A DNA stretch of 64,000 bases from Hydractinia symbiolongicarpus. Its lineage: Eukaryota; Cnidaria; Hydrozoa; Anthoathecata; Hydractiniidae. This document shows, one piece after another, positions 1 to 64,000 of the stretch. Numbering within the stretch: position 1 is the first letter of the stretch; each line of letters starts with the position of its first letter. The stretch lies in assembly GCF_029227915.1 (NCBI RefSeq), contig NC_079875.1, forward strand, positions 23,431,001 to 23,495,000. The letters are read 5' to 3'. The position numbers and the translations under genes were made by a program. Under the pieces are notes generated by a model. That model saw only the letters and a list, made by a program, of their open reading frames with translations, was not told the DNA's origin and searched no databases.

Positions 1-218
1 ATGTTTGGGATGGTTGCAAGAACAGCTCAGAGGAACGATGTTCTTGCTTGCGGTACACGTCTGTGAGGGAGCGTTCCAAAGGATGGCCAAAATTTTCATA
101 GTCGATGGGCGCAGCAGATGATCGATCATAAATGGCTGCCTTGTTTGAAGGTTTGGGTCATCACGGGAATGATTAGCTGTGGCTGATGGAGTAACAAGTG
201 GCTCCGTGAAAAAGGTTT

Positions 219-898
219 ACATCACAGCAAGCTGCACTGAAGTATCTTGTCTACAGGGACGGTGGATGTAAATAAAATTGGGATTAGGCTCCCAGAAGAA
301 GGTGATGAATACACTTTCTGGCTTATTACAAGCATGAGTACTGTCCAACTTGGACCTATAACTATTCACTGAGAAAATCTTAAAGAGAAAAAACAATCCT
401 TCAATCACAAACAATACGACACAAGACAGAGCTAACAACATAAACGGACTGGTTACAGAACAAACACAAATGGAAAAAATGTATATGTCAAAAATATATA
501 ATATAAAAAAGAATTATATAAAACCCTCCTGTGCGCCAGAACTTGTGACTCTGCCTGTAGCTTTCCACATGTGTTACAGGGCCCCAACACTCAGCCTTAC
601 ACAGAAGGTTGTCATAACAGGACCAGCCTGTACATATTTTGACCAAGGACAGCAGGGTTTTCAAGCCTGAAGACCAAGTTAGTAAACTTGGGCACCTTAC
701 TGAACTGGGGTAAAAAGTGGGGTCGTTACACCCAAAGACAAGCTGAAAGCAAACCCCCTTGCTAAGCTTCTTTTAAGTTACCAGAGAAGAGTGAGCTGAA
801 CTCTTTACCCTCTGGGTATTGACGGCAAACTGGTTCGAATGAACTAGCTGGGGTAATATAAAACCGCTCGGATTTACATTTTCCTCCCCCATGACCCT
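219..898 (-). repeat. Interspersed repeat R1, copy a
   Basis: This stretch is the reverse complement of sequences found near 20498-20965, 22150-22870 and 34431-35015. Shared landmarks include a core around 534-640 (complement reads 'aagttctggcgcac' and 'aaggctgagtgttggg') and a tail that resembles 'cattacagcttgctgttttg' in other copies (here 219-240). The 5' border, read on the minus strand, is a purine-rich stretch at about 880-898. Six-frame reading gives only broken frames. I cannot assign it to a superfamily. The conserved 3' tail suggests a non-autonomous retroelement, but that is inference. Confidence 0.75.
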
Positions 899-949
899 GG
901 AAGTACCGGTTTTATAAACGTAATGATAAATGTATAAGAAAGAAAAAAA

Positions 950-1464
950 AAGCGGATCAACAGCGAACGTCGTGGTCGGACCGAACGCAGTTTTTGAGCC
1001 TGTGGCTCAGCCATCTTTTGGTGAAGTTTGGCTCCCTCAAATTTGATGCTACGCTGAAGAGTGGCATGTTCGTCTTCAAGGCAAGCCAGTTCATTACGAA
1101 GGTCAGTGAGCAGATGAGCTGCTGACTGGTCCTGTGTCTCGGTTGAAGACTTCTGGTGGGTGGATTAACGCTGAGGCGTTGTAGACCGAGCAGATGAAAG
1201 GTGTTGTTCCTGGACATGTTAATCTGAGTCCACTCGAGAGGACAACACTTCTGGAACGTGGCAAAGTCTACTTGGAGGGTTAAAGTCATGATTTTCAACT
1301 GGCTCTTGACAACCAGGGGAACGCGGTCTTCGACACTTAGATTTTTTCTGCGCTGCCAAATGGAGGATGCCTGCTTGTGATGCAGCATGCATCATCGTTG
1401 TCTGAGGAAGCAGCTGATGTATGTACAGAGGATACCAAGGCCAGCTAAATGTAAGTGAAAACAT
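950..1464 (-). pseudogene. Degraded ORF with coiled-coil-like stretch, unrecognised
   Basis: One minus-strand frame reads through this stretch with two in-frame stops near 1219 and 1170. It has a basic Cys/Pro-rich part, then a Ser/Thr/Gln-rich linker, then a heptad-like charged helix of about 40 residues (about 1010-1120). The frame is more protein-like than its neighbours, but I do not recognise a family. It lies directly upstream of repeat R1 copy a on the same strand and could be the 5' coding part of that element, for example a gag-like protein. It may also be chance. Confidence 0.25.
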
Positions 1465-2070
1465 TCATTTTTTAATTTAAAATTAGTAGCTTGCTAGCTA
1501 TGTAAAATTCAGCAATGAGTGCAATGATTAGCAAATTCGGCTGAAGAACTGAAGAGGAAAATGAAAACCATGTGCCAACTACATAAACTCTGAGGCAAGG
1601 GATTCTGGGAGGAACCTTCTAGAAGGAGTAGGGCTGACCCACATGGAGTGGAGTACTAGGATACTCAATAGGGGTATGTACATACTGTGGAATTTAAACA
1701 ATGATAAACAAGATTTATCAGTCACTAAAAATGGAAAACCTGAAACGTATAAAAAAAACACACATGAACTGGAAAATAAGACAATAAAAGTTACCGTGTA
1801 GCTTCTTTAAATCCCTAAAGGACTGTGTTTGTCAGATCTCAATGGACAAATAATTGAAATTGAAACCCTCTTTAGACCTGTGTTTCTTAGAGCAGCCAAG
1901 AGAAGAGACACCACCCAACAAGCGTTTGTTCCAGAACAAAGGAATTCCCTAAACAAGAGTTAAAAAGGTTAAGGAGGAAGTGAGGACAATTCTTGTAAAC
2001 AGTGTAAGTGTAGCGAGAGTGGTTTGAAAGTCTATTAAATTTCGCTTTGAGACTAATAGTACTGCTTGTG
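1465..2070. other. No recognisable gene
   Basis: AT-rich sequence with no ORF above about 60 residues that resembles a protein and no clear repeat. It separates the degraded ORF from the SINE pair. Confidence 0.4.
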
Positions 2071-2268
2071 GCGCCTTAGTGGTTATAGCTCGCGTACTCA
2101 GATTTTGCTGGGAGTTCCCAGTACAGCGCGGACCCTAATTGGGTGGTGGAGCTCAAAATGAGCATTAAATAATCTAGGACTCCCCCATCTAAGCCATGGC
2201 CCCTCCTGGAAGCAATAGACAGGGTATATCTCTCGATACTTGTAAGGCTAGCCATGTAAAATATGCAT
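2071..2268 (+). repeat. tRNA-derived SINE, internally deleted copy
   Basis: The head 'gcgccttagtggttatagct' matches the tRNA-like head of the next copy. The T-arm/B-box and the start of the body are missing. From about 2110 on, the body runs parallel to 2440-2600, including 'ctcctggaa' and the shared end 'ctagccatgtaaaatatgc'. It abuts the next copy head to tail, so the two form a SINE dimer or tandem insertion. Confidence 0.75.
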
Positions 2269-2600
2269 GGCGCCGTAGATTAGTGGTTATAGCTCTCGTA
2301 CTCTGTGCGGGAGACCGGGGTTCGATTCCTCTTGACGGCGATTCAACATGGGCGAGTGAATGTTACCATAGCCCCGGGTTAACCCAAGCCATGTGAGGGA
2401 AATTGGGAAGATGGCACACTGTGTGGGCCGTTGGATGTTGCCGGGAGTTGTCTAGTAGAGCGCGGGCTCTAATTGGGTCTGCGTAGCTCAATATGAGCCT
2501 TAAATACTCTAGGACTCTCCATCTACGCCATGGCCCCTCCTGGAAATAATAGACAGGGTATATCCCTCGATATTTGCGAGGCTAGCCATGTAAAATATGC
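2269..2600 (+). repeat. tRNA-derived SINE, fuller copy
   Basis: Positions 2272-2340 form a tRNA-like head. It has an A-box-like 'ttagtggttatagc', a B-box 'ggttcgattcc' and a 6-bp acceptor-like pairing between 'cgccgt' and 'acggcg'. An unrelated body of about 260 bp follows and ends in 'ctagccatgtaaaatatgc', then a CTAT microsatellite as tail. This layout (pol III head, body, simple-repeat tail) is that of tRNA SINEs. A working tRNA is unlikely because the body is shared with the neighbouring copy. The anticodon loop lacks a normal U33, so I assign no isotype. Confidence 0.8.
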
Positions 2601-2602
2601 AC

Positions 2603-2603
<1 letters not shown>

Positions 2604-2657
<54 letters not shown>
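2604..2657 (+). repeat. (CTAT)n microsatellite, SINE tail
   Basis: About 13 uninterrupted 4-base units follow directly on the SINE body, with two imperfect units after. Such tails are common at the 3' end of SINEs and at LINE insertion ends. Confidence 0.9.
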
Positions 2658-2939
2658 ACATCTACCTGGCTATCTATTTATCTACTGCTGACGTTTTTTT
2701 GGCTCTGTAAAATTGTTTACAATAGACATAATCGTGTAGCAAAAGCTTTGCTAAAGTATTGCGCCTAGTCTTGTTACAACATCAGAGCTAACACATTGCA
2801 GCTAATGTTGAATTACATAAGAAAATTAACTGCCATTGATAGAATTAAAGAGCGCTAACAATCCCTGACGGTATTAGGACTACCCTTCGTATATCAATAT
2901 CACTTCCCCTGTTTACTCCACTGCTTAATTAGAGAAAGA

Positions 2940-3447
2940 TGTATATACATATATAATATATTATATTATGTGTGTCAGATTCAATAAAATACACGGTACT
3001 TTTCTACGACTTTAAGGCAAAAAGGGGGATTTTGCTTTTTTGAAAAATCTCTAGAGGGTTGCAACCTCTAACTATAGTAGAACCAGCTGTCATTAGACAA
3101 GAAATATCATTACAGCTAGCTGTTTTGTCACCTCATCATCATTTCATGTTAAACAATCTTCAGGTACAAGTTACCAAATATTTTGTTAAATCTATAAGAT
3201 AAAACAAAACAAGCATTAATACAAAATCATAAACATATCTTAAAATCTTGAACTCTTATATTTAACCCACACCGATTCTCTTAACGTTCTTTAACAAGTA
3301 TTTGTTGTCATGACGACATTTACTGATAAATTCGTTTTTTGAGTTAAGTAATTTCGGGTCGTCAAGGGAGTTCAAAATCACAATTTTCTCTGTTAGACAT
3401 AATTTGCAATAATTCAATCTGGCTTTAGCGTTCGTGGTTTTGATAAT
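2940..3447 (-). repeat. Left arm of inverted repeat flanking the Penelope-like element
   Basis: The reverse complement of this arm recurs at about 5090-5530. It includes the last part of the coding region (GIY-YIG tail), the 3' non-coding part and an 'ataatatattata' end. The left arm carries an extra insert of about 130 bp (3017-3146) that the right arm lacks. The right arm carries a different insert of about 50 bp near 5462-5515. Confidence 0.85.
3017..3146 (+). repeat. R1 tail fragment inserted in the Penelope arm
   Basis: The 130 bp that interrupt the left arm align with the 3' end of R1 copy c (22741-22866). Both have a 'ctagag/aggg..acctcta' part and the closing 'atcattacagct.gctgttttgtcac'. 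The matching right arm (around 5403) runs across the site without it. This therefore dates as an insertion after the inverted duplication, and the empty site is visible in the same window. Confidence 0.7.
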
Positions 3448-5030
3448 TTTCCAACTGATAATTGGCTCTTTGTTTTGATCTTTCAAGTTCCAAACGTAGC
3501 TTGACAATGCGGTACTTTTTCTATACCCCGATGATTTTATATCTCGTTTGTGATTTCAATATCTTTCCTTAAATGTAGTTTCAGCGGCGCCTACGTATAT
3601 CCTTTTCTCTTCATCTTTGTTATTACCGACCTCTGCCTGGTAAATCAATTTTGATATTAAGCATTGATTTTGCATAGGACATTCTCCTTTTTTTCTGCAG
3701 TTGCATCCGAAAGTTTTATCCGTTGGGAACAAAGTTTGCTTATTATGCCCGGAGATTATCGTGCCGACATTAGTCATGCAGGAGTAGCTGACTTTAATAG
3801 TGTTTTTGTTGAATAGTTTGTGGAGATCTGATGTTTCTGGAAAATGTTTTTTGACTAATTTTAACGTAATTTTTCCAACATTTGTGGCGACGAAAAAGGT
3901 GGATTGAACCAAATTATATGTCGTTTACGTCTTCTTTTTTCCTGTTTTTCGTTTTGTAAAAGCTCTGTGTCTTCTACTTTTTCCACATATTCTGGGGTTA
4001 CATTGTGTCCAGAATTTTTCAAGGCGTTTTCGTATAATTTGAATGATTCTTTGAATATTTCTTTAGATGAACTGAGTTCTGATACGCGTTTGTTTATAGA
4101 GACGGGCAGTTGTTTCAGTACGGTTGATGGATGATTCGAGTTAGTGTCAATATAAATGGGTTCATTGTTTGGTTTCATATAGGGTCTAAAGGTGTTATTA
4201 GTAATATCAAAAGTAACGTTGAAAAAGTTGACGGTTTTCAGATTGGTATCTATTGTAATCGAGAGACCACAATCTTTAAATAATTTAATGATTGCTTTTC
4301 TTTTTCGATCGCTCTGTGGGCCTGTAGTGTTTCGAAAGATCCCAAGACCATCGTCCCTGTATAATCTCATCTACAATATTTTTCAATTTGTTCAAAATCA
4401 ATAATCCGACGAGTTCGCATAATTCGGCACCATCAAAACAGCCCATTGGGACGTCGAAATCTTCATTTCCAGATTTTTAACCCATGGTTGTTTGTTATAA
4501 TAAAGCAATGTTTTTCTTGATTGTAGAATTATCTGTTCATCATCTGGAGTGACTTCAATGTATGTTTTGGCAAAGATCAGAGCATCATTCAACAGATTTG
4601 ATGTTATCGATGGATAGAAATTCACAATGTCAAAGTTTACAAATAGGCATTCGTGTTTGTTGTGTATTTCTTTGAACCAATTTACAACCGAATCGGTGTT
4701 TTTCCATTGGTTGACTTCAGTGGATTCCAAAATTTTCTTGTTGATTTAATCTAAAAAATATTTGCTAATTTTCCCAAGGTCAGTTTTTGATGGGTTGATT
4801 AGACGGCATGCAATTTTGTTTGAAAAATTTTCTTTGTGGTCCTTTATTGTTATGTATGCTTCAGATTCTTGTATGGTTTCGATTCTGTCATTGGTTGACA
4901 ATCTTTTTGCAATAACTTTACTTTCATTATTGCTACGGTTGGCCTTCTTGTTATCAGATTTTTTGTACTCCTTTGTGACTTTCTCAAAAAGCAATCTTTT
5001 GTAGATGTTGCGAGATTTGTCAGCAGGGAA
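3262..5030 (-). pseudogene. Penelope-like retroelement: reverse transcriptase plus GIY-YIG nuclease, broken
   Basis: Minus-strand frames in succession give a PLE protein. 4746-5030 has 'TIKDHKENFSNKIACRLINP' (RT fingers of PLEs). 4398-4730 has 'VNFDIVNFYPSI' (RT motif A). About 4390-4440 has the conserved 'MGCFDGAELCELVG' block. 3861-4370 starts with 'LYRDDG', the catalytic box. 3556-3912 has a Cys-rich knuckle 'CNCRKKGECPMQNQC' and then 'YVGAAETTFKERY', a GIY-YIG start. 3262-3507 continues the nuclease and ends in a 'CRHDNKYLLKN' motif. Frames change near 4370, 3900 and 3550 and a stop follows 'KERY', so it is dead. The 5' end is truncated at about 5030 by an ATT-rich simple repeat. Clade within PLEs not assigned. 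Confidence 0.9.
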
Positions 5031-5089
5031 TTATTATTGTTATATTGTTATTATTATTGTTATTATTATTATAATTGTCAGCAGCCAAT

Positions 5090-5530
5090 TATCAGTTGGA
5101 AAATTATCAAAACCACGAACGCTAAAGCCAGATTGAATTATTGCAAATTATGTCTAACAGAGAAAATTGTGATTTTGAACTCCCTTGACGACCCGAAATT
5201 ACTTAACTCAAAAAACGAATTTATCAGTAAATGTCGTCATGACAACAAATACTTGTTAAAGAACGTTAAGAGAATCTGTGTGGGTTAAATATAAGAGTTC
5301 AAGATTTTAAGATATGTTTGTGATTTTGTATTAATGCTTGTTTTGTTTTATCTTATAGATTTAACAAAATATTTGGTAACTTGTACCTGATGATTGTTTA
5401 ACATGAAACTTAAAGTCGTACAAAAGTACCGTGTATTTTATTGAATTTGACACACATAATAGCTCTACCCGTCGAGCACTCTAGAAGCGCGATTCACCTT
5501 TACATACTATACATATAATATATTATATAT
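5090..5530 (+). repeat. Right arm: inverted, truncated second copy of the Penelope 3' end
   Basis: A plus-strand ORF (to 5288) encodes the same last 66 residues as 3262-3447, with one visible change (I-C-V-G for I-G-V-G at the end). 3' non-coding sequence follows in parallel to about 5458. A short direct 'gtcagcag' occurs on both sides of the ATT-rich junction (5020 and 5078). Inverted or tandem partial copies forming pseudo-LTRs are a known trait of Penelope-like elements. Confidence 0.85.
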
Positions 5531-7060
5531 ATGTATTTATTTTCTATCCACATAAATGATCTGCATCATGCTGTGAAGTACTCTCTTGTCCATCACTCCA
5601 ATTTTTTCCATCAATTGTCGTCTTCGAAAGTCCCAGTTGATACATCGGCATGGGCAATTGTGGTTACGAGGTAATACCTTTCTTAAATTATTATATGCTG
5701 TGTATTTAAAGGTTATAAAAAAGCATTGAGACACTCACTATTTACGACTCTTTTTTAATGGTCAATGTATTCTTAAGAGAATCCTTGTAAAAAGGCAGGT
5801 TTTCGCTACCATGTAGAATCTTCAGAGTGTTTCACCCCCAGAACATTAACCAGTCGTCATCAGACAAGTTTTATTTTTGTCACTTCATCCTGAATTATTT
5901 TATTTCAATAAAGCGAGAAAAACATTTCTGGTGACAATAGTGCTTTCCCACAGTCAAAATCCCTGTTAATGCAGGTGGAGCCTGATAAATGTGTTGATTT
6001 ATTGACCCATATGCTCGTAGAAAGCTTGTCGTTGGCGGTATTTCAAGTCCAAGGAAGTAAAAAGTGTGCAACAATCTCGCAGTTCGACAAAGGATAACTG
6101 TCCCAAAAGTTAAAGGAATCAATGGTAATAACACCAACAGCCCTCTCACTTTACACCGTTTCTGTGTGTCCCCTTGTTAAATTATTAGAATTTGCAACAT
6201 TTTTTTAAAGATTTTAGTTGACTAATCAAATCCGTTCATACAAACCAAAATAAACCAAAACATACAAGCATCAAAAAGAAAGTCAAAACGTGCAACCAAT
6301 ACATTTATCAAAAACTATCATTGACAACACCGCTATGATTGAAGCACGCAAACCATTACCAATTGCCAAATTTGTGATTAGATAATCTCTGAATTGTATA
6401 GCAAAGGGTCAAGTAAATTTTTTTTATGTGCTTGGCAAGTGAACTTTCACCATATCGAATAAAGTAAATGGAAGCAGAAGTTCTTTTCTTTTCTTTTGCC
6501 TCAGCTGGATTTTTCGTTTTCACTTTAATTGCATATTAAAATCTTTCACTATTTTGTGTACACGCAAAAATTTCATTCCGTCTGACGAATTTAATACAAT
6601 ACCCAATGAGCCGTAACGTGCCCGTTAGGTACTTGCTTATCTTTTTATATATTTATACTAAATTTTAAAGTGGGACGGTGATAGTGGGCCGGAAGTATGT
6701 TTAAAGACTTTTTGAGTGACATCTAAATAAATTCAACATGATTTCGATGTTGACTTGCGTTGTTTGTGTCATAATCAGACAGTTCTTCTTAAAAATTGTT
6801 CAGTAGATCAAATCAAATCAAACTTCGTACAAAATGAAAAAAAATGGCAGCAATAAATTTTTGCTAAAGTCAGCACTAAGACAAAAACAAAATAAAAATT
6901 ATGTCAGCAAGGGGATTGACTGCACTGGTTTTATCTTTGAAGAGTGACGACTCCACTTCTTACCCAAGTCACACAAGATTGTACAGAGTAGGAAAGATGA
7001 AAAGTTATGGATGAAAGAAATGTCTAGTTCTGCTAAAGACTGTTCGCAGATCTCTTTTGA
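5531..7060. other. No recognisable gene
   Basis: The stretch holds short open frames (for example 5537-5734 and 5895-6149, both minus) without recognisable motifs. AT-rich, no strong internal repeat seen. Confidence 0.35.
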
Positions 7061-7064
7061 GGTG

Positions 7065-7250
7065 ACTCAGCTAGAAACCCTGGTACTATTTGCGCTTGTT
7101 TAATTCTTGTGCCAGTTATCTCCTTGGAGGAAAGGAAGAATTGGGTTCTTTTTTATGGGCATATTCTTTAGAGGAGCAAAAGCTCTAGAATTTAAATTTT
7201 AAAACTTAACTGGTCGAGTTTATCATTGTGCGTGCACTTTGTAATTTTCA
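7065..7250 (+). repeat. Interspersed repeat R2, copy 1
   Basis: The segment with 'gcatattctttagaggagca' and 'taactggtcgagtttatc' matches 26535-26745 almost base for base over its second half. It lies just beyond the 3' end of the BEL/Pao integrase. It could be a remnant of that element's non-coding end or an unrelated repeat that truncated it. Confidence 0.75.
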
Positions 7251-7330
7251 ATCTTATGCTAGCCTTCTGAAAGAAGAGCAAATGACAATCTGGAAAGACA
7301 GATAGACACTGGGAAAGACTAGTTCTTTTT

Positions 7331-8714
7331 TTAAATTGTTTGTTTTGTGTGTTTAATCGCTGCTTTCCGGCACGGTCTCCCATCACCACGTACTATTTCG
7401 AAGGGAATGATTTTTTGAAAAGGGCGATGGCATATCGTATTACTTAACTTTCCAGGTACGTTAACAATCAGTTTCGCTCCTCTTGTATTTCCATCTTCAC
7501 CAATGATCAATTTTTCGACTTTTCCCATTTTCCATCTTTGTCGCGGTAAGGGAGTATCATAGCGTATTAAAACAACATCATTAAGTTTAAGTTTACGAGT
7601 AACAGTATTACGGGTATCATGATACAATTGTTGCTCTCGTAATTCGTTGAAATAATAACTCGAAAAGTGTTTCCAATAATGCGATTATAAAGTCTGGATA
7701 TATCGCACTCGTCCACTAAAATCACTTTCGGCAGCAATTTGACTCGTGTCAACAACGTGGTGTAAAATATTTCTCCCATAAATCAAATGCAAGGGCGGCA
7801 ATTGACAACCGCTTCAACTTGACACAGAAGTGTCTGTAACTCTTCGTATGTCACTAAAGATCTTCCTAGTGTTTTTCTCAACGATAATTTGACAGAGCGG
7901 ACAAGTCTCTCATAGAAACCTCCCCACCAAGGAGAAGCAGGTAGGATAAACTTTTGTTCAATACCACGCTGGGTCAAAAAAGTTTTCACTTCTTTCGCTA
8001 AAAATGTTTTCGCATTATCGTGTACAACTAGATTCGGTGCTCCTCTTCTCGATATAAATCTCTTCATGGCACGAATAAAGGCAGGCGATTTCAAGTTCGG
8101 TACGACTTCAAGATGTATTGCCCGACTAGAAGCACATGTTATCAATAGAAAATAAACCTTCGAGGCAGCGTCCATTGTAAAATTCCGAACATATATGGTC
8201 CGGCATAATCTAAACCTACATTACAAAAAGCATATGAACCATCAATTCTAAAGTCCGGTAGGTCTGGAGGAGGAGGGGATAATAAAGTTTTCCCCTGATA
8301 TTTTTTACAAATAATACGCTTAAATAAAATATTTTTCACAGATCTTCCTTTGATGATCCAGAATCGTTCGCGTATTCTGTTCAGCGTCGCTTCCACTCCT
8401 TGATGCATCACTTCACCATGTGCGTTTCTAATGACCAGAGTCGTAAAATAACTTGTTCAACAGTACAATAAAACCAGAAATTTTGCGTTGAACAATAGTT
8501 TCGAATTGGCGAATCGACCCTTTAATCGAATCAAACAATATTCATCTTCAAACAATTTCAACGACGACTTGACTTTCGTAAAATCAGCACGTATGCGTAA
8601 TTCGTATTGCTCAGCAAGAATCCATAGTTTCAATGCAGCTTCACATTCCTCAACAGTCAAACAATTATCGTATATCGCAGTGTCGCGACTTAACAACGCT
8701 ATCCGTTTGTCCAA
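7331..8714 (-). pseudogene. BEL/Pao retrotransposon integrase region, frameshifted
   Basis: Minus-strand frames read in order. 8457-8714 is the BEL/Pao pre-integrase stretch ('ALKLWILAEQ' ... 'LIRLKGRFANSKL'). 8142-8411 holds 'HQGVEATLNRIRERFWI' of the integrase N-terminus. 7783-8175 is the rve core with 'HDNAKTF' and 'SPWWGGFYERLV', including the downstream catalytic acid position. 7331-7627 is the C-terminal DUF5641-type domain ('GDVVLIR'-like, 'GKVEKLI'). Frameshifts separate the pieces. The element would insert cDNA into host DNA. The order gag, protease, integrase with no RT shows an internal deletion. Confidence 0.9.
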
Positions 8715-10142
8715 ACGTTCGTAAAATTATATGTTCGGACCTAATTTTCCTGAAGTTCAGCTTTTCACAAAGACTCTTCGTCACATATGAGCGTTGACTA
8801 CCGCTATCGAATAACAAACGGGTCGTTAGCTTATGCGACGATTCATTGTTTGAGACCTTAGCTATAGCTGTTTGAAGCAAAATTCCCTGGGAAACGCCGA
8901 TGTGATTAGCAACACTTTCATCACCCTTGTTTCCAGGCCTCTCGTTATCTTGGCGACAAATAGAGATATGATGTTTACCATTACACTTTCGGCAAACATA
9001 CTTAGATGTGCAATCTCTCGCCAGGTGACCACTTTTTAAACAAAGAAAAGACTTAGAATATCTTTTTAAAACATTAGTTCTATCATTCGCTTCTTTGATC
9101 TTATCGCATTGAGAAGACCGGTGTTTCTTCAAACAATAGACACATTTGTGAATGAATGAGTCAGGATGCTCAAAACCTTGCACGTCTAAATTTTCAGCAG
9201 ACGAAGGAACTTTAGGCTTCCGATCGCGCTTCTCCGCAGAGGGAAGAACGCAATTTTCCTTAGCCCTCAGTTCCTCATCAAAAAATTTAAAAAACTGATC
9301 TAAAGTCCAAATATCTTCACCAAACTTCCTAGAAATAATCAATAATAAGTCCTCAGGCAATCTATCTTTTAAAATGGGAACAAGTAGACATCCAAAACTG
9401 TCCGTTTCAACATTCAAAGATTTTAAATTTCTCACACAAGTTTCAATATTATCAAACAGTTGTCTCAAACAGACCACATGCTCTAAACTCTTGACCTTAT
9501 TAATTTTAGACAAAGAATATAAATGAGCAATGATGAGAATTTGGCGATTACCAAATCTTTTTTGAAGCAAGTCAATCGCTTCCTTATAATTCTCAGTAGT
9601 TAAAGATAAACCAGTAATTATGGATAAGGCGTTTCCAGATAAGTATCTCTTTAAATAGTTAAATTTATCGATCGCGCTAATGCTTTCGTTAGTATTAATA
9701 GACACGTTAAACTGGTCCCAAAACCCTTGCCAATCTATGGGGTTACCGAAAAACACAGAGAGTTCTAATTTAGGCAATTTACACCCAGCAATACCTGAAC
9801 TATTAAACTTTTTACGGAGACACCATCCGACTCACTAGCCACTTTCATTTCGTTTAATCTCAAAGTTAGACCCGGTTGTATAACTTCCCTAGATGGCTTC
9901 AAAATTTTTCGACTTTCATACACGTCATTTTCAATATCGGCAATCTCCAGACTATTCAAAATCTGCTCATCAATTATTTCCAGTTCCTCCTTATTTTGAA
10001 GTAAGGTATCCCTTAACCCCAACAAAAGAGCCTCTGAACTCGTCTTATCAGTTAAACAATCTCTCGTCTCACCCACACTCTCCTCAAAATCCACACGCAA
10101 AGCTTTACGTCTAGCAAGTTTTCTGTTCAAAACAGAACTCAT
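8665..10142 (-). pseudogene. BEL/Pao gag and aspartic protease region
   Basis: 9765-10142 is the gag N-terminus (charged, helical). After a frameshift near 9800, frame 8665-9777 gives a DUF1759-type gag ('FWDQFNVSI', 'LSGNAL'). Three Cys/His knuckles follow: 'CVYCLKKHRSSQC', 'CLKSGHLARDC' and 'CRKCNGKHHISIC'. Then comes a retropepsin start 'LLFDSGSQRSYV'. The protease runs directly into the pre-integrase at about 8700. The whole reverse transcriptase and RNase H, normally more than 700 residues, is absent. Confidence 0.9.
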
Positions 10143-10500
10143 TTTTAAAATAATTAGAAGTAATTAAACAATTACTCTCACTCAAATTAATAAAAAAAGT
10201 AAAACCATAAACAGTCTCCACCGTAAGTCATAATAATAATAGCGTAAAATCAAAACCCCTGCAAATCTTCCAGAAATTTCTCATCAACAAAGGTACCCCA
10301 ATTGTACACGACAATGTTCAGTAAAACTCTCAAATAAAGACAACATCAATGTTCACAAATTCTGTGTTTCTCAACCACATCAACGTTCAGTTCGTTCATA
10401 AATTCAAAAATCGTATACAAAGTTCAATTTTAATCCAAGTTCAATTTTAATTCAAGTTCGTATTTCTTCAATTTTAATCCAAGTTCATATTTCTTCCTGT

Positions 10501-10640
10501 CCCTCATCGGGCGCCATGTATAATTTGCTGGGATTTTAATACTCGAACACGAAGAACCGAAACACGTGAGTTCACTTCAATATTTTATTCGCAACTAATT
10601 AGAGATCTAGAAACTAAACTAATTTACATAAAAAGACTGG
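10501..10640 (-). repeat. BEL/Pao 5' LTR end and primer-binding site
   Basis: On the minus strand the gag leader begins with 'TGGCGCCCGATGAGGG' (10501-10516), a typical tRNA primer-binding site that sits just after an LTR end '...ATTATACA'. An AATAAA lies about 60 bp inside the presumed LTR. The U3 border is not seen because Helitron sequence begins by about 10624, so the LTR is truncated. No second LTR was found on the integrase side. Confidence 0.6.
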
Positions 10641-10925
10641 GCGCTATAAATGTCCCGAATATAAATACATGTTTAAATATTTTACAAAGGTCACCCCATA
10701 TCGATAATTTAATCTCCCCTGACTGGTCACCCAAAACTCCATCTCTAACTTTTTTCTCTCTCGTCTTGTCCACGCCTACTTTGACAAATCTCTCCGCACC
10801 AATCCATTTTACTTTTCCAAAGATGTTTAAGGAGCCAGTCAGGGAATTTTTTTTAATGTCAGCTATAGATGACACTGTACTGGATTCATATGTAAATTCA
10901 ATGACGTTACACTCAATCTTGAACT
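10624..10925 (-). pseudogene. Helitron-associated RPA-like OB-fold protein (partial)
   Basis: The frame has 'LNIFGKVKWIG' followed by 'VRDGVLGDQSGEIKLSIWGD'. This is the strand pattern of an RPA70-type single-strand DNA-binding OB fold ('..D.SG.I.LT.WG'). It lies immediately downstream of the helicase on the same strand. That fits known animal Helitrons, which often carry an RPA-like gene. It is short (about 90 residues) and truncated at the BEL LTR. Confidence 0.6.
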
Positions 10926-11135
10926 AACATTGCTATCAAAAAAAGTGATCCCGATTCAGCTTCAGATAAATTGGTGATATGGACTGGCGCTTTATCGTTT
11001 CTTTCTTTTTTTTTTTCAATGAACAAATTCCTTCTAGTTGTTTTGTTCAGCATAGCACGGATCGTTTTGGTGATATTTTGACCCGTCCTAACGTTAACAC
11101 CAACGTATTCATGACCTTGTATGTCTAATTTAATC

Positions 11136-12151
11136 TTAGCACATAGAAAATTTAGCCTGGTCTCTTCGGTAACACGAAGTTGAAATTTTTTGCTTTTTTT
11201 TAACAGCACTTAATCTGTCATAACTCATTGGCTCAATGAGTAAGTCTTGTAATTTTTTTACTCTGAATAGTGCAACATAGGCTAAACCTGATGTACGTTC
11301 AGTCATACCTATATCAATATAACTATTACTTAGAGTGAGACACTGTGGCTTATGTATAGTAAGAGCCCAACAAAGTTTAACAGGCAATTGATGTCTCTCC
11401 ACAGACATACCATTGTAAAAGTTCTCAACATTAACAGGCGTAATGGGTACCAAGCCATCTTCAAAATCTACCAAGGACTGTCCAGTATAATTGTCGAACT
11501 TCACTATAACAGCTATAGGCAATGACGGTGGAGAATGGTCCTGTTGATAAATGACATACTTAATATGACCCATGGACCCATTGCAAAAGCCATACTTTAT
11601 ACAAAGATTTCTGGTGAGCATGACTTTTGCATTTTTACATAAAAGTAATGTTGATTGCAAACCACAAAATTCTTCACTTTATAATTTGGACGCTGCATTG
11701 TTGTTATGAATTGCTTTAATCGCAATGGTACCACTTTTAAGTTTGTGAAGATTGTGCTTGTCAACAAGATGGTTTTCAAACGCCAACTTGGTTGAAAATT
11801 TCTCCATAACTTCAGAAGAAAACTTCGTTACACTTCTCTTTAGTAACATTTCCAGTCATATCTGAAGTGCCATCACCATTTCTTAAGCGTACAAGTAATT
11901 CACAAAATGAGTTTATTTTCAACCAGCTTAATAACTACTTGAAACTGACTGTATGCTATGAAACCCTGTAAAGCAATATCTGATTTAGGGCGTTGATAAT
12001 ATAACGACTTGTCAGAGATGGTGGGTAATTGTGCAAGGTCACCAAATTTAATACATTTAATCCTCCGAATAGTTTGCTTATTTTGCCAATTGCCTCCGAC
12101 ACCTTTTATCAATCCAACCAAATGTGCATTGACCAAGGACGGAAAATTCAT
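11136..12151 (-). pseudogene. Helitron Rep-helicase, C-terminal helicase part, broken
   Basis: 11136-11660 has the C-terminal Pif1-like motifs: 'KVMLTRNLCIKYGFCNGSMG', a 'VKFDNYTG' strand, 'RHQLPVKLCWALTIHKPQ' and 'AYVALFRVKKLQDL' (motif VI-like, SR replaced by FR). 11900-12151 carries a 'KFGDLAQLPTI' motif III-like piece. Several stops and frameshifts lie between them. As a Helitron it would have driven rolling-circle transposition. Here it is a relic. Confidence 0.85.
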
Positions 12152-12499
12152 CTATGATGATATATTCAATACCAACAAGATGTTCTTGTATACGCTGTAA
12201 AGCCGGACCTTTAAGTTCACAATTTTTTTCACCTTTAAGTGGTAACTGAAAAAGACTATGTAACGTTTGACCTTTTACGTTAAATGCAGCAGTACCAAAA
12301 TATGAGACAATGACACATTATTCCTGCAATAAACTTTTAATACCATTAATGAGATAACTTTTTCCTGAACCAGCTTGACCAGTTAAAATCAATATAACTG
12401 CAGATTATTTCCTTCAACAAAGTGCACATTGACCATATCATAAACACTCTTCTGCTCCATATTGAAGGTATTAACATCCTTATTGGTAGTAACTTTGGA

Positions 12500-13430
12500 G
12501 GAACAAAACCTCTATGATTTAACCCTAAAACTTAACAGGTTAAGTATTTCATTGTGCCTCGCTGCAATGTTCAAAATTTCCTTCACTTGAAGTATTGAAA
12601 GATAGGCTATCAGATCTGGTTTTTCTAACCAAAATGGCATTTGATGATGTACCTGTTCATTTGAAAACATTGTATTAGATCGTTCCAAAAATTTAGTAGA
12701 GTCGTTAGTTAAATAATTGTCTACAGTCCTGGTCATACTTTAAGCAGCAACATTCATCCTATCTGTTTGACAGTCAGTTATAATGGTATCAGACAATTCA
12801 TGTTGAAAATAAATTTTTGTTTTATTTAAATCTTCTTCCCATGCTGGGACTAATTCTTTTTCTGCATTAGTATGCTGAAAATCTTGCCATGCCTGAATAT
12901 ATTCCTCGTCATCTTGAGATTTCCATAAACTATCCACATTTTCTTTCCAGGGCTTATATTTAATCAACTGATACTTGCAGAATTTTGGATATGATTCATT
13001 TTTCGGACTTGAACTAAAAGCTAGAAAACATCTAACAAAAACATTTTGTCTCCATCTAAGTTGCTTTTTAATAAGTTGATACTTCGTAACAAAATTCAAA
13101 AAATTGACTTCCCGTAAAGTCTTACGATAACTATATCTTTTAGCATAAAAATCAAGTATCGTTTTTTTTTTTTTTGACTTCCAAATATCCATCATTTATT
13201 TCGCACCTATGTGAACCATCCAGTGAGGCATATACTGTCTGAAAAGTTGAATATACTAACTTCAAAGAAAGAATACTATGCATAACTTCCTGAATACTTA
13301 CTTTTAAAAAACATTTTTTTATTACATCTTCATCAACTACTTTTGAAATAATTGATTTAAAGGTGTCTTCAACAATTATTGACATTTTTTCTGCTTTTGA
13401 AGCGTATTTCGCTACATTCAACACATGCAG
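12500..13430 (-). pseudogene. Helitron Rep-helicase, upstream part, broken
   Basis: 13152-13424 reads 'NVAKYASKAEKMS' and 'QEVMHSILSLKLVYS', the region between the Rep nuclease and the helicase in animal Helitrons. 12740-13195 continues with 'DFYAKRYSYR' and 'YPKFCKYQLIKYKPW'. 12512-12736 is a following piece. The N-terminal DUF6570 and HUH Rep domain should lie to the right but are absent. The sequence ends at a LINE 3' end at about 13430. A DUF6570 fragment occurs separately at 19276-19560. Confidence 0.8.
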
Positions 13431-14760
13431 ATAGATAGATATTTTTCGTGAACAAAGGTATATACAATAGTAAAGTGTTAGTACAGTATTAAATTCAATA
13501 AATTTAATTGTTACAAGATTAAAAATATGTAATAATGCTATCTAACTAAACACCTTTGTAAACCAGGAAACTCACAGAAGACAAATAACTACTCTTATCC
13601 TTGAGAACCTGATGAAATAACATATCATGCTCTTGCTATAAAGACGCTTGTATATAAAAATATGCATGAAAAAGAGAATTAAAATAACCTACGTAAAAAA
13701 AGGCTAAATAACAAATGCCTGCACAAGATAAAGATCTAAAAGTACTAGACTTCATTGTTCAATCTGTGTAATATAAATGTTTTTACTTCGCTTTGAAAAC
13801 ATTTAAAGGATCGCTCATTGTCAAGTACAAATATATCAATTTTGTGTATGCTATTCCAGATATATGAACCACGATATGAAGTTGATAACTGACTGGCCTT
13901 AGTTTTTCTGTATGGTGGATAGTACTGACCAGATGACCTGGTTGAATATTTACTTTCTCTTACTTGAAACATTAGAAGTTAGAAATTATGGGGGGTATAG
14001 ATTTGTTTTTCATTTTATACATAAGCATACGTTCTGAATTTTTTTGCATGCTTCTAATGTTTAAATCAAGTGTAGAAAAAGTATTTTTGGTTAGGTCAGG
14101 ATTCGAACTAAGTCCAGCCAGTTCAAAGTAAGGAGTATCAATACATTTTTTAATATTGTGATTGTCAAATAAGTTATTGTCTGGATCATAATTATCTGAA
14201 AGTGTGATTCCTTGATTTTTAAAAAAGTTTGAGGATAGATTTTCAAACAAAGTTATTGATTCCGTCATTGTAGAAAATTAGATAACTGTCAGAAACAGAA
14301 TATAAGAAACAATAAATGAATAAGTTTTACTTGTTGTTTTCTCTATGAGCCTTTTGCTTTATCAATGTTTTATAACTTACTTTCGATTTTACGCCTTTGT
14401 TTTTCAATTCCTTCATCTCTTGAAACAAGCCTTTCCTAATTGTTAATGTGCGTTCGGAGAAATCTTCGTTGACATAAACTGGTTCGTTACCTTCCCACAA
14501 TTTATTTTGAAAGTGTGATTGCAAAACCTTCTCCCTGTCCTTGTAATTTAAAAATTTTGCCACAATTGTTCTTTTCTTACCTGCCTCTTTTCTTCCAGTT
14601 CTATGAGCGCGTTCGATAGGTATATCCGTAGTTATACCAAGCCTGGTTGTTATAACGTTTCGAATTTTGTTCTCGCTATCTTCCCATGTTTCGTTCTCAG
14701 ATTCCGCCACATTTTCAAATTACTAAATTACGTAAGGCCGCGAAGCGGCCGCAATCTAAT
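13428..14760 (-). mobile_element. Internally deleted LINE (ORF1, endonuclease start, RT tail)
   Basis: 14327-14710 is a LINE ORF1-like protein ('ENETWEDSENKIRN', 'IERAHRTGRKEAGKKR', 'FLNYKDREKVL'). 13972-14268 begins ORF2: its 'TLDLNIRSMQKN' is the N-terminal strand of an APE-type endonuclease. After only about 80 residues it passes into 'MYKMKNKSIPP', which belongs to the extreme RT C-terminus. 13745-13972, in another frame, continues with 'YRGSYIWNSI'. So more than 700 residues of endonuclease and RT are missing. A 3' UTR and an ATCT-type tail end near 13428. Confidence 0.75.
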
Positions 14761-14924
14761 TTGGATTTTATGAATAAAATTGAAGTACGATATGTATGAT
14801 ACAGTATGATACATCAAATTTCCGTCGATATAATGCTGAGTCATCAACCCTATAGCCCTAGAATAAGCGCGGCCCTACGGGCCACACATATCCTCAGTTC
14901 GAAGCGCCACCCAATCCTATTGCA

Positions 14925-15325
14925 TTTTGAAATGTGACATAGGCTAAATAGTTTTCCGGTAATGCTTTTGCCAAGTTGTCTTACCAGACCAACTACCCCG
15001 TTTTAACTACTTGCACATCCCAAATAAATGTAAATCGAGGTTTGGTTGGTCTCAAATTGAATACACCTGTCATAAGTGAACAATTCCTAGGATGTTCACC
15101 TACATTAACAGAATTTATAGGATTATGGTATGCAGAAATAGCTGACCTATGACCATTTATTGTGCTATATTCACAACCTTTGTGAAAGAGCATTGCTAAA
15201 TAGTTGGCAATTATATTTACATCACATCGAACAGGATCATCCTATTGTTGCATACACCAGCCAGTCCATTTTTCCAGGGCGATTGGTAATTAGAAATCGA
15301 GCCTCTGGGCCGGAGTTTGTGATAA
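14925..15325 (-). pseudogene. DIRS-type retroelement: tyrosine recombinase N-terminal part
   Basis: The minus frame gives 'YSTINGHRSAISAYHNPINS', 'VGEHPRNCSLMTGVFNLRP' and 'FIWDVQVV', the hallmark start of DIRS tyrosine recombinases. 'KWTGWC', upstream, is the usual linker. A stop follows and the catalytic C-terminal half is absent. It is the continuation of 18456-19275. The two parts are separated by the hAT-like element. Confidence 0.85.
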
Positions 15326-18300
15326 CAGGGTGGCCACTCGTCCTTGAAAACCTTGAATGTTCTTGAATGTTCTTGAATTTTATTTGGTCTTGAATTGTTC
15401 TTGAAATAGTATGTTTTCCACCCTTGGTTCTTGAATGTTCTTGAGTTTTTACAATTCTATGAAAAATCTTTTTAGAATAGTAAAAAAATGTCTAGTAAAA
15501 AAAGTACCAGAATGCATGGAAAAAGTATTTTTAATGAAAGTTGGTTGAGCGATGAACAGTTTAAAATATGGTTGAAAAGGGGACCAGATAAACACAAAGC
15601 ATTGTGTAGACTTTGTAACACAGTGATAGACATAACTATAATGGGAAAAAGTGCTTTAGCATCGCATTCTAAGGGCAACAAGCATCAAGTGAATGTGAAA
15701 AACTATAGTCCAGTTTCTGGTCTGTTCTTCAAAAGTAACCCTCCAAAGCCATCATCAAGCAAAGACGCCTCCCCCGCCACTAACAAGATTGATTTAATGA
15801 TGAGTACATTAGCAGTTTCCCATGCTGAAATTCGTTGGGCTCTGAAAGTACTAACATCACATCATTCATTTCGTTCTTGCTTGAATTTGAACCAGCTATT
15901 TTGTGTGATGTTCCCTGACAGTGACATAGCAAAGTCATTCCAGTTATCAAAAACGAAATGTGCGTACTACATCGTACATGGATTAGCCCCATATTTCATG
16001 GAAATCTTGCTCCAAGAAATTAAAAATTCGCCAACCTATTCCACACTTTTTGACGAAAGTTTGAATCATTATAAACAGGAAGAACAAATGGACGTTCAGA
16101 TTCGTTTCTGGAATGAAAATCTCTATGAAGTCCAGACACGTTACCTAACCTCAAGGTTTTTCAGGCGCCCAAATGCAGATAACATCTTGCACGAGATTCT
16201 TCAAGCAACTGATGCGTTACCCCAGAAATCAATGGTCATGCTTTCCATGGACGGACCAAACACTAATTGGAAAGTTTATGAAAATTTAAAATCGCATCGT
16301 ACTGAGAAAGAATATCCCCAAATTATTGATGTTGGTTCGTGTGGATTACACGTGGTGCACGGAGCCTTTCAGACTGGCGTAAAAGCAACTGGCTGGAAAT
16401 TGGAAAAGGTTTTAAAGGCCATGTGGAAGCTGTTCAATGATTCCCCAGCTCGAAGAGATCTATATATTCAGTTAAGCAAATCAGATGTTTTTCCAATAAT
16501 GTTTTGCCAGACACGCTGGGTTGAGGATGAACCTGTTGCCATCCGAGCAAAGGAAGTTTGGGAAAATGTTGTGAATGTCATAAAGCATTATCAAACCTTA
16601 TGCAAATCAAAACAACCAAGCAAAAACAGTTCGTATGACACCTTGGTCACCCACCACACTGACATGTTTATGCAAGTAAAGTTACAATTCTTTGTTGATG
16701 TAGCCAGCATGATGTCTTCGTATCTGAAGCAATTCCAGACGGATAATCCAATGATGCCATTTGTTTCGGAAATATTAGAAAATATTATCCGTCGGTTAAT
16801 GAAGATTTTCATTCGGAAAACCGTTATTGATGAAGCTGATTCAGCTTATTCTTTAATTAAAATTGATTTGCAGAAACGAGAGAATTATTTACCACCGGAA
16901 TTAGTCAAGTTACCAACTGCCACCAAAACCTTGCTTTCGTCCCTTCAAGCCAGTTTGACAAAGAAGTTGAAGTTTAAAGGAGAATGTGCTGCACTTATTA
17001 AAGGTATTATTGAAAAGCTACAAGAACGATCGCCATTGAAACACCTTTTTGTTCGATCTTTGTCTAGTCTTGTTCCAAAGAATATGATTGAAAGTAAAAA
17101 CTGTCTACTTAAGTTTGAAAAGGTCGTGGACAAGTTTTACACAACAAATCACATCAATTCAAAAGAAGCAGATAATGCCAAGTTGCAGTTGGAGGAGTTC
17201 ATCTCACGCACAGCTAAGACTCATAAAGATAAGTTTCTTGGCTTTAGCCTTTCTGATAATCGTTTGGATCATTTTTACCGCGAGTATTTAAACGGTTCTG
17301 ATAAATACAAAGATTTATGGAAAGTCATGGTGATGGTCTTCACTATTTCACATGGACAAAGCCAGATCGAGAGAGGATTCAGCATCAACAAAGAAGTCAC
17401 TATCGAAAATCTTAAAAACAAGTCACTATGTGCTCAGCGGTTGGTATATGATGCCTTAAAGTGTTGCAAGAAAGATGTGCATGATATTAAAATCACCGCC
17501 AAAATGGTTACATTATGTAAAACAGCCCGTTCTAGGTATGTATTTGCCCTTGAAGAAGTAAAAAAATCAAAAGAAAATGAAGCAGCGAATAACAAGAGAA
17601 AGATAATAGCATATGAGATTGATAGTGTGAAACGCAAACGAATGGAGGTAGATACATGTATTCGATCATTGAACAAAGATATGAACAACTGTCTTGATGA
17701 GGGCGAGGTTAGCCATGACATTGCTATGTTTCTGAAAGCAAATGCATTCAGAAAAGCCATTACAGAGAAAAAAGTGACAATGGTGGATTTAGATGAGGCT
17801 ATTAAAAAACTGGAGGAAGATCTCAAAAACTAATAACCTCTATAATACTCGTAGTTTGTTGACATTAGTTTATTTCAAGATATATGGATTATTTATTAGC
17901 TTCATATTAGCGTCATTTTGTCTGGTTCATTTTCTAATTTGAAGATCTTCTTATACAATACAATATATGTTCTATTTTTAATTGAGAATTAAAGTTTTAT
18001 AAAACACAAGAAATAGAATCCTTTGGACCGTTTCCATAATACTGGTAAATAGATTTTAGAAACAAGAAGAGAAGAACACTATTTATTGAACTTTGTTATT
18101 TTTGTGACTTTTATATTCTGTTATTTTTAGTTTTACACTTTTGTTACTATATAATTCTAGCTTTCTGATAAGTATTTATAAACTTGTACACAAAGTAGCT
18201 ATGTACTCCTAAAAGAATGATTTCTGGAACGATATCAACTTTATTATCAAGGTTTCTACATGTCTACACTCTTTTATTTTGTTCAAATTATCACAGATTA

Positions 18301-18455
18301 TGCTATATTGATGTATAAAGTCAGTGAATTGATCAAGATATTAGCTTTTGTTGAAGTTGTTAAAAATTATTTTTGTCCTTGAAAACCAATATTTTGTTCT
18401 TGAATTGTTCTTGATTAGTTCTTGGATTTTTTTTTAATTTTGAGTGGCCACCCTG
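15326..18455 (+). mobile_element. hAT-like DNA transposon, apparently complete
   Basis: The ends are perfect 14-bp inverted repeats: 'cagggtggccactc' at 15326-15339 and its complement at 18442-18455. 'gataa' directly flanks both ends (15321-15325, 18456-18460), giving a 5-bp target duplication. Both subterminal regions are packed with 'ttcttgaa' motifs. They share 'tccttgaaaacc' in the same orientation, which may be transposase-binding sites. The element interrupts a DIRS coding region. With one intact ORF and matched ends it is the youngest visible insertion here. The 5-bp duplication is shorter than the 8 bp usual for hAT. Confidence 0.9.
15488..17833 (+). CDS. hAT-like transposase, intact 781-residue ORF
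   Basis: The ORF has no internal stop and is centred between the inverted ends. Residues about 36-66 form a BED/C2H2-type finger ('LCRLCNTV' ... 'HSKGNKH'). The middle has 'SMDGPNTNWK', a 'CGLHVVH' motif like the Cys-x2-His of the hAT catalytic domain, and 'CQTRWVEDE'. The C-terminus has 'SQIERGFSINKEV' and 'LKNKSLCAQRLVYDAL', resembling the hAT dimerisation region, then a Lys/Glu-rich coiled-coil tail. It would cut and paste the element. It belongs to a hAT-related group I cannot name. The start chosen is the first ATG after the left end region. Confidence 0.85.
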   Translation: MSSKKSTRMHGKSIFNESWLSDEQFKIWLKRGPDKHKALCRLCNTVIDITIMGKSALASHSKGNKHQVNVKNYSPVSGLFFKSNPPKPSSSKDASPATNKIDLMMSTLAVSHAEIRWALKVLTSHHSFRSCLNLNQLFCVMFPDSDIAKSFQLSKTKCAYYIVHGLAPYFMEILLQEIKNSPTYSTLFDESLNHYKQEEQMDVQIRFWNENLYEVQTRYLTSRFFRRPNADNILHEILQATDALPQKSMVMLSMDGPNTNWKVYENLKSHRTEKEYPQIIDVGSCGLHVVHGAFQTGVKATGWKLEKVLKAMWKLFNDSPARRDLYIQLSKSDVFPIMFCQTRWVEDEPVAIRAKEVWENVVNVIKHYQTLCKSKQPSKNSSYDTLVTHHTDMFMQVKLQFFVDVASMMSSYLKQFQTDNPMMPFVSEILENIIRRLMKIFIRKTVIDEADSAYSLIKIDLQKRENYLPPELVKLPTATKTLLSSLQASLTKKLKFKGECAALIKGIIEKLQERSPLKHLFVRSLSSLVPKNMIESKNCLLKFEKVVDKFYTTNHINSKEADNAKLQLEEFISRTAKTHKDKFLGFSLSDNRLDHFYREYLNGSDKYKDLWKVMVMVFTISHGQSQIERGFSINKEVTIENLKNKSLCAQRLVYDALKCCKKDVHDIKITAKMVTLCKTARSRYVFALEEVKKSKENEAANNKRKIIAYEIDSVKRKRMEVDTCIRSLNKDMNNCLDEGEVSHDIAMFLKANAFRKAITEKKVTMVDLDEAIKKLEEDLKN

Positions 18456-19275
18456 GATAAGATCTGTAGCTTTCTCTGATAATCCCTCTGAAGCCAAGCA
18501 TTGCCTGAAACAGTCCAAGCCGCTAGCCTCAGTTGTTTTGGTCTTACTAGCGGGTGTATTTGTCCCTGAGCATTTGTTAAAACTTTTGGATGCAAGACAG
18601 AAGTACTGGATTCTGATTTGACAATTCCAACAGAACTGAATACCATGGCTGACTTTGCCAAGTTGGTGTTACCAAAAGAAGAACTGACCCCTCTTGGACC
18701 ACTTTCTTGAGAATTTTGGTTATCAGACCAAATGGAGGAAACGCATAGCCGTACAGATCCCCCCACACCTGTTGAAGTGCGTCTGTTCCCACACTGTTTG
18801 GGTCTGGCCGCCACGACAGGTACCGTTTTAACTGATGATTCAGACGGGAGGCAAATAGATGTATCTCTGGTTGTTGTCTTATTTGTATTAGTCGCGAAAA
18901 CAGTGCTGGATCCAAGTGCCAATCGCTCGGATGTACAATTTTCGAGACTCCCAGTCCGCCACTACATTCAGCTTGCTTGGAAGATATTCTGCAGTACTCA
19001 TGATCTCTTTCGAAAAAAGGAAATTCCATATTTCTTTGGCTATTTTCACCATATTCTGATTTTTCGTTCCCCCCATTTTTAGGAGATAGCTCAATGCTGT
19101 CATGTTGTCTATTTGTAAATGAATTGTTTTTTGGACATGGTTTTTCAAAAATGTTTGTAGAGCTAATTTTACTGCTAACAACTCTAACACATGTGGTGAT
19201 TCTTCTCCTGAATCGACCATGTTCCTCTTGTGGAAATTCCCCGACAGGCTGCCCCCCAACCCTGAGTTGAGGCAT
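18456..19275 (-). pseudogene. DIRS-type retroelement: RNase H and linker, frameshifted
   Basis: Minus frames together give 'TDASTQGWGAACRG' (RNase H first Asp), 'LELLAVKLALQTF', 'LQIDNMTALSYLLKMGGT' (Asp) and 'EYLPSKLNVVADWESR' (Asp). 'IHLFASRLNHQL', 'YLSWRPDPNS', 'YAFPPFGLITKIL' and 'WQSQPWYSVLL' follow. This order is diagnostic of DIRS/Ngaro-type elements. At least one frameshift lies near 18930. The RT is missing. At about 19275 the frame fuses abruptly to a Helitron fragment. The left end is the hAT insertion site. Confidence 0.9.
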
Positions 19276-19560
19276 CTGTCTGAATTTGTCGTCTTACCCT
19301 AAATTCATAGTTATTATCATTTTTTCCCTTAACTGCAAATGTAACAATTGATAAATCACCTGGCAAATTAGACAAAATTTTTGCTATTTTGGTTACATTA
19401 TGAGGAAGGGTTATTGTGTGACCTTTATAACTAAAGTAACCTTAACCAGGCTTAACATACACCTGCATTACTGAAAAGGCTCTTGAGATTAGCATTTCCT
19501 CGCATTGTATTAACCCTTTAACTTCTTCTTGACACTGTGCATAGTACCATGAAATTATCT
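19276..19560 (-). pseudogene. Helitron N-terminal (DUF6570-type) fragment
   Basis: The minus frame reads 'LIQCEEMLISRAFSVMQVY', 'GHTITLPHNVTKIAKIL' and 'SNLPGDLSIVTF' and ends at 'FRVRR'. This follows the N-terminal block of animal Helitron Rep-helicases ('..EEMLI.R..P.M..Y....G..GHVINLP'). One stop occurs (near 19441). The downstream Rep is not here. The sequence switches to DIRS RNase H at about 19275, so this is a chimeric junction between two elements. Confidence 0.7.
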
Positions 19561-19974
19561 TTGCCAATTTTTTTTCAATTTCTCCTTAATACTACTACTA
19601 CTGCAGCTACTATTTTTATTTTTTCCTACAATTTCAACTGGCCAAGTCTCAAAACATACATTGCATTGCTTTATTTGATATTTATTTATGGACTTATGGA
19701 ATTTTTTATTTTTTTTGTTTGTATCTTCTTTGTTTGTATCTTATCTATATGATTATATAGACATGTGAACAACATTATGATTGTATTCAAAATTTGAACA
19801 CCTAATTTTTTCACTGCTTTTAGAATTAGCAAAAGAGTAAAAATACATCATGAAATCACCTTTTTCAATCTTTTTATTTTTTTTAGAATTCTTTAAAACT
19901 ATCATAGGATCATCCTTTTAGGTTTTTTAGAAAGTTCTAAGTACCTTATATTAAATTGTTCACAAACTTTCCTT

Positions 19975-20190
19975 TTTTTAACTTCTACTGGAGGTTTTAT
20001 TTCGTCATCACATTGTAACAATTTTGAATAACAATGATCGAAACCTGTTGTAAATCAGATAAGCTGTTAGAAATTTTCTTTTTTTTTACTTTTACTGAAC
20101 GTTTTTCATTCTCGTCGCATTTTAAGAATGTTAAATAACAATGATCAAATTCTATTTTGAATTACAAATCAGATAAGCTAGTATCTGTCA
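19975..20190 (+). repeat. Diverged tandem repeat, two units of about 109 bp
   Basis: Both units begin with a T-run plus 'actt.tactg', share 'aataacaatgatc' and end with 'aaatcagataagct'. Neither has a convincing ORF. It lies between the Helitron fragment and R1 copy b. Confidence 0.6.
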
Positions 20191-20497
20191 AAAAGATGTA
20201 TTTTGCGTACTATTATTTAATTAGTCCTAATCCGTTTTTAAATTACATGAACTATCAGTGGTTATTTCACTATGTTGAGAAGGTAAATTTATTTTTGGTT
20301 TTACATACACCAGGAAAAACCACCCATTGGCATTGTTGCTAAGCAATTTTCAAGTGATTCATACTGGGCTATATTATCACTGAGATCGTCATAGTATTCC
20401 CACAAAGAATTCTTGTAAACTGCACACGTAAAATATAACCCACTGTTTTTAGCTAATCCAGCTAACCTATAAACTGTTTTGTCTAAATATATTCCAG

Positions 20498-20965
20498 TAA
20501 GGTGCCCAAGTTTACTAACTGGTCCTGTCGTGACAACCTCCTGTGTAAGGCTGAGTGTTGGGGCTCTGTAACACATGTGGAAAGTCACAAGTTCTGGCGC
20601 ACAGGAGGGTTTTATTTAATTCTTTTTTATATTAGTATATTTTTAACATATACATTTTTTCTATTTGTGTCCGATCTGTCACCAGTCCATTTATGTTGTT
20701 AGCTCTGTCTTGTGTCGTATTGTTTGTGATTAAAGGATTGTTTTTCTCTTTACGATTTTCTTAAAAAATAGTTTTAGGTCCAAGTTGGACAGTACAGTAC
20801 ATGAGTACTGTCCAACTTGGACAGTACTCATATACTGTCAAAGTCATGTTTGTAAGAAGCAAGAAAGTGTATTCAGCATCTTCTGGGAGCCGAATCCCAG
20901 TTTTGACAACCACCGTCCCTGTAGACAAGATGCTTCAGTGCAGCTTGCTGTATTGTAAACCTTTT
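20498..20965 (+). repeat. Interspersed repeat R1, copy b (5' truncated)
   Basis: Aligns in inverse orientation with copy a across the 'ggctgagtgttgggg' core, 'gtcacaagttctggcgcaca', 'gttgttagctctgtcttgtg' and the tail 'gtagacaagatgcttcagtg'. It starts abruptly at 'gtgcccaagtttactaact', with about 200 bp of 5' sequence missing compared with copy a. Confidence 0.8.
20778..20822. repeat. Perfect 18-bp inverted repeat inside R1 copy b
   Basis: Arms 20778-20795 and 20805-20822 are exact complements ('gtccaagttggacagtac') around a 9-base loop. Copy a has only one arm (345-358 region), so the hairpin arose in this copy by local inverted duplication or template switching. Confidence 0.85.
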
Positions 20966-21263
20966 TCATTTCTTTTAACTGCAATACTCCCATAGCACTG
21001 GGACTAATCTCAATAAAAAGAACATCACTGAAGTGTATATCCACTGTCTTACGATTACAGCGGTTTTTACAATCGTCACATGAATAGATTGAGGATCATT
21101 GTGTTTTATAATCAATTTAAACCAGTCATTACTACATAAGCCATGTTTTCTATATCATAGTCTGTTATATAATGAACAAACACGTCAGTCTTCAACGAAA
21201 AACTTCTTTTCCAATTATTGCGCGAGGCTCCTACTTCAAACGAAGAAAAAATTGTTGATTTTT

Positions 21264-21635
21264 CTACATCCAACAATCCATTAAAAACATTTCAAGTAAA
21301 TATTTCGCTAAATTGGGTATTACAATCCATAGCACGTAAAGAATACATTTGGAACGTAAAAAAGACCAAACTTGCTCCCTTAGTTGGTTAAAACAAATAC
21401 TAGACACATTGTCATTTACATACACAAAATGTACATTACCATCAGCTAACAACCTTAACAGATCACATCCTTCTTCACATAAACGCAAATACTGACATAC
21501 AGCATTAATAAAAAGTTGAAGAAATGTATCAATGGCACAAGAAAACTTTCCAGTTTTAAATTTCGATGCATTCATAAAATGCGGCATTTGATTCAACGCC
21601 AGGATCCGTTCTGAGTTTAATTTCATATAAGACAT
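21264..21635 (-). CDS. Unrecognised ORF, 123 residues
   Basis: The frame contains 'MPHFMNASKFKTGKFSCAID' followed by hydrophobic helix-like stretches and Cys-rich parts. It reads more like protein than chance, yet I do not recognise a family. It lies between R1 copies and a Harbinger fragment, so it may be transposon debris. Spurious translation is possible. Confidence 0.25.
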   Translation of the reverse strand: MSYMKLNSERILALNQMPHFMNASKFKTGKFSCAIDTFLQLFINAVCQYLRLCEEGCDLLRLLADGNVHFVYVNDNVSSICFNQLREQVWSFLRSKCILYVLWIVIPNLAKYLLEMFLMDCWM

Positions 21636-22000
21636 AAGTTATCCTACTTACTTACTGCTAACAGGTTTGGAAACAACGTGGTTCACACAAAAACGAATCT
21701 TTTCTTGAAGACAAAATTTACGTGGGCTGCAGCGACATTTAAGCACATTAAACGAGAAAAAAAAAGCTCCATATTACAAAGCTTCATATTAACATAAAAG
21801 AATCTCGATTAAAATTTTTTATCGCATTCAAATCTTCAGAGACAACAAGACACCAAGACAAAAAAAGTTTTGCTCGATGAGTGTTTTTTTTGTCTTAGTG
21901 GTACCAAACACACAGGTTGTGTTATATCAGAGCCGGGTTGGATGATTGAGCATAATTCCCCCGCGAAGTAAAGAGTGGAAAAAATTTTTTGCATACGTAA

Positions 22001-22144
22001 CAAAAACACTATATACCCGTGGTCAACTAAATGTGCGCTCCTTCGTCGGGGCGAAACAATATAAGATAATGTTCTTTCAGATACTCTAAATTGGAAACTT
22101 GAAGACTTAGTTTCTCCTGTCGCAAGGAACCGAATGGTGAGCAC
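22001..22144 (-). pseudogene. PIF/Harbinger transposase fragment (second family)
   Basis: The minus frame begins with 'MLTIRFLATGE', then 'SSSFQFRVSERTLSYIV'. This matches the helix-turn-helix stretch upstream of the DDE domain in ALP1/HARBI1-like proteins ('L.VTLRFLATG.....LSFQFRVS...+S.IV'). The catalytic domain is not found downstream, and the fragment abuts R1 copy c. It differs from the intact transposase at 23668-24972. Confidence 0.6.
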
Positions 22145-22149
22145 TAATC

Positions 22150-22870
22150 TTTGAGCCGCTGAGATTGTTTAATGAGCTCGGGACTTGACGTTTTGTCTTG
22201 TCTTTGGGGTTGACCATCCCACTTGTTGTCCAGTAGGGAGACCAAATTCGCTCATTATGCCTTCAGGATTGACAATCTTGCTGACCCGAGTTCCTTTTAA
22301 AAGAGCCAAATGGGGTTATAATTTTTTTGTTCTATTTGTGCTAATTTTTCGACCTTAGTAGCATAAAACCTCAATTACGACAAGCTGGTCCTGTTGTTAG
22401 GCTGTTCCATTGCAGCAATGATCTGTGTAGGGCTGAGTGTTGGGCCCATCGTGTAAAGTCACTGCCAGAGTCACAAGTTCTGGCGCACAGATTGTTGCCT
22501 GCTTTTTCTGATCTACGAATTCGTAATGAATTCCTTTGAAATTTATCCGTTAAAGGATATTCACTTTAATAAGTTTTATATATTTTATGCACTGAATCGC
22601 TTGTTTTTATTGTCTTTAAACTGTAGCTGTTTTTATCATTGTTTTGTTTAATGTTTTCTGTTGTATTCGAAGGTTGTTCTTCTTTGTTCATGTGTACTGT
22701 GTTACTTTAATGTTAGTCAAATTGGTCATCTTATAATATCCTTGCAACAAGGAAGATTTTGGATTATTTCGTAATCTTTAGGGGGTATAACCTCTACATA
22801 GCCATAACCACCTGTCTTTAGACAAGTATTATCATTACAGCTTGCTGTTTTGTCACTTCATTATCAATCT
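22150..22870 (+). repeat. Interspersed repeat R1, copy c
   Basis: Shares 'cttgtctttggg', 'gtagggctgagtgttggg', 'agtcacaagttctggcgcac' and the 3' tail 'tatcattacagcttgctg' with the other copies. This is the longest copy reaching the 3' end. Divergence from copies a and d is substantial, pointing to an old family. Confidence 0.75.
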
Positions 22871-23190
22871 TTTGGTGTTATGTATGGTTCGATGAAAGCA
22901 AGAATCACTTTAAACGATTCATAGGTCATTCTCATCATTTCCCTGTAAGTTTTGGTGTCTTCAGCTAGTAATTCCTGTACTAAGTTTGTATACATCCATT
23001 GGCTGTTTCTTCTTCGAACCCATTTTCTTGTAGGACCACGTCTTTGTTGTCGTCGTCATCATGCAAGATGACGAGTGCCAAACAAGCAGCAGCTTCAGAG
23101 TGTGACATCCTTCTTCATTGGAAGTCAAAAACAAATGAATGAACATTTCGTATTGTTGGCTACTTGTTTTTTTAAATAATATACGCCAAC

Positions 23191-23258
23191 GCAAACCGTA
23201 CCAACATGTTGGCCGAAATTTTGGTCTAAAATGTTGGCCAACATGTTGGCCGGTTTGC
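23191..23258. repeat. Imperfect inverted repeat, about 31-bp arms
   Basis: 'gcaaaccgtaccaacatgtt' and following bases to 23222 pair with 23228-23258 with few mismatches around a short loop. The repeated word 'ccaacatgttggcc' is itself palindromic, so strong cruciform or hairpin potential exists. It precedes the nuclease-like fragment. Confidence 0.75.
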
Positions 23259-23260
23259 GC

Positions 23261-23519
23261 CCCACTTTAGATTCAACCTTAATAGTACCACCTTATTTTG
23301 CTGTAACTCAACTTCGTCCGGACATACTTTTAATTTCTGTCATGACCAAAACAGTAATTATCCTTAAATTAACTTGCCCATGCGAAGAGAACATGGAGAC
23401 TTGGCATGGAGTTAGGGTTGATAAATACTCGTCACTTTGTTCCGTCATGACATCAAACAATTGGTTTGTGCATTTCTTTGCTGTTGAAGTAGGAGCTCGG
23501 GGATTTTGTTCCGAAACAA
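23261..23519 (+). pseudogene. Restriction-like endonuclease (RLE)-type fragment of an R2-like LINE
   Basis: The frame reads 'TQLRPDILLISV', 'IILKLTCPCEENM', 'DKYSSLCS' and 'WFVHFFAVEVGARGF'. Metazoan retroelement proteins with 'RPD...E-L-T-.P.EE..' have a PD-(D/E)xK-like nuclease core. Here the acidic residue before L-T is Lys, so it is inactive if homologous. The frame is cut at 'ETIR' exactly where the Harbinger end starts. The link to R2-like LINEs is inferred from memory of the motif only. Confidence 0.4.
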
Positions 23520-23667
23520 TTAGGGGCTGTTTATATGAGAGGCGGGACGGGACGATTGCCGGGACGGGACGTTTGCCGGGATGATTTTATCCCGCCCTTA
23601 TATGGAAAAAAGTGCGTCGGGACGATTTCACAACACAAGCGCCAAATTTAAATTTTTCTAAAGTATA

Positions 23668-24972
23668 ATGGCGCGTCAAAACGAAAACAAAACAAAATTG
23701 CAAGCGAATAAACAGATTTTTTTAACATTGTTGTTGCAGCTCAATACATTGTTAATGATTTTAGCACTTCAATACACTCACTATAGAACTCTTTTAACTG
23801 CATCACTTTTGAGTGGAAGCAAAAGAAACTGTTGGATAAAAAAACAGAAAGCATTGAAAGAGCAAAGGAAAAACCGAATTCCTCGTTCAACATGGTTCAA
23901 ACAAGGACGAGTGGAACAGTGGTGGTTGAACATGTTTTTTGATGTTCTTCCCGAGGAGGATTGGAAAAAGAACTTCAGAATAACAAAGGCTATGTTTACT
24001 GATTTAGTAGATCAAATACGCATATGGATTACTCCTGACAACACATCTCCAAATTATCGAGCCTTGTCTGCAGAAAAAAAAGTTGCAGTAACGTTGTACT
24101 ACTTGAAAGACACAGGATCTTTGTCAATGACAGCAAACACTTTTGGCCTGCACATATCTACGGTGTCAAAAGTCATAAGAGATGTTTGTAACTGCATAAC
24201 TTACAAGCTTGGACCAAAATACATAGCCCTGCCAAAAACGAAAGAAGAGATGCTTGAAAAAGTAGGAGAATTTGAGGCCAAATTTGGAATGACGCAAGCT
24301 TTTGGCTGCATCGATGGCACCCACGTACAAATTTTACGACCTAGTGAACATCCACAAGATTATTTTTCTTACAAAATGTATTTTTCTCTTAACGTTCAGG
24401 CAGTATGCGATTTCCGTGGCTATTTCATGGATGTTGATTGTAGGTGGCCAGGCAGTGTACATGACGCGAAGGTGTTCGCCAACTCAAATATTGCTGCTAA
24501 ACTTAAAGATGAGGAAATACCAATTACTTATGAGGACATCCTGCCAGGCCGAGCCAAAGTTTCAAACTATTTGATTGGTGACCCTGCATGGGCCTTGACA
24601 CCGTACTGTATGAAAGAGTACCATAGTTGTTCAACAAATGCTCAAGTGTTATTTAACAACATGCTCCGGTCAGCAAGAAACCCAGTCGAGTGTGCTTTTG
24701 GACGCTTAAAAGCCAGATGGGGTTTTTTAGCAAAGAAAGTTGATTTAAAAATAGATTTTGTTCCTGTGGCAATCTATGCATGTTTTGTGCTGCACAATAT
24801 ATGTGAACTTAACAAATGTGTTATTGACCCTGATTTGGTGAAAATTGAAATAGAAAAGCATAAAGCAGAGACACAACAATTAGATTACTCTGTGTATTTA
24901 GGAAATCTTGCAGAGGGTGGTGTTGTACGGGAAGTTATAACAAATTTTATACAGGACAGTCTTCCATACTAA
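23668..24972 (+). CDS. PIF/Harbinger transposase, intact
   Basis: 434 residues, a usual length for the family. A basic N-terminal third has a helix-turn-helix ('TANTFGLHISTVSKVI', about residues 155-170). The DDE_Tnp_4 core follows: first Asp in 'GCIDGTHV', second in 'YLIGDPAWAL', catalytic Glu in 'NPVECAFGRLKARW'. The typical 'RWPGSVHDAKVF' lies between them. All three acids are present and there is no stop, so the protein could still be active. Transposition also needs the Myb-like partner, which is broken here. The first ATG after the left end was used as start. Confidence 0.92.
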   Translation: MARQNENKTKLQANKQIFLTLLLQLNTLLMILALQYTHYRTLLTASLLSGSKRNCWIKKQKALKEQRKNRIPRSTWFKQGRVEQWWLNMFFDVLPEEDWKKNFRITKAMFTDLVDQIRIWITPDNTSPNYRALSAEKKVAVTLYYLKDTGSLSMTANTFGLHISTVSKVIRDVCNCITYKLGPKYIALPKTKEEMLEKVGEFEAKFGMTQAFGCIDGTHVQILRPSEHPQDYFSYKMYFSLNVQAVCDFRGYFMDVDCRWPGSVHDAKVFANSNIAAKLKDEEIPITYEDILPGRAKVSNYLIGDPAWALTPYCMKEYHSCSTNAQVLFNNMLRSARNPVECAFGRLKARWGFLAKKVDLKIDFVPVAIYACFVLHNICELNKCVIDPDLVKIEIEKHKAETQQLDYSVYLGNLAEGGVVREVITNFIQDSLPY

Positions 24973-25358
24973 CAATTATATATATATTCAATATATACAA
25001 AAAATGTAAAGATTTATAAAGTATTGCATGTTCTGTAAAAAGAAATGATAAAGGCTAAATTCAAACATTCGCACATTAATTTCAATAAAAAGTTTCTTCT
25101 GATACTGCTAAAGATTTGAAAGCCTATTATGCTCAATGTAACTCACAGTGAAAATATTTTTGTTTGTTGTTAATTTTTGTTAAAAATCTACGGATTAGAA
25201 CGTTTTGGGCATATAGTTTGTTGGGCAACTAACATAACATAAATGTTTAGGCAATCAACATAATATAACTTTTAGGTTTGTCTGTGAACATAAACTTGCA
25301 TCAATGTAATTGTTCCTGAAACACTCTCTGAACTATATACACATGTTTTTTTTGCGTA

Positions 25359-26400
25359 TCATTCCCTCATTAATGATTGATAATAACCACCGCCACTGGG
25401 ATCGTTGGGACTTATGTTGTTGTTTTGGGTTACGATGCTTGAGACGACATTACAATTTGGATTTATATGCTGAAAATGGTGACGTCTACCATAGCTTTCA
25501 TAATTTTGTGAGCTTGGACCTGCTTGCTGGCTGAATGATTGTGCCATCAGCTGCATCGAGTGTGACATAGTTTCGCTAATTTGCAACATAGCCTGGCTTA
25601 TATTATTAAGTGCAGCTGTAAAGGACTCATTAGAATTTTTAATCATCTCTTGGAGCTCTTTACGATCAGATCTTTCTTCTTTTGCTTCTCTCAACAGTAA
25701 GGTATCACGCTGAGCAGATGACAACTTTCTCTCAAGTTATTTTCTTTTATTATCAAGTTTTGGCACTGCTGATGTAGTTTTTGGTGTGGAAGTAACAATG
25801 CATGAATTTTTCGAGACTGACTGATCACTTGATGACAAGCTCAAATTATCGTCATCTGCTGGATCTTCATATTCACCACTGTCAACACTATTAATATTTG
25901 CAGTTGGATCATCATGGTCAGATAACATTTCATTACTTGATTTTGTTTGATTCACATCAGCACTATCAATGCCATTGGGTAGGGGCTCTGTGTTTGCACT
26001 TCCACTCCAAAGGAGCTTCAAACTGTCATGGTGTTCATACACTAATCTGCCACAGCCACTACGCGTGCCACTAATTACTGCTTTAGAAAATCCCTGCCGT
26101 AAATCTTTTATTTTTTCTAACACTCTTTGGTAGCCTCTTGCTATCATTTTTTTCATTTCCCTAACATTTTCTTAGGAGAGCTCAGTGGAGGTATCCTCCA
26201 CTGGCCCAAACACTTCTTCTTCATTTTGATATAATTTTGCCAACTCAGTTCGAATGACTTTGTATTGCATTGGTTTGTCTGCATCAAAATCAATGTTCTC
26301 AAACTCACTATAATCTAATAGACAGTTAATGAGGTTAAAAACCATTTGATCATTGAATCTAAAACACTTTTTCTTGGTTGGAACATCTGTTGGCTTCTTA
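25359..26400 (-). pseudogene. Harbinger Myb/SANT-like DNA-binding protein with two nonsense codons
   Basis: One continuous minus frame, interrupted only by TAA codons near 26172 and 25737. The N-terminal part has 'CFRFNDQMVFNLINCLLDYS'. The trihelix/Myb-like core 'MIARGYQRVLEKIKDLRQGF' with 'GCGRLVYEHHDSL' follows, then a Ser/Asp-rich linker. A C-terminal helix-rich tail is 'KEERSDRKELQEMI' ... 'SHSMQLMAQSF'. In PIF/Harbinger elements this second protein imports and guides the transposase. No ATG is evident before the damaged right end. Convergent layout with the transposase is typical. Confidence 0.8.
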
Positions 26401-26534
26401 ACAAGTGCACGTTTAGCAGCCTCGTTTGTCCCGGGACGGTGTGTTTATATGAAAAAAAAACGTCCCGCCTAAGCCGGGATCCCGCTTAGCTCAAGCGGCT
26501 AGACATTTTGGGTACCTTGGTTCGGGAATATGAG

Positions 26535-26745
26535 TCGAAACCCTTGTACCCTTTACAGAAGTCCTGTCCTACTCTCGCTGTCTGTTTGTTTGCTCAATTT
26601 ATGTGCCAGTTATCCCCTTTGAAAAGGAAGAATTGTGTTCATTTTTATGAGCATATTCTTTAGAGGAGCAAAACCTCTAGAATTTAAATTTTAAAACTTA
26701 ACTGGTCGAGTTTATCATTGTGCGTGCACTTTGATAAACTCGTAA
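26535..26745 (+). repeat. Interspersed repeat R2, copy 2
   Basis: Second copy of 7065-7250, starting at 'gtcgaaacccttgtacc' and ending after 'gtgcgtgcactttg'. The most conserved part is 'ttaaattttaaaacttaact'. It follows immediately on the damaged right end of the Harbinger element. Confidence 0.75.
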
Positions 26746-27054
26746 TTTTCATTCTTCTTTCTGTGACGTCATCGAAAGTCTGTCTAACATTCAATTATTT
26801 TCTAGAACAAATTTTAGCATTCTGTTTCTGACAAAAATAGCTTTTTTGCATATTTTCCGGTTTTTACAAAGTCTGCCTGAAAAAAATGCCCGAATATCTG
26901 ATTTACCCCATTTTCAGAGTTTAACGCTGACGGTGTGGTCAAAAGTCAAAGTCGTTAGTAGCTAATGTTAAGTTGGTATCAAAGTTGTCCAAAATTCATG
27001 TCAGCAATGCATAAATTTCGCTGTATGTAAACCACAAAGATGAAGAAAGTTTTA

Positions 27055-28065
27055 TTAACCTTTGTCTATGGCTAACAACTGTTTGTCAATTTTGGTAACT
27101 TCTTCCAAGGCTAACGGCGCTTCATATATGTCCCGGTTTATATTTTTGCTATGTTCCATATGGCGGTAAAACTGTTCTCTTTCATTTTTGCTTAAGTCCA
27201 ATGCTGAAAATAACGTACTTATTTTGTGGCGATTTGCTATGGCCTTTAAGTTTTGCGGCATTTTTAACGGCAAAACATCGCAAACACGGTGTAACGAGTG
27301 CCAGACACTCGGAATTTCTGATACTTGAGAACAAATATTTATTGGTTTTGTTTATTCCGGCCTGTTGACGTTCAGCTTTGTCGCAAAGATACTTCAAAGC
27401 TGGAATGGTGTCCTCTGATATAAGCAAAGGGACCAAATGGTTGTTTCCCGTCCCCGTCATGTAACATAATTTCAAGGTCTTTGCTAGGATTTGGTCTAAT
27501 TCATCCAAAATTTCTGACCTTTGCTTATCAATCCATTCATCATTAATGGCTTCAGTCCACTCGTTGATTGTTAGTTGGGCAGGCTCTCTTTCTCTTCGTG
27601 CGTTTAACAACGTTAATCTTGTGCATGCGCTGTCTCGTATTGCCACAAAGTTATTTCTTCAATGAAGTCGAAAGTCTTCTGGCTTTCGTGAAGCATGATT
27701 TTTATCCCGTGATTTCTCATCATCTTCGTCCGGCTGCTTCTCTGGTCTCCGGAGATTTCCCACAATTCAAAAATTGAACAAATTTTTCTAATTTGTTGGC
27801 CTGCTCATCGTTGTCTTCGGAAAATAATGCTTTCAGAACTTTTGCGCTCCTCTTCAGTAAACAAAGCAGGTTTTGTTTCAATCCAGCCTTCTAACGCTCC
27901 AGTTTCTAATACTGCCATTTCTTCAATAGCCAATCGCAAGCCTTGGAAATTACTCCGCAGGAACATGTGTGCTGCATTTTTGTGTACTTCATTCATTTCA
28001 TGCCTCAAAAATTCTAAATATAACCCATAAAAACATTTTTGACCTGCAATCTTTATTTGATTCAA
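27055..28065 (-). pseudogene. Crypton-like tyrosine recombinase relic, paralogue of the exon at 46381-47556
   Basis: Minus frames align part by part with the YR exon at 46381-47556. 27182-27646 has 'TRLTLLNARREREPAQLTI' (box I Arg region, GG changed) and 'LCYMTGTGNNHLVPLL'. 27055-27273 has 'NRHKISTLFSALDLSKNERE', 'HMEHSKNINRDIYEAPLAL' (His-x-Gly-His changed to HMEH, Tyr retained). A frameshift lies near 27290. 27805-28065 is the upstream helical part. No introns are seen in this span. It shows the recombinase is a multicopy family in this genome. Confidence 0.8.
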
Positions 28066-28070
28066 GTTTA

Positions 28071-28690
28071 ATTATTTTGAATCAGTTTGTTTGAAACGTT
28101 TGTCTTACACAGATACACAGAATACAACATTTATCAAAAGATAGGCCTAAAGTAAAATTCATCGATGATCTCTAATTAAGTAAAAGTTACTCGGAGACAA
28201 GTCGGAAATTGAGTTGAATCGAATTAAGTCAGAATGCGGGTAGACAGATAAAATAACCGACCTTCATATATTCCCGACATTTTTTTTGTTTACACATTTT
28301 AACATTTCACGATAAATCCCAGGATAATACAATTTTTTTAGACTTATTTATAGTACATTATTGATGAGTCAACTTGGCAGACTGATTTATGTGTAATTTA
28401 CAGACCAAATTTAGATTTTTCATATTTTTATCAAAGAGGCAGGGTCATCTGTTTTGAAGTATTAGGATAAGATTACCAGTATATTGCTTTTGGCGTCTCT
28501 ATAATTAGAAATATTTTCCAGATTTTTACTAATCAAAAGGATTTCGTTCTATAATAAAATCCACGAATATGTACTGCTAAAGTCTTTTCTTTTCAACTTT
28601 TAGTAATATTTAAAATTTTAAAGAAACGGATCCGATGAAAACAATATCCATTTCAACTTAGATAACACTACTTCAACGTTAAATTTCACG
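28071..28690. other. No recognisable gene
   Basis: AT-rich spacer between the recombinase relic and the next GC-rich transposon end. Nothing recognisable on either strand. Confidence 0.35.
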
Positions 28691-28691
28691 A

Positions 28692-29200
28692 AGGGGCTGT
28701 TCATATGGGGGCGGGCTGGCTCGGTTAGGCGGGCTGGCTCGGCTAGCCGGGGTGATTTTGATCTCGTGTTCATATGAAGTTTTTTACATCTCGGCCAGCC
28801 GGGATGGAAAAGTTGTTTACATTTCGCAAAAGATTCATAAACTATGAAGACAAAAGAATATATTTCGAACTTTAAATAATACACCTTTCCCGAATTTATA
28901 TTTTGTAAAATATTGCGTGCATAAAAACGAAGCAAATCTTGGTAAACATTATTCGCGTTCATATAAACATGGTGGAAGACAATACTATGAGAGATATTTT
29001 GCTTAAAATAATTGAGGAAAATATAGATTTAGTCTTCGATGAAACTCAACAACAAGTGTGAGGAAAAACATGGAGGGAATGCCACCGTTCAGGATAAAAG
29101 AAATTGAAATGCATCGACAAAGTAGTGGTAAACAGCACAGTGTGGCAATTATTAAGACTTTGCAGCGTGGCAGAAAGAAATCGTGACGTTCTCGATCGTA
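28692..29200 (+). mobile_element. Second Harbinger-like end with short broken ORF
   Basis: 'ggggctgttcatatgggggc' closely resembles the left end of the Harbinger at 23523. Like it, this end is followed by GC-rich repeats and an internal 'gttcatatg' palindromic return (28771-28780). Downstream, frames at 28971-29180 give short peptides with stops ('EDNTMRDILLKIIEE', 'GKQHSVAIIKTLQRGRKK'). No right end was found. Probably a decayed relative of the same superfamily. Confidence 0.5.
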
Positions 29201-29280
29201 TTAGACCCACATGATATGTCGGCGACAGAGTTGATCATTTGCTTGTCAACACCATGTCAAAGCAAGGTTCTATGAATGGA

Positions 29281-29570
29281 GTTGATTGACACAGTATGTA
29301 AAGCTTTGGACAGATCAATACCTAGCAATGATAAGTTTTAGTGTCGTTTTCTTGCGCTCTGAATAATAGCGTCGAAAAGTAAAACGATTTCAGCGTAGCC
29401 ATCAACGGAACGAATTCTTTTTGCCTATGGTTTAGATTGATTGACTCAGGCAAACGGGCAACTAGGATCTTGTGCAGCAGACGCACAAACATAATAGACA
29501 GCGTAAGAGAGTCGTAGTTACTCCCACTGTTTACCCACGCTTGGTTAAATTTCTTCACTTTGACATTCAG
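29281..29570 (-). pseudogene. LINE reverse transcriptase fragment, R2-like
   Basis: The minus frame gives 'YDSLTLSIMFVRLLHKILVA', 'RLPESINLNHRQKEFVPL' and, after a stop, 'LICPKLYILCQS'. This parallels the RT fingers of R2-superfamily LINEs ('YRPI...VRLFHK.LA.RL', then the 'D.SKAFD' motif). The catalytic Asp of motif A is mutated. Only this part is present. Confidence 0.5.
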
Positions 29571-31860
29571 AGCACTGGACAGAAATCACATTGCATTCCT
29601 TTGTTTTAACAAAACAGTCGCATTTTTGTTCCTCCCCACCCCCCACCCCCCTTAATTAGAAATATATATAAGGTCCCCTTACAAAAACATCAATAATAGA
29701 CATTAATGGTTGACAGTGGGGTCTTCTTGAAAAAATGGCCTATTGTAGGTTAATTTTTGACATAACTGCTTACTTTTGACTTTATTTTTAATTGCAGTGC
29801 TGGCAAACCTAATCTCGATTCTCGTGTTACTTCTTTGGTGTAGGAATTCTTTCAACTAGTTGGCCTTGTGTGGTCGTTTCAAAATCTAGGGCATGTCCTA
29901 GTACATAAGTATTAGCCACTTCTTTACCAGACCAGACGGAACGTGTGAGCGCAAACAGAAAAGCAAAAAAGAAGTCACAAAGTGTTTTGGAATTACGACC
30001 AATTTAAGACGTTTTGCGGCTACGCACTTAAGAGAAACCAGTTTCAAAATGATTATTACATTTTGACCTTTCTTATTCTGTTCTGCACTTAACACTCTTC
30101 ATCTTCCCAAATAATGTCTGCAAAAAGCAGACTTGTAACGCATGATCTGCCAAGAAATGAACAAAGTAACTGGAAGAGCTGAGTCATTAATTTAACCCCT
30201 GATAGGATACGTGCACCTATTTCTCGAAAAGCAACAATTGAGTGTATATAGCTTTTCCACACCATATCATAGAGCTGTTCATACAATAGAAACTGACACT
30301 TTGGTGGACTCCTTTTTTTTCGCGTGGACCATCGCGACTGAACCCTTCCATACCAGCTGTGACTGTAATAAACGTTGCAACTGTGAGGGAGCCAGGGGAA
30401 ACCATACAGTTTGCGTCACACATGGTGACACACGGGGCATCAGCGGTCAATAAAGGTAACCTTTGAACATGGTAGCAACGATACGGTATTGTGTTACACC
30501 TGGTTACGCACTCTGCGTCAGTTGTTTCCGTAAGAAACGTAACTGTGAGGGCCTGTAAGTTCTCTACTTTTGCATCTTATGGCTTGTGACAATTCGGTTT
30601 GATTGTGACTGCCTCTATATGCGATTCTCTCCGCTTTCGTATTATGTTACTGAACAATTGTGTAACACGTTGTCACCACGATGCGTCAGCTGTTACCGTA
30701 AGAAACAATGTACCTGAAGGACCCTGTAAGTTCCCTGCTTTTGCGTCTTGTTCCTTGTGACAGTACGTTATGGTGTTACAATCGGCAACCCAGTGAATGT
30801 TAGCTGTGACTGTAGGTAAACCTGAGACAGTGACAGCCTCTGTCTTATTTTCTCTGCTCTTGCATTTTTTGCATCTTATGTGGTACGTCAATTACGTATC
30901 AAATTTTTTTTCTCCGGAAAACAGCAAATGTTTTTATTTAAAATTTACCCACGTAAACTATGCCCCCAGCAATATGTATTACCAACAAGCTGAATACACC
31001 AAAAGTCTTCATTTGAAATCAACCTTAAATAGTCAATTTACGCGATAACTCAGACTATTTTCATCCAGTCACTAGCATTGCGTCTCTCTTATAGAACGCA
31101 ACTTTCCAACTTTTCGTACACTGCAAACAGCAATCATTGAAAAACTTCGTTCAAAGACGTTTACCTGTCTTTGCACAATTTTTTACCCACTGATGCACTA
31201 TTGCTTCTTCATTACCATTTTCCATGCACTTCTCCTCGGAAGGATAGGGCGTTTTTATGCGATTCAGTTGTTTTTCAATAACAGCCCAACCTCACATTAG
31301 CTGTGATTTTTCATCTACCGAATAGCAGTACAACCCTTTTATTATATAGCATAATTTTCCACCTTTCACATCAAAGTGGGTTAAACCCTTTTGCTACCTT
31401 ACGACGTTTAAAAATTTTTAAATAAATTTCAACATTTGGTAAATATAATGATGAAATTCCATATCTATCGTTACGTCACTAACTTTGGAACAAAAAACCC
31501 GCACATATTATTATTTCAACTATATAGCAGAATTTGCCACCTTATTAACATAATTAAGTCGTACTTTGAATGTATTAAGTCTTAATTCATCATTGTATTA
31601 ATATTAGGTGGAAAAGGCGGGACATGGTAACTTGAGCATTAAGAAGACTTTAACTGTGATATATATCTCCTCAAAATAGCACTTTCTGTTGGCGTATCAA
31701 GTTAAACTTTTACACATAAATTAAACAAGCTATGCTGAATTCAAATATGGTATTCATATTTTACGAGTTTAAAAAAATTCTGACTCATGGTCTCGGGAAA
31801 AGTGTATTAATCCCACATAAACACTTTTATCCGCCAACTAATAACAAAGTGACAGTTATT
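29571..31860. other. No recognisable gene; contains diverged tandem repeat
   Basis: The open frames here (for example 29898-30286 minus) have no recognisable motif. A pyrimidine-rich C-run lies at 29630-29650. The only structure seen is the tandem repeat at 30515-30870, listed separately. Confidence 0.35.
30515..30870 (+). repeat. Diverged tandem repeat, about 168-bp period
   Basis: Units start at 30515 and 30683 with 'gcgtcag.tgtt.ccgtaag' and continue in parallel through 'cctgtaagttc', 'cttttgc.tctt', 'cttgtgaca' and 'gtgac.gcctct'. A weaker half unit may precede at 30340-30450. Composition (less AT-rich) differs from the flanks. Function unknown. Confidence 0.65.
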
Positions 31861-31869
31861 CTCGTGTAT

Positions 31870-32790
31870 CTTTTTTTCTTTTCTTTTCAATTTATTTAAA
31901 GTCGATTATTCACATATTTACAATAGTTTCCAAAAAAAAAGTAATTAAGAAAACTAATCTAAATCGACTAAATTTTTTATGTTTACAATTAAATAAAATC
32001 ATTTTTTATATATATATAAACAATAATAACAACAAAGTTCTATAAAGGGACCTTACATTCATCACAGTTACATTTAGATCCGTCCCACATTTTTATCATG
32101 CTTTTAAAAACTTGTCACATCGTTTCAAATGTGATGGTAGGTTATTCCAAATCTTTGGTCCCAGGGCTGATAAGCTATTAGTTCCAAAAGTCGCGGTCTT
32201 TTTCCTTGAGACTACCAAATTATTTGTATTTTGTTCTCTGACTGTCCTACCGTTATCATTTAAACAAAATATATCTTTCATAAAAAGAGGGCTGCTGTTA
32301 TTTATAGTTTTAGAGATTTCTATACACAATGACCGTAAGCGATTTACATTCATGTGACTCTTGCTGGAATTTTTGAGTAAATTTTCGTATGTACTTACAG
32401 TATCATTATACAGAAATCTTAATGCTCGTTTTTGTATCATTTCGACTTTAGATAAAGATTTAGAAGAAGAAAAATGCCATATAAGGGAACAATAATTGAA
32501 ATTTGCGTAGATAAAACTTTGAACTAAAATATATTTTGCTTGAAAGGATAAGAAACTTCTAAATAGAAATAAGGCATTTAGTTGAGCTGATGCTTTGCGA
32601 CACAAATCACTAACGTGTCTGTCAAAATTTAATTTATTGTCTATAGTCACACCTAGTAATTTCACGTTATTTTCACTTTCAATAGTTTTATTTCCTATGT
32701 TAAATTTTAGACCTAAATTATCTGCCTTATTCTTTGTCAAAATTATCGAGTAAAACTTTTCAGGGTTTGCAATCATTTTATTCTCTTATA
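31870..32790 (-). mobile_element. 5'-truncated LINE: RT C-terminal third with frameshift
   Basis: 32096-32776 encodes the tail of a non-LTR RT ('MIANPEKFYSIILTK', 'VKLLGVTIDNKLNFDRHV', 'FIYANFNYCSLIWHF', 'IQKRALRFLYNDT', 'GPKIWNNLPSHLK'). After a +1 shift near 32100 the usual ending 'MWDGSKCNCDECKVPL' with a stop follows (to 32044). It starts at an in-frame stop just before the first Met, so it is a typical dead-on-arrival 5' truncation. An AT-rich 3' UTR extends to about 31870. Clade (Jockey/CR1-like) uncertain. Confidence 0.85.
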
Positions 32791-33343
32791 GTATATAACC
32801 TTCTATAGTCGTTTTCCAATACGACCAACCTTACATATTCATCACCTGAGACTTTTCCATCTGCACAATAGCACTAACACCCTCTCAATATATAGCACAA
32901 TTTTCCAACTTTCGACGTGAAACTGAGCGTTAAGCGTTTTTTCGCCGCACGCGTAGCGTCCCTACAAAATTTAAAAATACAGTGAAAAGTAGCTATTTGC
33001 TTGCACAAAAACTTTTTAAAAATAACAAAAAGAATTTTCTATGGTTAAACATTTTGCAAATATAAATGAGACGCCTGGAAACTTCTAGTAAAGAAGTTAA
33101 AACTGTAAAATAAGTTTCATATCAATATTTCTTTCAAATTAGAGTAATCTAAAATTCGTTCTAAATGTAATTATGCAGCTATAAGTAAAAAAAAATAATT
33201 CATCATTTCATTCTCAAAGCAATATTGTTATAATCAGAGGTACAAATACCAACATGTATTAAATAAAAAAAAACATCTTTTATTATTATTTTTTTTCTTT
33301 TTCTTTTTCTTACATGGTGGACATTGGAGAAGGTTCTGATCGG

Positions 33344-34043
33344 TCATTCCAGTACAACCACAGTAAAATCACCTTCTTCAGACATATGCCTACGCTTTTT
33401 ACCCGCTGAAGATGTGCCAGATTCATTGAACACGTTGTCGGTTAAGTCATTATAAAATGGCTCCTCCAACAACGCGTCCACGTGCAAAGAAGCATTATGT
33501 ATTGGGACATCCCTCAGTTAGCACGAACCAAACTGCAGGCACAGTCCTTCGAGGTAATTTTCCGTGGTCGGGTTATCGTAAAACTTCCTAAATTCAGAAA
33601 TACACTGGAGCATATTTGCTTTTATCCACTGAGGATGAGTAAAAGCAAATCTACTCGCAGTGTAATGGCAGTTTAAACTGTACAAACAAGCATTCATCTT
33701 CCCCGATATCTTGGCATATTCTACCACATTATTTATCTTTTGTTGTAAAAAATTTTCCCAACTCCTCAATGCCATCACGGATATCGATTTTGGGACCTTT
33801 AAATTTGCTATCCACTCTCTTTAGAGCGTCTTCAAAAGTTTCAATGTACTTGACGAATGGTTTTAGATATTCAGATTTCAACTTTTCTCTTAATACTGCC
33901 AACTCTGCCATATTTTGGTGAAGCGACCATGCGAACTTGCTTAGCGCAATCTTGTGTCTACAGAGGTACTGGCAGGACTGCGTCTTTAATCGTGCTTTCA
34001 TGACGTCTTCTGATAGAAAAATGTTCATCAAATGCCCTTCCAT
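33344..34043 (-). pseudogene. Unrecognised protein-like ORF, broken by frameshifts
   Basis: 33729-34043 ends in 'KIDIRDGIEEL' and shifts near 33775 into 'LRSWENFLQQKINNVVEYAK', 'NCHYTASRFAFTHPQWIKAN' and 'CISEFRKFYDNPTTENYLEG'. A further shift near 33515 continues into an acidic C-terminus that stops at about 33344. The long parallel frames argue for a real former gene, perhaps a transposon protein. I recognise no domain. Confidence 0.45.
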
Positions 34044-34430
34044 AAGGGCATATGAAGTCTTTCACGAGTTGTTTGTAATACCTAAATATGCAATTACGGT
34101 TTAAAGTCATATATATTTACGTACATTATTTCCATACATAGGAATAGCACAAGAAATGCTCATTATAATTAAATTTTACCCCACCGCAGGATTTTCCTAC
34201 TTTTTATTTGAACCATTTTTAAAGGCAGAAACGTATGATCTAAATAAATTTCATAAATGTTATTCAATGGTTTATTATCTTACATCACAAACAACTCCAC
34301 TGGTTTAATCCTTTTTATAACCAAAATTCACCTCCATATAGCGCTTGCATTGCCTGACATTGCCATTATTTCTTTTACCTTTCTAAAAGAGTTTTAAAAT
34401 TTCCACTGTTGCCACTGATGCTAATGAGCA

Positions 34431-35015
34431 AAAGGGGGAGGATTTCTTTTCCTAGCGGTTTTATTACCAACGGCTGTTATTTTCACCAGCAGCCAGAAGT
34501 TTGCTCACTCTCCACTCTCTTACAGAGTAATTAAAAGAAGCTAAGCAAGGGGGTTTGACAATCTGTCTTGTCTTTGGGTGTGACAGCCCATCTTTTAACC
34601 TCAGTTCAGTAGGTAGGCCAAGTTTGCTCACTTTATCTGCAGGGTTACCGATCCTGATGTTAACCACAGTTATTGTTATAAGAAGCTTTGCAAGGGGGTT
34701 TGAAATTTCTTTTTCGGGTCTTCGTGGATTTATGCCCAGCTACTGCCAGGTTCACAAGTACTGGCGCATGGGTGGTTGTCTGCTCTTATTTATAATTTTA
34801 TATGTATTTATTTATTTTTTCTTTCTATGTTTTATAGCGCTACGTACCTGTCAGTAGGTGTTTTATATAATTACCGTGATTCTGCAAAATATCATTGTAA
34901 TAAGGGGAGATCTTGCACTGAATATAGATGTCTAGATCTCTACAATTTCAAAACAAATAGGTCAGTAGACTAGTTCTATCATTACAACTTGCTGTTTTTT
35001 TATCTCACAATCAAT
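34431..35015 (+). repeat. Interspersed repeat R1, copy d
   Basis: Begins 'gggggaggatttcttttcct', as in the minus-strand start of copy a. It carries 'aagaagctaagcaagggggt' and 'ttgtctttgggtgtgac', and again 'aagaagctttgcaagggggt' (an internal partial duplication, 34533-34700). It ends with 'tatcattacaacttgctg'. It has 'cacaagtactggcgcatg' in the core. Confidence 0.75.
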
Positions 35016-35399
35016 CTTATTTCACTTATTTTCAATTCCATTTATACAGTTTTTCAAACGATATTTTTCCATGCGAAAGTGCGCCACAGTACACAAAAAC
35101 ATAGCGCAACAACCCACTGTCCACATCATTTCCATTTTCTCTTTAAAAGCGTAAACGACGCAAAAAATACACTCGTCAAGTCTCCCAATATACACCACGA
35201 TGTCGACTTTTTGACATAAAAGTACACAATAAATCTCTTTTACAACCATTTTCTAATTAGATTCAATAAAATGTGCACATACCAATCCTTGGATACACTA
35301 TTAATCTGCATCCATGGATTCAAGCTTCATTGATGACGATAGCGAACACAGCCTTTCTGATTTTCAAAGTAATGATAGACTCTAACCGATCTCAAGATA

Positions 35400-35700
35400 G
35401 TACCGTTGAGCCAACTGTTCATGGCGAATCTACCTTAAATCGCAAAATTTTACTTTGTGGAAACGCAAGAACAGGTGCAAACAATTTTACTTCTTTTTAA
35501 TAATGAGTGCTTGTACTCATTATTTATTTACTTTTTTTGAAACAGAAAATCACATTTGGTAAAAACCATAATAATATTTACCAAAGAAGACAACTTTGAC
35601 GTCTTGGTCGCAACACCAACCACACTACTCGCCGATAACTACAAACAACCTTTGATGTTCTACCATGGAATCTTGTTATTATCTTTCTGGGAGATACACA
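35400..35700 (+). pseudogene. P-loop (Pif1-like) helicase fragment
   Basis: One plus frame ends at 'KILLCGNARTG', which resembles the start of a Walker A loop. About 70 bp later another frame reads 'KSHLVKTIIIFTKEDNFD', 'VLVATPTTLLADNY'. Joined, these follow the pattern G.A.TGKSH...V..A.PTG.LA..Y of Pif1/Helitron-type helicases. The 70-bp gap starts 'GT' and ends 'CAG' but does not restore the frame exactly, so it may be an insertion rather than an intron. The remaining motifs are not visible. Confidence 0.4.
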
Positions 35701-38160
35701 TCAAAGTTTACCATTAATCACAGTCCAAAGTTCGATGACTCGTTTTGCTGTTTTATTTATTTTATAAATGAAATAAAACGTATTTTTGAGCATACGAAAA
35801 TGCCGACTACCTACAAAGTCAGCGGCGAAAGGATTTTAAGCATAATTAGAGAGGATCCTAATACCATTATTCAAAGCATCTTCCCACCGTACAACAGATT
35901 TCACAACTATGATGAATTTCCTATCCGCGACACAGAACCCGAAATTGAGGCATGTACTTCAACGTACAGTAATTTCGCCTTTACTGGAACACGTACAATT
36001 AAACATTTTCATTTCTATTCTGTCTTTTTTAGGTGATCGATAGCTCTAGAAACAGTCAAGCATATTTCGTCGGTTCGGAAGTCATGTTAGCGTAAAAACG
36101 AGATCAGAAAGGTTCTCTTATGAATGGCGTCAAGGGTGGGAAACGTTTTACAAGTAATAACTTGCAATATATTTCACATCTGTATTGAAAATACATGCGT
36201 CTTAGGTTAAATAATCAATGCGCAATTAGCCATCATTGCTTTAGAAACCGCAAGAACAACAATCTACGTGTACCCAGTACATTACAGCCACAGAACATAT
36301 TGTTATTCAATTATACCTACCTATTGCTAAACTGCTCTAAAATGTCAAGGTTGGTAACTTACTTTAACGCGCTATCACTTCCTAGGCACTTTGATTCTTA
36401 CAATTTCTATTTAATAGAACAAACACTCTCACATATTACCTGAGCCATCGACAGAGACACAATTGGTCCTGGCATTGTCTCGAGTTCGTAAAGCACGAAA
36501 CTGGAATTGGCGACAGTAATCACAGCAAAACACATAACGCCTACACCCTCATAATAATGCAAATAAAAAAGTAACAATGTTTGCAAAACAAAATTAACTT
36601 TTCTCTTCCTCGTCATCCTTCATCGAAACAATTGGTAAACCACAGCAACTTTGAATTGTTTAAAAAATAATGGTAGATAAACGAAATTCTTAGTTATTCG
36701 AAATATTGACGAATGCACTTAAAACAAACTAGATCGACAGTGCGACCCAATTCTACAATTTCCGCTAACAAAAAATACAGCCTATCATTCATGGTTGAAA
36801 GTCGCGCGATCGAAACGCATACTTTTTGTGTTAACTGTGCCAAATTGTGTCGAAAACAAATACCAATTTTGGCCTGAAACGTCATTTAGATGACTTCCAA
36901 GTACTCAGAGAGTTTAGGTACGAAGTTTAAATCTGTGACGTTGCAATTGACCATTTGTGACATAGTAACTATTTGGAAACCAATAATAGTAAAAACAAAT
37001 TAAATTTGAAAAAAACTTTAATTCTCGAACTTCCAACAACAAAAGATACAACACATAAGGACATAATTGCCGTTTACCTGAACTATTACAGACTGTCGTG
37101 TTTATCTCTGCTTACCAATATGATACAATTGCTAACAGAACTAAAATAAAGAGTGAAACCGTAAAACAAGGAGGAGAGGAGTACTGAAAACAGTTCGATG
37201 TAGTAATGTTGTTTATTGAATGTATTTGTACGCGTTTTGTGCGTCGCAAATCATAAAAACCATTTAGGCTTTTGTGTATGACGTAAATACCTTGTAGGAT
37301 TAAACGATGTTTCCAATTGCTTGTGGAGCCAATGCCTTGTTTTTTTGAAGTATATCCGGGATCGTCATGGAGATTATATGATCTCGTAGTGCAGGCATCA
37401 GCACGTATCATTAATTGTTGTAAATTCTTTGCTGTTTTGTGAGCTACCATTATTGAACCACGTGGGAATATTTTTGAAAGAGTCGAGGTGTTTTTTTGAC
37501 AATGTTACTCAGACGTTAAAATTGTAACCTGCAAATTTGAGTTGTTTTTAATCATTTTGATAGGAGCTTCAGACCTTTTTTTTGGATGAGATTGAAGTTT
37601 TTTTTTCAATAGCTCTTGGATTGGTTACGAGCAGCAAGACTGAACTCATTGTCAGACGAGCATATTCTACGTAAACGCATTACCGTGAAGATACATTAAA
37701 CTGCTCTTTGGTTTGCTGTATTACTAAAATAGAGAAAATTTTGTAACAGTTACAATCATACCGTGGCCCATATGTGACATCTATGAATTGCAATGTTAAC
37801 AGGAATACTAGTGTTATCAACAGACACAACACAACAACTCGAAAGAAAAAAATAGTGCTACGTTGAATTCTAGACAGTAATTCACATCAAGTGCGACTTA
37901 ATAATGCTCATCGAACATAAAATGCTAGTTAACAAATGGAATTTGCAATGCTATTTGAAAACTCGCAATTTCAATGTCCATTAAAATTTCCCGCCAAAAC
38001 GGCACATGATGTCAAATGTTTTATTTATAAACAATGTTTCAAATATGGTGATAGGAATACGAAGGCAACAAACATTACCAAAGTAAGTTGTTGATTTTGC
38101 TTTCCAAGTGTCCTTTGTAGGCAGCCATCCATCTGGTAGCTAACTCTCCAAACCTATTTT
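35665..38160. other. No recognisable gene; a few candidate small exons
   Basis: A plus ORF (35665-36036) and a minus ORF (36427-36616) stand out. The minus ORF has a hydrophobic N-terminal segment after 'MTRKRK' and is followed by a GTAATA donor-like site. Neither has a recognised domain. The rest is AT-rich. Repeat X (36740-36910) is listed separately. Confidence 0.3.
36740..36910 (-). repeat. Repeat X, copy 1
   Basis: Reverse complement of the outer parts of 61545-61890. Shared words include 'ggaagtcatctaaatgacgt', 'ttcaggccaaaat', 'tttggcacagttaac' and 'aatgataggctgta'. Copy 1 is shorter: it lacks the two internal units seen in copy 2. Confidence 0.8.
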
Positions 38161-38167
38161 TTAGTAT

Positions 38168-39335
38168 ATGGAATCTTCACGTAATGTGAGGGACAATATT
38201 ATAAAAGGATATTTCAATGCAGGTTACTCGTATTTTGAAATAATACAGCTTCTTAGATCAAAGTTTAGAGAAGTGTTGTCACTACGTCAACTACATCGCA
38301 TTCTTCGAAAGCTAAATCTTTGCAGAAGAAAAAATCATTTGCCCTGCAATGCTATGATATTAGCAGTGAAAGAGGCACTCAATGGATCTAGCTCTGAATT
38401 TGGATACCGCTTGATGCATCAAAATCTACGATCTACGAATCTACGATAGAGAATCAATCCGTTTTGCACTCAAGGCATTAGATCCAGTAGGCGTCGAAAG
38501 GAGAACAAACCATCGCTTTTCACGCCGTAAGTACACATCCAAAGGACCGAATTTTTTGTGGCACCTGTAAGGTTACGATAAGCTTAAACCGTTTGGTTTT
38601 GCTATCCATGGCGCCATTGATGGTTACAGCAGAAAGATCTTGTGGTTAGCTGTAGGTCCAACAAATAACAACCCTAAAATCGTATCATCCTACTTCTGTA
38701 ATACAGTCGAACAATTCCAGCTAGTACCCCGTTGTATCCGCGCAGACCAAGGATCTGAAAACGTAATAATTGGAGGAATGCAACGGTTTTTCAGACGAAA
38801 TCACGGAGACATAAATTGTGGATATGCAAGTTTTCGTTACGGCCCGTCAACAAGAAATCAACGAATCGAGTGTTGGTGGTCAATTTTCAGAAGAACAAGA
38901 TGTAACTAGTGGATTAACTTTTTCAAGGATTTATGCGACAATACAATCTTTGATCCAAGCCTGTCATATCATATTGATTGTTTAAGGTTTTGTTTTATGG
39001 GCGTGTTGCAAACCGACCTAGATCATGCATTGAAGTTATGGAATAGTCACCGTGTTCGAAAAACAATAAATGCTGAATCGCCTGCCGGACGACCAGATGT
39101 TTTGTATTTTTCTCCGCAGAATACCCAAGGCCAAGAGTGCAAGTTCTTATTGGACGATTCAGATTTAACCTTGGCAGCGGCTTATTCAGAAGAGTCGCCT
39201 CTTTTTGGATGCACCGAGCCGATGATTGACTTTGCACGCATTGTCATGATCGAAGAGGGAATTGATTTTTCCAATTCGGCTAAAGAAGCGAAGGGGTTGT
39301 TTTTTGTACTTATAGAGGAGTTAGAAAACATATGA
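38168..39335 (+). pseudogene. IS3-like (rve) integrase/transposase, broken
   Basis: 38168-38449 is a helix-turn-helix N-terminus ('GYFNAGYSYFEIIQLL', 'LSLRQLHRILRKLNL') and 'EFGYRLMHQNL'. After a frameshift at a short 'atctacga' duplication (38430-38445), the frame holds 'KPFGFAIHGAIDGYSRKILW' (first Asp), 'RADQGSENV' (second Asp) and 'QRIECWWS' (Glu), the DDE triad of an rve core. Stops occur near 38569 and 38909. 38997-39335 gives the C-terminus ('LWNSHRVRKT', 'GRPDVLYFSPQ'). I believe this matches the eukaryotic IS3EU-type group, but the name is from memory. No terminal repeats found. Confidence 0.75.
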
Positions 39336-40270
39336 AGGGTAGTTAATATCATTCTTGTTTTTGCTTTTAAGGGGAAATCAAAGGGACAAAACTTGAGAAA
39401 ACGACAAGAAGAATTTCGATGTAAAGTCTCTTCCAATGAAAATAATTGAAAAAAAACTAAAAAGAAAAGACAATCTGTATATAGACTTTTTATTAAAGGA
39501 CCAGTGAAATTGACCAAGAGCTCGCTGTTCTTATATTTAAAGGATTTCCAGCCTCTGTTCTTATTACAACTTCAGATAACGAAATATGAAAAAGTGCTCA
39601 TGAGAGGGTACAGGGGTGTATCGCCAATATTTATAACCTTTTTCGGTAGATTAAGTTGCAATAAATTGCTGAAGTATTTATTGGCAACCGTGTTAATAAA
39701 AAAAATATTAAAAATAAAGGGTGTATTGTCAAGAAAAACTTGTCTTTATAGTAAAGAAAAAGAACAAAATTTGTAAAACTTTTGATTGATTATGCACTCC
39801 ATTGCCTACAACACTGTTTATAAATCATAAGAATTTGTGCAGAAATTGCAAAATGAGAGCTATCAAAGTTTCAAAATCAGAAGGGTTGTAGTACTGATTA
39901 ACGCAATAATAATCAATAAACTGTAACATGATAGAAGGTTAGCTTTTTACCAAAATTAAAAAACAAAACTATCAACGAAGTTTCAAAACAAATTCTATAA
40001 AATGAAACAAAAACAAAAATTTGAAACAAATTTAAACAAGAGATATAAAACAAAATTTTAAAACAAATGTTATAAAATGCACAGGGACTAAGCAAGCTTT
40101 TTATATCATTTTAACTGGATAGCAAAATGTACTAGTTAAAAATATGCCCAAATTATGTACGTGCTAAATAAAATCAGAATGTACAAACTTTATAACGTTA
40201 TACAGTATACCAAACTTTTGTATATATGTTGACAAAATGACTGTAACAGTGTCAATGTGTCACTAGAACA
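39336..40270. other. No recognisable gene
   Basis: AT-rich 3' flank of two converging features. Around 39960-40090 short imperfect repeats of 'aaaacaaa' and 'ataaaatg' occur. Nothing coding recognised. Confidence 0.35.
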
Positions 40271-41431
40271 TTAACCATCTAAATTCCAAATAGAATTACA
40301 GTTCATATAAAACAATAAATTTTCTCGCAACTGTGAAAATGAATTATATTGCCGTGGCAAATACAGAATCTTGAAACATGTCATCGATCTAGGTCTGAGA
40401 TGATCTGGTGGTTGGTTAACATAATCCAATTTGATTGATAAATCAGGTCTAAAACTTCTACATCCAGTAACAAATGTTAACAATGACAACAATTCTGGTT
40501 TGGATGAACTTCTGATATACCTGTGTAACCAAGTGGTTATTTTTTGCTCATGTTGGTTCGTCTCACAAGAAGTTATGCTCTTGATGATGTTTTCAGGAGT
40601 GGGTATCGTTAGATTGTATAAAGCAGTAATCACCTGATCTGAAAGTTTCCTCCAAAATATGCCCATACCATCTATCAATAAATTAAAGAAAGACGATGGC
40701 ATTCTCAACAATGCCACCTTCCTTGCTTTAAGTACTAATGTCATTATATTTTCCTTTTTAGGTTGGGCGAACACTCCATAGTCACATAAAATGTCCACAA
40801 TAGCTTGTGTATCATTAAATTCGCCTTTACTGAATTGTCTGATTAAGTCTGCTTCTTTTGTAGTCACAAAATCTAAAAATGACTCAACAATTTCTTTATC
40901 ACTCACAGAAGCAAGTAGAAAATATTTCATGGAACTTTTGCAAATTTCAAATGTAAACATATTACATTGAATGAAAGCATGATTTATTATTTTACCAATA
41001 ATATGTAACTGTAAGCATATTATATAAACCAGAAGAAATTTTGTAATCTGGACTGATTGTAACCCCTCGATAATCTTTAAGATAAAAAAATTCTGGTTCA
41101 GGAGATAAGGAACCAACCCAATCATAAACTTGATGGAATAAAGCATCACTGCAGAAAATCCTTACTTTAGTACCAAGCGAGCAATGTCTGACAGAAACTG
41201 TGGCATGAGGATCACTGAGACTTGGTTCTTCCTCCAATCGCGCTCTTCTAATTTCCATCAATGCAATCAATTCATTGTTCCAATTTGTTTCATATGCCGC
41301 TTCAGGAGCCTCACCTGTCACCTTGTCACCGGCAAGAGAAGCTTCAAATGCCTGATCGATATCTTGTTTCAACTTATGTCGTTCTTGTGAGCTTCCAATC
41401 AGTGAAGAAGTTGGTGTTGAAGTAAGCAATG
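40271..41431 (-). CDS. HECT-type E3 ubiquitin ligase-like (G2E3-like), probably lacking the N-lobe
   Basis: 41431-41010 begins after an acceptor-like 'acattttag' and contains 'ALMEIRRARLEEEPSLSDPH', 'VSVRHCSLGTKVRIF' and 'HQVYDWVGSLSPEPEFF', a UBL-like module seen before HECT in invertebrate G2E3-like proteins. From 41008 down, another frame gives 'HIIGKIINHAFIQ' (HECT N-lobe end). The C-lobe follows: 'LLTFVTGCRSF' and 'MTCFKILYLPRQYNSF', with the thioester Cys in the normal place, ending 'IWNLDG'. About 180 residues of HECT N-lobe are missing between the two parts, by deletion or an unseen exon. It may be a pseudogene. Upstream exons were not found. Confidence 0.65.
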
Positions 41432-41564
41432 GATCTAAAATGTAAAAACATCAGAATTTAGGAAAAAATTATCAACAGGCACCAGGCAAATACAACTAGC
41501 ATAGACCGCTAACAATCAAACAACTATACGCTGATGAGAATTTTTTTTAAAAAAACAAGTGACA

Positions 41565-43771
<2,207 letters not shown>

Positions 43772-45955
43772 TTAACTAGTTAGTCCAATTTCTTTCAACC
43801 TTTTATTCTTTATGTCATCGAACTTTTTCCGCTCGTTGTTTATTTTTGTTCGCACAGCGAAGGCAAAATTGGCTGATCCAAAGTAACTTTTTGCAAAATT
43901 TTCCATTTCCAGTCGACCTAAAATAATGCAAGAATGATTGAGTATACTCGCACAAAAGACACAAAATAGTTGCTTTAAGCAACTATGCCTCATTTGCAAG
44001 TGATTGTTCAAACAATCTATTTACCTATACTTAAAAACCATCGAACAAAAGCTAAATTATTTGATACCTGGAAATGGTCGATCATTGGTGCGACGCACGT
44101 AACAACCAAATTTTTCGAAGAACACTTTATTTAATTCCGGAGTCCACTTGACACTGGATTTGACAGCTAAGTATAAAAGCAACAATAAGATAAGTTTTGT
44201 TAATATCAAACCTAAAAAAGTGGTTTAACTAAACCTATATATATGAAGAAGCGATAAAAGTGTTCAACTTACGTTTGCATTTCAATCTCTCATTCTCTTC
44301 TTTATCTATTGGAATAAAATCTGGTTGTTTTTTAAACTAGAAAATTCCTGGAAATTATAACTCTTGGTTAGCAAGACGACCATTCAAACTATTATTGCTT
44401 TAACAGAAAAAATATTGTCCTTTATAACTTATATATAGCAGCGTTTTTATACTATGGCAACTCAAAAATCAGTAAAGTTAATGACACTTGAAAGATCTAA
44501 GCATTTTTCAACATATTTAATCTCCAGGATCATTGGAAAGTTGAATTTCTGAGAGAATTTAAGATTGGGGAAGACGCCAAATTCTTTAAAATCTAATTTG
44601 CACACGAAGCAACCTACAAAGGTTTCTTTAAACTTAATTTTTTACATCACTTACCTTCATAGGAAGTAGGATCACATGAATCATCTCTAATTTGGGCATC
44701 TAGATAGAAATGGATATTCATAAACATGAAATACATCTTTTGCAAAAGATACTTGTACATCCCATAAATTTTAAACAATCCAGGTTGATATTTCTCGGTA
44801 TATAAATAATTTTCATAACTGTCTAAGTGTTATTGAGAAAACTAAAATAAATAATTAAAACAGAAAGACTCTTGAAAGGATACTCACCAGTAATTTTAAC
44901 GTACTTTTTTCTTTTTTTTGATCTGCCTATAATTCAAAGTCAAATGTACAATCAAATGGTCAACAAAAAATACATTTTTATTTCGGTGAACTCGCAATTA
45001 CTTTTAAGTAAGTGAAAAAAAGTTAAGTACATGTAATTTGTAAAAATATTACGTTTAATATTAGTGATACTAGACAATTTTCCGCAAAAACGTTAAGTAA
45101 TATATTTTGCATAGAGGACTATAAAAACAACTTATATTTCATATGATTTTTAATTGACCTATGTGAGATTTAAAACAAATAAGGTCTGGTTTTCAAATTC
45201 AATGTTCTATAAATAAACATTTCCCACAACGCAGAGTAGGACAGGTTGAATAAATATTGTTTGACAAAAAAATCAAAACTCAAACCACTCACCACGCAAA
45301 GGATACTTCCTAGCTTCAACTGGTACTAAAAACAAAAACAAAACAAAAAAACCATCGTATATCTAAAACAAGGTCATGGTTGGTATTATAAATCAGACGT
45401 TGTTTTAAATTAAATTTAAAACTAACCATTTTTTGATTCAATAGCTTCTTCATCCGATGAACTGCTCGACAGCATCATCACTCTTTTCCCCACTGATCTT
45501 TTTGTCTTTGTCGCTGAATAAAAAACCAAAAAAAACAAACACTTTGCAAGTCACTGAGGCCCAAAGGATTGAATCAATAAACTACAGTGAAGTATTAACC
45601 TTCAGCTGATGTTCTTACGGGAGTACTTGTCACTGCATAGTTAGTTGCCAATTTCTTGTCTTCTAAAGAAAGAAAGTATTAGTCTGCTATGTAGTCCATT
45701 GAGCAGCTTTAAGGTAATTTTCCAAACAATATAAAACAATGATGGGGAAGATCTTTAGGTTTTGGATCACACATTGCTTTGAAAAAATTTCATCAAAAAC
45801 AATGACTAATAAAAAGAACAAAATAACGAGTTTTGTAACTAACAGAAATTTTCTCTATTTGCACCAGACAACATTAGAAAAAGCAAACATACCTGTATGA
45901 GTTTTGTCTTTAAATGTTTTTAAACTTTTATCAGTTTCTTCAATATGACCGTTAT
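43772..45955 (-). CDS. C-terminal short exons of the fusion gene (basic stretch and helical DNA-binding-like module)
   Basis: Nine exons, mostly 33-99 nt and nearly all phase 1-1, encode a Ser/Lys-rich tail. One is 'TKTKRSVGKRVMMLSSSS', another is a nuclear-localisation-like 'RSKKRKKYVK'. The last two give 'VKWTPELNKVFFEKFGCYVR' and 'RLEMENFAKSYF' ... 'RTKINNERKKF', a short helical module like the Myb/HTH-type tail found after recombinase domains in related proteins. Uniform phase means exons can be skipped without frameshift, so alternative splicing is easy. For 44273-44320 the acceptor 'caaccag' was used because the upstream 'tctag' would create a stop. Confidence 0.65.
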
Positions 45956-48900
45956 CTATAAACAATCAAGTTATAAACACTGAAAGACTTGCTAATCATG
46001 AAAAGTCATTCTACATTTTGCTCATCTGCAATCTTTTAATAATTTTTTAATGAAATCAAATTTGGAACACGTATTATTTCGATCATAATAATCGTGAAAT
46101 AATATTAGCTGATTTGAACATTTGTTAATACATTATAAGAAAAAATTAAACAAATAAATGAAATACAGTGGTTAAAACGACAAAAATTTATAAAAAAAGG
46201 TTTAATAAAACATAACCCGGCAAGTCTTCCATTATATCCTGGTTTCCTAAATCTCAATAAACAAGAAAAAAATTAAATTTACCACTCATGATCTATGATA
46301 AAGTTGTTACCTAGAATGCGTGCCACTTCCACAATTTTATTCCATACAGAAAGGCTCCTCCCTAACAAATAAATACATACCGCTTGCATGGAGATTTATT
46401 AATTGTTTTCCAATCTTTGTGACTCCCATTAAAGCTAATGGGGCTTGATAAATATCTTTATTCATGCTTTCAGAATGACCCATATGGGCGTAGAACAGTT
46501 GTCTTTCCTGTTGTGGCAGGTCCAACGCAGCATATAAAGTGCTGACGCGGTGTCTATTAGTGGTTGCATTTATAATTTCCACATTGGTAAGTTCTAGTTT
46601 CTTACAGACTTCTTTCAATGCATGCCAGCCAGACACATTTAAAGATGACAGCTGTGTGCTGGCAAACACAAAATCATTATTTTTATCGATACCAGCCTTG
46701 ATTCTAAATTTTGGATCAACTAACCTTTTCATAGCAGAAGTAGTGTCGTTTGGAAATAAAACAGACACCAAATGATGATTTCCTTTACCCGTCATGTAGG
46801 TTATTTTTAGTGAACTCACTAATAGTTTGTCAGCTTCATTCAAACTCTGAAGACGTTGTTGATCAATCCAATTATCGCTTTCTGCTTCTAACCAATCTTT
46901 TACTAGGAGGCGACTTGTTTCCCCACCACGGCGCCCATTCAATAATGTTAGTCGTGTGAGTACTAAGTTCCTCAGTTCAACAAAAGAGTGAGCAGTCCAT
47001 AACTCAAAAACACACAGTAGTTCACCCATTCTCTTGAGAATATGTTGATGTATTTTCTCAATGTCGCTTTCCAAAGGCAACTGACATGGTTTTCTTATTT
47101 TAACTAGCCTTTTTTTTTCAAGCTCGTATCGTGCAGAGGAAACCATGCAATCCTCGTTGGCTTTATAGCATACCATAAATTTTTCGATTTCACTGGCCTC
47201 CTCTTCGTTAGCTAACATATATTGATGAGCATACAATATTTTTACACTTTTGTTGATGATGTAAAAAACATTCTGGCGTAGTCCTGGCTTAAGACTACGA
47301 TCAACATTCAAAGTAACAGCGTCAATGGCATCAGTAAAACACGTAAAATTCTTTCGCACAAACATATCTAACAAATTACCATGATCATGACAAACGCCAT
47401 TCATCCTCTTAAAAGATTGGTACAGGCTACCTAACACTCGCATATGACCCCTAACAGATTTATTCACGGTGGCTGCTTTTTCTTTTTTGACTACAAGCTT
47501 TGCAAACAACTTCATTCCAATTCGTAATATCATTTCATCTTTGCGACATATATTTCCTATTATTAAACAAGGCAAATTAAATTTTCAAATATTTATTTTG
47601 TGTTTAAAGGTTTAGAAAATTAAAAAAAACATTATTTGCATCAATTTTAATGTACAGTGGAAGGTTGTACATTGAAATAGATGTTCTTAAACCTTTGGGG
47701 GCGTGAATACAAATTAAATAAACCTACATTTTTTTTCTGTCAAACATTTGTGAGTATTTATTTTAACGAAATAAACTTAAAACCTTTTGAAAACATAATT
47801 TTATGAATTAGGTCAATAATCTAAAAGATCAATTCATATATTTTTTTTAAATTAAACTACAACTTTAATTGAACACTTTTTTTACTATTTCGCTCATAAA
47901 AAACAACAAAAAAATGTTACACTTGATCATATCCAGGATGTAACATGATTATGTTTATTAAATAATTATTTGAATGAATTAAGGATTTCTATGAAATACA
48001 TAAGGACTTTTAATGAATAGTACAAGTATTTTTTAACTCCTTAAATCCCAGAAGTTTCCTTTGCAATTTTTTATTATTTTTGATTACTGTAGTTATTCGT
48101 AATAATTTAATAAAGAACAATGAAAATTTCATGAATTGGTAACAAATGTGAAGAACAGGGATGTTATCACCATAAAGCTGTCCTACAAATCAATTGCTAA
48201 ACTATGAACAAGTATGGAAAAAAGCTCGTAACGTAAATATAAAAATGATAACTTACCTACGGGATCATCTCTAAGCTTGGCCAAAATGACTTCCTTGAAT
48301 TGATCCGACATTTGGAGTGACATTGGAAGGAAGTCCAGTGACAATGGCAAGCCTGTTGGGACAGCATCTTGTCTTCTCATGCACGTTCTTTTGTGGCTGG
48401 CAAAGAAACGCTTAGAGATAAAAGCAGAGCATAAATTACAACGTTGCAATTCCAAGTATTTCTTTCTTTGACGTTCTCCTTGGAAAATAGGATTTTCTGT
48501 GGTAGCTTGCAACTTGTTGTACATTAAAATTCCTTCCCTTTTAATTTTTTTCCATTCCTCAATTTGCTTCACCTTAGTCATCTTTAGTGCATTTTTCACT
48601 CTTTCATTTTCCTTATGACATTTTTTAATGTGTCTGCTCAATTTTGAAGACATTATAGAACAATAAATGCACATTCTATACGGTTTTTTGTAAGGACTTT
48701 TTTTCTGAAATAAAAAGATAAGATGATTCTAGAATTGCTACATAACACAAAACATAAAGCCTTGCATCAATAATCCTAAATTTAAATAAAATAGCATTGG
48801 AAAGTATTAATCAGTCAGTAGTATATAAGTTTACACAATCTTAAAATGCATCGATAATAGTACCTGCAGTTTTTTAGACTCGGCTTCAATTGTTTCCTGT

Positions 48901-51900
48901 TCACTATCAGTATTCACAATGTCTAAATCCTCATCAATCTCCAAACCAGAATCATTTTTCACTGAAACCTGTTTGTGTTAAATAATACTATTGATAATTA
49001 AAAATAATAAATTAGGAAGCAACTTGTTGGTAGTTCAAAAGGGCTGAACAAATCATTGTAAATTAAATAAGCATCATCACAAAACTCACTTGTTCACAAC
49101 AGCTGACTTCCCTAATGGTCTGCGTATGTTCAGCAACTTGACACACCTGCAAAATTTCCAGATATAAAAAAAGCTATGCAAGGATGTATGAAAAGTTATT
49201 ACAAACATACAATACCTTTGTCGATGCTAGAGTTTCTATTTCTTCAAGATCAACTTTCATCTAACATTAATAAAGAGTAACTATTAGGTGTATTTAATTA
49301 TTACTATTGACCGTAGGACCTAATGGAATTGATTTTGGACTTTGACCTTATAAATGCAGGAGATGAGAAAATTGGACTCCCAGAATTAACATTCTTCTTA
49401 CTTTGGCATGAATGCTGGAACTACACTACATATTGCTTAAATTAAGTAATCATTTGGTGGTGCATGCTTTATTACCAAGTCATAAACATCAGACAACTGA
49501 CAAAACAAGTACTTTTAAAATAAATTTTTAAAAAAAATAAAAACAAAAAAATTGAAATTACATGCCTTCAATGCACAAGGCAAATTAAGCAAGTTTGGGT
49601 CAAATCCGAGAAATTAAATTCTAACAAAATGTCAATATTTCATGATTTTCAACAAAAGTTCTACAAAAATAAGTTTTCAACCAATAAACCATTCAATTGG
49701 CGTTAAATGGAAAAGTTACTGAGCACAAAAAAAGATTTGGTTTTATAAAATCTAATCTTTTAAATTTAATGATTTTCTGAATAAATGAAGAATTTCCTAT
49801 AATTTTCTCTAATTATAACCAGTGCATCACAATGTAACCTTTGTAAACCAAAATTAACTGTCAGGTAATTTTACCATGAAGTTAATTTTTCATTTTTTCA
49901 CTTCAACAATTCATAATTTTCAACATTTAGGTAAATCGATGACAGTATATTTTAGCAGCAAAAAAAAACATGAAAATTTTATTAACCTGAACTAACATTT
50001 GCTGAAAATATACCGGCATTTGTATTAAATTTAAATTAGAAATGCTGCAATGTAAAAAATATATGAGTAATGATGGAATACATACGAACTTCTCCAATAC
50101 TTTTGTCTAAAAATAAAATAGCATCAATTTATTACTATAATTATCATACCGTACAACTTTCTAGTGGACTCCAACTACACTGTATTCCAATAAAAAAATT
50201 GTGCAATGTCTTTATAGCATAATTATAACGGTAATAGTCTAAGCATTTCTTATATTAAATCAGGTGCTATCTATATCTCCTCCTCACAATTCAAAATCTT
50301 CAAAAATAAAAATGTACATAGGTAAATCTTTATTATATCGCAATAAAGATTCACCTATGTATATGCACCATCCCGATAAACTATCTAACATATTGCCGTA
50401 GTGTGGTGTAGTGGTTTTGTCTTTGGCTCCCAACTCTAGGGTCCGGAGTTCGAATCCCACTCGCTGCCTAGCAGTATGTTAGTGATGAACAAAATAGTTC
50501 TTCTTCATTATAACAAAAATGTATATGGGAGAATTCTAACATACCAGTGTTTCAGTTTTGTCATTTCTAAAAAATAAACATAGAAATATTACAACAAAAT
50601 TATCTTTAAAGAACTAAATAAGTTACTTTAATTTCGACTAAAAAAGCATTGTTTACGTCGTTTACAGCAAATCTCATGTGAATGACACCATAAAAACACC
50701 AATTTTTCATAGTTTCGTTTGTAATATTTTATCACTTTTTGTAATATTTGAAAACAATAATTACCTAAAATTAATTTTTAATGGAAAAGTTGTTTCTTCA
50801 TTACTACCATTCAAAATGGAACACTAAAAAATGAATAGAAAGTTTAAAATTTTTAAGTATTATTAGTGGAATTACTGGACCTTCAATACTTACTGTTTCG
50901 CTGTCAGAACTGCTGAAATCAGGGACAATTTCAATTTCCTGAAACATAAATATTTATCATCAATACAATTAAAAATTATACTTTAAACGGAATCATGAAT
51001 TGCATACATACCGGATAAGTAATTTTTACATCATCGTCACTACAATCCAGCTTGGCAAAATCTATGTCCTTGTAGTAGTCTGCAAATTTATCTCCACCAA
51101 TGACATTCTTTTTATTTACACCACTGCCAATATTTTCCTGAATCTTTTTTTTTGATTGGTAAGTACTGTTCTTGTACGTATTTACACCTGATGCAACCAC
51201 ATCTGCACTCTTGTAATTTCGACCTTGGACACTGACAACATCTGCAATGATCTCAGCAACTTGTTCTTTATTTTCACAACCTATTTTCATATCCTGTATA
51301 CCAGCAATATTCGTTTCCTCAACATTCTGTCCATGTAGAGGTTCATCACCACAATATCTGTCCCCTTCGTTTGATTCTACTTGTGTATAAACAGTAGGAT
51401 TATCCACCTTATAACTCACACTACCAGCAACACGATTGACCAAAACTGCATCTTTGCCTTCACCTACACTTTGATTGTGTAAACTATCAGAATTATTGCC
51501 CTTGGGTTCACATACATCAACAAAATCAAGAACCTTGTCATTAGTGACACTTCTATCTATAACACTGACAATATCTGTAATGATTTCAGCAGCAACTTGT
51601 TCTTTATTTTCACCAACTATTTCCATATCCTGTATGATAGATGTGTTTTCAACATTTTCTTTAAGTTGGAGTTTATGAACACAATATTTCTCCCCTCCCA
51701 TATTTTCTAATTGCATGTAAACAGTAGCACCATTTGTCTGATAACCACCATTAAAACCTTTGCATTTAATATTTTCCTCTACTTCCTCCTCTAATTTTTC
51801 ACACAAATCAACATTCTGACCATTGATAGCAACTGAATCTTTTCCATTGCCTACGTTTTTACTATATAAACGAACAGGATCGTTATTCTTGGGTTCATAT

Positions 51901-54900
51901 ACATCAACAACATCAATAAACTTTGCATTCACATCATCTTTATCTTTTACACAGGTGTCAGATTTTAGTTCAATACTTCCGTCTTTTTTCCAAACAACTA
52001 CTTGATCACATTTTTCTTCGTCATTTTCCCCATTATCTAAAACAAATAGATCAGGTAAGGAGTATTCAAAAGTAAATAACATGTGTATAATACATATATA
52101 TTGCAGTTCAGGGTGTATGCTACTCAAATTATTCAGAAACTTATATTTTGTTCAGTTCATGTTTCTAAACTATTTAGTTACAAATTTAATATTGCTTCTG
52201 GATTTTCCTTTCTTAACCAAGTTGTAATATCTTTGTTTAACCTTTTTCATAACATCCCAAAGAAGAATGAGATTAATTTTCCAGATGGACCCTCCTAAAT
52301 AAATTTATCCTGCATAAGTTCTATTTGAATTAAATCAGTCAAAACAGTATCTACAGAACCCAGAACCTATAGTACAGCATAAAATAGATAAGTGTAAGCA
52401 AATTAGGAAAATAATGTTATAATTACTGGAATTAGGCACTTAAAGTGAGACCATCCATAAAAATATGTCTGTTTTCTGTAACCGACACATTAAAATATCT
52501 TAACAGCTAGGTAGGCGATAATATTTTTTACATAAAAAAAATCAGTATCATATTGTCATATTTTTGACATTCTGCGTAAAGCATGTGAAAATCTGCATGA
52601 CACGTGAAAATAACAAACCTAATAAATCAACCTATAAACCTAATAACATAACAAACAAACCAAATCAGAATTTAATTAGATAAAGAGTGTGAATTAAAAT
52701 ATTTACACTGATTATTTCAAATTATATGGATTTGGCATACAATGTGTATTTATAATTCATAAACTTTTTGTACTTATAACACTTCACCCAGCCATTTTAC
52801 CCGAAACAAACACATTTTTAGAGATAGCATGGGAAAGGGTGTTACGTAATTGAGAAATTTTCACACATTACAAACCTATCACTTCTGTTTGAAGAATGCA
52901 ATCATGAATCTAATAAAAATAATTCAATATTTTTAAGATACATGTAACGTTAAAAACAACATAATTAAAGTATATATCTTACCTTGTCCAGACATTCCTT
53001 GACATCTTCCTCTGTTGTTGCACTACCAGAAATGAATTCATCATCCTAAGTGCAATATTAGCAAAAAATTACTGTACAGTAGAAATAATTTTGTTTTATT
53101 TATGGGAGTGATTCTCAAAAATTATCTTTGTGCATGTTTCGTCTATATGGAGGAGCAAAAGATTGCTTTATAAGCAACATATTTTTTGTTGTATGGTAAA
53201 AACATAAATATTGTGCTACAGTTTAACTCTTGTTATTAAATACAAAAAAATTGAAATCGATAACATATTGGTTAAACAAATCATTTTCAAAAATTGGATA
53301 AAATTAAGTCATTTTGACACATATCAGAATTCCAATCTTAAAAACTACACAACATAAAATATTTAAATGAAAAAGAGAAAATGAAAATTGTGGATATATA
53401 ACTGATTATAACTTAAAATTATTTCAAAATGACTTGTACAGTAATTAGAGCTAATATCGTGAAAGCTTTTCTTCAAAATTAACTTTTTAGTATGGCTAAT
53501 AACAGGAACCAAAACGTGGACATCATGAAAGATTACAATATTGATACAAAAACATTTTGCCTTAAAAATGTAGATGGCTTACATGTTCAGAATAAATCTG
53601 CTTTTTTTGGTTATTCTAAAATCACAAAAAAGGTTTTATTATAAACACAAGAATTTTTTGAACAAAAAGTTCAAAATCTATGATTGGATACTCACAATTA
53701 CATTCCCAGGATTGCATAAAACAAACTGAAAAGAAAGAAAAGAAAAATAGCAGTTACTCTAGTGAAGAAAAAGAAAAATGTATATATTACAAAAAAACTT
53801 ACTCCCTGCTTGGTAACAACATCAATATTTGCAAAATATGGTGAAGCAGTCTCCTTGTTCTAAACATAATAGAAGTAACAGTTGAAGTTCTCAAAAAAAA
53901 TTTAGAATATTTTTTTGTATTTTTCAAAAAAGAATCAAAAATAATTATTGTTAAGGCGACTCCAATGTTCTACGGGAGAAATCGATAGTAACTTACAGTC
54001 GGTTGGCAAAATAAAAATAATTTTATTGAGAATGTATGGTTGGAACAACAACAAAAATAAAGAAATACACACTAACAACAGCGGTTAAAAAATAAAAAAA
54101 TTCAAAAAAATCGTTTGTAACCGTTTTAACTCGCTTGGTTGATTTGAAATTCATTTCGTAATCATTTCCAAATCATTTTGTATTCATTTCCCATTAGTTT
54201 TTCACAAAAATAAGAATTAATTCGTTTCATCTACGTTAAATTCGTTTCGGTTCAAATTGTTTTAAAATCGCTTAAATTGTCACACATGTTTATAAGACAT
54301 TGTCAATTTCTAAAGAAATTTAACTATCAAATTACGTAAATAACTGCATTCTTCTTGCAGAAATAATAAAATTCTTCGCTAAAAACGAATATGTAACAGA
54401 TTTTCTGTTAAAAAAAGTTTTAGCCGATATTATTTTTTTGTTTTCGTGAAAATTAGAGTCTGTCGAGCCTGTAGAACAACTAATGAAGTTGAAGTCGCCT
54501 AAAAGTTACAAAATGAGAAAAAATCTGTGTGTGCTCAAAGTTAAAATTCCTCAAATATATTTAATCTGTATGATAATTAAGGAGTTTTAAAATTCCTCTA
54601 ATATATTTAACCTGTATGATAAGTAAGGGGTAACTAGGGTAATAACTAGGTTCTGCAAAAACACTTTACCTCTATGTTTAATAAAATATTCATGACTTAT
54701 TAATTATTCACAAACATAACATTCCTTTAGCATGATTTTTGCAGTGCAAAATTTTTGAATTGCATTTTCTCGAAATAAAATTTTCCAACATAACAGTACA
54801 TAGTTTTGTTGAACACTCCCCTCCATTTTGTCGAAATTCTACGAAAATAAGTTTGTTGCGACAATTTATTTGGCTACAAAACTTTGCTTTTTTTAGCGCA

Positions 54901-56300
54901 AAAGTGAGAAAATATCGAGGTATTGATCCATCATATACTTAAAAATTGATCAGTCATAAAACAGCTGTTGTAAAACAAAATATGCTATATTTTTTGAACC
55001 ACGTTTTGTTTTGAGTAAAAAAAGCAAAGTTATTTAGAGCTGAATAAGATCTTTGCAACCATATGTTTTTCAAGAAACAAAAATTTTACTGAAGGGAGTG
55101 TTTGGTAAAATATACTAGAAAGGTGAATTTTTGTAAATAATTTTTCCTTCTTGGATTTTTTTATGGAAATATTTTATCATCATTCTAGAGATAATTTATT
55201 TGGCTTTCAGAATATATATATATATATATTTGTTACAGTTAATAAAGCAAGCAGAGAAGATATTTTAAATATACTGAGAATGTGTCTAAGGGGGTTACCG
55301 TATCCTTAATGGAAGTTGATGTCCTTTAAAAGGCATTCCAGGAATGCCTTTTTAGAGGACAATTGCATCGCATAACTTGGTGAACTGGCGTATGTGATTG
55401 ATCACATAAGCACCTATTTTTAAAATGAGAAGCCTGATTCATCACAACTATAAAATCTAACTAAAAAGAAATAACAAAAAAGTGACAAAGATACTCACTT
55501 TTCTCCAAAAAAGTTCTTTCATATCTCCATACGAATATCTCAACTCTTCTCCAATAGATATGACTTTGTCACACAAAACAAACAGGCAAAGATGCAAATG
55601 CCCATTATCATCATATATCGGTTTCATGCAACAGTTTTTGGCATTTTTGCTGTCATTAACGTATTTCCCAAACTGTGTGTTCTCAGTTGCATCGATGCTA
55701 TTATAAATAATCTTAAAATTGCAGTATATTACCTAGAGTACTTTTCAAATTTCACAACTGACTTTTGTGACAATTTTCCTGAATATTTTATGAAAATCAA
55801 ATTTTCCATTTTTCTCAAAAGAAAATATTTTTTGCCGGCATTTATTTGCAAAAAATTATCCTGTGCTCTTTACAAAATTCGTAAATAAAGTTTCTTTCCA
55901 ACAATCTTTACGCAAGTAACTGCTGTGGATATTAAAATAATCACAACATATATGTACAATTTGCTTACCAACTGTTATTATAAAAAAATAAAAAGGAACC
56001 AGCTTCATCAGGATATGTAGATTGCAATTTTTCACCCTCAACTTTACTAATACAATTTCCAGCATACTCAAGAAGAAATTCACCATGTTGAAATGTTTTT
56101 GTAGCAAACACTCCAAAACCTTATAAAAAAAGTTGTATCATAATAATGTAAAACAGTTCACACCCTATTTGGAAGCATAATAGACGTATACCTATGTTGT
56201 CATTGATGAATAATTTCTGGAAACCACTTTGATCTGCTTTTTGTTTGCAATAATACTTTGCAATAGAACGTGGGTCTGTCTCACGCTTATTCTGTCGTCT
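43772..56300 (-). CDS. Multi-exon gene: SET methyltransferase + zinc finger + tyrosine recombinase domain protein
   Basis: Reconstructed from GT-AG borders. Exons (high to low): 56192-56300, 55969-56119, 55499-55697, 53803-53859, 53696-53725, 53583-53615, 52983-53045, 52876-52909, 51012-52036, 50894-50938, 50765-50823, 50545-50566, 50086-50106, 49216-49260, 49090-49146, 48864-48968, 48257-48704, 46381-47556, 45893-45955, 45600-45662, 45427-45513, 45293-45325, 44888-44926, 44655-44699, 44273-44320, 44068-44166, 43772-43917. Every junction keeps phase and no stop appears, giving about 1430 residues. Domains in order: SET, acidic repeats, Cys/His fingers, YR recombinase, short-exon tail with a basic stretch. 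The first exon(s) with ATG lie upstream and were not found. Fifteen exons are under 60 nt. Alternative: two adjacent genes wrongly joined near 55499/53859, but the phase agreement argues against it. Confidence 0.75.
46381..47556 (-). CDS. Tyrosine recombinase (Crypton/phage-integrase-like) exon
   Basis: 392 residues in one exon. The N-terminal core-binding part is helical and basic ('KLFAKLVVKKEKAAT'). The catalytic part has box I Arg in 'TLLNGRRGGETSRL', a Lys/His stretch 'TYMTGKGNHHLV', box II 'NRHRVSTLYAALDL' (Arg kept, the preceding His of HxxR is Thr), 'HMGHSE' (His) and the Tyr in 'KDIYQAPLAL'. So Arg, Arg, His and Tyr are all present, which is compatible with DNA breaking and joining. 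Cryptons and their domesticated descendants have this fold. A decayed paralogue lies at 27055-28065. Confidence 0.85.
48257..48704 (-). CDS. Zinc-finger-like exon of the fusion gene
   Basis: Two Cys/His groups are seen. 'CIYCSIMSSKLSRHIKKCH' is C-x2-C...H-x3-C/H, a C2H2-like finger. 'CNLCSAFISKRFFASHKRTC' is C-x2-C...H-x3-C, about 75 residues later. A basic linker lies between. The exon ends 'KLRDDPVG', completed by the next exon as 'NICRKDEMILRIGMKLFAKL', the usual lead-in of this recombinase family. Role is presumably DNA binding. Confidence 0.8.
50315..50362. repeat. Foldback: about 21-bp inverted repeat in an intron
   Basis: 'tacataggtaaatctttatt' pairs with 'aataaagattcacctatgta' with one mismatch around a 6-base loop. 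It lies 25 bp before the tRNA-like SINE, inside an intron of the fusion gene, and may be part of the same mobile insertion. Confidence 0.8.
50385..50482 (+). repeat. tRNA-like SINE unit flanked by 12-bp inverted repeats
   Basis: 50398-50468 has an A-box-like 'tggtgtagtggttttgtc', a B-box 'gagttcgaatccc' and six acceptor-like pairs (two G-U). The flanks 'ctaacatattgc' (50385-50396) and 'gcagtatgttag' (50471-50482) are complementary with one mismatch. It differs from the SINE at 2269. It sits in an intron. A functional tRNA is unlikely but cannot be excluded by eye. Confidence 0.6.
51012..52036 (-). CDS. Long acidic exon with internal 129-residue duplication
   Basis: 342 residues rich in Asp, Glu, Asn and Val, predicted disordered, with no known domain. 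Two tandem units are visible. 'VVDVYEPKNND' ... 'VYMQLENMGGEKYC' ... 'IIQDMEIVGENKEQVAAEII' is repeated as 'FVDVCEPKGNN' ... 'VYTQVESNEGDRYC' ... 'GIQDMKIGCENKEQVAEII', about 387 bp later. The phase is 1 at the start (D completed across the intron) and 0 at the end. Confidence 0.75.
54541..54640 (+). repeat. Tandem duplication, about 57-bp unit, intronic
   Basis: 'aaattcct.aaatatatttaa' and 'ctgtatgataa.taagg' occur twice in order with few changes. It lies in the large intron between the SET exons and the next short exon. Confidence 0.8.
55321..55361. repeat. Hairpin, 19-bp arms, intronic
   Basis: 'gtcctttaaaaggcattcc' is followed directly by 'ggaatgcctttttagaggac', nearly its complement. 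The long perfect stem without loop is unusual. Role unknown. Confidence 0.75.
55499..56300 (-). CDS. SET domain exons (KMT5A-like lysine methyltransferase) of the fusion gene
   Basis: Three exons. The first gives a basic lead-in ending 'QKLFINDNI'. The second starts 'GFGVFATKTFQHGEFLLEYA' (the GxG cofactor loop and following strand). A TG|C codon is completed across the splice to give 'SCIDATENTQFG', and the third continues 'KYVNDSKNAKNC', 'HLHLCLFVLCDK' and 'GEELRYSYGD' (C-terminal catalytic Tyr region). The order matches KMT5A/SET8-like domains, which methylate histone H4 Lys20 or other lysines. The usual NHS near the cofactor site reads NDS here, so activity is uncertain. Length (about 150 residues) is normal for the core. 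Confidence 0.8.
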
Positions 56301-56525
56301 CTAAAAATAAATACAAAAATGAACAAATAAAAATTGAAGTAAATGAAAAGTAGAATTTCACCCTTTGGCAGCCAGGTCACTTTTTTATTTTTTTCAAGAA
56401 ACGTAGATGTACTCTAAAGAATCACAAATAAAATTCCTTTCATATAGTAAAAAAATAATTTTACTAAATTAAATTTAAATTTTACAAAAATTTGAATAAA
56501 TTTTATGTTACCTAAAATTATTTAA

Positions 56526-56926
56526 AGGTTACCTCCCGCGAAAAATAAAGGTAACGGCATATACAAGTACTTGAAAGGCTGTCTAGGAATTTGAATATTT
56601 TTTTAAAAATTCTTGATTGGTTCTTTAGAATTTGGACTAAGAAGATTTACTAATTATGCATGATGACAAGCCATAGAGAGTTAAAAATGTTTCCTAGCCA
56701 TTCACTTTGACGCGTTTTGAACATTTTTACATAAATTTTAACATTTAGTTATCATAATTATGCTCAATTCATACTCATGGCATCATAATTTTGCATAATT
56801 AGCACAACTTTTAAGACAAATATCTCAGAAACGGATAAAGATTTTTCAAAAAAATAAAAGGATTTCTAGAGAACTTTCAAAGATCTTTCATATGAGCTTA
56901 ACTTAATTTTTTGCGGGAGGTAACCT
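56526..56926. mobile_element. MITE 1, TTAA-type, about 400 bp
   Basis: The ends 'aggttacctcccgcgaaaaa' (56526 on) and '...ttttttgcgggaggtaacct' (to 56926) are inverted repeats of about 20 bp with one mismatch. Left flank TTAA (56522-56525), right flank TTGA (56927-56930), i.e. a TTAA duplication with one change. No coding capacity. A TTAA target suggests a piggyBac- or Kolobok-type parent. It lies upstream of the first SET exon found. Confidence 0.8.
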
Positions 56927-56930
56927 TTGA

Positions 56931-57751
56931 GGTGGCAGTAACCCTTTTTTAGCTGTCCAAATAGCTGAATTATTTACTCAGTGTTTTATTTATACCATTT
57001 TATTTTACTATTTCCTAGAAATATAGGCCTTAATACATAAGAAAATGATTTTAACTTAACACTAAAATTGCTGAGTCAGCAGAAATTTCTTTTTAAAAAT
57101 GTATCAAAAACAAGAAAAACTTTTTACAATCTCGTTATTTTTCATCAACTTCTGTTTTTAAATGAACCTTGGGTTAACCCTGTTAAAACGGTGTGCGGAT
57201 TTTTTTTGTTCATTCTTATTTTTTTAACAATAGCCTTTAATCTTTTTTCAAAAGATTTTTTGTTAGCATCCCCTGCTGCATCAAACGCTGTTAAAAGAAA
57301 AATATCGCGAATAAAAAGATTTCCGCACACCGTATCATGGCTGCATGATTCACCAAGCATGTCTGAAAATTTTAAAGTAAAACGAACATGCTATTGAAAG
57401 TTACAGCTTGTGCAATGTAGCATAATGAAGATCGTCTTAAATTTCTTCATAATGCGCCATCTTTGTTGTTATTAACGTTTCTCTTTAATAATTACATCAT
57501 TTCTTTCTGTACAATTTCACAACCACGTAGACTTAAACTATACTCGGCAAAACTAATTAATTATTCATGAATTTTATTTTAAAGAGGAATTTTTAAGGCT
57601 AAATATTTTTGTTGAAAGATAATAGTATTATAGCCATAAAATCGTGACAAGTGTGTTATAACAGAAAAAATTGGATATATAAAGTCTGAAAATAACCTTA
57701 CGTAACCAATTATGTAAAAAAAATCCGATTTTTAAAAGGATTACTGCCACC
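56931..57751. mobile_element. MITE 2, TTAA-type, abutting MITE 1
   Basis: The ends 'ggtggcagtaaccctttt' (56931 on) and 'aaaaggattactgccacc' (to 57751) are inverted repeats. The flanks are TTGA (56927-56930, shared with MITE 1) and TTAA (57752-57755). Inside is a second foldback: 'cggtgtgcggatttt' near 57189 and 'gatttccgcacaccg' near 57318. Small open frames on both strands (57068-57397) overlap this foldback and are probably not genes. Confidence 0.75.
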
Positions 57752-57759
57752 TTAAAATA

Positions 57760-58540
57760 ATGTTTTATTATTGTAATAACATATACAGTACCGCTTAAAT
57801 GTACACAAGTTTTAGGATCTCATGTCTCATTTCTACATAAATATCTTTTATTCATTACCTCTTTTGTAGACTGCGTAATTGAAGAATTAAAAACAGCGCT
57901 CCATTTTTTGCGTTTTTATTTCCATGTGATTTCTTTGAATAATATTACTCGCTACAGTTTTATTTAGGAGCTCGATTGTTCACGCACATAAGGAATAAGT
58001 TCGTATTTTATGCGAGTTATTATTCACTTGTCTAACACATTTTAGGACCGTGCCAAGGTGCATGCGCGCGATCGCGCACCTAATATGAGGCAGTCTGCAA
58101 AATCATTTTTATACATCTTAAATAACGAAACGTTGTGGTAAAAAAAAATAGTTAGGTGTGATTCACACTGGCTAATATTCACATTGCACTTGTAAATTTT
58201 GCTTACAAGTGCGATTTTTTGCACTCCATATAGCACTGGTAATTTTTTAGCGGGTGCTTTTTCTGGCTCTGGCCTGACATATTAGAAAAGTTAACTCATT
58301 GTGGGTATTAAATGTGTGTTTTTGTAAAATAAACTTCACACAAAAATCATTGCTACCTGTTTTGTTTTGTCTTAAAATGTTTGTATGTTTTTTTGTGTCA
58401 TAAAACAAACGATACAAAGTACATTATATACTTCGTTATGCTAAACGAAAACAATATTAAGTGCTTTGTTTAAAGTAAAAAGTACAAACGAAGTCCATAC
58501 AAACTTTTTTATAACATGATACAAAATGTTTTCTTGTAAC
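57760..58540. other. No recognisable gene
   Basis: AT-rich sequence upstream of the SET-recombinase gene. A GC-rich palindromic word 'tgcgcgcgatcgcgca' lies at 58063-58078. No ORF with a known domain. The missing first exon of the gene may be here or further right, but I could not identify it. Confidence 0.35.
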
Positions 58541-58547
58541 TTAAAAA

Positions 58548-58671
58548 AGGAATATGGCCACGTTAAAGCTTTGTAGAGACATTTTCTCATCATTTGAAAA
58601 ATAAATACAACTTTCAAGCTTCATAGAGACGTTTTCTCATCACTTTAAAAAGAAATATGGCCACGTTAAAT
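58548..58671 (+). repeat. Interlocked tandem repeat, about 57-bp period
   Basis: 'gctt..tagagac.ttttctca' occurs at about 58567 and 58618, and 'aatatggccacgttaaa' at about 58551 and 58654, giving about two full units. Confidence 0.75.
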
Positions 58672-60640
58672 ATATAATATATATGTAAATATATGGTAGT
58701 ATAAAGACAAAGTGATTTTATGCCAAATACAAGTCAAAATATAGTACGTTTATATTAGGCCTGTTAAGTATTACTTATAATTTATTAATTATAATCGAAT
58801 AATTATTCTATTGAATTCTTCACCACCATCATTTGCATGGTGAAATTTAGCCCATAGTAGGATTAAGTACTTTTTTCTACAAGAAAAAAAACTTACTTTT
58901 GACATTGATGCAAACTTTTATTTATTGTCAATTTACCTAGTAACAAAGATTTAAATATGCTAAACATAGACCATAATATATTGTTCTGTTTCACATGAAA
59001 ACCTATTACCATAATCAACTTTTTTTAACATATATATACATAGATATTTCAGGGTGTTTGTAGTTGCGGCAATCATGTCTCAGCTGAATAGAACCAACCA
59101 CAATAATTTACAAAATGATTAATTAAATGTGTGAGTGGGTCAGGAATACACAGCGGGGTGCAACTTACCGAAAGAGATTCAGGAGAGTTTACTGTATTTA
59201 AAGAAACTCCTAATTTTGCAAGGAAAAGACTATACATTTGTTTAAAAAATTAAGCAAAACATATACTTTTTTATTGTAGTAAAACATCGTTACTATATCT
59301 GAGCATCCCACAAACTACCAATTCAGAAAATCAAATAATTTATGACAACATTAATTTATCAATCAAAACAAGATTTGCTTAAATTTGACGGAAAACATAA
59401 TTCAGATATACTGTGATAGTATTGTTCTGCCCAATCTTAGGAGACTGCCCAATATTTGGACATAAAAATGCCCAGTTCGTCAAAAGATTAGGCAGGAGAC
59501 CATGGATGTGACACACAAGCTCTGTTGTTTGCAAGACCCTACAAACATTCTCAGGCACATAAAAATATATTTGGGGTATGTACATCAAAAACGAATTTGC
59601 CAGTACTGTTGAATTGACCAGGCCAGATTTGGCTAAGACGGGGGCCGTTTCAAGATTGGGCAGAACAGTATCATTGGGAAATTAGCAAGATAGTTTGATG
59701 ATATTGTTTTCGAAAACGCTGTATTTGATCCAATTTGATCAATAGACATATAGTTAAAATTGTAATACTATTCTCACTTCAAGGGAAGGTTATATTTTTT
59801 GTGGTGAGTCAATAAATGTAAGCTTGCTGTATCAAGCTGGTTTCTAATGTCTGACATCAAGCAATGACAGATGAGCATTAAGTGCACAAGAATATGTGCA
59901 TGATTCTGTGCAAAAATGCAAATTTGGACCAGAAAACACACACACATTAAGGTTCCAGTATTTTGTGCAATTCAAACAACCATATTTCAACCATGACAAT
60001 ATACAGTAGTAAAAGCTGTTGATGTGTGCAAACTGAAATTGAAAGCTATGACCTTGACCAAAAGAATAATAAGGCGTCAAATAAGAAAAACTGTTTTTAC
60101 ACTCAGCTATGCTAGCTAGCTATCACAGTGAAGTTAGTTTTAGTCAAATTCACAAGAAAATAAAAGAAAACAAAGAAAGTAAGAAACAGAAAATAAAAAC
60201 ACAAGAAACTTTGGCGGCTCAAAGCGCGAAGAACTTTCCCGCATCCAATATATGACGTAATGTTGGTCAATACTGCTACGCTATTGGTCAACAGTTTTTG
60301 GTTGCCTTTATATATAAATGGCGAACATAGTTACGCTAAATTCAGCGGTGCCTGGAGAAATTATGAAAAGGTATATGGTTACAATAGATTACACTTTGTT
60401 TTGCCCTCGAAAGGACATGGTCAGAGAATCTATATACTTTAAATTTTTAAGTTTTTAGTTCCTAGTTACGCCTGTGTATGTTAAGGGGTTTATAATCTTG
60501 GGTAATTAGATCATTTTAATTTGTTGTCTTACTTGTTCAGTTATTTTTGTTAATGTTTTTTAAATTTCTTATAGACTGAGCAAGTTGAATTTTGTAAACA
60601 AACTTTATGTAGACAGTTGTTTCATAAAAATGGAGTGTAA
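58672..60640. other. No recognisable gene; one inverted-repeat element inside
   Basis: Only short frames without motifs. A TATA-like 'tatatataaatgg' preceded by 'atgacgtaatg' occurs at 60252-60320 and could be a promoter, with no gene recognised behind it. The element at 59411-59676 is listed separately. Confidence 0.3.
59411..59676. mobile_element. Candidate MITE, about 265 bp
   Basis: 'tgttctgcccaatctt' (about 59423-59438) has an exact complement at about 59652-59668, with weaker pairing continuing inward ('gcccaatatttgg' and 'gccaaatctggcc' complement). A clear target duplication was not seen. No coding capacity. Confidence 0.55.
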
Positions 60641-60659
60641 AGGTTTTAGCCATATAGCT

Positions 60660-60695
60660 GTTCTGCCTGGATAATGAACATTATCCAGGCAGAAC
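60660..60695. repeat. Perfect palindrome, 17-bp arms
   Basis: 'gttctgcctggataatg', 'aa', then the exact complement. It starts a cluster of imperfect repeats and is a strong cruciform candidate. Confidence 0.9.
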
Positions 60696-60718
60696 ATATC
60701 CAGCCTGATTAAGTAGCT

Positions 60719-60900
60719 TGCCCTGGTTAAAAACAGGGCAGGAAATACATAATCAGGGCAACATAATCAGGACAGGCCGGCTTATTACTCAAAAAATATT
60801 ATTTGGCACTTATAAAAGGAACATAATCAGGTCAGGCCAGATTGTGTACGACAGTCTAATATTATTTCTCACTTATTATAGAATGAACATAATCGGGGCA
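60719..60900 (+). repeat. Short dispersed-tandem repeats of 'acataatcagg.ca'
   Basis: Four copies of 'acataatc.gg.ca' (about 60748, 60762, 60821 and 60887). The last two are embedded in longer units of about 70 bp ('aggcc.g.tt.t.a' ... 'aatattattt' ... 'acttat.a'). A related piece 'tatgtatgacaggcaaatat' lies beyond the next MITE at 61391, so that MITE probably landed inside this array. Confidence 0.65.
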
Positions 60901-61374
60901 AAGGTGCCGATAAGCCGCAAACGCCCGCATATATAAGGGCGAGTTCGGGCGACTTTTCGAATTAAATTGACGGTTGTCCGCCGAAACCGCCTGCACTTTC
61001 CTGAACTCGCTCGAAACATTCCCGAAATGCAACACCTTGTAACATAAACATGGCGGACGACAATTGAAAGAACACGCTTGAAGAGAAAGGAGGTAATAAA
61101 GTTTATATATAAGTTATTTATCAAGTAAATCTTATCAAAAACCATAAAAAACATTTCTTTTAAGAACTTAGCTTCCATATAGTTAGTTCATTTTAATTTT
61201 TATACTTTTTAAATAATTCTTCGAGAGTCATTTATGGTGAATCTTTTTTTTTTCTCGGGCATTGTTCGGGACTATGCGGGTTTTTTCGGGCAAAGACCTG
61301 AATTTTTTTTAAAACGCCGAACTCGCCCGAAAACGCCCGCACTTTTTACGGCGTATGCGGCTTATCGGCACCCT
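60901..61374. mobile_element. GC-rich-ended MITE, about 474 bp
   Basis: The ends 'aggtgccgataagccgcaaa' (60902 on) and '...atgcggcttatcggcaccct' (to 61374) form inverted repeats. Further inside, 'acgcccgca', 'cgagttcgggcg' and their complements extend pairing to about 60 bp. The interior is AT-rich and non-coding. The target duplication is unclear. Confidence 0.8.
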
Positions 61375-61544
61375 CGTGGGCAGGCCCACTTATGTATGAC
61401 AGGCAAATATTATTCTTTATTGAATTTCCGTGCCCGCAGGCGTAGGAAATTCTTTAAAACCGTCGTTTTTTCTTTCGGAGCATTTTTTAAGAAAAAATCG
61501 ACCCTGGAATTTCACGTTCCTCCGTCACAGATTCAAACTTCTTA

Positions 61545-61890
61545 CCCAAGCTCCCTAACTACTTGGAAGTCATCTAAATGACGTTTCAGGCCAAAATCGG
61601 TATTTGTTTTCGACAAAATTTGGCACAGTTAACAAAAAAGTGTGCTAAACATAATGGTGACATAATAATTTTGATTTTTGTCACCTAAATGTCATTTTAG
61701 GCCAAAATTGGTCCAAAAATTATAACTACTTTATTATAAACAAAATTTGGCACAGAAAAAAAGTATGCTGAAAATGATGGTCACATCAAAATTTTGATTT
61801 TTTGTCAACTAAATGCTGTTTAAGACCATAAACGTTTCAAGCGCAAGACTTTTAACTATGAATGATAGGCTGTAATTTTGTTAGCAATTT
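61545..61890 (+). repeat. Repeat X, copy 2, with internal units
   Basis: Begins 'ctacttggaagtcatctaaa' and ends near 'tatgaatgataggctgtaat', matching 36740-36910 in inverse orientation. Between these, three imperfect units of about 110-125 bp start at about 61571, 61681 and 61806 ('gtca.ctaaatg.c.tt.agg'). Copy 1 has one unit only. Confidence 0.75.
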
Positions 61891-63317
61891 CTTTTAAAAT
61901 GTGAGTTTATTATGACACGTTTCGTTTTGTTTGCGTTTGTTTAAGATATAATGTCACATGTGTGCTTTATCTTCAGAGCTTAATGCACCAAACCTCTTCG
62001 AATGTCTGGCACGATAACACAACGAATTAGCAGGTTGTCATCAAATATTTTGGTAGCGAGCGGAAATTCTTAGAGCCCCCAGGGCTTCTTGTATTATGCT
62101 TCAGAACAAGTCCATTGACGTCTTTGAAGGAATTCATATGATTGATGCCTTAAAAAGTGCTGCCATAGCTACCCGAAATCGGTTGATGCTTACCATGACA
62201 TTTGGTGTTAGAAAGCTATATTTTTAGCTCAAAAAGTGTGTTACTCCTGCAAAATCTGGGACTTGTGGCCGTCAAAGAAAGAGGTCCAACATTCCTGCTG
62301 ATAACATTTCAGAATATTTCAAACGGACAACAACTATTCCAATGTTGGTGCTGGAGTTTATTTTTAAGTAAGATGCGCTCTCTCATCAAAATTTAAGTGA
62401 ATTAATTCAATAGTAAGGTTATAATAAAATATTGGTAATAAATAGTAAAAAGTAATAGTAGTAGTGTCGTAAATAATTATATAATAAGAAATACTCTCCC
62501 CTTTTTTTTGGTGATGACAAACCTGCTTGATTTCAAAATGTTCCCCGGGCTCAGTAACTTCGCTGACAGTACCTGGGTCAAGGAGCAACTAAGTTTTTTT
62601 CTTTTCTCCATTGATGATTGCGATTGTGATTGCTATAATGACATGATTAATCCATACCTTCCTTTTGTTAAATTTTTCACACATAAGTTATATACAAATT
62701 GTAACAAAACAGGGTAGCTGTAATGATAATATTTTTGCAAGGATTTTTTGTAAAACACTGACCATACACTGTTGTATGGTAGTAACAAAACAGGTAGCTG
62801 TAATGATAATAATATTTTTTAAGGATAAATACACTTATTCTTAGCGTTTAAGTCTTATCATTGAATTCCTGTGCGTGCAGATGACAGAGCCCCTCTCTTT
62901 GCTTCTCTATGTTTCTTTTCTTGCCTACCGGGCTCGGCATGACTCCGGCCGACAGTACCTGGTTTCTGGAGCGGCAGTATGACTGTCCATGTTGGACTTA
63001 ACAAGCTATATTTTCAATATGTTTTTCGTTTGTCCTACAGGCATGCTGACGAGCCCTGACATTGGGGGAAACAGTCTTATTTATTGCGGTGCAGAAGCGA
63101 TTGCGAAAATATTCCTATTCTGTCATACCTGAGGCCTTACAAATTAAAACACTTATATACGCATTGGTTGCGTAAAACACGCAAAGACCCGAAGCAGTGT
63201 TTTTTTTGTTTTTTTTTTACGCTTTGACATAGTAAAAAAATTGCCTACATCCGTGCCTGGCGAGGTAGTACGACCTTTAAAAATGTAGGTTGTATAATTA
63301 TAAATGGACTGCATCAA
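61891..63317. other. No recognisable gene; R1-like tail duplicates
   Basis: 'ggtagctgtaatgataat' occurs at about 62711 and 62795 preceded by 'taacaaaaca'. It is the complement of the R1 tail, duplicated with an 83-bp period. Paired words 'ccgggctc', 'gacagtacctgg' recur at 62545-62580 and 62929-62965, hinting at a diverged duplication of about 390 bp. No gene seen. Confidence 0.45.
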
Positions 63318-63566
63318 ATTTCTATTTTGCAGAAATAGGGCACACAATTTATATGTAGTGTTGAAACGTTCCAGATTAATTTCAATGTGCAATTGGATTT
63401 AGAATAAGTATATATACACCATTTTTCTACTTTGTAGAAACAGGGCACACAATTTATTTTTTGACTTGAAACATTACAGGTTATTTTGATTTGTGCCACT
63501 GTGGGCTGTTATATTGATTTTTCTATTTTTGCAGAAATGGGGCACATATATTTTTTGACTTAAGGC
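63318..63566 (+). repeat. Tandem repeat, three units of about 110 bp
   Basis: Units start 'tttctattttgcagaaat', 'tttctactttgtagaaac' and 'tttctatttttgcagaaa', each followed by 'ggggcaca..a.tt' and 'gacttgaaac.tt.cag'. The third unit is split by the MITE that follows and resumes at 63968. Confidence 0.75.
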
Positions 63567-63967
63567 CAAGATTCACACACGGAAAACGTTCCGCGGACCG
63601 GACCGGATCAAACAAAAACAAAGCTTTGCCCATGCACATTGTTAGCTCATTACGCAATCGAAACGGAAAATTGTGCAGTCCGAGAAGCTAGAAGACAGTT
63701 GAAATGTTTTTAACTTTTTTTCTGGTCCGCGAAGCGACTAGCATTTTTGACCAATACCAAGCTACAAAATATAGCCAAGTGACATCAAGAAACGACCGGC
63801 AGAAGCAAGCACATGTTTTTTATCCATATTATGTTGTTATTATTGTCGTAGCAACGTAGAAATTAATATTCGGTCTTTAACGTACTGGAACAGAACGGAA
63901 CGAAACAGAACAGATTTTTATCGTTATCCGGTTCGGTCCGTGGAACGTTTTGCGTGTGTGGATACTG
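63567..63967. mobile_element. MITE with about 38-bp inverted ends, inserted in a tandem-repeat unit
   Basis: Left 'ttcacacacggaaaacgttc' with 'cgcggaccggaccggat', and right 'atccggttcggtccgtgg' with 'aacgttttgcgtgtgtgg', are inverted complements with few mismatches. The interrupted repeat unit lets the site be read: 'gactt' stands on both sides, suggesting a duplication near 'gacttaa'. Ends beginning CA(A)G and the likely duplication suggest a hAT-type parent, not proven. Confidence 0.75.
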
Positions 63968-64000
63968 GACTTTAAACGTTACTGGTTATTTTGACTTTTG

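Follow-up and report, generated by a model that had tools for sequence, protein, structure and literature searches.

Gene structure

The window, i.e. the whole 64,000-nucleotide stretch of Hydractinia symbiolongicarpus DNA analysed here, contains on its minus strand a gene of 28 coding exons spread over 15.1 kb, the predicted product of which joins a SET domain to a tyrosine-recombinase fold. A sequence-only reading had placed one gene of 27 exons at 43772–56300. Rebuilt from the sequence, these 27 exons (56300–43772) have AG-GT borders, matching phases and one frame of 1428 codons without internal stops, followed by a lone stop ending at 43772. The rebuilt chain is more than a chance arrangement, since it is nearly identical to a public annotated protein: LOC130649644 isoform X1 (P0001; 1431 aa, Hydractinia symbiolongicarpus) begins with MSK and from there on reproduces the 1428 residues, apart from a single substitution at position 642. 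The annotation has a RefSeq-style automatic name, the gene model being known from genome sequence and annotation. The MSK exon, ATGTCAAAA followed by GTAAGT, was located at 58905–58897 on the minus strand, and ATG-(Ser)-(Lys)-GT has a single minus-strand match between 56300 and 64000. The coding part thus runs from 58905 to 43772 in 28 exons; the 3' end first proposed stands and the 5' limit moves outwards.

Exon 1 (58897–58905) provides the start codon (ATG TCA AAA) and a GTAAGT donor. Exon 2 (56192–56300) specifies the pre-SET region and the start of the SET domain, and is represented in P0001. The SET domain continues in exon 3 (55969–56119), recognised by Pfam and matched in tblastn by P0004 and P0009, and in exon 4 (55499–55697), which carries the NDS and GEELRYSYGD motifs and was matched in tblastn by at least six fusion relatives. 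A linker follows, made up in the rebuilt chain of exons 5 (53803–53859), 6 (53696–53725; 30 nt), 7 (53583–53615; 33 nt), 8 (52983–53045) and 9 (52876–52909; 34 nt), the acidic exon 10 (51012–52036) with its internal two-copy repeat (D1, D2), and the acidic exon 11 (50894–50938). Exons 12 (50765–50823; 59 nt, phase 0 to 2) and 13 (50545–50566; 22 nt, phase 2 to 0), the short pair singled out in the sequence-only reading, were both recovered, and exons 14 (50086–50106; 21 nt), 15 (49216–49260), 16 (49090–49146) and 17 (48864–48968; acidic) complete the linker. Two zinc-finger-like Cys/His motifs lie in exon 18 (48257–48704), and the complete recombinase fold, core-binding plus catalytic domain, in exon 19 (46381–47556). 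The tail begins with linker exons 20 (45893–45955), 21 (45600–45662), 22 (45427–45513), 23 (45293–45325), 24 (44888–44926; basic), 25 (44655–44699) and 26 (44273–44305), and ends with exons 27 (44068–44166) and 28 (43772–43917; stop TAA), which specify the two halves of a conserved C-terminal helical domain. Fingers and tail are on the same predicted polypeptide, as had been claimed.

Exon 9 restores the frame across the gap between 52983 and 52036. It was found in an intron scan with a simple custom score, where it ranked first among the 12 candidates listed, and the residues that it encodes are present in P0001. Its donor is weak (GTTTGT), which, together with a gene model drawn from genome sequence and annotation, would fit at least two distinct host genes that both the sequence reading and the automatic annotation had joined in error. 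The phases nevertheless agree throughout the 27 exons, and a SET domain also stands ahead of fingers and recombinase in Hydra, in a sea urchin and in a second Hydractinia protein; we consider such a misjoining highly improbable. By annotation and by recurrence in relatives, the fusion of SET and recombinase is real at the level of predicted proteins, and the proposal of one gene with a single polypeptide is borne out.

SET domain

The SET domain was identified by Pfam at E 4.9e-11, and KMT5A/SETD8 accounted for the best 14 of the 60 PDB sequence rows listed for it, in agreement with the KMT5A-like domain named from the sequence. In a whole-protein fold comparison of the predicted model of a Hydra member of the family, all of the best 50 rows listed were SET domains. 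By sequence the closest SET is that of KMT5A, a histone H4 lysine 20 methyltransferase, and the fold comparison of the Hydra model agrees. NHS is the usual motif of SET domains. It is present in KMT5A (PDB sequence comparison) and not kept here: among five complete fusion SETs aligned, four have NDS and one NDA. A further difference from KMT5A is that the SET domain is here embedded in a fusion. These comparisons support a KMT5A-like lysine methyltransferase domain of predicted activity. A protein search with the SET part alone recovered, among 85 candidates, just the gene itself.

Tyrosine-recombinase domain

Fold comparison of the predicted structure of the exon 19 product revealed a two-domain tyrosine-recombinase fold, like that of XerH (309 aligned residues), Cre (1crx; 297) and lambda integrase (1z1g; 263), at 10–14% identity. 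In the viral fold library, nudivirus very late factor 1 ranked first (E 9.3e-4), and none of the other rows among the 127 reached E ≤0.001. The catalytic residues, compared with the R-K-HxxR-H/W-Y signature of the superfamily and assigned through motif and spacing rather than superposition, are mostly conserved in a 22-row family alignment: the first arginine occurs in 22 of 22 rows, the lysine in 21, and the R/H/Y set in 21, the one remaining row being incomplete. The conserved set in the family is R, E, K, R, H, Y. Unlike XerH, Cre and lambda integrase, the family has T for the H of HxxR (21/22 rows), and 48 residues separate the catalytic arginine from the lysine. The pattern GHS-(7-9)-Y occurs in 36 of the 41 family proteins. 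A tyrosine-recombinase fold is supported by the predicted model, and most catalytic residues, as assigned, agree with it.

The name of the recombinase family came from fold comparison alone, none being given by Pfam, PHROGs (four proteins) or the PDB sequence profile; the Pfam recombinase models had zero matches to the family in the scans run. PMC3212892 reports DUF3504 matches of E 8e-12 or stronger for the recombinases of CryptonA. For the present protein HMMER gave no DUF3504 match up to E 1 within its filters, and there was none among the 25 families listed for 22 members (single-member matches down to about E 0.35). Since DUF3504 is not matched, the fusion family was not filed as CryptonA. 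The "Crypton-like" label proposed from the sequence is apt in a loose sense: the fold and most catalytic residues agree with it, but DUF3504 is not matched and HxxR has T for its H. The Pfam check of the joined exons returned SET and not DUF3504.

Zinc fingers, acidic linker and C-terminal tail

A motif search placed the zinc-finger-like motifs at residues 700 and 777 of P0001, and their cysteines and histidines are invariant across the 22-row alignment. An acidic DPDYVPD-like motif was found by pattern in six of the 41 family proteins. The profile of the C-terminal domain matches 12 of the 41, seven of which were used to build it. In the predicted model of the Hydra member this domain forms three helices; the sequence profile of the helical tail had no match in the PDB below E 0.04.

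Recurrence of the fusion in other animals

The family comprises 41 proteins pooled from three protein searches, its named hosts being Hydra, Hydractinia, Strongylocentrotus, Apostichopus and Holothuria, that is, hydrozoans, a sea urchin and sea cucumbers. A SET domain was found in eight: Hydractinia P0001 and P0004, Hydra P0009, P0023 and P0024, sea urchin P0017 and, in part, the environmental proteins P0018 and P0020. The SET profile used was built from five family proteins, all of them among these eight; Pfam alone found SET in six of 22 members scanned. The pairing is present in a second Hydractinia protein and in Hydra, and also in the sea urchin. The architecture had been called unusual: the fusion is present, and since it recurs in other animals it is not unique. 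Similar SET plus recombinase proteins may also occur in teleost fish.

The first finger could be recognised in 33 of the 41 proteins. At least 300 residues precede it in 14, of which eight possess SET and six do not; fewer than 300 precede it in 19, none with SET (the remaining eight proteins are unclassed). Because SET is confined to proteins with a long N-terminal part, its absence may be due in part to gene calls that are cut short. Two pattern searches for further members were unproductive, as none of 11 matches in a viral contig collection and none of 26 in a genome contig collection was confirmed by tblastn.

In the recombinase tree, hydrozoan and environmental rows form one cluster (99/97), and the echinoderm rows a less firm one of their own (91/92). 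Divergence within Hydractinia is considerable: P0003 and P0004, which are the other proteins named for this genus that extend across exon 19, have 48% and 45% identity to this gene. Hydra P0023 and P0024 are near-duplicates (89.6% identity over an alignment with 101 gaps). A profile scan of the 41 proteins revealed a kinase in P0004, P0006, P0023 and P0024. In Hydractinia P0004 SET precedes the kinase, and in Hydra P0023 and P0024 it comes after the kinase; such opposite orders ahead of the same kind of recombinase suggest domain shuffling.

One old joining with subsequent losses, or several joinings, are both possible from these comparisons. Several independent captures of SET, with different recombinase genes drawing on one shared pool of KMT5A-like exons, would be an origin compatible with either co-option or mobility, and a plausible if tentative account. 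It draws on the opposite domain orders, on the recombinase tree, where the SET labels of 13 rows (28 of 41 being unlabelled) require three changes and 88 of 500 shuffles do with as few, and on the weak correlation of SET and recombinase identities among five proteins (r 0.56, a value reached in 10 of 120 permutations). The NDS or NDA common to the five complete fusion SETs fits one source instead, and the SET-less environmental proteins may be cut short.

Recombinase relics and other features of the window

Two decayed recombinase sequences, both on the minus strand, lie apart from the gene. The larger (27058–28023; 96 tblastn pieces, three frames for P0024) was matched by all 41 family queries, looks intronless and has altered arginine-box and lysine motifs. 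Other members lie nearer to it than this gene does (P0024, the nearest, at E 4e-65; P0001 at 7e-42). The smaller (5940–6067; 17 tblastn pieces in two frames, 9 of 41 queries) corresponds to the C-terminal end of a recombinase of this family, and P0029 and P0001 score alike against it (1.8e-6 and 1.9e-6). A repeat of about 100 bases common to 7150–7250 and 26640–26740, near each relic, was noticed by eye.

Other features include, downstream of the gene, a minus-strand open frame with a HECT domain (40274–41161; Pfam E 5.1e-9). A plus-strand open frame of 435 residues (23665–24969) contains DDE_Tnp_4 (E 3.7e-34) and presumably specifies a Harbinger-type transposase. Pieces of a retroelement (7334–9831, minus strand) show DUF1759, a weak DUF1758, an rve integrase core and DUF5641. 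A 784-residue open frame (15479–17830, plus strand) has by eye the look of a zinc-finger transposase and went unmatched by Pfam at E 0.01. Rfam and tRNA scans of the window gave no matches.

These relics bear on the possibility that the gene belongs to a mobile element lineage with its own chromatin-modifying enzyme, in which the recombinase would cut and rejoin DNA and the SET domain (and the kinase in relatives) would aid persistence or integration by acting on chromatin or on proteins of the host. The scattered decayed copies speak for such a lineage, and the conserved catalytic residues, the near-duplicate Hydra proteins, the spread across hydrozoans, sea urchin and sea cucumbers, and the differing SET-kinase order in Hydra and Hydractinia point the same way. 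Against it stand the 28 coding exons over some 15 kb and the result of a repeat comparison of the gene's two ends, in which no paired end repeats were seen flanking the gene; we regard this explanation as unlikely. Its fuller form, a mobile-gene lineage in animals whose recombinase polypeptide, catalytically intact, carries its own histone-type methyltransferase, sometimes with a kinase, and would write chromatin where it cuts, seems to us more doubtful still.

Comparison with known systems

By analogy, the nearest known system in logic is SETMAR (Metnase) of anthropoid primates, whose origin, about 50 million years back, involved the Hsmar1 (mariner) transposase and in which the transposase domain aims the methylase at transposon-end remnants (PMC6326780). 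In both, a single polypeptide couples a SET methyltransferase to the DNA enzyme of a transposon; here, in contrast, the SET is KMT5A-like, its partner is a tyrosine recombinase, and the hosts are hydrozoans and a sea urchin. Membership of SETMAR itself, with its mariner DDE transposase, is ruled out by the recombinase fold, and no transposase Pfam family was found in the full-length fusion protein.

In kind of enzyme the nearest are the Crypton elements and DUF3504 genes (KCTD1, ZMYM2-4, QRICH1, WOC), eukaryotic tyrosine recombinases of which some were co-opted beside other domains; SET and kinase partners go unmentioned in the available part of that account (PMC3212892). The present family differs from them in lacking a DUF3504 match and in keeping its catalytic residues except the H of HxxR. 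Mariner elements of large DNA viruses offer a parallel, as mobile elements that also encode a methyltransferase, but they do so in separate genes with separate products. One of these methyltransferases is a DNA cytosine methylase and a second has Methyltransf_26, SET not being named in the portion available (PMC3627910). A literature search whose coverage excluded subscription papers and preprints found no paper describing a SET plus tyrosine-recombinase fusion, and "Crypton", "SET domain" and "tyrosine recombinase" do not occur in the main text, as available, of the Hydractinia genome paper (PMC11067881).

Proposed origin and function

The most likely explanation, SETMAR-like in logic, is a co-opted recombinase that would bring a methyltransferase to DNA. 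The many small exons and the deep divergence from P0003 and P0004 across exon 19 are the points in favour of a host gene, and we infer with moderate confidence that co-option is likelier than mobility. The host gene would then probably have been made by joining a KMT5A-like lysine methyltransferase to a tyrosine recombinase of mobile origin, and would serve site-targeted DNA binding and methylation. The recombinase fold, paired zinc fingers and helical tail would bind specific DNA sites, which may be relics of the element family, and the SET domain would then methylate a lysine there, whether on histone H4, on another chromatin protein or on the complex itself.

SETMAR is the well-known fusion of a methyltransferase with a transposon enzyme, and belongs to one primate lineage. 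The present gene and its relatives in hydrozoans and a sea urchin appear to realise the same idea from other components, and most of the recombinase site is preserved. They open to test the possibility that mobile recombinases and chromatin writers have been joined repeatedly, and that such a fusion may mark or silence copies of the element.
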